In this document: positions 1 through 37,036 of the stretch, piece after piece
Layout of the letters: each line of letters starts with the position of its first letter
How positions within the stretch are numbered: position 1 is the stretch's first letter
Source of the DNA: a virus
Length of the DNA stretch: 37,036 nt
Direction: 5' to 3' (one strand)
IMG/VR virus record: IMGVR_UViG_3300022687_000001
Span: 1 to 37,036 of that record
Program-made: the position numbers and the translations under genes
Notes under the pieces: model-generated
What the model was told of the DNA's origin: nothing
The model's input: the letters and a program-made list of their open reading frames with translations, nothing else
Databases searched by the model: none

Positions 1-99
1 CGGGGCGGTAGCTCAGTGGTCAGAGCAAGGGACTCATAATCCCTTCTAGACCTGACGCATGATGACGAACAGGGGACGGATAGCGCTGTGACCTGGGGA
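1..99. repeat. 99-bp exact terminal repeat, left copy
   Basis: Bases 1-99 are identical to 36938-37036. A repeat that begins and ends exactly at the window limits is what a circular contig gives when the assembler leaves a k-mer-sized overlap, so I read the molecule as a 36,937-bp circle. The alternative is a prophage cut out at attL and attR, but then the repeat would not be expected to end so exactly with the window. The repeat contains the tRNA fragment described next. Confidence 0.9.
2..45 (+). other. 5' half of a tRNA-Met(CAU) gene; candidate attP core
   Basis: The sequence folds as a normal 5' half tRNA. The acceptor 5' strand GGGGCGG is at 2-8. The D arm is GCTC (11-14), loop (15-22) and GAGC (23-26). 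The anticodon stem is AGGGA (28-32) paired with TCCCT (40-44), around a CTCATAA loop with CAT at 35-37. After that the similarity to a tRNA stops: no T-arm GGTTCGA and no CCGCCCC acceptor 3' strand follow. It is therefore not a functional tRNA gene but a host-derived identity block. Its place next to a tyrosine integrase makes it the attP core. Most phages carry the 3' half, so a 5' half is unusual. The second copy is at 36939-36982. Confidence 0.8.
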
Positions 100-144
100 A
101 ACGTGAAACGGCATCTCGAAAACCCCTGCACAGACGGGCCGCTA

Positions 145-167
145 ACGTGACACGTCACGTGGCATCC
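145..167. promoter_or_regulatory. Inverted repeat overlapping the second 11-bp attP repeat
   Basis: ACGTGA (145-150) and TCACGT (155-160) form a dyad with a 4-base spacer. Its right arm runs into the second copy of ACGTGGCATCC (157-167). The arrangement could be a binding site for integrase, an excisionase or a regulator. Nothing in the sequence decides which. Confidence 0.4.
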
Positions 168-169
168 CT

Positions 170-186
170 CTCAGTGGTCAAAGCAA
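170..186 (+). repeat. Second, imperfect copy of the tRNA D-arm sequence
   Basis: CTCAGTGGTCAAAGCAA matches 16 of 17 bases of the D-arm region of the tRNA fragment at 12-28, 158 bp away in the same orientation. No acceptor or anticodon arm accompanies it. It may be a remnant of an older tRNA-derived att sequence. Confidence 0.5.
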
Positions 187-189
187 CAC

Positions 190-217
190 ACGGCCCCCGG
201 CTCCGGTCGGGGGCCGT
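190..217. terminator. Strong GC hairpin in the attP region
   Basis: ACGGCCCCCG (190-199) pairs perfectly with CGGGGGCCGT (208-217) around an 8-base loop, a 10-bp stem. There is no U tract on either strand. It lies downstream of the leftward repressor gene and could end that transcript, or insulate attP from transcription. Together 1-371 holds no convincing complete gene. Confidence 0.5.
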
Positions 218-371
218 TGCGCGTCCCGACACACATGCACCCAAGGACACGTAACCCGCGCTGTCAGTAGTCACACCGCCACCCGAAAGTCGACTAGACA
301 TGACCCCAGGGAACCACGTCACACCCCCGCGGGATACTGGGGCACTGTGACCAGCGGGAAGGGGTGCGACA

Positions 372-548
372 ATGGAGTCGCTGACATCAGAGGACAGGCT
401 GATACTGGCCGCTACGGCCGTGGAGATGGCTCGGGAGCTACTACAAGGCCGAAGTGGTTCAACAACGCCTCGAGTCTCCGCTCGTTCTCATCGAGCCGAT
501 GCGCCACCGCCAACTGGTTCGACGCCATCCCCTGACACAGAGCGATGA
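372..548 (+). CDS. Possible 58-aa protein antisense to the repressor 3' end
   Basis: An ATG at 372 follows a purine-rich GGGAAGGGG (about 357-365) and opens a 58-codon frame. The first 27 residues (beginning MESLTSEDRLILAATAVEMA) read as a plausible amphipathic helix; the rest is rich in Ser, Thr, Pro and Arg. It overlaps the 3' end of the repressor gene on the other strand by 137 bp, so either this frame or the repressor tail may be fortuitous. No family is recognised. Confidence 0.3.
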   Translation: MESLTSEDRLILAATAVEMARELLQGRSGSTTPRVSARSHRADAPPPTGSTPSPDTER

Positions 549-897
549 TCTGATCCAACTTGTCGTCACGGCCGTCCGACTTACTCACCGCCTGACGCAA
601 CGCACCGACGAGATCCGACACGTCGTCGCCGGCAGGGGTCGGGGTGTCAAGCTCGACGGGGTCGTCGCCGGCTAGTAGACGGTCGATCGAATCCGGGGAC
701 CACGCCAACGCCTCGGCAAACTGTCGCAGATTCTTCGGGCGTGGAGTGCCGCGCGGGTTGCCGCGCATGATACCGCGCACGAACGGATCACTAAGGCCCG
801 ACCGCCTCACCACCTCAGCCTGGTCGACGTTCAGTTCGGCCATTCGTTCTTTCACGGCGGCCGCCACGTCGGGCCACCTCGCTGTCTCTGACTTCAC
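412..897 (-). CDS. HTH-type immunity repressor candidate
   Basis: 161 aa from a GTG at 897. Residues about 11-45 match an XRE/HTH_3-type fold: KERMAELNVDQAEVVRRSG followed by a recognition-helix-like DPFVRGIMRG, then a helical segment to about residue 75. The C-terminal half (about 90-150) is helical and looks like a dimerising coiled coil; no LexA/CI-type autoprotease domain is visible. It is the only leftward gene at this end and is divergent from a Cro-like HTH gene across a 153-bp operator segment, the classical lysogeny switch arrangement. I infer that it maintains lysogeny by binding the GAATGTC sites between the two genes. A Cro/excisionase-type regulator is possible but less likely. 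Confidence 0.75.
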   Translation of the reverse strand: MKSETARWPDVAAAVKERMAELNVDQAEVVRRSGLSDPFVRGIMRGNPRGTPRPKNLRQFAEALAWSPDSIDRLLAGDDPVELDTPTPAGDDVSDLVGALRQAVSKSDGRDDKLDQIIALCQGMASNQLAVAHRLDENERRLEALLNHFGLVVAPEPSPRP

Positions 898-908
898 GGT
901 GTCCAGCC

Positions 909-933
909 TGACAGAAATATTTAGCGAATGTCA
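909..933. promoter_or_regulatory. Operator-like dyad and -10 of the repressor promoter
   Basis: TGACA (909-913) and TGTCA (929-933) form an inverted repeat around an AT-rich centre. GAATGTC at 926-932 recurs at 1028-1034, with TAATGTC at 1038-1044. On the minus strand TAAATA (923-918) is a reasonable -10 for the repressor gene, with TTCACT 18 bases upstream as a weak -35. A repressor-bound site here would give autoregulation. Confidence 0.5.
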
Positions 934-1013
934 GATCATTGAGTGAATTACAAGGACGTAATACCAATGGGCAGCACACCAACCCCCTGGTCAGGATTCT
1001 CTGAACTCAATGG

Positions 1014-1043
1014 TTGACACATTCACCGAATGTCGCCTAATGT
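1014..1043 (+). promoter_or_regulatory. Rightward early promoter (PR) overlapped by operator
   Basis: TTGACA (1014-1019) and TAATGT (1038-1043) are separated by 18 bp. A perfect inverted repeat ACATTC-ACC-GAATGT (1019-1033) sits between them, and GAATGTC (1028-1034) and TAATGTC (1038-1044) repeat the half-site of the left dyad. The predicted transcription start falls at or next to the ATG at 1051, so the mRNA would be leaderless, a common actinobacterial pattern. Confidence 0.65.
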
Positions 1044-1050
1044 CGCAGAC

Positions 1051-1341
1051 ATGGCTTCACAACCACGTCGGGGACGTCCTGCTGGACTGCTCCTGAACCC
1101 CGTCGCCGCCCGACACTTCTTGGGCAGGCGACCCCAGACATTCATCCGTGACGAGACCGGCATCTCCACGGCGCAACTCTCCGGCATGTTCAACGGTGCC
1201 AAGGGTGCGACCCGCGAGACTGCCGACAAGCTCGCCGCCTGCCTCGAGTGCCCGGTGGAAATCCTGTTCCCCGAGCTGGTCGAGTTCACGACCACCGTGC
1301 GGCACTTCACCGCACCCAAGGTTGAGGACGTGGCGGCATGA
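1051..1341 (+). CDS. Cro-like HTH regulator
   Basis: 96 aa from ATG 1051. Residues 17-75 match a compact XRE-type helix-turn-helix: NPVAARHFLGRRPQTFIRDETG, then a recognition helix STAQLSGMFNGAKGATRETADKLA, then CPVEILFPE, a common ending of such domains. An in-frame ATG at 1030 lies inside the operator and upstream of the predicted transcription start, so I prefer 1051; no Shine-Dalgarno precedes either. It is the first gene of the rightward operon and divergent from the repressor, so a Cro or early activator role is likely. Its TGA overlaps the next ATG (ATGA). Confidence 0.75.
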   Translation: MASQPRRGRPAGLLLNPVAARHFLGRRPQTFIRDETGISTAQLSGMFNGAKGATRETADKLAACLECPVEILFPELVEFTTTVRHFTAPKVEDVAA

Positions 1342-1835
1342 AGGCGGAACGCATCCAGGCGCTAATCCTCAAGCGTTCTGAGCGCTACAAGTCGATGCGG
1401 CACACGAACATCAAGATGCTCGCCGTCCGCAACGCCAAGCCATCCGACACGACCCCAGCGTTGAGCGGACAACAAACGGCCATGTACGTCATCCTCAATG
1501 CTGACGACCGGGTCATCTATTGCGGTCAGACAGCCCACCCCGGACCGCGCATGTCGAACCACAAGTCGCTGGGTCGACTGACTGACGACTGTTCCGTCGC
1601 CTGGCTGGTGTGTGTCAGCCGACACAACGCCGTAGCCGCCGAGGGCTTGGCGATCGCAGTCCTGAACCCAAGGGACAACGTCGACGGACGTCAGTACCAG
1701 TGGGAGAAGCAACGGGGGCTGACGTTGAGTGAGCTCGAGGGCCTGGCATCAGAGACGATGGAGCAGACCGTCGCCCGTCGCCTCGCAGAACTCGACGCCG
1801 AGTTGGCCGCCGAGAAGGAAGCGAGCGCCGCATGA
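1338..1835 (+). CDS. GIY-YIG nuclease-like protein
   Basis: 165 aa. Residues 48-113 show the GIY-YIG signature order: AMYVI (first strand, GIY position), VIYCGQT at 59-65 (YIG position), Arg71 in RMSNH, Glu102 in AEGLAI (metal-binding Glu) and LNPRDN at 109-114 (conserved Asn). The first about 40 residues are basic and the C-terminus (120-165) is a charged helix. In this family a single domain cuts DNA. Free-standing phage members can be homing endonucleases, repair or host-DNA nucleases. Its position directly after the Cro-like gene suggests very early expression. It overlaps both neighbours by 4 bases. Confidence 0.7.
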   Translation: MKAERIQALILKRSERYKSMRHTNIKMLAVRNAKPSDTTPALSGQQTAMYVILNADDRVIYCGQTAHPGPRMSNHKSLGRLTDDCSVAWLVCVSRHNAVAAEGLAIAVLNPRDNVDGRQYQWEKQRGLTLSELEGLASETMEQTVARRLAELDAELAAEKEASAA

Positions 1836-2092
1836 ACCCCCACGGCACCCTCGACGCCTACGACGGTGGCTGTCGCTGCACACCGTGCCAACGGGCCTAC
1901 GTGGACGCCCTGCCCGACAACGCAGCCATGTCGGCCACACAGGCCGCCCTGTGGCTCCGCATGGACCGGGCCACGTTCCGCCGCAACGTCAACGCCGGCA
2001 AGATCACGCCGTGGTTGCCCGGTGACAGTGACAGCCGCTCGTACTACACGAAGCGGACGATCGACGCCGAACAGTTGGGAGCAGCGTCATGA
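1832..2092 (+). CDS. Small zinc-motif plus winged-HTH-like protein, excisionase candidate
   Basis: 86 aa. The N-terminus has HGTLDAYDGGCRCTPCQRAY (residues 4-23), a Cys/His motif frequent in small actinobacterial and actinophage proteins and probably zinc-binding. Residues 33-80 (starting MSATQAALWLRMDRATFRRN) resemble a MerR/excisionase-type helix-turn-helix followed by a beta wing. Phage recombination directionality factors are often this size and fold and are expressed early, so it is the best excisionase candidate in the genome. It could equally be a small transcription regulator. Starts at an ATGA overlap. Confidence 0.55.
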   Translation: MNPHGTLDAYDGGCRCTPCQRAYVDALPDNAAMSATQAALWLRMDRATFRRNVNAGKITPWLPGDSDSRSYYTKRTIDAEQLGAAS

Positions 2093-2373
2093 CGACCAAC
2101 CCGCTCCACTGGCCGTCGACCCGGGCCTTCTTCCGTCGTTGGCAGGCCGCACAGATCAGCCAGTCGACCAGGGCCGCAGCGATGGCAGATCACCCATCGT
2201 CGCAGCCCGCCATCGACGACGACCTCGACCCGTACACCCGTATCCGGCGCACCTGCTCGGTGTGCTTCGGGGAACTGGTCATCACGAACCCGAACACCGG
2301 GGCCGAGTATCCGTGCGCCTGCCGTACCGGGTTGGAGAAGGACCGCATCGAGCGAAAAGCGTTCGGATCATGA
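2089..2373 (+). CDS. Small zinc-ribbon protein, function unknown
   Basis: 94 aa. The C-terminal half contains CSVCFGELV and later CACR (residues about 56-78), a three- to four-cysteine cluster consistent with a zinc ribbon. The N-terminal 45 residues are polar with no recognised domain. It overlaps both neighbours by 4 bases, so it is translationally coupled in the early operon. No function can be assigned. Confidence 0.6.
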   Translation: MTTNPLHWPSTRAFFRRWQAAQISQSTRAAAMADHPSSQPAIDDDLDPYTRIRRTCSVCFGELVITNPNTGAEYPCACRTGLEKDRIERKAFGS

Positions 2374-2507
2374 CCGCCGCTCCGTTGTACTCGCCGCCCG
2401 ACCGCCCCGTGCCCGTCCGCAACATCGTGTACGTGTGCCTCGGCGGTGCCGCCATGTGGCTGTCCGGCATCTGTACCGGCATGTGGCTGTGGGGGGTCGT
2501 GGCGTGA
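2370..2507 (+). CDS. Small single-span membrane protein (45 aa)
   Basis: The ATG at 2370 overlaps the previous stop (ATGA). The 45-aa product has a polar proline-rich N-terminus and one hydrophobic stretch from about residue 18 to 45 (VYVCLGGAAMWLSGICTGMW), a likely transmembrane helix. Function unknown; small early membrane proteins of temperate phages often affect superinfection, but nothing here proves it. Confidence 0.55.
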   Translation: MTAAPLYSPPDRPVPVRNIVYVCLGGAAMWLSGICTGMWLWGVVA

Positions 2508-2767
2508 TGGACAGACCAGTGAATGCCACCGAACGAGACACCCGGCTTGAGGTGCCGCACGACCACGCCGAGCCGGGCATCGTGTTCGGCTGCCCGGGCT
2601 GCATCCGTGCAGTCAAGGTTGCCGAGTACCGACTCCGCTGCGAGCAGATGAGCGACGACGACCTGTTCGAGGCGTCGTCAATGGAGTCCGTGCCTTGGTC
2701 GTGGCACGACATCGTGGCCGACGAAGTGTTCGATCAGCGGTTCGCGAACCAGAGGACCGTCCAGTGA
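2507..2767 (+). CDS. Hypothetical protein with CxxC motif
   Basis: 86 aa from ATG 2507, which overlaps the preceding TGA (TGATG). It contains FGCPGC near residue 28 and a single further Cys in RLRCEQM, so a metal site is possible but incomplete. The rest is acidic and helical. No family is recognised. A longer reading from 2435 is rejected because it would run through the previous gene. Confidence 0.55.
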   Translation: MDRPVNATERDTRLEVPHDHAEPGIVFGCPGCIRAVKVAEYRLRCEQMSDDDLFEASSMESVPWSWHDIVADEVFDQRFANQRTVQ

Positions 2768-2937
2768 TGTCTCACGACGACCTCACCGACGACACCGACA
2801 CCACGTTCCCGTGGCACTGGCTCCCACTCATCGCCCTGTTCGCCGTCGTCGCATGGTTCGCCACAGACGGCGGAGAAGGGTCCATGCCAGAGCCGTTGCC
2901 GTGCGACCCGGCCGCGTGTCAGGGGGTGGGGGAGTGA
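2767..2937 (+). CDS. Small single-span membrane protein (56 aa)
   Basis: ATG 2767 overlaps the preceding stop (TGATG). An acidic, Asp/Thr-rich N-terminus is followed by one hydrophobic helix at about residues 19-37 (WHWLPLIALFAVVAWFATDG), then a short tail with two Cys. Probable N-in/C-out bitopic membrane protein. Function unknown; coupled to both neighbours. Confidence 0.55.
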   Translation: MSHDDLTDDTDTTFPWHWLPLIALFAVVAWFATDGGEGSMPEPLPCDPAACQGVGE

Positions 2938-3266
2938 TGACGCATCTGCGAAGCGATGAGTGGTGCGTCCGCAACATCCCCGATCACGGCGAGGCCGTGC
3001 AGTTGGTGCGCGCCTGGCACTACTCCTCGAGTGCCCCTAACACGTCCACCTATAGGCACGGACTGTTCACTGCTGACTTTTGGTCGTTTTGCCACGGTGT
3101 AGCGCTTTGGATTCCACCAACGATGACCGCAGCGAGGGCCATCGCTGGTGACGGCGCGTCGGGCGTGTTGTCGCTTTCGCGTCTTGTGGTCGACCCCGAC
3201 TGCCCCACCAACGCGGCCTCGTTCTTGCTGGGTCGCTCACCCGAAACCGCAAAGGAGGGGCCGTGA
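2937..3266 (+). CDS. Truncated Mom-like (GNAT-fold DNA-modification) protein
   Basis: 109 aa. WHYSSSAPN (residues 28-36), HGVALWIPPT and LSRLVVDPDCPTNAASFLLGR (about 80-100) match by eye the N-terminal and central conserved blocks of phage Mom-like proteins, GNAT-fold enzymes related to phage Mu Mom that modify adenines to resist restriction. Full-length relatives are about twice as long and continue beyond the SFLLGRS block; here the frame ends 9 residues later. I see no continuation in the other frames before the next gene starts. It is probably a C-terminally truncated and perhaps inactive copy. The local sequence (3040-3120) is poorer in GC than its surroundings. ATG 2937 overlaps the previous stop. 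Confidence 0.55.
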   Translation: MTHLRSDEWCVRNIPDHGEAVQLVRAWHYSSSAPNTSTYRHGLFTADFWSFCHGVALWIPPTMTAARAIAGDGASGVLSLSRLVVDPDCPTNAASFLLGRSPETAKEGP

Positions 3267-3958
3267 AGACGACCACCTACAACCCAAGGGACGCAACCGC
3301 GTACACGGAGCGCCGCACTCCTGCCTCCACCCACATCGCGCGACTGATGCGAGAGCACGGATGGAATCACCGCGACCGCCAGCTCCGCCGACGTCTCTAT
3401 GACATCGCCGCCAGTCGACCGCGCTGGTGGCAGTGGTGGAAGCTGGTCACTCCGCTCGTCGCGTCGTCGCACGGCATGAACGACTACGACATCGAGCCGC
3501 CGACGTGGTGGTACGTCAGAGCGCCCCACGCGACTCAGCGCTACACCGGATTCCCGCGCCGCCGCTACGAGGTCGTCACCGACTACCACGAGTTCCGACG
3601 ACGCACGGACGGCCTCGACGAGGACGCCATGTACGACTGGAACGCCATCAGCGTCGACCAGGACGGCGATCTGATCCTCGGCAAGCGTTACTGGGGCGGA
3701 CAGTTCTACGGCCTTGACTACGCCGAGGTGGAGATCCTGCGTCGATACCTGCGGATGTGGCACCGATTCGACTGGTTCGGGCTGCGTAGCTGGCTGTCCC
3801 AGCAGGCGCTCCACGCGTCGGCGAACGAGAAAATCCCATTCACGTGCCAAGCACTGCCGCCCGCCGGGTCAGGTGGTCACTCGCACTGGCACTGCGGCGA
3901 GAAGCGCGGGCATGCCGGCGATCACCGATTCCGGAACTACACGTGGCCGAACGCATGA
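3263..3958 (+). CDS. Hypothetical Trp/Arg-rich protein
   Basis: 231 aa from GTG 3263 preceded by AAAGGAGGGG, a very strong ribosome-binding site. The middle is rich in Trp, Tyr and Arg (WWQWWK, WWYVRAPH, RRYLRMWHRFDWFG). The last 45 residues carry CQALPPAGSGGHSHWHCGEKRGHAGDH, a Cys/His cluster found as a small tail motif in many actinophage proteins. No catalytic motif is recognised. It overlaps the truncated Mom-like gene by 4 bases. Confidence 0.65.
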   Translation: MKTTTYNPRDATAYTERRTPASTHIARLMREHGWNHRDRQLRRRLYDIAASRPRWWQWWKLVTPLVASSHGMNDYDIEPPTWWYVRAPHATQRYTGFPRRRYEVVTDYHEFRRRTDGLDEDAMYDWNAISVDQDGDLILGKRYWGGQFYGLDYAEVEILRRYLRMWHRFDWFGLRSWLSQQALHASANEKIPFTCQALPPAGSGGHSHWHCGEKRGHAGDHRFRNYTWPNA

Positions 3959-4026
3959 CCCGCCTGCTCGCCGTGTGCGCCGGAATCACCACCTGGCTTC
4001 TCGCACACATCACCGGAACGGAATAA
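3955..4026 (+). CDS. Possible 23-aa membrane peptide
   Basis: ATG 3955 overlaps the previous stop (ATGA), and the 23-codon frame encodes one hydrophobic stretch (LLAVCAGITTWLLAHI). The only support is the overlap and the hydrophobicity, so it may be non-coding. Confidence 0.3.
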   Translation: MTRLLAVCAGITTWLLAHITGTE

Positions 4027-4030
4027 CCCC

Positions 4031-4147
4031 GTGCTCTACGTCGCCGCCGCAACCGCCGGCATGTACCTGGCCTTGTGGCTGATCAAACGGTACGGCCCCA
4101 CCGACCCACCACGAACCGAACACCCGAGAAAGAGACACAACGAATGA
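4031..4147 (+). CDS. Small single-span membrane protein (38 aa)
   Basis: GTG 4031 opens a 38-codon frame. It has a hydrophobic N-terminal helix (LYVAAATAGMYLALWLI) and a basic, Pro-rich tail, and its stop overlaps the next ATG (ATGA at 4144). The topology is that of a bitopic membrane protein. Function unknown. Confidence 0.45.
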   Translation: MLYVAAATAGMYLALWLIKRYGPTDPPRTEHPRKRHNE

Positions 4148-4413
4148 CCGAAGAAGAAGCCAAACAAGCCGTCATCGACGCAGCGGTCAAATGGCACGCC
4201 GGCGTCGGCGTCAGCGCCAGCGCCCTGCTCGGTGACGCCGTCGAGAGGTACCACAAGGCTACGACACCGCCCGAACCGTTCGAGGCATACCTGGGCCGAA
4301 GCGGTGACGGCTCATTAGCGAATGTGGCTTTCAAGCACTCCAACGCAGCCTTGACCCACTATCGCGAGGTCTGGCGTTGCACCGTCACCCCGATCGAGCG
4401 GGTGCGCCGATGA
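4144..4413 (+). CDS. Hypothetical protein, carries an operator-like site
   Basis: 89 aa, mostly helical (MTEEEAKQAVIDAAVKWHAG at the start), no recognised domain. Inside the gene, TTAGCGAATGT at 4315-4325 is identical over 11 bases to the operator region at 921-931. Overlaps both neighbours by 4 bases. Confidence 0.6.
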   Translation: MTEEEAKQAVIDAAVKWHAGVGVSASALLGDAVERYHKATTPPEPFEAYLGRSGDGSLANVAFKHSNAALTHYREVWRCTVTPIERVRR

Positions 4414-4511
4414 ACCCCTGCCCGCACTGCGGCAACAACGACCCCGACCTCTGCGTCTGGTGCGACGACCTACGACGCGAACGCAACGACGGAAGGGCGG
4501 CCGACCAGTGA
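4410..4511 (+). CDS. 33-aa zinc-ribbon peptide
   Basis: ATG 4410 (ATGA overlap) to TGA 4511. CPHCG at residues 4-8 and CVWC at 15-18 form a complete CxxC-CxxC pair, so the peptide is probably a minimal zinc knuckle. The stop overlaps the GTG of the exonuclease gene. Its retention between two tightly coupled genes supports it being real. Confidence 0.5.
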   Translation: MNPCPHCGNNDPDLCVWCDDLRRERNDGRAADQ

Positions 4512-6022
4512 TCCACGGACCCGCCAACGCCGACAACTTCCGAGTCAAGCAAGGCCGGTTCGGAGACCGCTGGTACACCGACCCACTGCCCGCCTGCGAC
4601 ATTGCCGACACATCTGAATGGCGCGGCCCGAGCGTGTCGGCCACCAAGCCACCGTTCGCCAACAAGTACGTCCCGATGAAGGCGATCGCCAGCATGGACG
4701 GCGACACCCTCCACCGGCTCGCAGACCAGTCGACCGACGACCGATACGAAGCGTTCAAGGCTCACGACAAACGCACCGGACGCATCAACATGGGTCGCGG
4801 CACCATCGTGCACGCCTGGGCCGAGGATCTCCTCGCCGGCCGCCCGATGGTCGACCCGATCGGCGACGACCCCGAGACCGTCGAGCAGGCCAACCAGTTC
4901 CGGGGGCCGCTGCAAGCGTTCTTCGACGCCCACCAACCCGAACCCGTCGCCGTCGAGGTCGTCTGCCTTCACCGATCGTTGAACAGTGTCGGATATGGCG
5001 GCACCGCCGACGTGTTCGCCCGGGTCGACGGCGGTATCTGGGCGATCGACTGGAAGTCACGCACCAGCGACCACGGCGCATACCTCGAGGAGGCGGCGCA
5101 AGGTGGCGCGTACTGCGGAGCCGAATACATGATCGTGGACGCCGGGGACGGTACTGCGAAGCGGGCACCGATCCCTGACGTTGCGGGCGTGCTGATCGTG
5201 TCGATCACCCGCGACGGGTTCAAGGTGTTCCCGATCGACCGCGACGGAGCGGTCGACGCCTACCAAGAAATGCACCGCTGGTGGGTCGCTCAGCGGCGTG
5301 TCATCGACGACAAGGTGATCGGTCGCCCCTGGGCACCAAAGATCGCGGCCGGGGGGTCGGACTCCTCCCGGGACAACGGTACGGCAACCACCGAACCCCT
5401 GGCCGCATCGAACCGCGACCGGCTCCGCGAACGCATCCGCGGCCTGATCAACCACGGCCACGAAGAACTCGTTCGCGCCGCCTGGCCGCAGGGTGTCCCG
5501 CCGCTGTCGAAGGACGGCCACACAACCGAGCAACTCGAGGCGATCCTGTCGGCGCTCCACCGTGCCGAAGCGGCGATCGGCGCCCAGTTCCATGACGACG
5601 ACATGGCCGCCGCCAAACCCGAACCGAAACCCAAGCCCGAACCACCAACACCGGCACCGACGATCGACGAAGGCGGCAACGCCGCGCAAGGCGTCATCGA
5701 CGAACTGCAACGCCGACTCGGTGAGTTGTCGCGTGAGCGGCGGCAAATGTTGTCCGAGATCGCCGCCGACGCCAACACGGCCGGCCGGTCCATCAGCGTG
5801 TCCAAACGCCCGTCTGAGCGGCGTGTGGCGCTCGTCGGTGCCCTCGTCGACTGGGCCGCGTCCGAGGCGTCCTACGACGACCTGTGGGCTGCTGCGGCGC
5901 TCACAGCGACCGACGAGCAGACCGTCGACGCCGACCAACGGCTCGGCGCACTGATCTCCCAGTTCACCACTCGCCAAGCCGCAGCGCTTGCCGACACGTT
6001 CACCGCAACCGCGGCGGCGTGA
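4508..6022 (+). CDS. RecB/Cas4-type PD-(D/E)XK exonuclease
   Basis: 504 aa from GTG 4508 (GTGA overlap with the previous gene). The N-terminal 210 residues show the RecB/Cas4 nuclease pattern: GTIVH with His102, VEVV with Glu150, GGTADVF with Asp168, AIDWKS with Asp181 and Lys183, and Gln198 in AAQGGAY. These enzymes degrade DNA ends and in phages usually act in recombination with an SSB or annealing protein; an SSB-like gene follows directly. A Pro/Lys/Glu linker (about 372-390) leads to a helical C-terminal domain of unknown role. The frame could start upstream at 4460, but that would overlap most of the zinc peptide gene. Confidence 0.75.
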   Translation: MIHGPANADNFRVKQGRFGDRWYTDPLPACDIADTSEWRGPSVSATKPPFANKYVPMKAIASMDGDTLHRLADQSTDDRYEAFKAHDKRTGRINMGRGTIVHAWAEDLLAGRPMVDPIGDDPETVEQANQFRGPLQAFFDAHQPEPVAVEVVCLHRSLNSVGYGGTADVFARVDGGIWAIDWKSRTSDHGAYLEEAAQGGAYCGAEYMIVDAGDGTAKRAPIPDVAGVLIVSITRDGFKVFPIDRDGAVDAYQEMHRWWVAQRRVIDDKVIGRPWAPKIAAGGSDSSRDNGTATTEPLAASNRDRLRERIRGLINHGHEELVRAAWPQGVPPLSKDGHTTEQLEAILSALHRAEAAIGAQFHDDDMAAAKPEPKPKPEPPTPAPTIDEGGNAAQGVIDELQRRLGELSRERRQMLSEIAADANTAGRSISVSKRPSERRVALVGALVDWAASEASYDDLWAAAALTATDEQTVDADQRLGALISQFTTRQAAALADTFTATAAA

Positions 6023-6056
6023 TCCACCCCAACCAACCAAAGGACCAATCAAGCAC

Positions 6057-6503
6057 ATGAGTATCGACTCAGGAATCATGGACGTGATCGAGGGCGGCGC
6101 AGCCGCGTTCTCGTTCGAGAACATCGGCGACACATGCAAAGGCAAGATCGTTCGCGCCGAAACCAAGCAACAGACCGACATGAACACCGGCCAGCCGAAG
6201 ACGTTCTCTGACGGTTCACCGATGATGCAGGTCGTTGTCACGGTAGAACTGGAAGACGGCGACGAATCCGCCCTTTACTTCAAGGGCGGCAAGTATGAGG
6301 TGGCCGAAGGGAAGGGTCAAAGCGCACTCGACGCTCTGCGGGCGGCGCTGGACGGGCAGCAACTCGAGATCGGCGGCACGCTCGCATTGCAGTTCTCGGG
6401 ACTCGGCAAGAAGAAGAACGCCGGCTGGTCGTCACCGAAGCTCTACACCTGCCAGTACCAGCCGCCGACCAAGGCGATCGCCGACGAGACGGATCTCATC
6501 TGA
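6057..6503 (+). CDS. Single-stranded-DNA-binding-like protein
   Basis: 148 aa from ATG 6057, preceded by AAAGGA at a long spacing. The segment from residue about 25 reads as an OB-fold protein of the kind annotated as SSB-like in many actinophages: GKIVRAETKQQTDMNTGQP, then SDGSPMMQVVVTVE, then ALYFKGGK, then a helical stretch and a final strand block. It would coat ssDNA during replication and recombination and work with the exonuclease encoded upstream. The C-terminus ends in ADETDLI, acidic like SSB tails. Family assignment is by pattern only. Confidence 0.55.
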   Translation: MSIDSGIMDVIEGGAAAFSFENIGDTCKGKIVRAETKQQTDMNTGQPKTFSDGSPMMQVVVTVELEDGDESALYFKGGKYEVAEGKGQSALDALRAALDGQQLEIGGTLALQFSGLGKKKNAGWSSPKLYTCQYQPPTKAIADETDLI

Positions 6504-6507
6504 ACCG

Positions 6508-6666
6508 ATGGCCGAGCCAGTCACCAACGGCACGACCCGCCCCCGGACCACGGGGGCGGGTCACCCGCCCGTCATCGTCCTACGGATCGCAGGACACGAC
6601 GAACACGTCCGCTGGGTCGACCAGCGCGTCGCCGACCTCAAACGCGGACGGGGGCGATGCACGTGA
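6508..6666 (+). CDS. Hypothetical small protein (52 aa)
   Basis: ATG 6508, four bases after the SSB-like gene stop. The product is Thr/Arg/Gly-rich at the N-terminus with IVLRIAGHDEHVRWVDQRV as the only structured-looking part. It overlaps the next gene by up to 10 bases. No family recognised. Confidence 0.45.
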   Translation: MAEPVTNGTTRPRTTGAGHPPVIVLRIAGHDEHVRWVDQRVADLKRGRGRCT

Positions 6667-6992
6667 ACCCGGCCAACGAACGAGGCAAGCGCGCCGAACG
6701 TGAAGCCGCCACACTGCTGCACGACGCACTCGGCTACGACATCAAGCGCACCAAAGCCGGCCAGTTCGTCGACATCGGCGACCTGTCAGGCATCCCTGAC
6801 ACTGTGGTCCAGGTCAAAGACTGGAAAGACGTCCTGCGAGCCGTTCACACCGCACGCGACGACGCCGACCAACAAGCCCGCGCCGCGATGGTGCCGTTCC
6901 GGTTCGGGATGGTCAGGTCACGGGGTGGCGTGTGGACCTGCGTCCAGTCGGTCGACGCACTCACGACGATGCTGCGGGAGGCGCTGGCATGA
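6657..6992 (+). CDS. Holliday-junction-resolvase-like PD-(D/E)XK nuclease
   Basis: 111 aa from ATG 6657; GTG 6663, with a GTGA overlap, is an equally good start. The pattern GKRAEREAATLL (Glu15), then IPDTVVQVKDWK (Asp48, Gln52, Lys54) matches the compact resolvase/restriction-endonuclease-like fold of Hjc-type and related phage nucleases, with Gln in place of Glu in the (D/E)XK half. Size fits a single-domain resolvase. It would process branched recombination or replication intermediates before packaging, in line with the exonuclease and SSB-like genes nearby. Confidence 0.6.
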   Translation: MHVNPANERGKRAEREAATLLHDALGYDIKRTKAGQFVDIGDLSGIPDTVVQVKDWKDVLRAVHTARDDADQQARAAMVPFRFGMVRSRGGVWTCVQSVDALTTMLREALA

Positions 6993-7165
6993 CCCGCCAC
7001 GAACAGGTCGAGCGTCTGTTCGACGACCCGCGCACGTGGTTCACCATCACCACCACAGCCGGTGACCGCACCTTACTGCGTTTCTCTACCTGCCGGTTGT
7101 GCGGTGCGACCATCCAGGACCGACACATGCAAAAGCACGCCGCATGGCACTGGCCTGAACTATGA
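6989..7165 (+). CDS. Small CCHH zinc-finger-like protein
   Basis: 58 aa from ATG 6989 (ATGA overlap). CRLCGATIQDRHMQKHAAWH at residues 35-54 has two Cys and three His in an order like a short zinc finger. The first 30 residues form a helix and a beta hairpin. Function unknown, possibly DNA or protein binding. Confidence 0.55.
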   Translation: MTRHEQVERLFDDPRTWFTITTTAGDRTLLRFSTCRLCGATIQDRHMQKHAAWHWPEL

Positions 7166-7398
7166 GCACCCCCGACATTGTCCGCAACGAACGGGGCCAG
7201 GTCGTCGAGATGCGCCGACCCAACTGGGCACTCGAAGCCGAAACCCGCCTCACCAACCCTGAACCTGTAGTCGACCGTTACGTCCCCGAGTTCAGCGACA
7301 TCCGCATCATCAACCCATCACTCAAACGCAAGGCATTCAGTAACTCGAAGGTGGCGAAGGTGTCGATCGGCAACGACGACTGGGAGGAGGGGCGATGA
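7162..7398 (+). CDS. Hypothetical protein (78 aa)
   Basis: Starts at ATG 7162 and ends in DDWEEGR, where the sequence GGGAGGAGGGGCG at 7381-7393 also provides the ribosome-binding site of the methyltransferase gene. No Cys, no membrane segment and no recognised motif. Coupled to both neighbours. Confidence 0.55.
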   Translation: MSTPDIVRNERGQVVEMRRPNWALEAETRLTNPEPVVDRYVPEFSDIRIINPSLKRKAFSNSKVAKVSIGNDDWEEGR

Positions 7399-8657
7399 CC
7401 CTGGAATACCGAATCGGTGACGTGTTCGACCGCATGGCAGAGATCCCTGACGGGTCGGTCGACCTGATCGTCACGTCGCCGCCGTTCCTTGCGCTCAGGT
7501 CGTACCTGCCTGCCGACCACCCGGACAAGCACAAGGAGATCGGCAGTGAGCCGACCCCGGCCGAGTTCATCGACACACTGTTGGCCCTGTCTGCCGAGTG
7601 GGGTCGGGTGCTCGCTCCGCACGGTTCGCTCTGCGTCGAGTTGGGTGACACGTACGCCGGTTCCGGTGGCGGTGGCGGTGACTACATGCCCGGTGGGTTC
7701 CGTGAGGGGCAACCCGGATTCGGTGGCAGCGCTGACAAGCAGCGCGAGGGCAACGCCGCCCACTGGCGGGCGAAGAACCAGAACAAGTCGGCATGGCCGC
7801 TCGCCAAGTCGATGACCGGCATCCCGTTCCTGTACGAACTCGGACTGTCCTACGGCCGCAACCTACTGTCCGGCGAACCGTCACCAGCCGGGCAATGGCG
7901 AGTCCGCAACCGCATCTGCTGGGCCCGCCCGAACCCGCCCGTGGGTGCGCTCGGCGACAAGTTCCGACCCGCCACGTCGTACATCACCGTGGCGTGCAAG
8001 GGGACCAAGCGGTACTTCGACCTGGATGCGGTGCGGACTCAACCCGTCAGCACCTACGAACCGCACGGACAAATGGTCAAGCGGGAAGCAGTCGTAGGCC
8101 ACAACGGCTACGGACATATGCGGCAGGTGGTCGCAAGCAACCCCGCAGGCGCCCCGCCACTCGACTGGCACGCCGACAACCACCCAGAAGACGGCGACTG
8201 GCTCTGGAAACTCTCCACACAGCCATACAAAGGGTCACACTACGCCACGTACCCGCTAACGCTGCCCAAGCGGCTGATCGAAGCCATGTGCCCGCAACGG
8301 GTGTGCCGAGAGTGCGGGAAGCCGAGCGAGCGGATCGTTGAGGTCCAATACGTCGGAGCAAAGAGCGGGCGACCATACGAGCCCCACGTCTGGCAATCAG
8401 CCATCAACAGCAAGGCAGCTCACTCCAACAAAGCTCCCGACGAGGGAGCACGTGTCGCACCCACCACCCTCGGATGGACCGACTGCGGACACGACGACTG
8501 GCGCACCGGCATCGTCCTCGACCCGTTCGCAGGATCAGGCACCACCCTCGACGCCGCCCAAGCAGTCGGCAGGCACGCCATCGGCATCGACCTAGACGAA
8601 CGCAACGCCGACCTCGCACAACAACGAGTCGGCATGTTCATGGAGGTCGTCGCATGA
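7395..8657 (+). CDS. DNA methyltransferase (N6-adenine or N4-cytosine), beta class
   Basis: 420 aa. The catalytic motif TSPPF is at residues 27-31 and the SAM-binding motif DPFAGSGTT is at 376-384, followed by AIGIDLDERN. Catalytic region first and SAM motif last is the beta-class order. Between them, at about residues 293-330 and up to TDCGHDDW, there is a CPQRVCRECG cluster with further Cys, suggesting a zinc-bound target-recognition insert. No restriction endonuclease gene is adjacent, so it is a solitary phage methyltransferase, probably protecting phage DNA from host restriction. TSPPF occurs in both N6-A and N4-C enzymes, so the base is undecided. Confidence 0.85.
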   Translation: MTLEYRIGDVFDRMAEIPDGSVDLIVTSPPFLALRSYLPADHPDKHKEIGSEPTPAEFIDTLLALSAEWGRVLAPHGSLCVELGDTYAGSGGGGGDYMPGGFREGQPGFGGSADKQREGNAAHWRAKNQNKSAWPLAKSMTGIPFLYELGLSYGRNLLSGEPSPAGQWRVRNRICWARPNPPVGALGDKFRPATSYITVACKGTKRYFDLDAVRTQPVSTYEPHGQMVKREAVVGHNGYGHMRQVVASNPAGAPPLDWHADNHPEDGDWLWKLSTQPYKGSHYATYPLTLPKRLIEAMCPQRVCRECGKPSERIVEVQYVGAKSGRPYEPHVWQSAINSKAAHSNKAPDEGARVAPTTLGWTDCGHDDWRTGIVLDPFAGSGTTLDAAQAVGRHAIGIDLDERNADLAQQRVGMFMEVVA

Positions 8658-8884
8658 CCTGGCGCACACTCCGACGCATCGCCCAACGCGAAGCCCAAGC
8701 ACTCCGACACTGGCACCCCAACCACTGGCACCACATCACCAACGACACCCGAGCACACCGGCTCCTCTGCGCCGCACACGGCCGCTACGTGCCCGTAGCA
8801 GACCACGACCTACCCGACCCGGCACGCGAACACCGCCGCGAGCTCGAACGGGCGGCGAAACGGCGAGCGAGGGGGGCGGCATGA
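8654..8884 (+). CDS. Hypothetical His/Arg-rich protein (76 aa)
   Basis: ATG 8654 overlaps the methyltransferase stop. The protein is strongly basic, with HWHPNHWHHI near residue 23, LLCAAHGRYVP in the middle and an Arg/Ala-rich helical C-terminus. It may bind nucleic acid. No family recognised. Confidence 0.5.
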   Translation: MTWRTLRRIAQREAQALRHWHPNHWHHITNDTRAHRLLCAAHGRYVPVADHDLPDPAREHRRELERAAKRRARGAA

Positions 8885-11055
8885 CTGATCTCGCCCACCA
8901 AGAACCCACCAACGCTCACGAACACGCACGCGCCTACGGCGCACTCGGACTACGAACCCTCCCCATCCGCGTCGGCGGCAAAGCACCACCCATGAAGTCG
9001 TGGCAACACGCCGCCACCAACGACCCCGCCAAAATCGACGCCTGGTACAAAGGCCTGTACCGCGACTGCGGCGTCGGAATCGCCCTCGGTGACCAACCAA
9101 ACGGCTGGCACCTGTTCGCCCTCGACCTCGACAACCACGGCGACGGCACCACCACGGGTGAAGACGAACTCGTCGACCTCGAGCAAACCCACGGCGCACT
9201 CCCCGACACCTGGCGCGCCATCACCGGCTCAGGCGGCGTCCACCTCATCTTCCGCACCCCCGAAGGTGTCACCGTCCGCAACCAGCAAGCAACCGGCAAC
9301 CGAGTCGCACCAAACATCGACGTCCGCGGCCAGGGCGGCCAGATCGTCGCCGCACCCACCATCCACCCCGAAACACTCAACGCCTACGCCTGGGAACACG
9401 ACTACGAACCCTGGTCACTCCAACCGGCGGTCGCACCCGACTGGTTGCTCGACATGGTCCGCGAACCCGACCCGACACCCGAACCACCCAAACCGGTCGT
9501 CAACCTCCCCCGAGACGACACCCTGTTCGAGCAACACCGCGCCGACTGGAACTGGCACGTCGAACTCGTCGCCCTGGGCTGGCAACAAGACCAACGAGAC
9601 CCCGAACGCTGGACCCGCCCCGGCAAAGACCCACGACAAGGACACTCAGCGATCCTCCACGGCGACGAAGGCCCGTTCGTCGTGTTCACCACCGAAATCC
9701 CACACGAATGGCGACACGCCGGCAAACAGACCACAGACGGCTCCGGCTGGTCGTTCGGCCCGTTCGGCTTCTACGCCGCCACACGCCACGCAGGCAACCG
9801 CTCAGCGGCCGCTCAGGCGCTCTCAGACCGATACGGCATCGAACCAGCATCACTCGACGACCTGATCGCCGAAACGGTGGGCGAAGAACCGACACCAGTA
9901 ATCCTTGATGAGCTCGACAAACACCTTCGGTCGATGGTCATGCCGTGGGACACCTTCTTCTCCATCGACCACAACGCCGCCTCATGGCTCTGGGAACCGA
10001 TCATCGCAGAAACACGCGGCACCGCCATCTTCGCCCCCGGCGGCGTCGGCAAATCACTCATCATGCTCCGACTGTCGATCGACATAGCCAAGTCCGGGCG
10101 ACGGGTGCTCTACCTGGACTACGAGATGACGTCAGACGACCTCGCCGACCGACTCGACGACATGGGATACGACGGCCCACACCCCGACCTCGACACCCTG
10201 TTCTACGCCCAACTCCCCGACCTGTCGGCATTCGACACCAAAGCCGGCGCACAAGAGGTCGTCCGAATGGCGGAACTATTCGACGCCGAACTCGTCGTCA
10301 TCGACACCTTCGCCCGAGCGATCGAAGGCGACGAGAACGAGGCCGACACCTATCGCCGCTTCTACAACCTCACCGGCCAGGAACTCAAACGCCGCGAAAT
10401 CGGCTACGCCCGCCTCGACCACGCCGGCAAGGACGTATCAAAAGGGCAGCGAGGTTCCAGCGCCAAGAACGACGACGTGGACGTCGTATGGCTCCTCAAA
10501 CGCACCGAGGACGGCTACCAACTCATCGCGAAGAAGAAGCGGATGGGGTGGGTGCCCGAGATCGTCAACCTGACCCGCGGTGACGACCCGTTCACACTCG
10601 AGGTGAAGGGCGGCCCGTCGTATCCGAAGGGGACCGCCGAGGTCTCCAAACTGCTCGACGAACTCGGCGTGGACGAGGACGCCACCCTGGCGACCGCCCA
10701 ACGGGCGCTCAAGGATGCCGGCCACGGCAAGCGTCGACAGGACGTGTCGGCAGCCCTCAAATACCGTCGCGACAGGTCACCGACGTACCACTTCGTGGAC
10801 GACCTTGTGGCTGTGGATAAGTCCGGGAACCGCGGCGGGAACCGCCCGAACGAAAAAGGGCCGGAACCGCCCCCGGAACCACCCAACGACGAATCTGTAT
10901 CACCCCAGGTAAATGACCACGGGAACCGTTGCGGGAACCGCCCGGAACCGTCTTCGCCGGTCTACCGGGAACCGGGTTCCCCCCTTAAGGGGGAACCGGT
11001 ACCGACCCCACCCGACGACGACCCACCGACAACCCTCGAGGAGCTTGGATTGTGA
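8881..11055 (+). CDS. Bifunctional primase-polymerase / RepA-type helicase
   Basis: 724 aa. The N-terminal prim-pol domain has LDLDNH with the catalytic Asp82/Asp84, SGGVHLIF (His121) and DVRGQGGQIVAAPT (147-160). The helicase/ATPase domain has Walker A APGGVGKS (385-392) and Walker B LVVID (471-475). LDHAGKDVSKGQRGSSAKND follows, as in RepA/DnaB-like hexameric ATPases. It would prime and unwind DNA at the phage origin, so replication is likely largely phage-directed. The C-terminal 80 residues are low-complexity (GNR, PEP and REPG segments) and are encoded by a repeat array that I describe separately as a candidate origin. Starts at an ATGA overlap. Confidence 0.85.
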   Translation: MTDLAHQEPTNAHEHARAYGALGLRTLPIRVGGKAPPMKSWQHAATNDPAKIDAWYKGLYRDCGVGIALGDQPNGWHLFALDLDNHGDGTTTGEDELVDLEQTHGALPDTWRAITGSGGVHLIFRTPEGVTVRNQQATGNRVAPNIDVRGQGGQIVAAPTIHPETLNAYAWEHDYEPWSLQPAVAPDWLLDMVREPDPTPEPPKPVVNLPRDDTLFEQHRADWNWHVELVALGWQQDQRDPERWTRPGKDPRQGHSAILHGDEGPFVVFTTEIPHEWRHAGKQTTDGSGWSFGPFGFYAATRHAGNRSAAAQALSDRYGIEPASLDDLIAETVGEEPTPVILDELDKHLRSMVMPWDTFFSIDHNAASWLWEPIIAETRGTAIFAPGGVGKSLIMLRLSIDIAKSGRRVLYLDYEMTSDDLADRLDDMGYDGPHPDLDTLFYAQLPDLSAFDTKAGAQEVVRMAELFDAELVVIDTFARAIEGDENEADTYRRFYNLTGQELKRREIGYARLDHAGKDVSKGQRGSSAKNDDVDVVWLLKRTEDGYQLIAKKKRMGWVPEIVNLTRGDDPFTLEVKGGPSYPKGTAEVSKLLDELGVDEDATLATAQRALKDAGHGKRRQDVSAALKYRRDRSPTYHFVDDLVAVDKSGNRGGNRPNEKGPEPPPEPPNDESVSPQVNDHGNRCGNRPEPSSPVYREPGSPLKGEPVPTPPDDDPPTTLEELGL
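10812..10998. other. Candidate replication origin: DnaA box plus GGAACC iteron array
   Basis: TGTGGATAA at 10812-10820 is a perfect consensus DnaA box (TTATCCACA on the other strand). Nine direct copies of GGAACC follow, starting at 10826, 10838, 10863, 10875, 10922, 10934, 10944, 10968 and 10992, most extended to GGGAACCG or CGGAACCG. One inverted copy (GGTTCC, 10975) forms a 9-bp hairpin with the last. Spacings are 12, 25, 12, 47, 12, 10, 24 and 24, close to multiples of 12. The array lies inside the 3' end of the primase-helicase gene, but four copies are in one codon phase and five in another. The conserved unit is therefore the DNA, not the peptide. An origin within the initiator gene is known in other phages. 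Confidence 0.55.
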
Positions 11056-11624
11056 CCATCACCGAACAACAACTCGACGCCGTCCTACCGCGCGTCCCCG
11101 CCGGCCTGCCGTGCGGAGGCCGCGACCTGACCGACGCCGACGAACGAGCCGAAACCATCGCCGAACTGCTCGACCTGTACCGACGTGCCGAGACCGAGGT
11201 GTGGGTGCGCTACACCGATTCGGTCGGTGACCTGGAAGCCTCAGAGTTCGACTGCATCAGATGCGACAAACGCGCCGTCGTGTGTGCGTGGACCGACGAC
11301 CAATGGGGCGGTGAGGCGTTCTGTGACGTCCACGACCCCCGTTCCGCGCCCGCACACGTCCACTGGGGCACCAATCAGGCGACCGTGGTGCCCGACCCCG
11401 AAATCGAACGCCTCCTCGACGAGGAGGAGTGGTACCGCCGGAACCGCCGGAACGGCTGGACCGACCGCCCGCCGCAGCCGGGGACGCACGAGAGTGACGT
11501 GCTGCCACCAGACCTCCAGTTCTGGAAGGCGGGGCTGACTGGAATCAATGCAAGCAACCAACCACGCGGTGGAGTCCAGGAGTTCAACTACGCCCGCGAC
11601 TGGTCCGTGGAGAACGCCCGATGA
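11052..11624 (+). CDS. Hypothetical protein with zinc-ribbon segment
   Basis: 190 aa from GTG 11052, overlapping the primase stop (GTGA). FDCIRCDKRAVVCAW and AFCDVHD (residues about 65-95) give four Cys and a His in a spacing suited to a zinc site. The N-terminus is helical and the C-terminus ends in polar sequence. Two further GGAAC units lie at 11440-11455 in this gene, again near the candidate origin. Function unknown. Confidence 0.6.
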   Translation: MTITEQQLDAVLPRVPAGLPCGGRDLTDADERAETIAELLDLYRRAETEVWVRYTDSVGDLEASEFDCIRCDKRAVVCAWTDDQWGGEAFCDVHDPRSAPAHVHWGTNQATVVPDPEIERLLDEEEWYRRNRRNGWTDRPPQPGTHESDVLPPDLQFWKAGLTGINASNQPRGGVQEFNYARDWSVENAR

Positions 11625-12058
11625 CCGCCATCGAGATCCCGTCCGAACGTGCCGCCCTGCTCGACGCGGGGTGGCTGGCAGTGAAGGGGGTGCACCGGAT
11701 CATCCACCACATGCGCTTCCCCGGCGACACCGGGGGCGGCACGTCAACCGAGGAGGAACCGCCCGCCGACCTGGTGGCCTTCGTCGAGAAGGCGTGTGAG
11801 ACGTGCGGTGGAGACGGACGCACTGCCATTCACCACGGGCGGGAGTGCCCCGACTGCCACGGCACCGGCTCTGAGCTGCTGACCGTGACGTGGGCGTGCG
11901 CTCGCTGTGGCGGCAGGAACACCCTCGACCGATTCCACTGCAAGGATCTCGACTGCACCAACGGCACCCGCTCGACGCTGGTGCGCCTGACCGGGCAGCC
12001 GGTACCGGTGCGCGAGGGCGATGGAACCTGGCGTTTCCCGTGCGAGGTCGTCCGATGA
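11621..12058 (+). CDS. DnaJ-like zinc-finger protein
   Basis: 145 aa. CETCGGDGRTAIHHGRECPDCHGTGSELL (around residues 59-87) contains two CxxCxGxG modules, as in the DnaJ central domain. CARCGG and CKDLDC follow, adding a second metal site. No J domain is present. Such small proteins are common in actinophages and their role is unknown; a chaperone-like or RNA-binding part is possible. Its stop/start junction is duplicated at the end of the next gene. Confidence 0.6.
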   Translation: MTAIEIPSERAALLDAGWLAVKGVHRIIHHMRFPGDTGGGTSTEEEPPADLVAFVEKACETCGGDGRTAIHHGRECPDCHGTGSELLTVTWACARCGGRNTLDRFHCKDLDCTNGTRSTLVRLTGQPVPVREGDGTWRFPCEVVR

Positions 12059-12061
12059 TCC
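12044..12061 (+). repeat. Gene-boundary repeat A, copy 1 (copy 2 at 12919-12936)
   Basis: GAGGTCGTCCGATGATCC spans the end of the DnaJ-like gene (...EVVR stop) and the start of the deoxyribosyltransferase-like gene. It recurs without change at 12919-12936, where the latter gene also ends in EVVR and the next also starts ATGATCC. Confidence 0.85.
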
Positions 12062-12933
12062 CCGCCGACATCGCCCGGCACCTCGACGACGGCCCCTGCG
12101 TGGTGGCGATCGTGGAGGGACTGGAGTGCTCGCACTGGGTGCACGAATCACTACCCGAGCCGTGTGGCTTGGATTGTGACTTCGGAAATCCAAGTCCACC
12201 TACCGAGTTCCAGGGGCAGCCGATCGGGAAGTGCCCGCATTGCCAGCCCGTCGTCAATCGACGGTACCCACGCCGACACCCCGACCATTGCCCCGACTGC
12301 CACGACGGCGACCTGACGGTCGAACTGCGGGTGGAGACTCACCGCCCCCGCGCCTATGTCGCCTCCAAGTCAAAACACGCCCCGATGTGGAGGGCGCTTC
12401 GCGACAGTGGACAGCTCAACATCATCTCGACCTGGATCGACATGGATGGTGATGGTGTTATCGACGACTGGCCGTCGTTCTGGGCCGACTGCACAGACCA
12501 GGCGGTCGCTGCGGACGCTGTCGTGGCGTACTACGAGCCGGGCGAGACGTGGAAGGGGGCACTCGTCGAAATCGGCTGCCAGTTGGCCAACGCTGGCACC
12601 GTGATTGTAGTCGGTTCGCCCGGTGGCTCTTGGACGCAACACCCCGATGTCCGTCTTGTCGACTCGATGGACGAAGCAATCCACGCCTGCAACGGCCACC
12701 GCACCTTCACCGCCGTCGTGCGGTGGGTGCCGGTGACCCACGTCCATGACCCGATCACAAACGACGGCCCCGAATTGTCAGTGGACTCAAGGGCTGGGTC
12801 GGTCTGGCGTATCGCATGGTCTGAAAAGGACGGCCCTATTAACCCCACCCTCGTCGCCGCCCTCGAAGCCGTCCACGGTCCCGCCGACACCTGGGTCGGG
12901 AAGTACGCCGCCGTCGCTGAGGTCGTCCGATGA
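12055..12933 (+). CDS. Nucleoside 2-deoxyribosyltransferase-like protein with zinc-binding N-terminus
   Basis: 292 aa from ATG 12055 (ATGA overlap). Residues 1-90 contain CSHW, CGLDCDFG, CPHCQP and CPDCHDG, probably one or two zinc sites. From about residue 100, YVASKSKHAPMWRALRDSG, WPSFWADCTDQAVAADAVV, GETWKGALVEIGCQLANAGTV and VVGSPGG follow the order of the nucleoside 2-deoxyribosyltransferase / DUF4406-like Rossmann fold, with a Glu in the WKGALVEIG position that matches the nucleophile region. These enzymes cut or exchange N-glycosidic bonds of nucleosides or nucleotides. In phages the role is open: nucleotide recycling, modified-base supply or defence against NAD/nucleotide-based immunity. 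Confidence 0.6.
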   Translation: MIPADIARHLDDGPCVVAIVEGLECSHWVHESLPEPCGLDCDFGNPSPPTEFQGQPIGKCPHCQPVVNRRYPRRHPDHCPDCHDGDLTVELRVETHRPRAYVASKSKHAPMWRALRDSGQLNIISTWIDMDGDGVIDDWPSFWADCTDQAVAADAVVAYYEPGETWKGALVEIGCQLANAGTVIVVGSPGGSWTQHPDVRLVDSMDEAIHACNGHRTFTAVVRWVPVTHVHDPITNDGPELSVDSRAGSVWRIAWSEKDGPINPTLVAALEAVHGPADTWVGKYAAVAEVVR

Positions 12934-13196
12934 TCCGCTGCGCCTACGAGCTCACGGCGTCACGTCGCCGCTGCCCACAACCCGCCACCCGAGGCCGCTG
13001 GTGCGACACCCACCACCGGTTGATGACCATGCACGCCAAGCCCACCGCCTGCCCGAAGTGCGACGGCACCGAATGGGATGGCGACCCCCGGATAGTCGCC
13101 ATGCTCGCTCGTAGCGGTGCCCTGCGTGAAGCCAACGCCGTGCTCGACGGTGAACCCTGCTGCCCCGAACCCGCCGACCACACGGAGGACACATGA
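12930..13196 (+). CDS. Small Cys/His-rich protein
   Basis: 88 aa. Cys residues in CAYEL, RRRCPQPATRGRWCDTHH and CPKCDG suggest one or two zinc sites; the first resembles the short C-x(n)-C-x2-HH motifs common in actinophages. It ends in -TEDT, exactly as the next gene product does. Function unknown. Confidence 0.55.
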   Translation: MIRCAYELTASRRRCPQPATRGRWCDTHHRLMTMHAKPTACPKCDGTEWDGDPRIVAMLARSGALREANAVLDGEPCCPEPADHTEDT

Positions 13197-13199
13197 CCA
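13181..13199 (+). repeat. Gene-boundary repeat B, copy 1 (copy 2 at 13390-13408)
   Basis: CACGGAGGACACATGACCA spans the -TEDT C-terminus, the GGAGG ribosome-binding site and the start codon of the next gene. The identical 19 bases occur 209 bp downstream. Confidence 0.85.
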
Positions 13200-13405
13200 G
13201 AATTCGGACGCACTACCTCATCGACCACATGGACGGATTCCCGGCTGCCAACAAACTGGAATGCGCCTGCGGTGTAGAGATTCATCCCGCCTGCGACGTG
13301 TCGTCGGCAAGCATCGTCGACGCCTTCGAGACCCACCTGTCCGCCATGCCCGTCGAGGAGTTGGACCCCTGGCAGCGCGAGATCATCAACACGGAGGACA
13401 CATGA
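13193..13405 (+). CDS. Hypothetical protein (70 aa) flanked by boundary repeats
   Basis: ATG 13193. Contains CACGVEIHPAC (residues about 23-33), a possible metal site, and a predicted helix after it. The 19 bases CACGGAGGACACATGACCA at its start (13181-13199) recur at its end (13390-13408). The gene is thus bounded by the same end-of-gene/SD/start junction on both sides. No family recognised. Confidence 0.6.
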   Translation: MTRIRTHYLIDHMDGFPAANKLECACGVEIHPACDVSSASIVDAFETHLSAMPVEELDPWQREIINTEDT

Positions 13406-13878
13406 CCACACCCACCCTCACCGAAACCGTCGACATCCTCCAAAACATGGACCACGAATACGCACGCCTCGCCAAACTCACACTGTCCACCATGCAACAC
13501 CTCCTCGCCCAACAATACGACGCCGTATCACCCGGAGGATCAGGCGACGGCGTCAAAGTGTCAGGCGGCAACTACGACAACGCCGCCGTCATGCTCGCCA
13601 GAGCCGCAGCACTCGACCCCTACGCCTACCGAGGCCGCAAGATCACCGACGCACTCACCGGCGTCAACAAATCACTGCGGGAATGGCAACGAGCCATCGA
13701 CCAAGCATTGAGCGACACCACACCGAAACACGACGACCGGCCCCGATGCCCCGGCACCGTCGAGGACGGCGACGGCCGGCTCGGCGGCTGCGGGAACCTG
13801 ACAGAGCGCTACCACGAAGGCGGGAAGGTCAAGTACCGGCCGCTGTGCAAGAAATGCCGGACACAGGGCAGGCACTGA
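13402..13878 (+). CDS. Helical protein with C-terminal zinc ribbon
   Basis: 158 aa from ATG 13402 with GGAGG 7 bases upstream. The N-terminal 105 residues are helical (TETVDILQNMDHEYARLAKL and so on). The C-terminus has RCPGTVEDGDGRLGGCGNL and CKKCR, a four-Cys ribbon as in transcription-factor-like zinc ribbons. It ends in -TQGRH, shared with the next product. Function unknown; a nucleic-acid-binding regulator is possible. Confidence 0.55.
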   Translation: MTTPTLTETVDILQNMDHEYARLAKLTLSTMQHLLAQQYDAVSPGGSGDGVKVSGGNYDNAAVMLARAAALDPYAYRGRKITDALTGVNKSLREWQRAIDQALSDTTPKHDDRPRCPGTVEDGDGRLGGCGNLTERYHEGGKVKYRPLCKKCRTQGRH

Positions 13879-13880
13879 TG
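13861..13880 (+). repeat. Gene-boundary repeat C, copy 1 (copy 2 at 14001-14020)
   Basis: ACACAGGGCAGGCACTGATG spans the -TQGRH C-terminus and the TGATG stop/start. It recurs 140 bp downstream with one mismatch. Confidence 0.85.
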
Positions 13881-14018
13881 GCCGTGATTCACGAACGGTG
13901 TTCCTGTGGTGCCAAGTTCGATGTGAGAACACTGAACCCACAACACGCCCAAGTGTTGGCTGCGGAGTGGCGCAGAGACCACCACTGCCGCACGTCCAGT
14001 ACACAGGGGAGGCACTGA
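13878..14018 (+). CDS. 46-aa CxC protein flanked by boundary repeats
   Basis: ATG 13878 overlaps the previous stop (TGATG). CSCGAKFDV near the start is the beginning of a ribbon motif, with HHCR near the end completing a possible zinc site. Its last residues (TQGRH) and 19 of the last 20 bases match the end of the preceding gene. A further in-frame ATG at its stop opens only 5 codons (to 14035), so the cassette chain ends here. Confidence 0.5.
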   Translation: MAVIHERCSCGAKFDVRTLNPQHAQVLAAEWRRDHHCRTSSTQGRH

Positions 14019-14056
14019 TGGGCAGACGTGTTTGACACAACCGAGAGGATTGAACG

Positions 14057-14806
14057 ATGAGTGAACTACAGATTGATCAGCGCGACTTGACGACGATGAC
14101 GATCGACGAGTTAGCGGCCGTCGCGCGGGCTGAATACGGCCTCATGGCCGAGCACGTAGCTTTTGCCCTGAGGCACGCGATCAGGTCCGGCGAGGCGCTT
14201 CTGCGAGCGAAGGAGTCGATGTCGAAGGGTGAGTGGGGAAGGTGGGTCGAAGACCACGTCGGGATATCAAACGCGTGGGGAAGCCAGTTGGCACGACTCG
14301 CCTACTACCGATCAGAGATTCCCGCCGAGGTGCTGCAGGCCGGATCGATCACGGAAGCGCGCAGTTATCTGAAGGGACTACCCCCGATCCAACCCCCTGG
14401 ACCCGCCGCCCAGGTACCGCGGGCCATGATCGATGAGGCGCAACGACTGCGATCAGAGGGCGCGTCGTACGCCGAGATCAGTCGAGCGATGGAAGTGAAC
14501 CAGGGCGAAGTGTGGCGCTGGCTGAATCCAGAAAAGCATCGGGAGTCGCAGAGGCGCGGGTCGTTGAAGCACCAGCGCAAGAGGCGTGCCGCCGACCAGG
14601 CACTGAAGCAACAACAGGAGCAAGCGCAACGGCGCCAGTTGGCCAAGGCAACAGGTGGTGAACTCGCCAAGTCGTACAGCCTCATCCGTCAGGCGCTCGC
14701 TGCACTCGACAAGGTGGCAACCGAACAGGCGGGCGAAGCTATCCGCCATCTCCACAAGGCCGAGGAAGCCGTCGTCGAAGCGATGCGAACCGAGCGGGCG
14801 GCGTGA
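14057..14806 (+). CDS. DUF3102-like protein with HTH and coiled coil
   Basis: 249 aa from ATG 14057 with GAGAGGA upstream. Residues 30-110 (HAIRSGEALLRAKESMSKGEWGRWVEDHVGISNAWGSQLARL and following) match the DUF3102 pattern: a helical DNA-binding unit found in phages, plasmids and parB-like regulators. Residues 125-155 form a second HTH (EAQRLRSEGASYAEISRAMEV). The remainder is a long charged coiled coil. It probably binds DNA as an oligomer, as a late regulator or segregation-type factor. It sits between the early operon and the late promoter, and base composition changes here from C-rich to G-rich. Confidence 0.65.
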   Translation: MSELQIDQRDLTTMTIDELAAVARAEYGLMAEHVAFALRHAIRSGEALLRAKESMSKGEWGRWVEDHVGISNAWGSQLARLAYYRSEIPAEVLQAGSITEARSYLKGLPPIQPPGPAAQVPRAMIDEAQRLRSEGASYAEISRAMEVNQGEVWRWLNPEKHRESQRRGSLKHQRKRRAADQALKQQQEQAQRRQLAKATGGELAKSYSLIRQALAALDKVATEQAGEAIRHLHKAEEAVVEAMRTERAA

Positions 14807-14820
14807 ATCGCCCGCCCCCT

Positions 14821-14841
14821 GGGAGTCTAAATCGGACTCCC
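14821..14841 (+). terminator. Hairpin after the DUF3102-like gene
   Basis: GGGAGTC (14821-14827) pairs with GACTCCC (14835-14841) around a 7-base loop. There is no U tract. It lies 15 bases after the stop and 20 bases before the next promoter, so it may end early-operon transcription. Confidence 0.5.
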
Positions 14842-14860
14842 GTGTCGATGACCAGGGTGT

Positions 14861-14889
14861 TTGACATCGGGGCTGATCTGCTGTACCGT
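14861..14889 (+). promoter_or_regulatory. Candidate late promoter
   Basis: TTGACA (14861-14866) and TACCGT (14884-14889) are separated by 17 bp. GTAT and ATAC at 14888-14900 form a small dyad just downstream of the -10, a possible operator. The promoter faces the HNH and terminase genes and is the only convincing promoter upstream of the structural operon. Confidence 0.6.
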
Positions 14890-14900
14890 ATACCGGATAC

Positions 14901-14933
14901 ATGTCCCGCACTGGCTTTGACCGGGCGGGACAT
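14901..14933 (+). promoter_or_regulatory. Leader hairpin of the late transcript
   Basis: ATGTCCCGC (14901-14909) pairs perfectly with GCGGGACAT (14925-14933) around a 15-base loop. It begins a few bases after the expected transcription start, so it would form the 5' end of the late mRNA. It could act as an antitermination site, a stabiliser or a protein-binding site. Confidence 0.5.
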
Positions 14934-14974
14934 TGCGCGTACCGGGTGGCAATCTCCAGCGAGGTGACCTAACC

Positions 14975-15253
14975 GTGGCGGCACCAAGAATGTGCGGGCA
15001 CTGCGGACGGGTCGTCACCCGAGGGCGGTGCAAGTCATGCCGTGCCGAACGCTACGGCGCAGACCACCGAGCCGAACGACGACAGTGGCAGGCAGCCATC
15101 AACCGAGGCGGGGTCAACTGTTACCGGTGCCGGGGCGAACTACCCCCCGGCCACGACTGGCACCTCGATCACGTCGAGCTCGACGACCTGCACGACTACC
15201 CGACTGGACGACACCCGAGTCACGCAGCCTGCAACGTCGCAGCAACACGCTGA
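14975..15253 (+). CDS. HNH endonuclease, terminase-linked
   Basis: 92 aa from GTG 14975 with GAGGTG 7 bases upstream; the longer frame from 14933 starts inside the leader hairpin and lacks a ribosome-binding site. CGHCGR, CKSC and CYRC form the zinc-binding Cys pairs. WHLDHVELDDLHDYPTGRHP with SHAACN is a typical HNH catalytic core (DH, then H, then HxxCN). Small HNH proteins next to terminase genes are required for DNA packaging in several siphoviruses, where they help the terminase cut DNA. Position directly before terS supports that role. Confidence 0.8.
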   Translation: MAAPRMCGHCGRVVTRGRCKSCRAERYGADHRAERRQWQAAINRGGVNCYRCRGELPPGHDWHLDHVELDDLHDYPTGRHPSHAACNVAATR

Positions 15254-15393
15254 CCAGACAAGGTGCACGCCCGGACCCGGAAGGGGAGGGGCGGGGTCGC
15301 GACGTAAACCTGTGGATAACCCCGCGAGACCCCGAACCTCTCGCAGGTTGCGAGTGAGTCTGGGACTCTCGAAAAGTTCGGAGGTGAACCCCG
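15254..15393. other. Noncoding segment with DnaA box and two hairpins, candidate cos/pac or origin
   Basis: No gene on either strand. TGTGGATAA at 15311-15319 is a second perfect DnaA box. CTCGCA-GGT-TGCGAG (15340-15354) and GAGTC-TGG-GACTC (15356-15368) are two adjacent perfect hairpins with 3-base loops. The segment lies between the HNH and small-terminase genes, the commonest place for a cos or pac site, and close to the point where strand composition switches. Which of these functions it serves cannot be told from sequence alone. Confidence 0.45.
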
Positions 15394-15813
15394 ATGGCTG
15401 GAACCGGACGGGCACCGAAGGAACGAGACGCCCGAGTCAACAAGCACACCGCAGCACGCGGTGAGATTCAGCACGCCGACGCCGAGGGCTGGCAGCACGG
15501 CGACACCCCCGATGCTCCCGATGGCCTGATGGCGGCGTCGGTCGAGGCGTGGGATATCTGGATGGGTTCGTGGTTTGCTTCGTTCTGGATGCCGGCTGAC
15601 CTTCCTGGGTTGCGCCAACTCGTTCGCCTGTATGACCAAGTCGAGCGCGGTGAGTTTCAACGGGCCGCCGAGCTCCGACTCCAGATGGACACCTACGGCA
15701 TCACCCCGAAGGGTCAACAGGATCGACGCTGGAAGCCACCGAAGGTGGACGAGCCGAGGGTTGGCACCGAACGTAGTGGTGGCGGTCGGTACAAGAAGCT
15801 CCGGGCGGTCTGA
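15394..15813 (+). CDS. terS: Terminase small subunit
   Basis: 139 aa from ATG 15394 preceded by GGAGGTGA. The C-terminal LRLQMDTYGITPKGQQDRRWKPP (about residues 93-116) matches the conserved end of actinophage P27-type small terminase subunits (a helix, then GL/IT-P-K-G-x-x-x-R-W). The middle has WFASFWMPADLPGLRQLVRLYDQVERG, a helical oligomerisation region. It binds phage DNA at the packaging site and loads the large subunit, whose gene overlaps by one base. Confidence 0.75.
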   Translation: MAGTGRAPKERDARVNKHTAARGEIQHADAEGWQHGDTPDAPDGLMAASVEAWDIWMGSWFASFWMPADLPGLRQLVRLYDQVERGEFQRAAELRLQMDTYGITPKGQQDRRWKPPKVDEPRVGTERSGGGRYKKLRAV

Positions 15814-17444
15814 TGCCGTGGAAACCGGAACATCCCGACGACTTCCCGTCGCTGGGGTGGCAGGTGCTCGAGTGGTGGGCGGATCATCTGCCGTCGCCAC
15901 GCGACAAAGACGCTGAGTTCATCCTGACCGAGTCGCAGGCTCGCCAGATCGTCGAGTGGTTCCGTCTCGACCCGATGACGGGTCGGTTTGTGTATCGCCG
16001 TGGCTATTCGCGCCGGTCGAAGGGTCGGGGTAAGTCGCCGATCGAGGCAGCGAAGGCAATCGCTGAGTTCGCCGGCCCGGTTCGTTTCGATGGCTGGGAC
16101 GCTGAGGGGCAGCCTGTTGGTCGCCCTTGGGGTACCGCCGACGATCCCCGCCCGTATGTGCAGGTCGCTGCCGTGTCGGCTGGACAGACGGACAACACCT
16201 GGTCGGTCGTGTACTACTTCCTGACTGAGAATGACGGTGCCGCTGGCGAGGCGCTCGGTGTCGACGCCGGGTTGACTCGCTGTTATTTGCGTGGGGTGCC
16301 GGGCGCGAAGCTCGAGCCGGTTACCGCTGAGGCTGGTTCTCGTGAGGGGCAGCCTTTGACGTATGCGGTGATGGATGAGACGCACTTGTGGACGCCGTCG
16401 AACGGTGGTGTCCGGTTGGCGAAGACGCTTCGCCGCAATGTCGCCAAGATGGGCGGCCGCACCTACGAGACGACGAACTCGTTTATGCCGGGCGAGCGTT
16501 CGGTGGCCGAGGGTTCGCACGGTTCGGTGCAGATGGGTGCGGCTGGTGTGCTGGCCGACGAGGTTGAAGCGCCGAGGGTGATCGATGGTGTTCCTGTCGA
16601 TCTGGACGCCCCTGATGATGTTCTGAAAGCGGCTTTGACGGTCGCCTACGGGTCGGATACGTGGTGGGTGGACTTGGACCGTTTGGTGCAGGACATCCGA
16701 GATCCCGAGCAGCCGTGGGATGAGTCGTGTCGGTTCTACTTCAACTGGAACCAAAAGGGTGGCGGTTCAGCCGTCGACCCGCACAAGTGGGCGGCGCTCG
16801 CCGATCCTCGCGAGGTGCCGTCCGGCGCTCGAATCGGTGTCGGGTTCGACGGTTCGATCTCGCACGACTCGACTGGCCTTGTCGGCTGCACCGATGACGG
16901 CTACCTGTTCGTGATTGGTGCCTGGGAACGTCCGAGGGACGTGACTGGCCGCAAGGCGTCCGAGTGGACCGTGCCACGCCTCGGCGTCGCTGACAGGGTC
17001 GCTGAGACGTTCGACCGATACAGCGTTGGGCGCTTGTTCGGTGATCCGCCGAAGTGGGCGACCGAGCTCGAGCAGTGGGCTGAGACGTACCGCAACCCGA
17101 ACGGCAAGACGGCCGAGGATCGTGAGCGGGTGTTGGCGTTCGATACGAACCAGTGGTCGAAGTTCTCACTGGCGGTCGATCGTTTCTTGACTGCCGTCCG
17201 TGCCGGCACCTTGTCGCACGCCGACGATGACGCGTTGAACGCTCATGTGTTGGCCGCGACGTTGCAAAAGGTTCGCAGTCGTGCCGATACCGACGACGAC
17301 CGCACGAAGTATGTGCTGGTCAAGCCCGATGATGGCCGCAAGGTCGACTTGGCGATCGCCGCGGTGCTCGCTTACGAGGCAGCCATGACGATGCCATCGA
17401 AGGAGGAATCCATGTACGTGGAACCCTTGGTGGCGTTTCGATGA
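15813..17444 (+). CDS. terL: Terminase large subunit
   Basis: 543 aa. The ATPase domain has a Walker A-like SRRSKGRGKS (66-75) and Walker B TYAVMDETHLW (183-193, Asp188/Glu189). The TTNSF block near residue 220 is a coupling-motif candidate. The nuclease domain begins at IGVGFDGSISHDSTGL (341-355, first metal Asp346), and DLAIAAVLAYEAA near the C-terminus carries a later acidic position. The protein cuts concatemers and drives packaging through the portal. Length and order are normal for terminase_1-like large subunits. Confidence 0.9.
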   Translation: MPWKPEHPDDFPSLGWQVLEWWADHLPSPRDKDAEFILTESQARQIVEWFRLDPMTGRFVYRRGYSRRSKGRGKSPIEAAKAIAEFAGPVRFDGWDAEGQPVGRPWGTADDPRPYVQVAAVSAGQTDNTWSVVYYFLTENDGAAGEALGVDAGLTRCYLRGVPGAKLEPVTAEAGSREGQPLTYAVMDETHLWTPSNGGVRLAKTLRRNVAKMGGRTYETTNSFMPGERSVAEGSHGSVQMGAAGVLADEVEAPRVIDGVPVDLDAPDDVLKAALTVAYGSDTWWVDLDRLVQDIRDPEQPWDESCRFYFNWNQKGGGSAVDPHKWAALADPREVPSGARIGVGFDGSISHDSTGLVGCTDDGYLFVIGAWERPRDVTGRKASEWTVPRLGVADRVAETFDRYSVGRLFGDPPKWATELEQWAETYRNPNGKTAEDRERVLAFDTNQWSKFSLAVDRFLTAVRAGTLSHADDDALNAHVLAATLQKVRSRADTDDDRTKYVLVKPDDGRKVDLAIAAVLAYEAAMTMPSKEESMYVEPLVAFR

Positions 17445-17620
17445 TCGGCGCACTGGTTGCGGCTCTGGGCGCTGTGTTCATTGTTCTGGCGTTGGCGTGG
17501 CTGTTCGGTCCGCTGGTGCTTTTCGGCGCTGGTGGCGTTCTCATCGTCGCCGGGTTGTTCGTCGACTTCGACCGCGTGAAGGAGCCACAACGTGCCAAGC
17601 GTTATTCAGCGGCTCCGTAG
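17441..17620 (+). CDS. 59-aa membrane protein between terL and portal
   Basis: ATG 17441 overlaps the terL stop (ATGA) and the frame runs to TAG 17620, 29 bases into the portal gene. The product is almost entirely hydrophobic up to residue 42, with two likely membrane helices (LVAALGAVFIVLALAWLFG and LVLFGAGGVLIVAGLFVDF), then a basic tail. A membrane protein here is unusual. The GAAGGAG that starts the portal gene lies inside it. Confidence 0.6.
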   Translation: MIGALVAALGAVFIVLALAWLFGPLVLFGAGGVLIVAGLFVDFDRVKEPQRAKRYSAAP

Positions 17621-18956
17621 TCGGAGCAATCAGGACATTTCCCGCGCCCCCCACCAGTTCACTCACTTGGGGCAGCCGTACCCGTTCTCCGTGTTCCCGC
17701 AGACGTCCATGCCTGGCTCGCCGGTCGAGGTGTCGACGGCGAACTTTGAGCAGATGGTACGAACGATGGGATCGCGGTCGTCGATCGTGTCCGGTGCTAT
17801 CGAGTCTCGGTCGTTGGCGTTGTCGCAGGTGTCGTTCAAGTTTCGATCGAAGCGCGACCAGTCGCGCTACTTCGGGACGCCAGCGCTCGCACCGCTCGAG
17901 AACCCTGCGCCGTCGATGACGACGTGGGGGCTCCTGTCCCGTGTGGAGCCCGACGTAGCGCACCACGGCAACGCGTACTGGCGTCGCCTGGGCGATGATC
18001 GCATCAAGCGGCTTCGCCCCGACTGGGTAGCGCTCCTCATCGGCTCGAATGAGCGCCCCCGTAAAGACGAAGCACCAATGGCGGCCGACGCCGAGGTGAT
18101 CGGCTACGTGTACCAGCCCGGAGGGTTTCACTCGGAGTACGAACCGCAGATGCTCACCCCATCCGAGGTGATGCACTGGGCACCGACGCCGCACCCGCTG
18201 CACAACTTCATCGGCGAGGCGTGGTTGTCGAAGGTGTGGCGCGAGGTGGCGGCCGACATGCAGGCCACCGACCACGTCTCCAAATACTTTGACAACGCCG
18301 CGACGGCGAACATGGTCGCGAAGGCACCCGAGGGCATCAAGACGCAAGATCAGTTCCAAGAATGGGTCGACGCGTTCGACTCGGGCCACAAGGGTGCCGC
18401 CAACGCGTGGTCGACGATCTACGTGCAGGCTGGCACCGACATCGAGGTTGTCGGTTCGGAGTTGGCGAACCTGGCGATGGAGGATCTGCAAGGCGGGTTC
18501 GAGACTCGGGTGTCGACCGCTTCGCGTGTGCCGGCCACGGTGGCGTTGTTCCGTGAGGGCAACAAGGGGTCGTCGATGAATGGCGGCAACTACGGCCAGA
18601 TTCGACGCATGTGGGCCGATCTGTGGTTCCAGTCGTATGTGCAGGGGTTCTGCGGGTCGGTGGGGAACATCATCAACGTTCCGAGTGACGCCGAGTTGAC
18701 GTTCGACCCGGATCGCATCCTGTTGTTGCAGGAGGATCAGAAAGACGCCGCCGAAATCAGGGCCGCCGATGCATCCACCCTCGGCGCGCTCGTGATGGCT
18801 GGCTGGGAGGCCGACGCCGCCGTCGAGTACATCCGCAACAACGGGAACCTTGGCCGCCTGCTCGGCCAACACAACGGGCTCCCGTCCGTGCAGCAGCAGC
18901 CGACCGAGGCTGCCGCCAGTTCAAGCACTCCACCGGAAGGAAACGCCGATGAGTGA
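17592..18956 (+). CDS. Portal protein (HK97 family)
   Basis: 454 aa from GTG 17592, with GAAGGAG about 7 bases upstream. The HGNAYWRRLGDDRIKRLRPDWV segment (about 120-142), EVMHWAPTPHPLHNFIGEAWL, and the later VSTASRVPATVALFREGN block correspond to conserved regions of HK97/SPP1-type portals. The C-terminus is helical, then low-complexity Gln/Ser/Thr/Pro. It forms the dodecameric DNA gate at the capsid vertex. Genome position between terL and protease supports the call. Confidence 0.85.
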   Translation: MPSVIQRLRSRSNQDISRAPHQFTHLGQPYPFSVFPQTSMPGSPVEVSTANFEQMVRTMGSRSSIVSGAIESRSLALSQVSFKFRSKRDQSRYFGTPALAPLENPAPSMTTWGLLSRVEPDVAHHGNAYWRRLGDDRIKRLRPDWVALLIGSNERPRKDEAPMAADAEVIGYVYQPGGFHSEYEPQMLTPSEVMHWAPTPHPLHNFIGEAWLSKVWREVAADMQATDHVSKYFDNAATANMVAKAPEGIKTQDQFQEWVDAFDSGHKGAANAWSTIYVQAGTDIEVVGSELANLAMEDLQGGFETRVSTASRVPATVALFREGNKGSSMNGGNYGQIRRMWADLWFQSYVQGFCGSVGNIINVPSDAELTFDPDRILLLQEDQKDAAEIRAADASTLGALVMAGWEADAAVEYIRNNGNLGRLLGQHNGLPSVQQQPTEAAASSSTPPEGNADE

Positions 18957-19758
18957 CACCCTCGAAGCACCAACCCCGACCGGTTTGGTCACACGTTCGT
19001 TCGCAATCGACGACCTCATCGTCCGCTCGGATGGCGACGGCCGCACGGTCGATGCGTACATGGCCGTGTTTGGTCAGCCGACCGAGATCAGCGACCAGTA
19101 CGGCCATTACTACGAAGTGATCGACCGATCGGCGTTCAACGGCGTCATCAAGCGCGGCATCTCGCCGCTGGTCATCTTTAATCACGGCCGCGACATCTAC
19201 GGCAACCGGAACCCGAAGTGGGCTGACCCGGTCGCCGTCCACCGGTCGATGGAACCAGACGGGCGCGGCGTGCGTGTTTCGTCGTGGTACATGCGCACCG
19301 ACGAGGGCGACGACGCGCTCGAGATGGTTCGGTCTGGTGCTGTGGGCGGCTACTCGTTCTCCGGCCGCCCGAACGAGCAGCGCGACAAGCGAATCTCCCC
19401 GGTCGGCGGTTCCGAACTGCCGACCATCGTCCGTCAGGACTTCTCGACGCTCGTCGAGTACGGCCCCGCCATCATGCGCGCCTACGAAGGCGCGACCGTC
19501 CTGGCGCTCCGATCGCAGCAACTCGACGACTTCGACCCACAGGAGTGGGCCGACGCCGTCGAGAAGCTGAACCCCGACCAACTCGCCGAGTTGGTTCCCC
19601 TCCTGCGTTCCCGCATCCCCGACCTGTCCGACCTCGTCGGCCGCTCAGAGGACTCGGCGAACGATGGCGACACTGCCACGTCAACCGACGATGCCAGTGA
19701 GTTCGAATATCAGCGCCGTCAGATGGCGGCACGACTGAGAGGACTCACCTCAACATGA
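18949..19758 (+). CDS. HK97-type prohead maturation protease
   Basis: 269 aa from ATG 18949 with GGAAGG upstream; overlaps the portal gene by 8 bases. FNHGRD with His79 and AVGGYSFSG with Ser136 are the catalytic His and Ser of the herpesvirus-assemblin-like (S78) protease family, and YEVIDRSAF (55-63) is the usual upstream block. The C-terminal 80 residues are acidic and helical, as in proteases that carry a scaffold-like tail. It removes the capsid N-terminal delta domain during maturation. Confidence 0.85.
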   Translation: MSDTLEAPTPTGLVTRSFAIDDLIVRSDGDGRTVDAYMAVFGQPTEISDQYGHYYEVIDRSAFNGVIKRGISPLVIFNHGRDIYGNRNPKWADPVAVHRSMEPDGRGVRVSSWYMRTDEGDDALEMVRSGAVGGYSFSGRPNEQRDKRISPVGGSELPTIVRQDFSTLVEYGPAIMRAYEGATVLALRSQQLDDFDPQEWADAVEKLNPDQLAELVPLLRSRIPDLSDLVGRSEDSANDGDTATSTDDASEFEYQRRQMAARLRGLTST

Positions 19759-21239
19759 TCACCCCCGAAGACATCGAGCGGTTCAACACCGTCAAGGCAG
19801 AACTGCTCCCCCTCGCCACCGCGTCGGAACTCGACGCCGATGGCATCACCCGCTACAACGAGCTGTCGGCCGAGTTCGACGAGCTCGCCCCGAAGATCGA
19901 AGACCACGAGCAGTTCCAGGCGAAGCGCCAGGGCGACCTCGAGCGCATGAAGCGCCTCAACCCGACCGCCGGCGTCGAGCGTGGCGTCGAGTCGTTCGAG
20001 TTCGACGCACTCACCGGCGACGACCTCGAGAAGCCGTCGACCTTCAAGAACCCGTGGGACATCGACGCTGTCTCGCGTAGCCGCAACGTCGATGACCTCG
20101 TGTCGCGCGCCCTGTCGGCCGTCGAGCAAACCCCCGGCCCGGACGACGTCCGGCGTCAGGCGCTCTACGACATGATCGAGCATGCCGAGCAGGATCAGGA
20201 CCGGATCGCCAACCTGGCGCTCGCGACCACGTCGCCGGCCTACAAGCAGGCTTACGGCAAGATCGCTCGCGCTGGCGGCGACCTGAACCGCGCTGACCTG
20301 AACGGCACCGAACGCGAAGCCGTGCGCTACGCCGAGAGTGTCCGTCGTGCGATGTCGCAGGGCACCGACAACACGGGCGGCTACCTCGTCCCCACGGACA
20401 TCGAAGCCGCCGTGACGCTCAGCGCGGACGGGACCAACAACCCGATCTACAACGTCGCACGCCGCGTGCAGACGACCAGCGACACCTACCGTGTCGTGAT
20501 GTCGCCGAACGCTGCGTGGTCGTGGGACGGTGAGAACACCGAGGTGTCCGATGACACTCCGACGTTCGCCAACACCGACATTCCGTTGTACATCGCGCAG
20601 GGCTTCGTGCCCTACTCGTATGCATCGAACCACGGCATTTCCGGCGTGCAGGGCATCGTCGCTTCGGTGCTCATGGGTGGCTGGAACGACCTCGTCGGCG
20701 CTGCGCTCACGACCGGCACCGGCTCGTCGCAGCCGACCGGCATCACCAAGGCGCTCGACGGCACGTCGTCGGAGATCGCCCCGGCGACCGCCGAGACGTT
20801 CGCTGTGGCTGACGTGTACGCCACCCGCGACGCTATCGCGGGTCGTCATCGTCGGAACGCTCAGTGGTTCGCTGAGATCTCGACGTTGTCGGCCATGCGT
20901 CAGTTCGCCACCGACGACGGTCACGCCCTCCTGGCGCGACTCGGCGAAGGTGAGGATTACCGCTTGCTCGGCAAGACGATCACCGAGAACGAGGACATGC
21001 GTGCGTTCTCCGACCTCGACGCCGGGGCTTCGGAGGACAACTTCCTGCTCCTGTTCGGTGACTTCTCGCACTACGTCGTTGCCGAGGGGCTGGGCACCGT
21101 GACCCGGTTCATCCCCGACGTCGTTGGTAGCAACGGTCGCCCGATCGGTGCTTCGGGCATCTTCATGCAGGCCCAGTTCGGTGCCGACTCGGTGCTCAAC
21201 TCGGCCTTCTCGATGCTGAGCATCCCGACCACGGCCTGA
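19755..21239 (+). CDS. Major capsid protein (HK97 fold)
   Basis: 494 aa. The first about 75 residues are charged and helical (the delta domain), followed by a linker to about 180. The HK97 core begins around TDNTGGYLVPTDIEAAV (about 207-223) and includes VARRVQTTSDTYRVVMSPNA and the long SDLDAGASEDNFLLLFGDFSHYVVAEGLGTVTRF near the end, typical of this fold (phage_capsid family). ATG 19755 overlaps the protease stop. Codon use shifts to GTC/TCG-rich, consistent with strong expression. Confidence 0.9.
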   Translation: MITPEDIERFNTVKAELLPLATASELDADGITRYNELSAEFDELAPKIEDHEQFQAKRQGDLERMKRLNPTAGVERGVESFEFDALTGDDLEKPSTFKNPWDIDAVSRSRNVDDLVSRALSAVEQTPGPDDVRRQALYDMIEHAEQDQDRIANLALATTSPAYKQAYGKIARAGGDLNRADLNGTEREAVRYAESVRRAMSQGTDNTGGYLVPTDIEAAVTLSADGTNNPIYNVARRVQTTSDTYRVVMSPNAAWSWDGENTEVSDDTPTFANTDIPLYIAQGFVPYSYASNHGISGVQGIVASVLMGGWNDLVGAALTTGTGSSQPTGITKALDGTSSEIAPATAETFAVADVYATRDAIAGRHRRNAQWFAEISTLSAMRQFATDDGHALLARLGEGEDYRLLGKTITENEDMRAFSDLDAGASEDNFLLLFGDFSHYVVAEGLGTVTRFIPDVVGSNGRPIGASGIFMQAQFGADSVLNSAFSMLSIPTTA

Positions 21240-21254
21240 TCGCCGTGATGTGAC

Positions 21255-21286
21255 GGCGAGGGGTGGCAGCGTTGCCACCCCTCGCC
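21255..21286 (+). terminator. Perfect 14-bp hairpin after the capsid gene
   Basis: GGCGAGGGGTGGCA (21255-21268) pairs exactly with TGCCACCCCTCGCC (21273-21286) around a GCGT loop. No U tract follows, so it may be a partial terminator, or an mRNA stabiliser that keeps capsid message more abundant than downstream messages. Confidence 0.65.
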
Positions 21287-21317
21287 TGATCGTCCGTAAC
21301 CCAAACAGGGAGTGAAT

Positions 21318-21509
21318 ATGGCTCGTCGCGCCAATCAGACGTTCGTGACGTGGGTCGGTGGTGCCGGCCCGCAGTGGTTCCAGCGGGGCGACGTCGTCCC
21401 TGCTCGTGTTACCGACAACGTGTTGGCGCTCACTTACGACGACGGTGCGGACACGCCGGCACCGAAGAAGCGCGCCGCCAAGAAGGCCGCCGCCAAGTCC
21501 GACGACTGA
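21318..21509 (+). CDS. Small protein with Lys/Ala-rich tail
   Basis: 63 aa from ATG 21318, with AGGGAG just upstream. Residues 1-42 form a small beta-type domain (FVTWVGGAGPQWFQRGDVVPARV). The tail PKKRAAKKAAAKSDD is highly basic, and a similar tail ends the gene product at 22551. Encoded directly after the capsid, so a capsid-associated or connector role is possible. Confidence 0.55.
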   Translation: MARRANQTFVTWVGGAGPQWFQRGDVVPARVTDNVLALTYDDGADTPAPKKRAAKKAAAKSDD

Positions 21510-21527
21510 CCCGAAGGAGCGTGAGCG

Positions 21528-22109
21528 ATGGCTGACGGCCGTTACCTGACCGACGACTCGTACCGTCAGTGGACCCGCGACGAGATTTCCGTTGACGACG
21601 TCCTGGTCGGTGAAGCCATCAAGGCTGCCGAGCAGCAGATCGACAACATGACGGGCCGCCGTTTCGAGGTGGCGTCTGCGTCGTCTGATCGGTCGTTCGT
21701 GCCGTACCCGTGCTCGCGTGATCTCCGAATCTACGACTGCACCAGCGTCACGTCAGTGACCGAGAACGGTGTCACGTTGACCGAGGGCACCCACTACCAG
21801 TTGGAGCCGATCAACGGTCTGTCGTCGTCGGGTGAGTCGGTGCCGTACAACTCGATTCGTCGTCTCCGGTCGTCGTGGTACACCTACGACGGCGAAGCAA
21901 CGGTGACGGTCAACGCTGCGTGGGGTTGGACCGCGATCCCGCCGCAGGTACTCGAGGCGTGCAAGATCCTGACGCAGGACATCTTGTCGAACCGGGACTA
22001 CCGCAACGGCATCGTGGTGGCGACCGAGGCCGCGGTGTCGGCTGCCCGGGAGAACCGGACGGTGGCGATGATGGTCGCCCACTACAACCGCAACGTGCTG
22101 GTGGCCTGA
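21528..22109 (+). CDS. Head-tail connector (gp6/gp15-like)
   Basis: 193 aa from ATG 21528 with GAAGGAG upstream. The N-terminal helices (DEISVDDVLVGEAIKAAEQQIDNMTGRRFE) and following beta segment, then a C-terminal helical segment (LEACKILTQDILSNRDYRNG), match the phage connector fold that binds the portal ring. Position after the capsid gene is the usual one. Confidence 0.65.
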   Translation: MADGRYLTDDSYRQWTRDEISVDDVLVGEAIKAAEQQIDNMTGRRFEVASASSDRSFVPYPCSRDLRIYDCTSVTSVTENGVTLTEGTHYQLEPINGLSSSGESVPYNSIRRLRSSWYTYDGEATVTVNAAWGWTAIPPQVLEACKILTQDILSNRDYRNGIVVATEAAVSAARENRTVAMMVAHYNRNVLVA

Positions 22110-22110
22110 G

Positions 22111-22551
22111 ATGGCGTTCAACCTGGAGGACACGTTCACGGCGTTGGCGGCTCAGATCAAGGCCGGTATCTCGCGTGATTTCAATGTGGAGCCGTGGCCG
22201 AACTCGAAAGCAGTCCTACCGCTCATCGAGATCTGGCCCGACAGCGAGTTCATCTCGTACTTCGAGACGTTCGGTTCCGGCGGCCGCTCCGATGTGCGAG
22301 CGATCATCCGCATCTACACGACGACGGCGAACGCCAAGACCGAACTGAAACAGGTGTCCGACCTGTTGTCGACCGGGACCGGTGAAGGTTCGTCGATCAT
22401 CGACGCGATTCTCGCCGACAAGACCCTCGACGGGAACGTCGAAACGGTCAACGTGCTGAACGCCCGGGCGACGGTCGACCAGCAGTCGGGAGCGGTCATC
22501 CCCGAGCTGCCGATCGAGATCGTGTTGACCAAGACAGGAGCGCAGACCTGA
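22111..22551 (+). CDS. Tail terminator / tail-completion-like protein
   Basis: 146 aa. Alternating strands and helices (TFTALAAQIKAGI; VLPLIEIWPDSEFISYFETFG; SDVRAIIRIYTTTANAKTELKQVSDLL) fit the small alpha/beta fold of siphophage tail terminators. Its place between connector and tail-tube genes supports this. Identification is by order and pattern only. Confidence 0.5.
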   Translation: MAFNLEDTFTALAAQIKAGISRDFNVEPWPNSKAVLPLIEIWPDSEFISYFETFGSGGRSDVRAIIRIYTTTANAKTELKQVSDLLSTGTGEGSSIIDAILADKTLDGNVETVNVLNARATVDQQSGAVIPELPIEIVLTKTGAQT

Positions 22552-22769
22552 TGAAGCGATGTGTAACCCCGCATCATGTGACGTCGTTCGGTGAGATCCC
22601 GGTCGGTTCGTTGTGGGCCGACGATTCGCCGTTCCTGACCGATGAGAACGCCGGCTATTTCGTGCATGTCGAGGAGACGCCGGCCGAGGAGCCGAAGCCG
22701 CAGCCGGTCCGCAAGTTCGGCAAGAAGGCCGCCGCCAAGAAGGCCGCCGCCGAGAAGGGTGACGACTGA
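22551..22769 (+). CDS. Small protein with Lys/Ala tail, second copy of the type
   Basis: 72 aa, starting on a TGATG overlap. The first 45 residues are a small beta-type domain (CVTPHHVTSFGEIPVGSLW). The tail KFGKKAAAKKAAAEKGDD resembles the tail of the product at 21318 (KKRAAKKAAAKSDD). The shared tails suggest a common partner, perhaps DNA or a structural ring. Function unknown. Confidence 0.55.
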   Translation: MKRCVTPHHVTSFGEIPVGSLWADDSPFLTDENAGYFVHVEETPAEEPKPQPVRKFGKKAAAKKAAAEKGDD

Positions 22770-23503
22770 TGGCGATTCAGTTCTGGAAAGACCTGTCGAT
22801 CCTCGAAGGCGGGTTGGAGCTCGCCGGTCACGGCAAAAACGTGAACCTGGCGGTCGACGTGAACCCGCTCGACACGACGGCGTTGTCGACGACTGGTTGG
22901 ACGACCGTTGTCGGTGGGCTCAAGTCGGCGACGGTGGACCTGGAGTTCATGCAGGACATGGCGGCCGGTTCGGTCGACGAAACCCTGTGGGCGAACTTCG
23001 GGACCGCTGGTGTCGTCCGTTCGTTGGCGACGGCATCGGCTGATGGTTCGGTCGGGTACACGATGCAAGGTGTGTCGTTGTCGTACTCGCCACTGCAAGG
23101 CAGTGTCGGTGAGCTGGCGATGGGTTCGATCACCGGTTATGCGTCGTCGTCGCCGTTGGTGCGTGGTCGTGTGTTACATCCGTCGAATGTGTCGCGGACG
23201 TCGTCGTCTGCGGGTACCGGTCGTCAGATCGGTGCGGTGACTGCGGGTAAGAAGATGTATGCGGCGCTGCATGTGATTTCGGCGTCGGGTACGTCTCCGA
23301 CGCTCGACGTCAAAGTCCAGTCCGATGACAACGCTGGTTTCACGTCGGCGACTGACCGGATCACGTTTGCTCAGGCGTCCGATGTGGGTGCCGAGTGGGG
23401 TTCGGTCGATGGTGCGATCACGGACGATTACTGGCGTGTGTCGTACACCGTGGGTGGGACTGATCCAAGTTTCGCGTTCGCTGTGGTCGCCGGAATCCTG
23501 TGA
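22769..23503 (+). CDS. Tail-tube protein A with C-terminal extension
   Basis: 244 aa. Residues 20-125 align along their length with the 136-aa protein at 24127. Blocks in common are LDTTALSTTGW with [29 protein letters not shown] with [24 protein letters not shown] with VDEELW, and GELAMGSITG with [10 protein letters not shown]. The tube-like core is followed by about 110 residues (GRQIGAVTAGKKMYAALHVISASG onwards) that look like an added beta-sandwich domain, perhaps displayed on the tail surface. Tail-tube monomers stack into the DNA conduit. Two versions may form a mixed tube, or one may be a tail-end or decoration form. Confidence 0.65.
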   Translation: MAIQFWKDLSILEGGLELAGHGKNVNLAVDVNPLDTTALSTTGWTTVVGGLKSATVDLEFMQDMAAGSVDETLWANFGTAGVVRSLATASADGSVGYTMQGVSLSYSPLQGSVGELAMGSITGYASSSPLVRGRVLHPSNVSRTSSSAGTGRQIGAVTAGKKMYAALHVISASGTSPTLDVKVQSDDNAGFTSATDRITFAQASDVGAEWGSVDGAITDDYWRVSYTVGGTDPSFAFAVVAGIL

Positions 23504-23568
23504 CCACCATCGAGCGGGAGTTGTGCGACTGGTGCTCGCGCGTTAAACGATCTTCGCGGGAGGTTTTG

Positions 23569-23625
23569 TAGCGCCTGCCTACCGCCCAGTTCCGAGATAG
23601 GTCTTCCGGAGCGAGAGAGGCGCTA
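23569..23625 (+). promoter_or_regulatory. Inverted repeat in the HNH leader (may hide the ribosome-binding site)
   Basis: TAGCGCCT (23569-23576) and AGGCGCTA (23618-23625) are an exact 8-bp inverted repeat, with CCTA and TAGG inside it giving further pairing. The right arm overlaps GAGAGG, the only ribosome-binding-like sequence before the HNH start at 23633. The stretch 23504-23632 contains no gene. Confidence 0.4.
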
Positions 23626-23632
23626 TCAGTAC

Positions 23633-24130
23633 ATGCGCGGGAAGCTTCGGTACACCGCCCGCAGAACGAAGCGCCGTGTTACAGGTGGGCCGTGCTCCAT
23701 TGATGGATGCAACCAACCGGTTGTGGCTCGGAAGTGGTGCAGGACGCATTACGTGAGGTGGCAGCGCCATGGCTCGCCCGGCACCGCCGAGCCAAGCCCC
23801 CCGGGCCCGCAGTCGCGTGACGGGCGACGAGGGTATACCCATCGGAGCGGCTACCGGATCGTCACCATCAAGGGCCGGAAGGTGCCTGAACACAGGCACG
23901 TCATGGCGCTTCACTTGGGGCGCGATTTGCTGCCCCACGAAAACGTCCATCACATCAATGGGGTTCGGGATGACAACCGCCTCGAGAACCTTGAGTTGTG
24001 GTCAACATCTCAACCATCCGGCCAACGCGTCAGCGACAAGATCGCTTGGTGCGTTGAGTTTCTGGAGCAGGAAGCTCCACACCTAATCGTCACACCAAAC
24101 CCCTCAACCCCCAAGGAGCCTCTGACATGA
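23633..24130 (+). CDS. HNH endonuclease, homing type
   Basis: 165 aa. The N-terminus has [20 protein letters not shown], a zinc-binding module. From residue about 85 [38 protein letters not shown] is a classic HNH_3 core (EHRxVM, then VHHINGxxxDNRxENLELW). Such enzymes are free-standing homing endonucleases that spread between phages. It lies between two tail-tube genes, and its 3' end includes the AAGGAG ribosome-binding site of the next gene, as expected for an insertion that left the neighbour's signals intact. Confidence 0.85.
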
Positions 24131-24537
24131 GCGTGTACGCGTTGACCTCGCAGGTCACCACCCTGAATTCCGTTGACTATTCCGACCATTTGAAAAGTGC
24201 GACGCTTTCCGTCGATGCTGCCCAGCTCGACACGACCGACTTCGCGTCGGGTGGCTGGGTCGAGATGATCGGCGGTCTCAAGTCGGGCACCCTGTCGCTC
24301 GAGTTCATGGACGATGTCGCCGACGACGATGTCGACGAGGAGCTGTGGGACCTGCTCGGCACGGTCGTGAACTTCACGGTGAAGGCCGCGTCGGGTGCTG
24401 TGTCCACGTCGAACCCGGAGTATCAGGGCAGTGTTCTGGTCACCGGTCATTCGCTCGGTGGCGGTGTCGGTGATCTGGCGCAGAAGTCGTTGTCGTTCCC
24501 GACGTCGGGTTCGATCACGCGCGACGTCACCCCGTGA
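24127..24537 (+). CDS. Tail-tube protein B
   Basis: 136 aa from ATG 24127 with AAGGAG upstream; overlaps the HNH stop (ATGA). It is the short form of the protein at 22769, without its extension. The pattern ([68 protein letters not shown]) is that of small siphophage major tail proteins. Being the typical size and adjacent to the tape-measure region, it is the better candidate for the main tube subunit. Confidence 0.65.
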
Positions 24538-24545
24538 TCTAGTCG

Positions 24546-24756
24546 TTAGCAGCCGGCGTCGTCGAGGGCAGCGTCGATGTATTCCAACGTGTCGGCGTCG
24601 TCGTGCCGGTCGAACGACCGCCTGTAGTCCGAAGCAGTCCCGGTCGGCCTTCATTGTGTCGACGGCGCGCTTCATGGCTGGATGAATGTCGGGTTCGGAC
24701 GCCTCCAGTGTTGTGCAGTCACAGAGGGCGACGAGAGCGACGACGGCGTAACGCAT
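24546..24756 (-). pseudogene. Reverse-strand small gene remnant, probably frameshifted
   Basis: The stretch 24538-24782 has no rightward gene. On the minus strand ATG 24756 opens MRYAVVALVALCDCTTLEASEPDIHPAMKRAVDTMKADRDCFG, which then turns into an Arg-rich, shadow-like sequence. Switching frame near 24635 instead gives a sensible acidic end (RRSFDRHDDADTLEYIDAALDDAGC) to TAA at 24546. The pattern suggests one about 70-residue gene broken by a single-base change, transcribed against the late operon. It could also be a sequencing error or a chance arrangement. Confidence 0.3.
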
Positions 24757-24782
24757 GGGTTCACAGTACCGGAGGTGGTCAA

Positions 24783-25307
24783 GTGGCGACGTTCCAGTCG
24801 GTGGCGGCATTCGCCAAAGAGGTCGAACGCCTCGAACGTGACGTCAAGCGTCACCGCAAGGACATCGGCACGAAGGTTGCCGATAAGGCCCTTCCCGAGG
24901 GGTATCGGGCCGCCGCCGCCAAGCTGGGCGGCGACCCGAAGTTCTCGGGGTGGCGTGGCTGGCTCCAACTCCAAGCACGGGGCAAGGACTACGGCGCGGT
25001 CATCTTGCCGAAGAATCGGCTGGCCGCCGCCCAGTGGACAGTCGCCCAGGACGGCCGCAACGCCCACGGCGGCCCTGGTGGTGGCTTCCTTGGGCCAGCC
25101 ATCAACGCCCGGTCTGGTGCGACGAACCTGCGGTTCCGAAAGTCTGGTGGCGTCATCGTCCGCAAGCGGACGGCGAAGCGCTGGAACGGCGTCACGCAGG
25201 GCAAGGGCGTCTCTGATGATGCCAAGAAGCGGTTCGAGAAGGTGGCTGAACCTGTGGCCGAGAAGGAGTTCGGCCTGATTCTCCGCAAGCATTTCTCAGT
25301 GAACTGA
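24783..25307 (+). CDS. Tail assembly or minor tail protein, uncertain
   Basis: 174 aa from GTG 24783 with GGAGGTG about 9 bases upstream. The N-terminus is a coiled coil (FAKEVERLERDVKRHRKDI), followed by a basic, Gly-rich central part (WRGWLQLQARGKDYGAVILP, GGPGGGFLGPAIN) and a helical end. It occupies the place where siphophages normally encode tail assembly chaperones, but neither length nor sequence nor a slippery heptamer points to them. It could be an HK97 gp10-like tail-completion protein. Confidence 0.45.
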   Translation: MATFQSVAAFAKEVERLERDVKRHRKDIGTKVADKALPEGYRAAAAKLGGDPKFSGWRGWLQLQARGKDYGAVILPKNRLAAAQWTVAQDGRNAHGGPGGGFLGPAINARSGATNLRFRKSGGVIVRKRTAKRWNGVTQGKGVSDDAKKRFEKVAEPVAEKEFGLILRKHFSVN

Positions 25308-25320
25308 CCGGAGGTCACCA

Positions 25321-27255
25321 GTGGCTAACAAGATCACAACGATCTTCGATTTCAAAGATTCTGGCGGACTCAAGAAGATCAAGGCCGAGGTCAAGGAAGC
25401 TGACGGCTTGTTCGGCAAGATGAAGGCCGGTATCAAAGGTGCCACCGAGGAACTAAAGACGAACCGGACGGCGCAACTCGCCACGGGCGCGGCTGCCGTT
25501 GCAGCCGCCAAGGTTGCGATCGACGCAGCGTCAGACCTCGAGGAATCGGTCAATGCCGTCAAGGTCGTCTATCAGGACGCCGGCGACGAAGTGTTGAAGC
25601 TCGGCGACACGTCGGCCGAGTCGTTCGGTCTGTCGCAACGGGCGTTCAACGAGTTCGCGGTTCAGTTCTCTGCGTTCGCTTCGCAGATCGCTGACAACTC
25701 TGGTCGTTCGGTGGTCGAGGTTGTCGAGGAGATGACGACCCGTGTTGCCGACTTCGCGTCGGTGCACAACTTGTCGATGGAGGAGGCCGCGCAGGTCGTC
25801 CAGTCGACGATGGCCGGTGAGACTGAGGCGTTCCGTCGCTTCGGTGGTGATGTGTCGGCCGCCACGATTAAGGCGAAGGCGTATGAGGACGGGATCGCTG
25901 AGGTTGGTGAGGAGCTGACCGAGGGTCAGAAGGTGTTGGCCCGGTATTCGGCGTTCATGGAGCAGACCGGCGAGACGGCCGGTGACTTTGCGAACACGTC
26001 CGATTCGCTTGCGAATCAGCAGCGGATCATGCAGGCCAACATCGAGGACTCTGCCGCTGCGCTTGGTCAGGATCTTCTGCCGGTGGTTGCCGAGGCGGCT
26101 CAGCTTGCCAACGAGGCCGCCGACGCTTTCCGCAACTGGGATGACGCATTCCGGGATTTGTCGGGCGGCGCTGGCATTCTCGGCACCGCGTTCGATTTCG
26201 GTACGAAGCCGTTGCAGTGGATGAACTCCTACAACAACGCGTTGACGGACTTCGTCGGTTTGACTGGTGAGGCCGAGGACGCTGGGGTTGCATTCACGAG
26301 AGTCGGCACCGATATGGCTCGCGGGCAGTTCGAGGCTGCCACGGCGACCGACGAGGCCGCCGCCGCTGTTGAGGAGCACACCGACAAGGTCACTGACTTC
26401 GATCGCTGGTTGGAGCGTGCGACCGAGTCCGGTCAGAAGTACGCCGATGCTGCCAAGCGGAAGGCGGATCGCGACGAGGAGGCTGCTCGGGCTGCCGAGG
26501 AGCACAAGGCGAACCTCGACGCGCTGATCGAGTCCATCAACGAAGCGATCGGTGCAGCGTTCGATTACGAGCAGTCGAACATCGACATGGCGCGCGCGGC
26601 GATGGATTTCGCCGAGCAACAAATCGAGACGACGCGAGTCCTGAACGATTCAGAGTCCGGGGCGCGCGACAAAGAGGCTGCGCTGTACGACTTGCGTGAC
26701 GCCGAACTCAGCGCCGCTGAACAGGCGTGGGAGACGGCTCAGGCGTTCGCTGAGGAGCAGGGTGCTGCCGAGGGGTCGACCGAGGCTGCGCGGCTCCAAA
26801 AAGAAGAGTTGGAGCGCCTGGCGCAAAAGTTCCCGTACCTGCGTGACGAGATCGACCTGTTCATCGCGAAGCTGAACGCGATTCCGTCGTCGAAGACGGT
26901 GACGATTCAGCAGAACATTCGTGGTGCTGGTGTCGGTGGCACGATCGGCGGCGCGAGTTACAGCGGTGTCCGTGAGCGTGGTGGCCCGGTGTCGGCTGGT
27001 GAGATGTACCGGGTCGGCGAGGGCGGCAAGCCTGAGCTGTTGGAGTCGGACGGGAAGCACTATCTGATCCCTGGCGATAACGGCAGGGTGACGCCGGCCG
27101 ACTCGACCAGCGGTGCCGGCATGGTTGGTGGTGGGGCGACCTACAACGTCACGGTCAACGCCGGGATGGGCACCAACGGCGGCGACGTCGGCCGACAGGT
27201 CGTCGAAGCAATCCGCCGTTTCGAGCGTGCCAACGGAAGCGGGTGGCGCAAGTGA
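25321..27255 (+). CDS. Tape-measure protein
   Basis: 644 aa from GTG 25321 preceded by GGAGGTCACC. It has a long helical N-terminus, then an Ala-rich segment at about 48-65. The block ASDLEESVNAVKVVYQDAGDEVLKLG through SLANQQRIMQANIEDSAAALGQDLLPVV (about 62-258) is characteristic of phage tail tape-measure proteins (phage_tail minor/TP901-type domain). The middle 340-510 is coiled coil, and the C-terminus is Gly-rich. At about 0.15 nm per residue the tail would be near 0.1 micrometre. No lysozyme or peptidase domain is visible. Confidence 0.85.
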   Translation: MANKITTIFDFKDSGGLKKIKAEVKEADGLFGKMKAGIKGATEELKTNRTAQLATGAAAVAAAKVAIDAASDLEESVNAVKVVYQDAGDEVLKLGDTSAESFGLSQRAFNEFAVQFSAFASQIADNSGRSVVEVVEEMTTRVADFASVHNLSMEEAAQVVQSTMAGETEAFRRFGGDVSAATIKAKAYEDGIAEVGEELTEGQKVLARYSAFMEQTGETAGDFANTSDSLANQQRIMQANIEDSAAALGQDLLPVVAEAAQLANEAADAFRNWDDAFRDLSGGAGILGTAFDFGTKPLQWMNSYNNALTDFVGLTGEAEDAGVAFTRVGTDMARGQFEAATATDEAAAAVEEHTDKVTDFDRWLERATESGQKYADAAKRKADRDEEAARAAEEHKANLDALIESINEAIGAAFDYEQSNIDMARAAMDFAEQQIETTRVLNDSESGARDKEAALYDLRDAELSAAEQAWETAQAFAEEQGAAEGSTEAARLQKEELERLAQKFPYLRDEIDLFIAKLNAIPSSKTVTIQQNIRGAGVGGTIGGASYSGVRERGGPVSAGEMYRVGEGGKPELLESDGKHYLIPGDNGRVTPADSTSGAGMVGGGATYNVTVNAGMGTNGGDVGRQVVEAIRRFERANGSGWRK

Positions 27256-28523
27256 GTGTGACGGTCTTCCTCGACGCCGACGAGATCACCGCCGAGTCGT
27301 ACTCGATCTCGTGCCAGCGGGGCCGCAGCCTCGAAAGCGAAACGTTCGATGTCGGCACCGCCACGGTGACCGTGCGGAACTACAACGCGAACTTCAACCC
27401 GTACTTCTTGTCGGACACGTCGGCGCTCCTCATGGAGTCCGGCGACTTCCTACTCCAAGAGTCCGGTGACCGAATCCTGTTGGAGTTCGGGAACGGTACA
27501 GGTGAGGGCACCTACGGCGAGATCCTGACCGGTCGCAAACTGACGGTGAAGGACGGTGCCACGACGGTGTTCGTCGGGTTCGTGGAAGACTACGACTTCA
27601 CCTGGACGTCAGACATGGTCGCCGAGGCGTCGTTGATGTGTCGGGATGCGATGGCGACGATCGGTGCGACGTCGCTGCTCGAGTGGTTGCCGACCGAGGG
27701 CGAGTTGACCGGCGAGCGTGTGGCGTCACTGCTGGATCGTGACGAGGTGTCGTTCCCGTCCGGTGGCGGCGATCGCGACATCGCTGACGGTACACAGCCG
27801 CTCGCCGGCGCATGGAACACAACGGTCGATGGTGAGACCGTCGCTGTTGGTTCGGTGGTGTCGTTCGGGACGAACCCGCTCGCATACCTCCAGACAGTGA
27901 CCGAGGCCGAGTCTGGTCGTCTGTTCGTCGATCGCACCGGGACGTTGACGTTCCAAGATCGGTACGAGTCGTTCGGTGTGGCCGCGTCGGCTGACTTCGA
28001 CGATTCGGATACGAACCTGCCGTTTCATGGCATCGACGTCCGGTTCGGCACCGAGTTGCTGCATTTCAAGGTGTCGGTCGACCGTGATGGTGGGACGGTG
28101 CAGACGGCGACGAACGCCGCTCAGATCGCCGCCTATCCAACGCTCGGAGCTCGTCACCTGACGATCAGTGGTCTGCCGTATCAGTCGGACGATCACGCTG
28201 CTGGGTTGGCGACGTTCCTGCTCGATCGGTATTCGTCGATTCGGGCGGTTGTGTCGGGGTTGACGATCAACCTTCATGCGCTCGGTACGTCGGATCGTGC
28301 GACGGTCGCAGCGCTCGACATTGGTCAGGTTGTGACGTTGACATGGACGCCGCCCGGTACGACGGGTTCGGTGTTTCAGACGTTGGCGATCGAGGGTGTC
28401 GCGTACCGGTCGGATGATTCGGAGTTCGCGGCGGTCACGTTCCAGCTGTCGGACGCGTCCGATCCTGACTATTTCCAGGTCGACACCGATGCGGTGGACG
28501 GCCCGAAACTCGTCGCCCCCTGA
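27252..28523 (+). CDS. Minor tail / tail-hub-like protein
   Basis: 423 aa from GTG 27252 (GTGA overlap with the tape measure). The N-terminal part (VTVFLDADEITAESYSISCQRGRSLESETFDVGTATVTVRN) has the split beta-barrel look of distal tail and hub proteins. Residues 58-77 contain a short repeated ESGDFLLQESGDRILLE segment. The region 235-330 (ESGRLFVDRTGTLTFQDR) matches the hub fold used to bind the baseplate. Position after the tape measure is consistent. No enzymatic motif seen. Confidence 0.6.
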   Translation: MSVTVFLDADEITAESYSISCQRGRSLESETFDVGTATVTVRNYNANFNPYFLSDTSALLMESGDFLLQESGDRILLEFGNGTGEGTYGEILTGRKLTVKDGATTVFVGFVEDYDFTWTSDMVAEASLMCRDAMATIGATSLLEWLPTEGELTGERVASLLDRDEVSFPSGGGDRDIADGTQPLAGAWNTTVDGETVAVGSVVSFGTNPLAYLQTVTEAESGRLFVDRTGTLTFQDRYESFGVAASADFDDSDTNLPFHGIDVRFGTELLHFKVSVDRDGGTVQTATNAAQIAAYPTLGARHLTISGLPYQSDDHAAGLATFLLDRYSSIRAVVSGLTINLHALGTSDRATVAALDIGQVVTLTWTPPGTTGSVFQTLAIEGVAYRSDDSEFAAVTFQLSDASDPDYFQVDTDAVDGPKLVAP

Positions 28524-28535
28524 TTCGGAGGACTC

Positions 28536-29159
28536 ATGCCCGGATACAAGTCGTCGTGGACTGGGACGCTGGCGAACAGCGACATCCTCGACTATCTCCA
28601 AAAGCAGTCGGTGATGAAGTTCGCCACGTCGTCGGCGCGCGATACGGCCCTGTCGGGTGTGTTGCGTGACGGCATGATGGCGTACACCGACGATGACGGG
28701 ATGGTCTGGCTGTACTCGGCGCATGATATTGCGTCGGCGCAGTGGATCAGGTTCTCGTCGGTCTGGGAGGGTTGGTTGACCACGCCGTCGTTCTCGGCGG
28801 GTGTGACCGAGGGTGACGGGACGTTCGACGTCGTGTGTCGCTACGAGCGCGGGTCGCTGCGTATCCGTGGGCAGTTCACGCTCGGTTCGACGTCGGCGGT
28901 GACCGGTGTCCCACAGTTCGACATCTCGGCCTACCTGACTTCCACAGCGACCCATTTCTCGGGTGGTATGGCGGCGGTTCGTGACACGTCGGCGGCTCGC
29001 TGGTATACGGCGTCGTCGATTGTCGGTATCGGCGGTGACGACATCGTGATCCAGACCGATGGCGCAACGATCGACGGGTCAACCCCGTTCACGTGGGCAT
29101 CGGGCGACTTCATCTGTTGGGACATCCTCGTGACCCATCCCGATCTGGACGATCAGTGA
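28536..29159 (+). CDS. Minor tail protein, fibre-like
   Basis: 207 aa from ATG 28536 with GGAGG upstream. The KFATSSARDTALSGVLRDGMMAYTDDDGMVWLYSAHD block (residues 28-65) is a common N-terminal attachment motif of tail and fibre proteins. The remainder is beta-strand-rich and ends in a short acidic tail. Probably part of the tail tip. Confidence 0.55.
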   Translation: MPGYKSSWTGTLANSDILDYLQKQSVMKFATSSARDTALSGVLRDGMMAYTDDDGMVWLYSAHDIASAQWIRFSSVWEGWLTTPSFSAGVTEGDGTFDVVCRYERGSLRIRGQFTLGSTSAVTGVPQFDISAYLTSTATHFSGGMAAVRDTSAARWYTASSIVGIGGDDIVIQTDGATIDGSTPFTWASGDFICWDILVTHPDLDDQ

Positions 29160-29168
29160 GGTTGACCG

Positions 29169-29648
29169 ATGGCTGATACCAAGATCTCCGCACTCACCGC
29201 GTTGACGTCACTGGATGATGACGACGAGTTCGCCGCCAATGACGACTCCGCATCAGAGACAAAGCGGATCACCTGGGCGAACGTCAAGGGCTCGATCCCC
29301 GCCGAGATCATCGTCGCCTGTTCTGACGAGTCGACGGCGATCGACTCGACCGGCACGAAGGTCACGTTCCGTATGCCGTTCGCGATGACGTTGTCCGAGG
29401 TTCGTGCGTCGGTGAACTCGGCGTGTGCGACCGGGACGTTCACGGTGGACATCAATGAAGGCACCTCGATTCTGTCGACGAAACTGACGATCGACGCCAC
29501 CGAGGAAACGTCGACGACTGCGGCGGTTGCGGCGGTCATCTCGGATTCGGCGCTGGCTGATGATGCCGAGATCGCGATTGACGTGGACGACACGGGTGAT
29601 GATACGGCGACCGGGTTGAAGGTTGTGTTGATTGGGACGCGGGCGTGA
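29169..29648 (+). CDS. Tail-fibre-like protein
   Basis: 159 aa from ATG 29169. It begins with DTKISALTALTSLDDDDEFAANDDSASETKRITWANVKGS, a fibre/tail attachment motif widespread in marine and environmental phages. It then shows a beta-sandwich (FRMPFAMTLSEVRASVNSACATGTFTVDINEGTSILSTKLTI) of the kind used for tail collars or carbohydrate binding. It probably anchors the following protein to the tail tip. GTGA overlap with the next gene. Confidence 0.6.
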   Translation: MADTKISALTALTSLDDDDEFAANDDSASETKRITWANVKGSIPAEIIVACSDESTAIDSTGTKVTFRMPFAMTLSEVRASVNSACATGTFTVDINEGTSILSTKLTIDATEETSTTAAVAAVISDSALADDAEIAIDVDDTGDDTATGLKVVLIGTRA

Positions 29649-30685
29649 CGGTCTTCATCGACTCGTACCGGTTCGCGTCGGGGGGCGTGCCGACAGTCAC
29701 TCTCGCGGTGGCATCCGCGGCCAGCAGCGGTCTTGGTGCTGACGGCTTCACCCGCGGTCTTGCCGTGTCGGGCAACTACGCCTACGGCTGTACGGCACCG
29801 GGTGGCACCGGGTACCTCACAACGTTCGACATCTCGGACCCGGACAGCATCGCCCACTCAGCGAACCTGAACATCAACTCGACAGCCAACGACCCTTACG
29901 GGATCGCCATCAGTGGCTCGTCCGCTTTCGTGGTGGGCTCGTTCAGCAACAAGATGGCCCGGTTCGACCTGACGACCCCGTCAGCGCCGTCCTATGTCAC
30001 CGGGTTCACGTCGTCATCGTTCATCGACCGGCCGTATACGGTTGTCGTCGTCGGGTCGTATGCGTTCGTCCGCGCTACCGACGACAACGCGATCTCCTCA
30101 GTCGACATCTCGAGCGGCTTGTCGGCTGACACGAAGAACGTCGACGCGACGTACTTCGCCAGTTACGGTGGGATGGCGGTCATCGACTCGACGCACATCA
30201 TCGTGACGTCGACCACTGGCAATAGCGTGTCGATAGTCGATGTGTCCGACCCGGCAGCGTTGTCGGTCGTCGGTTCCGTCACCGACGCGTCCGACCTACT
30301 CAGAGCCTCGGCGGTCATCGTCGACGGCGACTACGCGTACGTGAGGTCCGGCAGAGGGTTTGCCACGCCATATGGCGACTACCTGACGGTGATTGATATC
30401 TCAACCCCATCGAGCCCGACCGTTGCCGGGTCAGTGCACGATTCGAGCGTACTCGGCGTCGCGCTGATCGGCGGTCTCGCGAAGATCGGAGACGTCGTCT
30501 ACGTCTCGTCGTCGAACGACGACAGAGTTACGGCGGTCGACGTTTCAAACCCGGCCACACCGACCGCGGTCGGCTCTATCCAGGACTCGACTGACCTGGC
30601 GTCCGTCAACGGCCTCGCCGTGGTCGACTCGACTCATCTCGTCGCCCAACGCTCGGGCGGCATGACCACTCTCGAGATCAGCTGA
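29645..30685 (+). CDS. LVIVD-repeat beta-propeller tail protein, receptor-binding candidate
   Basis: 346 aa from GTG 29645. After a short N-terminus it contains six to seven repeats of the LVIVD type, each with an xxxVSGNYAYV-like strand, a VxDVSDPAxxxVVGS-like segment and a loop; for example SIVDVSDPAALSVVGSV, TVIDISTPSSPTVAGSV and TAVDVSNPATPTAVGSI. LVIVD repeats form beta-propellers and are known as surface carbohydrate- or protein-binding modules. Being the last late gene and fused to no enzyme, it is the best candidate for the host-recognition protein. Its 3' end is overlapped by a convergent gene. Confidence 0.65.
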   Translation: MTVFIDSYRFASGGVPTVTLAVASAASSGLGADGFTRGLAVSGNYAYGCTAPGGTGYLTTFDISDPDSIAHSANLNINSTANDPYGIAISGSSAFVVGSFSNKMARFDLTTPSAPSYVTGFTSSSFIDRPYTVVVVGSYAFVRATDDNAISSVDISSGLSADTKNVDATYFASYGGMAVIDSTHIIVTSTTGNSVSIVDVSDPAALSVVGSVTDASDLLRASAVIVDGDYAYVRSGRGFATPYGDYLTVIDISTPSSPTVAGSVHDSSVLGVALIGGLAKIGDVVYVSSSNDDRVTAVDVSNPATPTAVGSIQDSTDLASVNGLAVVDSTHLVAQRSGGMTTLEIS

Positions 30686-31882
30686 GCCGACCAGCAGCAA
30701 ATCAACCGCCGCGCTGATCGCCATCACGCAACCCACCACAAGAACTAAGTTCATCACGGTCGCGTGCCTCGCGATCTCGATCGGTGCGCCGTGATACACG
30801 AGAAGGGCATGAGGGATCGTCGACGCGATCAGGGCGGCCGGCAACATCCAGCGCCTATCGCGCCGCCCCACCAGTAGGGCGACACCGGCAAGCCCGACGA
30901 CGGCCGACGTCGTCATCCATATCGACCCTTCGTTCGGCCAGAGCACCGACAGCCACTGGGCGTTCGGGTCGGTGTAGGTGCCGAACGGCTGATCGAACAT
31001 CGCCTCGGCGATCACGTCGTCGTCGGCCACCAGGTAGGCCAACCCCGACAGAGTGAACCCCGGATGGGTTGCCAGGAACCGGGCGTAGGTGGTCGCTCCC
31101 GGCCCGGCCGCCCAGTCCTGGAACGTCTCGTCGCTGTTGAGTTCGCCCTGTAGCGCGAGCCCCTCGGGTGTGGACGTCACGGTCGTATCGACGCTGGGCA
31201 TACCGTGCCGCTCGAACCAGACGAGGTGTCCCGGGTCTCGGGCAATCCGATGCGCCACGTTCGCCGTCACGTTGAACCCTTCGACATATCGATCGTTCTG
31301 CGTCGCCGCGACACCCCACAACGCCACCACAGCCACGGCGACCGCAGTAGCGCGTCGACGCTCGCGCCAGAGCAACACGCCGAGGCAGGCCGCCACAGCG
31401 ACACCGAGTACCGCATGAGCGTCGCGAACGAACACCCACCCGATGAACGCCGCAACAATGACCGACCCGGGCAACGCCCGCCAGCGGACCACCACCGCCA
31501 GCAGTAGCGCCGTCATCGAGATCGCTAGAGACTCACTCAGCATCACCCCGTCCCAGACGGTCACTCGAGGCGTCACGCCAAGAGCGAGCACGACGCCGGC
31601 GACGCCAACCCTGACGCGCCGGTCCGTGACGGTGGATGCTACAGCGGCCGCGAGCACCACGAACGCGATGGCCGAGATCGCCACCTGGAGGAACATCACC
31701 ACACCGTTCGGGAGGGTGCGAACGACTGGGTACACCCAGAGCCGCGGAGCGTCACCGACCAGGCTGATCCGCTCATAACTGGCGCTGTCGTTCACCTCGA
31801 CCGGCGACCAACCGACGATCAGTGCCAGGCGCACCGCCAAGTAGCCCGCCGCCACGACTGCCCATGTCTTGAGATCCCGCAT
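30545..31882 (-). CDS. Polytopic membrane protein, GT-C-glycosyltransferase-like moron
   Basis: 445 aa from ATG 31882, predicted to be leaderless. About ten hydrophobic segments are spread over residues 5-390. NDSASYERI in the first loop (residues about 30-38) resembles the acidic loop motif of GT-C glycosyltransferases, and MLSESLAISMTALLLA resembles their SESL-type helix. A luminal loop of about 110 residues follows the fourth hairpin. GT-C enzymes use lipid-linked sugars to glycosylate surface polymers, so this protein could alter the lysogen's envelope and block superinfection. It lies against the late operon between the tail and lysis genes with its own promoter, the definition of a moron. 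The last about 47 codons overlap the propeller gene and may be read-through. Confidence 0.6.
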   Translation of the reverse strand: MRDLKTWAVVAAGYLAVRLALIVGWSPVEVNDSASYERISLVGDAPRLWVYPVVRTLPNGVVMFLQVAISAIAFVVLAAAVASTVTDRRVRVGVAGVVLALGVTPRVTVWDGVMLSESLAISMTALLLAVVVRWRALPGSVIVAAFIGWVFVRDAHAVLGVAVAACLGVLLWRERRRATAVAVAVVALWGVAATQNDRYVEGFNVTANVAHRIARDPGHLVWFERHGMPSVDTTVTSTPEGLALQGELNSDETFQDWAAGPGATTYARFLATHPGFTLSGLAYLVADDDVIAEAMFDQPFGTYTDPNAQWLSVLWPNEGSIWMTTSAVVGLAGVALLVGRRDRRWMLPAALIASTIPHALLVYHGAPIEIARHATVMNLVLVVGCVMAISAAVDLLLVGSADLESGHAARALGDEMSRVDHGEAVDGRQVSRVLDRADRGRCGRV

Positions 31883-31889
31883 AACCCCC

Positions 31890-31918
31890 ACTATGACCAC
31901 GCACCGCGCGCGGGTCAA
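31890..31918 (-). promoter_or_regulatory. Dedicated promoter of the GT-C-like moron
   Basis: Read on the minus strand, TTGACC (31918-31913) and CATAGT (31895-31890) are separated by 17 bp. Seven bases separate the -10 from the ATG at 31882, so the transcript would start at or beside the start codon. The same 7-base spacing occurs at the Cro-like gene. Confidence 0.6.
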
Positions 31919-31938
31919 CTGATTAAGCGAGGTGCAGT

Positions 31939-32055
31939 GTGCGTCACCTTCACGCCCGTCGCCCGTTCTGGGCTGCGTTCGGGTTCACGGTCGGCTACCA
32001 GATCGTGCCCGTGTTCGTCGTGTACTGGCCGGTCGTCGGCTGGCGACTCCGCTGA
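31939..32055 (+). CDS. 38-aa membrane protein before the endolysin
   Basis: GTG 31939 with a GAGGTG upstream opens a 38-codon frame encoding a basic N-terminus (MRHLHARRPFW) and one hydrophobic helix (AAFGFTVGYQIVPVFVVYWPVVGW). AAAGGAG for the endolysin follows its stop. A second holin or pinholin-type protein, or an anti-holin, is possible. The size is below most annotation limits. Confidence 0.45.
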   Translation: MRHLHARRPFWAAFGFTVGYQIVPVFVVYWPVVGWRLR

Positions 32056-32068
32056 AAGGAGCACCCGA

Positions 32069-32845
32069 ATGCCCGTAGACGAGTCGCGCCCCACGTCGAT
32101 CCCCGGCGTCGCAACGTTCCACCCTCGCGAAGCCTGGCAGGACCCGAACCTCCCCGTCACTGGCCCGTCGCCGACGATGGAGCAATGGGACACGTTCCCG
32201 CTGCACTACACGGCGGCCGATGATCTGATCGACGGTGACCCCGGCGAACACGCCGAAGACCTCCCCGCCTACCTGCGCGCCATCCAACGCGACTACAAGC
32301 TGAACCGGGGCTACTCGGTCGGCTACGGGTTCGCGGTCGACTGGCGCGGCGGCGTGTGGGAGCTGCGCGGCTACGACATCAAGAACGCCGCCAACCGGTA
32401 CTGGAACCATCGCACCGGCCCCGTGCTGTGCCTGGTCGACGGTGCCGACCCGCTCACCGACGAAGCGCTGTGGTCCGTCCGTGCGCTCTACCGGGAAGCG
32501 AACCGGCGCACCGGCCGGACCCTCGACCTCGCAGGTCACCGCGACATCGGCGCGACCGCCTGCCCCGGTGACGGCATCTACCGCCAGATCACTGACGGGC
32601 TGGTCACCCCGCTGACCGACGCCGAACTGAACCCGACACCCGAACCACCCGAACGAGAGGACGACATGGCTCGCCCCGTCATCATCATCGACGGCTACCT
32701 CGACCAGTTCGAGCTCTACCCGATCGGCAACGTCGAACAGCGCCGCAAGGCCGGCATCCCCGACACGCAACAGCCGATCCCCGCCAAAGTCGACCCGGCC
32801 GCCGTCGAGCAACACCTCACGTACCGGCTCACACCGAAAGAGTGA
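32069..32845 (+). CDS. Endolysin, N-acetylmuramoyl-L-alanine amidase
   Basis: 258 aa from ATG 32069 with AAAGGAG 8 bases upstream. The Amidase_2/PGRP fold is shown by LHYTAAD (zinc ligand His46), GYSVGYGFAVDWRGGVWELRG (81-101) and AGHRDIGATACPG (His157, Cys165). It cleaves the amide between muramic acid and the peptide stem at lysis. The C-terminal 50 residues form a small extra domain after a Pro/Glu linker (PTPEPPEREDDMARPVIIID), perhaps a wall-binding unit. No signal peptide, so release depends on a holin. Confidence 0.85.
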   Translation: MPVDESRPTSIPGVATFHPREAWQDPNLPVTGPSPTMEQWDTFPLHYTAADDLIDGDPGEHAEDLPAYLRAIQRDYKLNRGYSVGYGFAVDWRGGVWELRGYDIKNAANRYWNHRTGPVLCLVDGADPLTDEALWSVRALYREANRRTGRTLDLAGHRDIGATACPGDGIYRQITDGLVTPLTDAELNPTPEPPEREDDMARPVIIIDGYLDQFELYPIGNVEQRRKAGIPDTQQPIPAKVDPAAVEQHLTYRLTPKE

Positions 32846-32848
32846 CCC

Positions 32849-33178
32849 ATGTTGTCGGCTGTGAATGGGTGGACGATCACCGAGTGGACCGGGGCGATCA
32901 TCGGGATCATCACCGCCACCGGACTGACGTGGCGGAAAGTGGTGGTGCCGGTGCGCGGGTTCGTGCGTGGGTTCAAAGCGTGGATGTCCCGCATCGAAGC
33001 GGCGACCCTCTGGACCGAACAGCAGATGAAACCCAACGGGGGCGCGTCGGTCGTCGACAAGGTCGACCGATTGCAACGAGACGTCGAGATGCTGCTCCGA
33101 CATGACGCCGAACGCGACCGTCACGGGATGCGTTACGGCGACGACAAGACCGACAACCAGGGAGGAACCCCCACATGA
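32849..33178 (+). CDS. Single-span protein with coiled coil (lysis cassette)
   Basis: 109 aa. A hydrophobic helix at residues 13-32 (WTGAIIGIITATGLTWRKVV) is followed by a basic region and a coiled coil (VDKVDRLQRDVEMLLRHDAE), the shape of actinophage proteins encoded next to holins (DUF2746-like). Coupled to the holin by an ATGA overlap. It may be a second lysis protein or a holin regulator. Confidence 0.55.
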   Translation: MLSAVNGWTITEWTGAIIGIITATGLTWRKVVVPVRGFVRGFKAWMSRIEAATLWTEQQMKPNGGASVVDKVDRLQRDVEMLLRHDAERDRHGMRYGDDKTDNQGGTPT

Positions 33179-33333
33179 ATGTCACCAAGTACAGCAAAGC
33201 CATCGTTGCCGTGTGTGGCGCGTTGAGTGTCGCTGTCACCGACAACGTGCTCGACGTGAACGACGGCATCACGATCGGACTCGCGTTGCTCGCCGCGCTC
33301 GGCGTGTACGCAGTCCCGAACACCGACGCCTGA
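33175..33333 (+). CDS. Holin
   Basis: 52 aa from ATG 33175 with GGAGG upstream. Two hydrophobic helices (KAIVAVCGALSVAVTDN and ITIGLALLAALGVYAVPN) are separated by an Asp-rich turn. The ending in YAVPN matches a well-known actinophage holin pattern. It makes membrane lesions that release the amidase. Confidence 0.75.
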   Translation: MNVTKYSKAIVAVCGALSVAVTDNVLDVNDGITIGLALLAALGVYAVPNTDA

Positions 33334-33553
33334 CCGACACAGTTCACCCGGTGTAGCAGCCGGGGAACCCGGAAAGCCCGAGACGATCCCCCGTCACGCT
33401 TCGACGTGTGTTTCGGCGCAGGTCATCGACCTGTCGGAGGCCCGCCCGCGAGGGAGTGGGTGTTGCACCACCGGGTTGCGCGCAGGGACTACGGCGGGGG
33501 CTGATCACCCCCGCCGCCTGCGTTCCATCGCCACACGACCAGGGAGGGACCAC
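33334..33553 (+). ncRNA. Noncoding hairpin array, candidate structured RNA
   Basis: The 220 bases between the holin and the next gene contain no open frame of note but at least four perfect hairpins in a row: CCGGG-GAA-CCCGG (33360-33372), CACG-CTTCGA-CGTG (33395-33408), CAGGTC-ATC-GACCTG (33419-33433) and CGGCGGGGG-CTGATCA-CCCCCGCCG (33492-33516). The last is enclosed by CGCAGG/CCTGCG (33481-33486 and 33517-33522). The order suggests a folded RNA or a DNA site with cruciform potential, not a single terminator. No known riboswitch or phage RNA class is recognised. Confidence 0.45.
33492..33516 (+). terminator. GC hairpin ending the lysis cassette
   Basis: CGGCGGGGG pairs with CCCCCGCCG over 9 bp around a 7-base loop, within an outer 6-bp stem. 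No U tract. It is the strongest stem in the noncoding array and probably stops or slows late transcription before the next gene, whose GGAGGGA ribosome-binding site follows. Confidence 0.55.
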
Positions 33554-33826
33554 ATGGCGAAATCATCCATCCTCGACACTGCGATCGAACAGACCCCGGC
33601 ACGACAAAACCCGGTCGGGCTCAAACTCGACCGGGTACTCGTCGCACTCACCGACTGCGACGACTTCGACCGGCTCCTCGACATGCTCAGGACGCCGGCC
33701 GACCAGTGGGGCCACCGACAGATGGCCGGCATCATCCGGCACGTCTGCGACCAGTTGGGCACCGAACACGAACAGTTGACCGATGGCGACGTATCCAGGT
33801 GGCGAGACCGTCAGGCCGACCGGTGA
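33554..33826 (+). CDS. Hypothetical helical protein (90 aa)
   Basis: ATG 33554 with GGGAGGGA upstream. Residues 20-75 are helical (KLDRVLVALTDCDDFDRLLDMLRTPADQWGHRQMAGIIRHV), with a Cys at position 33 and a charged end. It resembles small actinophage proteins that precede metallophosphoesterase genes but carries no known motif. GTGA overlap with the next gene. Confidence 0.5.
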   Translation: MAKSSILDTAIEQTPARQNPVGLKLDRVLVALTDCDDFDRLLDMLRTPADQWGHRQMAGIIRHVCDQLGTEHEQLTDGDVSRWRDRQADR

Positions 33827-35049
33827 GCGTGCTCGACGAAGCGTTGACCGCGAACAGCCCCGCACCCCGGCAGGCGTCACGCATCCACGACCACCCCAAA
33901 GGCTGGGAACCCGGCGTCACCTGGGACCCGACCAAAGCCACCGGCAGCATCACCGCCACCCTCGGCGACGAACCCACATCAGGCATCTGGGCAGAACTGA
34001 TCGCCGACTGGGGACTCGACCCCAACTATGTCGGCATCGTCGACGGCTCGGTGCAGGTTCGTGGCTGGGACGCGGCAATCGGCAACGGCGAAGTGCGTCG
34101 GATGCGCTACTACAAAGCCACCCTGACCGCCCTGTCGCACGCCCACGACCGCGCCGACGTGGACGCCCTATGCGCCGAAATCAAGCGTCGTAAGCCGGTC
34201 AAGCCGCCCACCACGACGGACACGAACCGTGCCCTGATCGTGGCCCTGTCCGACTTCCAGGTCGGCAAAGGCGAAGGTGACGGCAGCGAAGGCACCGTGC
34301 AACGAATCCTCGACAGCCTCGACGCCCTGGTCGCCCACATCAAGACGCTCCGCAAAGCCGGACGCCCGGTCGACACCGTGTATTTGTGCGGCCTCGGTGA
34401 CCTCGTCGAACAGTGCGCCGGTCACTACGCCATGCAAGCGTTCCAGGTCGACCTCGACCGACGCCAACAGATGCGCGTTGTTCGTCGGCTGCTCACAAAG
34501 TACGTCGATGCGTTGTTGCCGCTGGTTGACCGGATCGTCTGTGTAGCGGTCCCCGGCAACCACGGCGAGAACCGCAACAGCGCCGGCAAGGCGTTCACGA
34601 CATTCGAGGACAACGACGACCTGGCCGTGTTCGACGGCATCGCCGAAGCGTTCGCCGCGAACCCCGACCGGTATGAGCGGGTGTCAGTGATGACGGCCCG
34701 CACACTGTCGACCACGTTCGACGCTGCCGGCGTTGTCATCGGTCTGGCGCACATGCACCAAGGCCGCAAGGGTGGCAGCATCCAACAGCGGGTGATGAAC
34801 TGGTGGGCCGGTCATGCGCTGGGTCGTGGAGAGGTTCACGACGCCGACATTCTCGTCACCGGCCACTACCACCATCTCGTCATCGACGAGTCGTGTGGCC
34901 GAACGTGGTTCCAGTGTCCAGCTCAAGATCCCGGGTCGGCATGGTTCACGGAGGCGACCGGCCAGCATTCCCCTACGGGGTTGTTGGCGTTCTGTGTGTC
35001 CGACGAGCACTACGGCGCTCGCAAGTGGGGGGACATGGTGATCCTGTGA
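33823..35049 (+). CDS. Metallophosphoesterase (calcineurin-like)
   Basis: 408 aa from GTG 33823. The four metal-site blocks are present in order: LSDFQVG with Asp144, LGDL with Asp193, PGNHGEN (244-250), and GHYHH (347-351), with LAH at 308-310. The N-terminal 130 residues are a separate helical/beta domain including TWDPTKATGSITATLGDEP. Family members hydrolyse phosphomono- or diesters, including DNA and cyclic nucleotides. The insert between blocks 2 and 3 (QVDLDRRQQMRVVRRLLTKY) resembles that of phage members with possible DNA-repair or nucleotide-signal roles. Substrate unknown. Confidence 0.75.
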   Translation: MSVLDEALTANSPAPRQASRIHDHPKGWEPGVTWDPTKATGSITATLGDEPTSGIWAELIADWGLDPNYVGIVDGSVQVRGWDAAIGNGEVRRMRYYKATLTALSHAHDRADVDALCAEIKRRKPVKPPTTTDTNRALIVALSDFQVGKGEGDGSEGTVQRILDSLDALVAHIKTLRKAGRPVDTVYLCGLGDLVEQCAGHYAMQAFQVDLDRRQQMRVVRRLLTKYVDALLPLVDRIVCVAVPGNHGENRNSAGKAFTTFEDNDDLAVFDGIAEAFAANPDRYERVSVMTARTLSTTFDAAGVVIGLAHMHQGRKGGSIQQRVMNWWAGHALGRGEVHDADILVTGHYHHLVIDESCGRTWFQCPAQDPGSAWFTEATGQHSPTGLLAFCVSDEHYGARKWGDMVIL

Positions 35050-35204
35050 GCGGCTACGTACACGACGACACCGACCCGCTCGACCTGTGCGAGCTGCAAG
35101 CGTTCCACCGCAGCGAGGAATACGGCGTGGATGGCTGGCAGGTCGTCCTACACGTCCCGGACGAGGCGGTGGCGGCGGTGCTCGACCGATGGGGGCCGAA
35201 GTGA
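35046..35204 (+). CDS. Hypothetical protein (52 aa)
   Basis: GTG 35046, overlapping the metallophosphoesterase stop (GTGA). Acidic N-terminus (HDDTDPLDLCELQAFHRSEEYG), then a beta-type end. One Cys. No family recognised; coupled to its neighbours. Confidence 0.45.
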   Translation: MSGYVHDDTDPLDLCELQAFHRSEEYGVDGWQVVLHVPDEAVAAVLDRWGPK

Positions 35205-35377
35205 AACTCGCACCCGGCGCATACCAGATCATCACAGGGCGACGCCTGACCGCCGACCAGGCCGCCGATGGCGTGTTCCCCGACGACGCGTCGGTGGTGC
35301 TCGTCAAGTCCGAAGTCCTCGGCCGGCGTCAGGTGCGATACACGTACCTACTCGACTACGTGGAGGTCGAGACGTGA
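35201..35377 (+). CDS. Hypothetical protein (58 aa)
   Basis: GTG 35201 (GTGA overlap), with GGGGG at 35191; ATG 35189 is an alternative. Reads as a small beta-rich protein (AYQIITGRRLTADQAADGVF, then LVKSEVLGRRQVRYTYLLDYVEVE). No known motif. Confidence 0.45.
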   Translation: MKLAPGAYQIITGRRLTADQAADGVFPDDASVVLVKSEVLGRRQVRYTYLLDYVEVET

Positions 35378-35589
35378 GCACCCCAGCCCACTACATCCTC
35401 GAGCCACGCCCGCCCCGCAACATCGGCCGGCTTGTCATCGCTGCCGGCTGTGTCTACGAACTGGTGGCGTTGTGGTCGCCGCTGCCGACGATCACCGAGG
35501 TTGTCAAGTCGACGCACCGTCACCCGCGCCTCAAGGTGCTCGCCTGGATCTGGGGCGGTGTTTGGGCCGCCCATTTTTTTGAGGCGTAG
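35374..35589 (+). CDS. Small protein with hydrophobic segments (71 aa)
   Basis: GTG 35374 (GTGA overlap) to TAG 35589. Two moderately hydrophobic stretches (GRLVIAAGCVYELVALWSPL and VLAWIWGGVWAAHFF) suggest membrane association. The last codons overlap a U-tract terminator. Function unknown. Confidence 0.45.
   Translation: MSTPAHYILEPRPPRNIGRLVIAAGCVYELVALWSPLPTITEVVKSTHRHPRLKVLAWIWGGVWAAHFFEA
35553..35580 (+). terminator. Rho-independent terminator inside the last gene's 3' end
   Basis: GGGCGG (35553-35558) pairs with CCGCCC (35567-35572), followed by A and seven T residues (35574-35580). It is the only hairpin plus U-tract terminator I found. It faces rightward and lies within the final codons of the gene, before the convergent integrase gene. 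Confidence 0.65.
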
Positions 35590-35651
35590 GCGCGCCAGAA
35601 GCGAAACGGTCGTTCCGTTATTCCGTTTGTTTCGGATAGGTCGCCTACGCC
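35583..35651. terminator. Long-range inverted repeat between convergent transcripts
   Basis: GGCGTAGGCG (35583-35592) and CGCCTACGCC (35642-35651) are an exact 10-bp inverted repeat with a 49-base AT-richer loop that itself contains GAAACGG and CCGTTTG. Both the rightward transcript and int end here, so a bidirectional terminator is likely. The rest of 35590-35726 shows nothing else. Confidence 0.45.
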
Positions 35652-35726
35652 CAGACATAGCCACCACCTACCCGGTGGCGTAGATCGCAGCGCACCCCTC
35701 CCACTGGCGCTGCCGCAACGCCCCCG

Positions 35727-36860
35727 TCACTCGGCCTCGGTCGACGTGGCGGGGGCGTTCTGCGTTCTCAAAGCACCGAACCGGCGCATCGCCTCACGCG
35801 CCCGCTCGATCCCAGCGTCCGAATCATGCACGTAAATGTTCATGGTGGTCGACGCGTCGGCATGCCCAAGCAACCGCTGCACCGTAGGCACCGGCACATC
35901 GTTCGCGATCAACCACGACGCGAACCAATGCCGCAACGCGTGCGGGTTCACACCCTTCGCCCCGAGCGCCTCCCGATGCCGACCCCACAACAACGACACC
36001 CAACCGGGCCGGCGCGGTGTCTGCCCCAACGAATCGGACCGCATGTCAGGGAACACCCACGGCGAGACGATCCCGTGCCGGCGCTGCCACCGCTGCTGCT
36101 GGTCGAGGATCTCGTCGGCCTCCGCAGGAAGCACGTCGATCGTGCGCGCCCGCCGACCTTTCGTGTCTTTCACCGCCACGCCGCCTGACACCTCGACAAC
36201 CGAGTGGCGCACATGAATGACACCATCCGACCAGTCGGCCCATCGCAACCCGACAACCTCGCCGCGTCGGGTGCCGGTGAAGATCAACAGTTTGACGGCG
36301 CGCGCCCATTCCTTGTCGGTCGGGAGACGCTCGAGGACGCCGGTTGGGACGTCGGTGTCGGGTGCTTCGACGTCGTGGCGCACCATCGACGGGGGAGAGT
36401 CGAGCTCGGTGGCGATCGTGGGCAGGCCGCGCTTCTTGTATCCGAACCGGCAGACCGCCCGCAACACCCGGCGTACATGGTGGATGTTGTTCGGTGTCTG
36501 CCCGTCGTCGAGTAGATCGGACCACCAGGCGTCGAGGTGTTTGCCGTCGACCTCGGTCGCCGGCAGGTGTCCGAGTCGGGCTTTGATGTTGTGGACGTGG
36601 CGGCGGTAGGCGATCAGGGTTGACGGCGATTTCTGCCGTTCTTGGATCGCTAGCCAGTCGTCGCACAGGGCGGCGAATGATGCGGTGTAGGTCTGGCGTT
36701 CGGCGAGTCGGTCGGCGAGTTCGGTTTCGACTTTGGCGGCTTGGCGTTTGGCGGCGCGTTCACCGTTGGCGCGGAACGACTTGGATACCTGTTTGCCGGT
36801 GGTGTCGTCGTAGAGCCTGACGCGCCATCGGTCGCCGCCGAGGTGTTGGAGTGATGCCAT
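35727..36860 (-). CDS. int: Tyrosine-family integrase
   Basis: 377 aa from ATG 36860 with GAGAGG 7 bases upstream; a longer reading to 36911 lacks such a site. The N-terminus has an arm-binding-like beta segment (GDRWRVRLYDDTTGKQVSKSF) and a SAM-like core-binding domain (about 60-140). The catalytic residues are Arg198 in TGTRRGE, His307 and Arg310 in HALRH, His333 in LLGHAD and the nucleophile Tyr343 in NIYVH. All five are intact. It recombines attP with the host tRNA-Met gene and, with a directionality factor, reverses this. It lies next to attP and is transcribed away from it. Confidence 0.92.
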   Translation of the reverse strand: MASLQHLGGDRWRVRLYDDTTGKQVSKSFRANGERAAKRQAAKVETELADRLAERQTYTASFAALCDDWLAIQERQKSPSTLIAYRRHVHNIKARLGHLPATEVDGKHLDAWWSDLLDDGQTPNNIHHVRRVLRAVCRFGYKKRGLPTIATELDSPPSMVRHDVEAPDTDVPTGVLERLPTDKEWARAVKLLIFTGTRRGEVVGLRWADWSDGVIHVRHSVVEVSGGVAVKDTKGRRARTIDVLPAEADEILDQQQRWQRRHGIVSPWVFPDMRSDSLGQTPRRPGWVSLLWGRHREALGAKGVNPHALRHWFASWLIANDVPVPTVQRLLGHADASTTMNIYVHDSDAGIERAREAMRRFGALRTQNAPATSTEAE

Positions 36861-36937
36861 GCTGTACCTCTCTACGGGGAGCTTACTAGACACACGACGT
36901 GGCATCCGCACACGCTGCTAGTAGGTTACCGCAGGTA
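36861..36937. promoter_or_regulatory. Left arm of attP and int leader
   Basis: The stretch between the int start and the tRNA fragment holds the ribosome-binding site of int (GAGAGG at about 36868-36873), one CTAGAC hexamer (36886-36891; others at 46-51 and 294-299) and one copy of the 11-bp repeat. After integration this segment lies upstream of the reconstituted tRNA 5' half, so it may also have to provide the tRNA promoter. Confidence 0.45.
36897..36907 (+). repeat. 11-bp direct repeat flanking attP (copy 1), possible integrase arm site
   Basis: ACGTGGCATCC occurs at 36897-36907 and again at 157-167. In the circle the two copies lie on opposite sides of the tRNA fragment, about 30 bp before and 111 bp after it. 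Arm-type sites for tyrosine integrases are short direct repeats on both sides of the core, which fits. The role is inferred. Confidence 0.4.
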
Positions 36938-37036
36938 CGGGGCGGTAGCTCAGTGGTCAGAGCAAGGGACTCATAATCCCTTCTAGACCTGACGCATGAT
37001 GACGAACAGGGGACGGATAGCGCTGTGACCTGGGGA
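36938..37036. repeat. 99-bp exact terminal repeat, right copy
   Basis: Second copy of bases 1-99, identical at every position I compared. It lies 77 bp upstream of the integrase start codon, so in the circle the tRNA fragment sits directly beside int, the usual place for attP. Confidence 0.9.

Follow-up and report, generated by a model that had tools for sequence, protein, structure and literature searches.

Iterons that bind an initiator from within the coding sequence of that same initiator are known from the O genes of lambda and Stx phages, in which they are protein-specific (PMC7466680). Lambda O is a separate initiator, neither a primase nor a helicase. In pRN1, a single protein, ORF904, contains a Prim-pol domain, an SF3 helicase and a small C-terminal winged-helix domain that binds DNA; it depends on a stem-loop of ~100 nt, located at the origin just past the 3' end of the gene and kept despite sequence variation (PMC4234260). 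The alpha protein of satellite phage P4, compared in the same paper, also unites primase, helicase and C-terminal iteron binding, with a primase of the Toprim type (PMC4234260). P4 alpha has an SF3 helicase, and its origin sites lie apart from the gene. The oriV of the IncU plasmid RA3 has been mapped to the 3' end of repB, its initiator gene, and is activated by transcription (PMC9455977). Iteron plasmids (Rep_3 and related) carry a direct-repeat array with a DnaA box alongside.

We analyzed a stretch of viral DNA of 37,036 nt (IMG/VR record IMGVR_UViG_3300022687_000001, positions 1 to 37,036; hereafter, the window), in which an array of GGAACC iterons lies in the 3' end of a primase-helicase gene. 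The features are listed below in positions of the window.

8881–11055, plus strand: primase-helicase gene, 724 aa, with the array in its 3' end (Pfam: Prim-Pol E 3e-33, AAA_25 E 4e-19)
8926–9444, plus strand: Prim-Pol domain (PF09250), residues 16–188 (Pfam)
9973–10368, plus strand: AAA_25 (PF13481) RecA-type helicase core, residues 365–496 (Pfam and AF2)
10633–10776, plus strand: three-helix C-terminal domain, residues 585–632, proposed iteron reader (AF2; co-variation)
10812–10820, minus strand: perfect DnaA box TTATCCACA, read as TGTGGATAA on the plus strand (sequence; enriched near homologue arrays)
10826–10880, plus strand: left iteron cluster, GGAACC at 10826, 10838, 10863 and 10875
10906–10914, plus strand: core element CAGGTAAAT separating the two clusters, with the CAGGT core at 10906
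10922–10973, plus strand: right iteron cluster, GGAACC at 10922, 10934, 10944 and 10968
10975–10997, no strand assigned: terminal GC-rich hairpin GGTTCCCCC-CTTAA-GGGGGAACC, composed of the inverted unit plus the final direct unit (10992)

The locus resembles the lambda and Stx-phage O genes in having putative initiator-binding iterons within the coding sequence of the initiator; however, the lambda iterons are situated mid-gene beside an AT-rich tract, whereas the array described here is found at the 3' end of the gene or behind it and is accompanied by a hairpin. With pRN1 it shares the fusion of Prim-Pol, helicase and small C-terminal domain, as well as the position in or past the 3' end of the gene, and the conserved pRN1 stem-loop can be likened to the hairpin. 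Unlike pRN1, which lacks iterons, the window combines a helicase of the AAA_25/RecA type with spaced iterons and a hairpin of 23 nt. For its C-terminal domain, three confident helices are predicted. The joining of primase, helicase and C-terminal iteron binding (the last proposed here) recalls P4 alpha, whose primase is of a different type. RA3 is similar in the position of the origin and differs in being a plasmid system activated by transcription; homology between its initiator and the window protein was not compared. Direct repeats with an adjacent DnaA box are a feature that the window shares with iteron plasmids. Pfam found only Prim-Pol and AAA_25 in the array gene, with neither a phage replication O domain nor a Rep_3-type initiator domain as in iteron plasmids, and no match to the DUF3631 of RepAM (AICE pMEA300, PMC3218068) up to E 0.1. 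By analogy, the arrangement would work in the manner of the origins in pRN1 and the lambda O gene; as the protein-domain criteria of both families fail, it is assigned to neither.

The AF2 model of the AAA_25 region matches KaiC/DnaB/RadA folds. In the model of the whole protein, confident helices 585–594, 603–612 and 619–632 stand immediately before the tail, which is repetitive (GNR, EP), and identical helices are obtained when the C-terminal domain is modelled by itself. A Foldseek search revealed no significant PDB match to this domain; given this and the three predicted helices, we call it merely HTH-like, without claiming a winged-helix identity.

GGAACC is the 6-mer of highest density in the window; it occurs nine times on the plus strand of the array and once on the minus strand (10975–10980). 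The direct units follow one another at 12, 25, 12, 47, 12, 10, 24 and 24 nt; four of them are read as Gly-Asn-Arg (codon phase 1) and five as Glu-Pro (phase 2). The whole array (10826–10997) is inside the coding sequence, and so is the terminal hairpin, after which 58 nt remain to be translated. There is no second GGAACC array elsewhere in the 37,036 nt. No AT-rich unwinding element is obvious in 10800–11060, although a dedicated scan was not performed. A preliminary description of the locus had reported the DnaA box, nine direct units and one inverted unit, and the two codon phases; these held to the base, as did the coordinates, while the terminal hairpin and the CAGGT core were absent from it and are added here.

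The repeats could be a by-product of selection for a low-complexity protein tail rich in Pro, Gly and Asn, which the repetitive tail of the window would suit. When the tail peptide was resampled with synonymous codons according to the phage's own codon usage, the mean was 1.24 units and the maximum in 20,000 trials was 6, compared to 10 observed; permutation of the synonymous codons of the tail itself never gave 10 units. In first-order Markov genomes, any 7-mer reached at most 4–5 copies per 250 bp, and the array here has 8.

Single-sequence searches of viral and genome collections found no relatives. A tblastn match was obtained with gp21 of Streptomyces phage mu1/6 (DQ372923), 36% identical across the helicase core; this helicase served as a bridge to relatives, and the joint alignment was then used as a query. 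In total, 117 loci were taken from viral and bacterial contigs (some are one place fetched twice) and matched with a profile of the AAA_25 core and the C-terminal domain, and 80 non-redundant homologues were scored. In 67 of the 80, the locus as a whole has its strongest 7-mer cluster between −60 and +600 nt from the end of the conserved domain, with ties in 10 more; random anchors in place of the domain end gave a mean of 5.5 and a maximum of 15. The window has the family arrangement of an AAA_25 core and three-helix domain followed within ~70 nt by array and hairpin. The mu1/6 gp21 tail has a matching architecture at its 3' end, with ten copies of the unit CCTGCCC and a hairpin centred on CTAAAG (CTTAA in the window); unlike the window protein, gp21 has a DnaB-type N-terminal domain in place of Prim-Pol, and there is no DnaA box near its array. 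Across the homologues, the units include GGAACC, GGGGACCA, CGGGACA, CGGACCAC, CGGAACG, GGGAACA, GGAAACG, GGACAGG, GGGCAGG, GGGTCACC and GGGGGGAG. Thus, the feature extends well past this phage, to dozens of related phages that have a common layout and changed repeat letters. We found no published description of arrays of mu1/6-like helicases, but most subscription journals were not covered, and a report on the mu1/6 origin may exist.

At least one homologue missed by this scoring, L039, has an array of nine copies of ACGGATCG slightly farther downstream (L039:5978–6114), ~520 nt 3' of its stop codon, so in some members the array may be more distant.

In 13 scored homologues (L027, L030, L031, L037, L080, L082, L085, L087, L093, L094, L096, L099 and L117), the array is wholly 3' of the stop codon, and in six others (L032, L033, L034, L036, L092 and L097) it straddles it. 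Since the gene ends before the array in the 13, where the repeats are fully noncoding, the array acts as DNA. Mapped on the tree of helicase cores, the noncoding state requires ten changes, at least six of which are forced by firm branches; it should be noted that this is a quick tree with many weak branches. In the coding arrays of the homologues, units occupy two or three codon phases, and nearly all of these arrays could not be reproduced in synonymous simulations; in many homologues, units are in both orientations. The array is independent of the reading frame and even of coding status.

The layout itself is conserved family-wide. From the right cluster to the hairpin, the start-to-start spacing is 12-10-24-24 in the window (GGAACC), L022 (CGGGACA) and L028 (CGGACCA), 12-10-24-23 in L021 (GGGACCA), 12-10-23-24 in L092 (GGGACAG), 12-10-24 in L029 (CGGAACG) and 10-23-24 in the noncoding L027, with some outermost units counted with one mismatch. 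The in-register nucleotide identity between compared array pairs is only 32–56%. The noncoding arrays of L027 and L091 (units GGAACCG and GGAAACG, respectively; proteins 56% identical) have common unit positions 50, 61, 109 (minus strand), 117, 127, 150 and 174. The hairpin recurs in register in homologues with other units. The core CAGGTCA[AG] is present in most homologues and is 48-fold enriched in arrays; the form CAGGT[CA][AG] occurs 23 times in codon frame 0, 22 times in frame 1, twice in frame 2 and 13 times in noncoding arrays. In homologous arrays, the conserved core, typically ACCGCAGGTCARAC, separates the iteron clusters and lies roughly 86 to 125 nt past the domain end.

The tail peptides, by comparison, are not conserved among homologues, whereas the spacing is. 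Together with the synonymous simulations, which fall far short of the observed units, and the units in differing codon phases, this speaks against the protein-tail explanation; the 13 noncoding arrays refute it in practice, and we consider it all but excluded. Selection on the DNA is shown by the synonymous-codon tests, the two or three codon phases of coding arrays and the arrays wholly 3' of the stop codon. The preliminary description had inferred such selection, and this held. It had also proposed a search for the array in homologous genes, which revealed the array layout, and had stated that its reading would fail if homologues kept the peptide repeats and lost the unit. This does not occur: the peptides are not kept, and the unit changes coherently within each phage while the spacing is maintained.

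Another explanation places the function of array and hairpin in RNA, where they would serve the replication transcript as terminator or regulatory element. The stable hairpin at the array end, on the transcribed strand, is in favor of it. However, no T run follows the hairpin and it was not called as a terminator; it is in the coding frame, with translation still to continue; and many homologues have units in both orientations. This explanation seems very unlikely.

The iteron unit co-varies with the C-terminal domain. With helicase-core identity removed, the partial correlation between unit similarity and domain identity in 76 homologues is 0.25, a value that none of 2000 permutations reached. 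Among pairs with 70–85% core identity, the domain is 65% identical if the unit is the same and 46% if it is different. Of all columns in the aligned region, the two that best predict the unit correspond to residues 603 and 609 of the window protein, which belong to the middle helix. Arginine at 603 accompanies units of the GGACA/GGCAG type in 13 of 18 homologues, versus 4 of 58 for the others (Fisher 1e-7, not corrected for the tree); in independent tree pairs, residue 603 and unit type agree in 6.2 of 8 and are opposed in 0.2, with a median p of only 0.03. The three-helix domain is therefore the likely reader of the iterons, as inferred from this co-variation without binding data. The earlier statement that the encoded protein could bind the array is supported to this extent, while binding itself has not been shown.

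L081 shares ~89% identity in the helicase core with relatives whose unit is GGAAACG or GGAACG, but its C-terminal domain and unit resemble those of L005 (GGGGGGAG). This combination suggests that reader and repeat are exchangeable as a pair.

L081 and L083 can both be noted for cores 85–90% identical to relatives, yet with a C-terminal domain and an iteron unit of another type. Possibly, reader and repeats were swapped jointly.

Short repeat arrays are known as partition (centromere-like) or packaging sites in other elements. Against such a role here, the array accompanies the gene of the replication helicase whether the contig is viral or bacterial, and it co-varies with the C-terminal domain of this very protein. 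We regard this role as very unlikely, though partition genes were not specifically sought.

In our opinion, 10812–10997 is very probably the replication origin of this phage, to which its own primase-helicase would bind; experimental data on binding or replication, and read-depth profiles, are not available. The preliminary description had proposed an origin within the phage's own replication gene. DNA-level selection, layout and co-variation support this strongly, and replication from the site is inferred. GC skew is of no help: in the window, the cumulative curve reaches its minimum at 13,758, ~3 kb 3' of the array and close to where early genes give way to late ones, so that the array site is not marked, and the mu1/6 skew lends no support either. 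The array could instead be a control site bound by the initiator (copy number, incompatibility, autoregulation), a role that iteron arrays can have outside origins, with initiation elsewhere; the likely initiator protein could be titrated by it, and the distance of the skew minimum fits this. However, the window has no other GGAACC array, the array accompanies the helicase gene in 67 of the 80 homologues, and core, hairpin and DnaA box suit an origin more than a titration site. Such a control site is unlikely.

According to the origin reading, the three-helix domain would bind the GGAACC iterons, placed at fixed spacing in two clusters flanking a short core. The resulting rigid complex would open the DNA at the core or the hairpin, or close by, and load the AAA_25 hexamer, after which the Prim-Pol domain would prime; all of these steps are inferred. 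The tail peptide would be chiefly a linker, translated from DNA kept for binding. Host DnaA may assist via the flanking box in this phage.

Two perfect boxes TTATCCACA were found in the window versus 0.07 expected. Array regions contain six versus 0.3 expected, a 20-fold excess: one each in the window, L021, L080 and L094 and two in L028. Most homologous arrays have no box. Since boxes are present in few array regions and are displaced in the L022–L026 group, help by DnaA is plausible here and is not a family rule. The proposal of host DnaA as a helper thus held in part: it remains a possibility, by inference, for this phage and four other homologues.

The second perfect box of the window (15311–15319) has no repeat array nearby. 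In the L022–L026 group, boxes lie 1.1–1.3 kb downstream of the helicase gene, with none beside the array; L023 has five perfect boxes in ~170 bp, about 1400–1580 nt past the domain end, and clusters were also found in L022, L024 and L026.

A bolder reading, to which we incline without firm commitment, is that these are widespread phage and prophage replication modules in which the origin is a retargetable cassette behind the last domain of the helicase. Repeat and reader helix would change together, by drift or joint swap, while the nearly base-exact spacing, the core and the hairpin stay; the cassette may be coding, stop-straddling or noncoding, or may link the helicase to a fused DNA polymerase. 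If this is true, one could predict from sequence where replication starts in many uncultured phages and prophages of actinobacteria. Dozens of initiators, each matched with its iteron and differing in specificity, would provide natural data for a DNA-recognition code and a resource for mutually compatible replicons. The arrays would also be a clear case of a DNA-binding function shaping coding sequence, with the noncoding arrays as natural controls.

In L086 (IMGVR_UViG_3300036853_000124; L086:2343–6614), one frame of 1423 aa comprises Prim-Pol, AAA_25, the C-terminal domain and a family A DNA polymerase. A GCTGTCC iteron array and a CTATAG-centred hairpin are located in the linker between helicase and polymerase; given their position, this protein, a nearly complete replisome, would have its origin in its own linker.

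Follow-up and report, generated by a model that had tools for sequence, protein, structure and literature searches.

Results

A lone reverse-strand gene between the tail and lysis genes

What could a single membrane-protein gene do for a phage when it is placed between the tail and lysis genes and runs against both? The question is raised by IMG/VR record IMGVR_UViG_3300022687_000001, one virus record of 37,036 bases, the whole of which was analysed and is called the window here. An exact direct repeat of 99 bases is present at both ends of the record (1-99 and 36938-37036), and because of this repeat the genome is most likely circularly complete, at 36,937 bp. Profile searches revealed, in order along the + strand, the early genes, then those for methyltransferase, primase-helicase, terminase, portal, protease and capsid, followed by tail, tape measure and minor tail genes, an LVIVD-repeat protein, an endolysin and an exonuclease-like gene. 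The DNA methyltransferase of the early region lies at 7395-8657 (N6_N4_Mtase, 3e-27). On the − strand are a tyrosine integrase (35727-36911; Pfam Phage_integrase, 1e-20; phrog_1, 1e-63) and an HTH repressor (412-897; Pfam HTH_31, 4e-5, under the cut-off), the latter divergent to a Cro-like gene on the + strand (1051-1341). Adjoining the integrase, the 99-base repeat holds a tRNA-like sequence, 5' half only, whose anticodon arm reads CAT, and this tRNA-derived stretch is a probable attP. Since an integrase, a repressor and an attP-like, tRNA-derived stretch in the end repeat are all present, the phage is temperate. Relatives of its terminase occur in phages that infect Mycobacterium, Gordonia, Streptomyces, Arthrobacter and Rhodococcus, and the nearest endolysins, 34-38% identical, are those of Streptomyces phages; because both belong to actinophages, the predicted host is most likely an actinobacterium.

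The last gene of the tail operon encodes the LVIVD-repeat protein (29645-30685, + strand; 346 aa; Pfam LVIVD, 4e-16; phrog_22523, 5e-14), a probable beta-propeller, as the initial annotation of this locus had it. No relative was found in the phage collection by tblastn, and the one PHROG that it matched is of unknown function. On the other side, the amidase-type endolysin (32069-32845, + strand; phrog_1493 endolysin, 6e-16) is preceded by a 38-aa ORF read from the sequence, MRHLHARRPFWAAFGFTVGYQIVPVFVVYWPVVGWRLR (31939-32055, + strand), which is possibly a small membrane protein opening the lysis block. Only one long reverse gene, at 30545-31882 on the − strand, lies between tail and lysis genes, and its opposition to the late operon, claimed earlier, holds. 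We compared this junction with those of L063 (endolysin 48% identical), the Streptomyces phages BeardedLady and Janus, and the Rhodococcus phage ReT1v-2. The tail genes run directly into the lysis genes, with no reverse gene, in all four. Relatives of the membrane protein were found in none of 35 TerL-related viral records, many of which are short fragments. Because the four comparator junctions and the 35 TerL-related records hold no counterpart, the comparison is consistent with an inserted extra gene.

The reverse gene is a genuine coding sequence

The open frame at 30545-31918 on the − strand comprises 457 codons from TTG 31918, or 445 codons from ATG 31882, with the stop at 30545-30547. 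ATG 31882 is the better start, because TTG 31918 falls in a −35 hexamer. The GC content by codon position (0.70/0.49/0.80) is like that of other genes of the phage, and this pattern spans the gene from its start to about 30700. A codon model built from 22 genes of the phage, this one excluded, scored the frame at +0.26 bits per codon between 30686 and 31882, against −0.13 or less in the other five frames. The ORF at 30545-31882 is a genuine coding sequence, and the 445-aa protein of the initial annotation is present, with its start at ATG 31882.

At its 3' end the gene overlaps the last part of the propeller gene in antisense. Over these 141 bases (30545-30685), both GC by codon position and the codon model assigned the coding signal to the propeller gene on the + strand. 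Since the signal there is that of the propeller gene, the C-terminal 46 residues, encoded by the 46 codons in the antisense overlap, are probably an unselected tail arising by antisense read-through.

A promoter-like site at the gene start resembles the immunity promoters

A consensus scan of 18,000-37,036 found one sigma-70-like site, TTGACC-17-CATAGT (31890-31918, − strand), right upstream of the reverse gene, in keeping with the earlier claim that the gene has its own promoter. As the site ends 7 nt before the ATG, a transcript from it would be leaderless. The repressor (CTGACA-18-CAGGCT-7-GTG) and Cro-like (TTGACA-18-TAATGT-7-ATG) promoters have a leaderless layout too, with the same 7 nt from −10 to start. 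We then scanned all 2478 ATG/GTG triplets for a −35 element with at least 5/6 matches and an NANNNT −10 element placed 5-9 nt before the start. This loose rule returned four sites, at 1051 (Cro-like), 897 (repressor), 31882 and 18194, against 6.3 in shuffled sequences, which is no enrichment. Three of them (1051, 897 and 31882) share a 7-nt gap and a 17-18 spacer; under a strict rule demanding these values, which was fixed after the 31882 promoter had been seen, the 3 sites compare with a mean of 0.6 in shuffles, and 3 were reached in at least 1 of 40 shuffles. The site at 18194 was taken as chance, as was a second promoter-like site at 6320-6292 on the − strand, within a + strand gene. Support for the 31882 promoter comes from its exact placement at the gene start and its likeness to the two putative immunity promoters, not from the site count.

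Operators of one palindromic type, ACATTCNCNNAATGT, occupy 917-931 and 1019-1033 in the interval between the divergent repressor and Cro-like genes (897-1051), where they overlap the promoters of both. A pattern search gave no match to the operator near 31882; since the pattern was derived from the immunity region, this result shows just the absence of the same sequence at the reverse gene. That the gene has a promoter-like site of its own, free of the phage operator, is strongly supported by these predictions, and we infer that it would be active in the lysogen. Two marks of a moron, its own promoter lacking the repressor operator and a position extra to the conserved late operon, were thus found, by sequence prediction only.

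No + strand terminator was found in the tail-lysis junction. No intrinsic terminator was found at the convergent 3' ends, where the local hairpin was no better than those in shuffles. Because the junction lacks a + strand terminator, late transcription probably runs through the reverse gene in antisense. Elsewhere, terminator-like hairpins in 1-18000 numbered 20 against 11.4 in shuffles, and were mostly on the − strand.

The predicted topology resembles that of GT-C enzymes

Hydropathy analysis, with transmembrane (TM) assignment made partly by hand, gave 7 strong and about 10 probable TM segments, so that the polytopic protein described earlier is strongly supported as one of roughly 10 TMs. 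Its N-terminus is predicted to be inside, and the inner loops are short and mostly basic. Outer loop 1 is predicted at residues 25-58 (34 aa; 31709-31810, − strand) and contains N-D32-S-A-S-Y-E37-R-I. A large outer loop of 124 aa (residues 195-318; 30929-31300, − strand) is predicted between TM7 and TM8. The layout is therefore a short acidic outer loop 1, a seven-TM block and a big outer loop after TM7. The loop 1 motif N-D32-S-A-S-Y-E37 is acidic, not a canonical DXD or DXE, and D32/E37 form a candidate GT-C acidic site.

GT-C enzymes have 8-13 TM helices, and one of their outer loops carries an acidic motif that is DXD-like or modified (PMC5836110). In the GT-CA type the core is made of TM1-7, and the stretch from TM1 to TM2 carries two short helices that hold a conserved Asp (PMC12041299). 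In its consensus model, phage GtrIV has 10 TMs, a cytoplasmic N-terminus and large outer loops at TM1-2 and TM7-8, as predicted here; experiment revised that model to 8 TMs plus a re-entrant loop (PMC3259042). The anatomy predicted here would match both GT-C enzymes and the GtrIV consensus topology model. GT-C proteins are not alone in having such a topology, and ten TMs with two outer loops could belong to another protein class.

Structure prediction, proposed earlier as the check on GT-C identity, did not provide a fold. An orphan AlphaFold model of the whole protein from the single sequence reached pLDDT 48. In a model of residues 1-198, of low confidence (pLDDT 57), there were seven long helices, and a single short one (45-55) separated TM1 from TM2. 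Fold searches with these low-confidence models returned only noise.

Sequence searches find no relative

The membrane protein had no match above cut-off in Pfam, PHROGs, NCBIfam or PDB, known GT-C families (PMT_2 and others) included. PF13231 had no match in the window, and matches in 11 of 14 control genomes; likewise, no GtrA or GT2 family matched anywhere in the window, and the controls did match. Phages and plasmids yielded no relatives in tblastn searches up to E = 10, and neither did IMG/VR with peptide patterns taken from different regions of the protein. Peptide patterns found none in GTDB genomes either, where exact 8-residue matches were required, so that distant chromosomal relatives could be missed. 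A putative link to a family of bacterial chromosomes was probed with two degenerate DNA patterns, one for W-D-x-x-[M/L/I]-L-[S/T]-E and one for D-P-x5-F-x3-G-M-P; they matched only an unrelated ParB-methyltransferase gene and relaxase genes. The absence of sequence matches is not decisive, because GtrC families can share less than 18% identity (PMC3688519). Of the GT-C-type motifs claimed in the initial annotation, the acidic outer loop 1 and the large outer loop after TM7 stand, and a database match to a GT-C family was not obtained.

Discussion

Comparison with known systems and rival explanations

The Gtr(type) proteins of Shigella and Salmonella phages (GtrIV, GtrIc and P22 GtrC) are, like the protein here, polytopic and borne by temperate phages. 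They differ in belonging to gtrABC operons, where a flippase and a GT2 enzyme are their partners, and in having Gram-negative hosts with O-antigen, whereas the gene here is a lone actinophage gene; no sequence similarity to them was detected, and the gtrA and gtrB genes that stand beside a Gtr(type) gene in phage seroconversion loci are absent from the window. Salmonella gtr genes lie at phage integration sites beside tRNA genes, whereas this one lies in the tail-lysis junction behind a leaderless promoter. A candidate likeness is to the actinobacterial GT-CA enzymes AftB, PimE and Pmt, which have a seven-TM core, an acidic loop 1 and helices in the interval from TM1 to TM2. These enzymes are chromosomal and belong to known families, and no sequence match links them to the phage protein. 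They use host-made polyprenyl-phosphate sugars (PMC12041299, PMC5882110). Actinobacteria make polyprenol phosphate mannose, and phiC31 infection of Streptomyces requires host Ppm1 and Pmt (PMC5882110).

The explanation that we favour, at just under an even chance, is that a temperate actinophage carries here a lysogenic-conversion gene (moron) for a lone GT-C-like protein that would use host polyprenyl-phosphate sugars. The lysogenic-conversion part of the initial annotation is partly supported, by the reverse orientation, a temperate phage, an own promoter, an insertion-like position and a predicted GT-C-like topology, but not by a GT-C fold or a family match. To work like a GT-C is plausible for this protein, and GT-C identity is that of a candidate. 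Against it stand the lack of any family, PDB or phage match over any cut-off and the low confidence of the AlphaFold models; a lone GT-C without partners, dependent on host lipid-linked sugars, also counts against it.

The main rival, unlikely but the most serious, is that the membrane protein is expressed in the lysogen but is no glycosyltransferase, serving for example superinfection exclusion or membrane defence. The lack of a glycosyltransferase family match agrees with this, and so do Butters gp31 and Sbash gp31, lysogen-expressed 4-TM proteins of actinophage prophages with a proposed membrane defence role (PMC7542560). These two and CarolAnn share with the present case that they are temperate-actinophage membrane proteins, known to be expressed or to act in lysogens (PMC7542560). 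Yet they are 4-TM proteins of two-gene systems at another genome position, the two gp31 proteins having a cytoplasmic partner, whereas the protein here stands alone with about 10 TMs and large outer loops; moreover, PADLOC gave no match for it.

A host-derived passenger (a transporter, polymerase or flippase gene picked up by chance, with little effect on infection) is improbable. It would suit a sequence orphan, and a GC content of 66% in the gene against 64% in the phage neither proves nor excludes an outside origin; the codon usage is phage-like, however, and the promoter layout is that of the immunity promoters. One C-terminal piece did give a sub-threshold match to NQR2/RnfD (8e-4; 19 bits against a cut-off of 27.7), but the match vanishes with the whole protein and looks like membrane composition. 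Very improbable, in our estimate, is a GT-C enzyme whose glycosylation of host proteins or lipids serves a purpose other than receptor change, such as stress or antibiotic tolerance of the lysogen, although antibiotic susceptibility in Streptomyces does change when polyprenol-phosphate-mannose synthase or the GT-C enzyme Pmt is lost (PMC5882110).

A proposed mechanism and its meaning

If the gene is a GT-C-like lysogenic-conversion gene, it would be transcribed in the lysogen from its own promoter as a leaderless mRNA. During lytic growth its output may be kept low, because late transcription from the tail genes would pass through it in antisense. Host enzymes would supply the polyprenyl-phosphate donor from which the protein takes its sugar; dependence on host lipid-linked sugars would follow from the absence of both a GtrB-like GT2 and a GtrA flippase in the phage. 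The sugar would be added on the outer face, to a polymer or a protein of the envelope, and the candidate catalytic residue is D32 or E37 in loop 1. A likely consequence would be altered adsorption to the lysogen, for phages of its own kind or others. Such a role is reasonable because phiC31 needs host Ppm1 and Pmt, and because expression of P22 gtr lowers P22 infectivity (PMC3688519).

The further proposal of the initial annotation, that the propeller binds the polymer altered by the enzyme so that lysogens would block their own receptor, is speculation from adjacency alone. The complete scheme, in which a lone GT-C without gtrAB uses host sugars, is expressed leaderless in lysogens, is silenced in antisense during lytic growth and hides the receptor used by the propeller of this same phage, is quite doubtful.

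In Gram-negative bacteria with O-antigen, phage glycosyltransferases are well known as agents of seroconversion. The receptors of actinobacterial phages are poorly known, and one case, that of phiC31, depends on the GT-C enzyme Pmt. The antisense arrangement would offer a simple, testable way of confining a gene to lysogeny. If the proposal is true, single-gene seroconversion in actinobacteria would give a direct handle on receptor chemistry.
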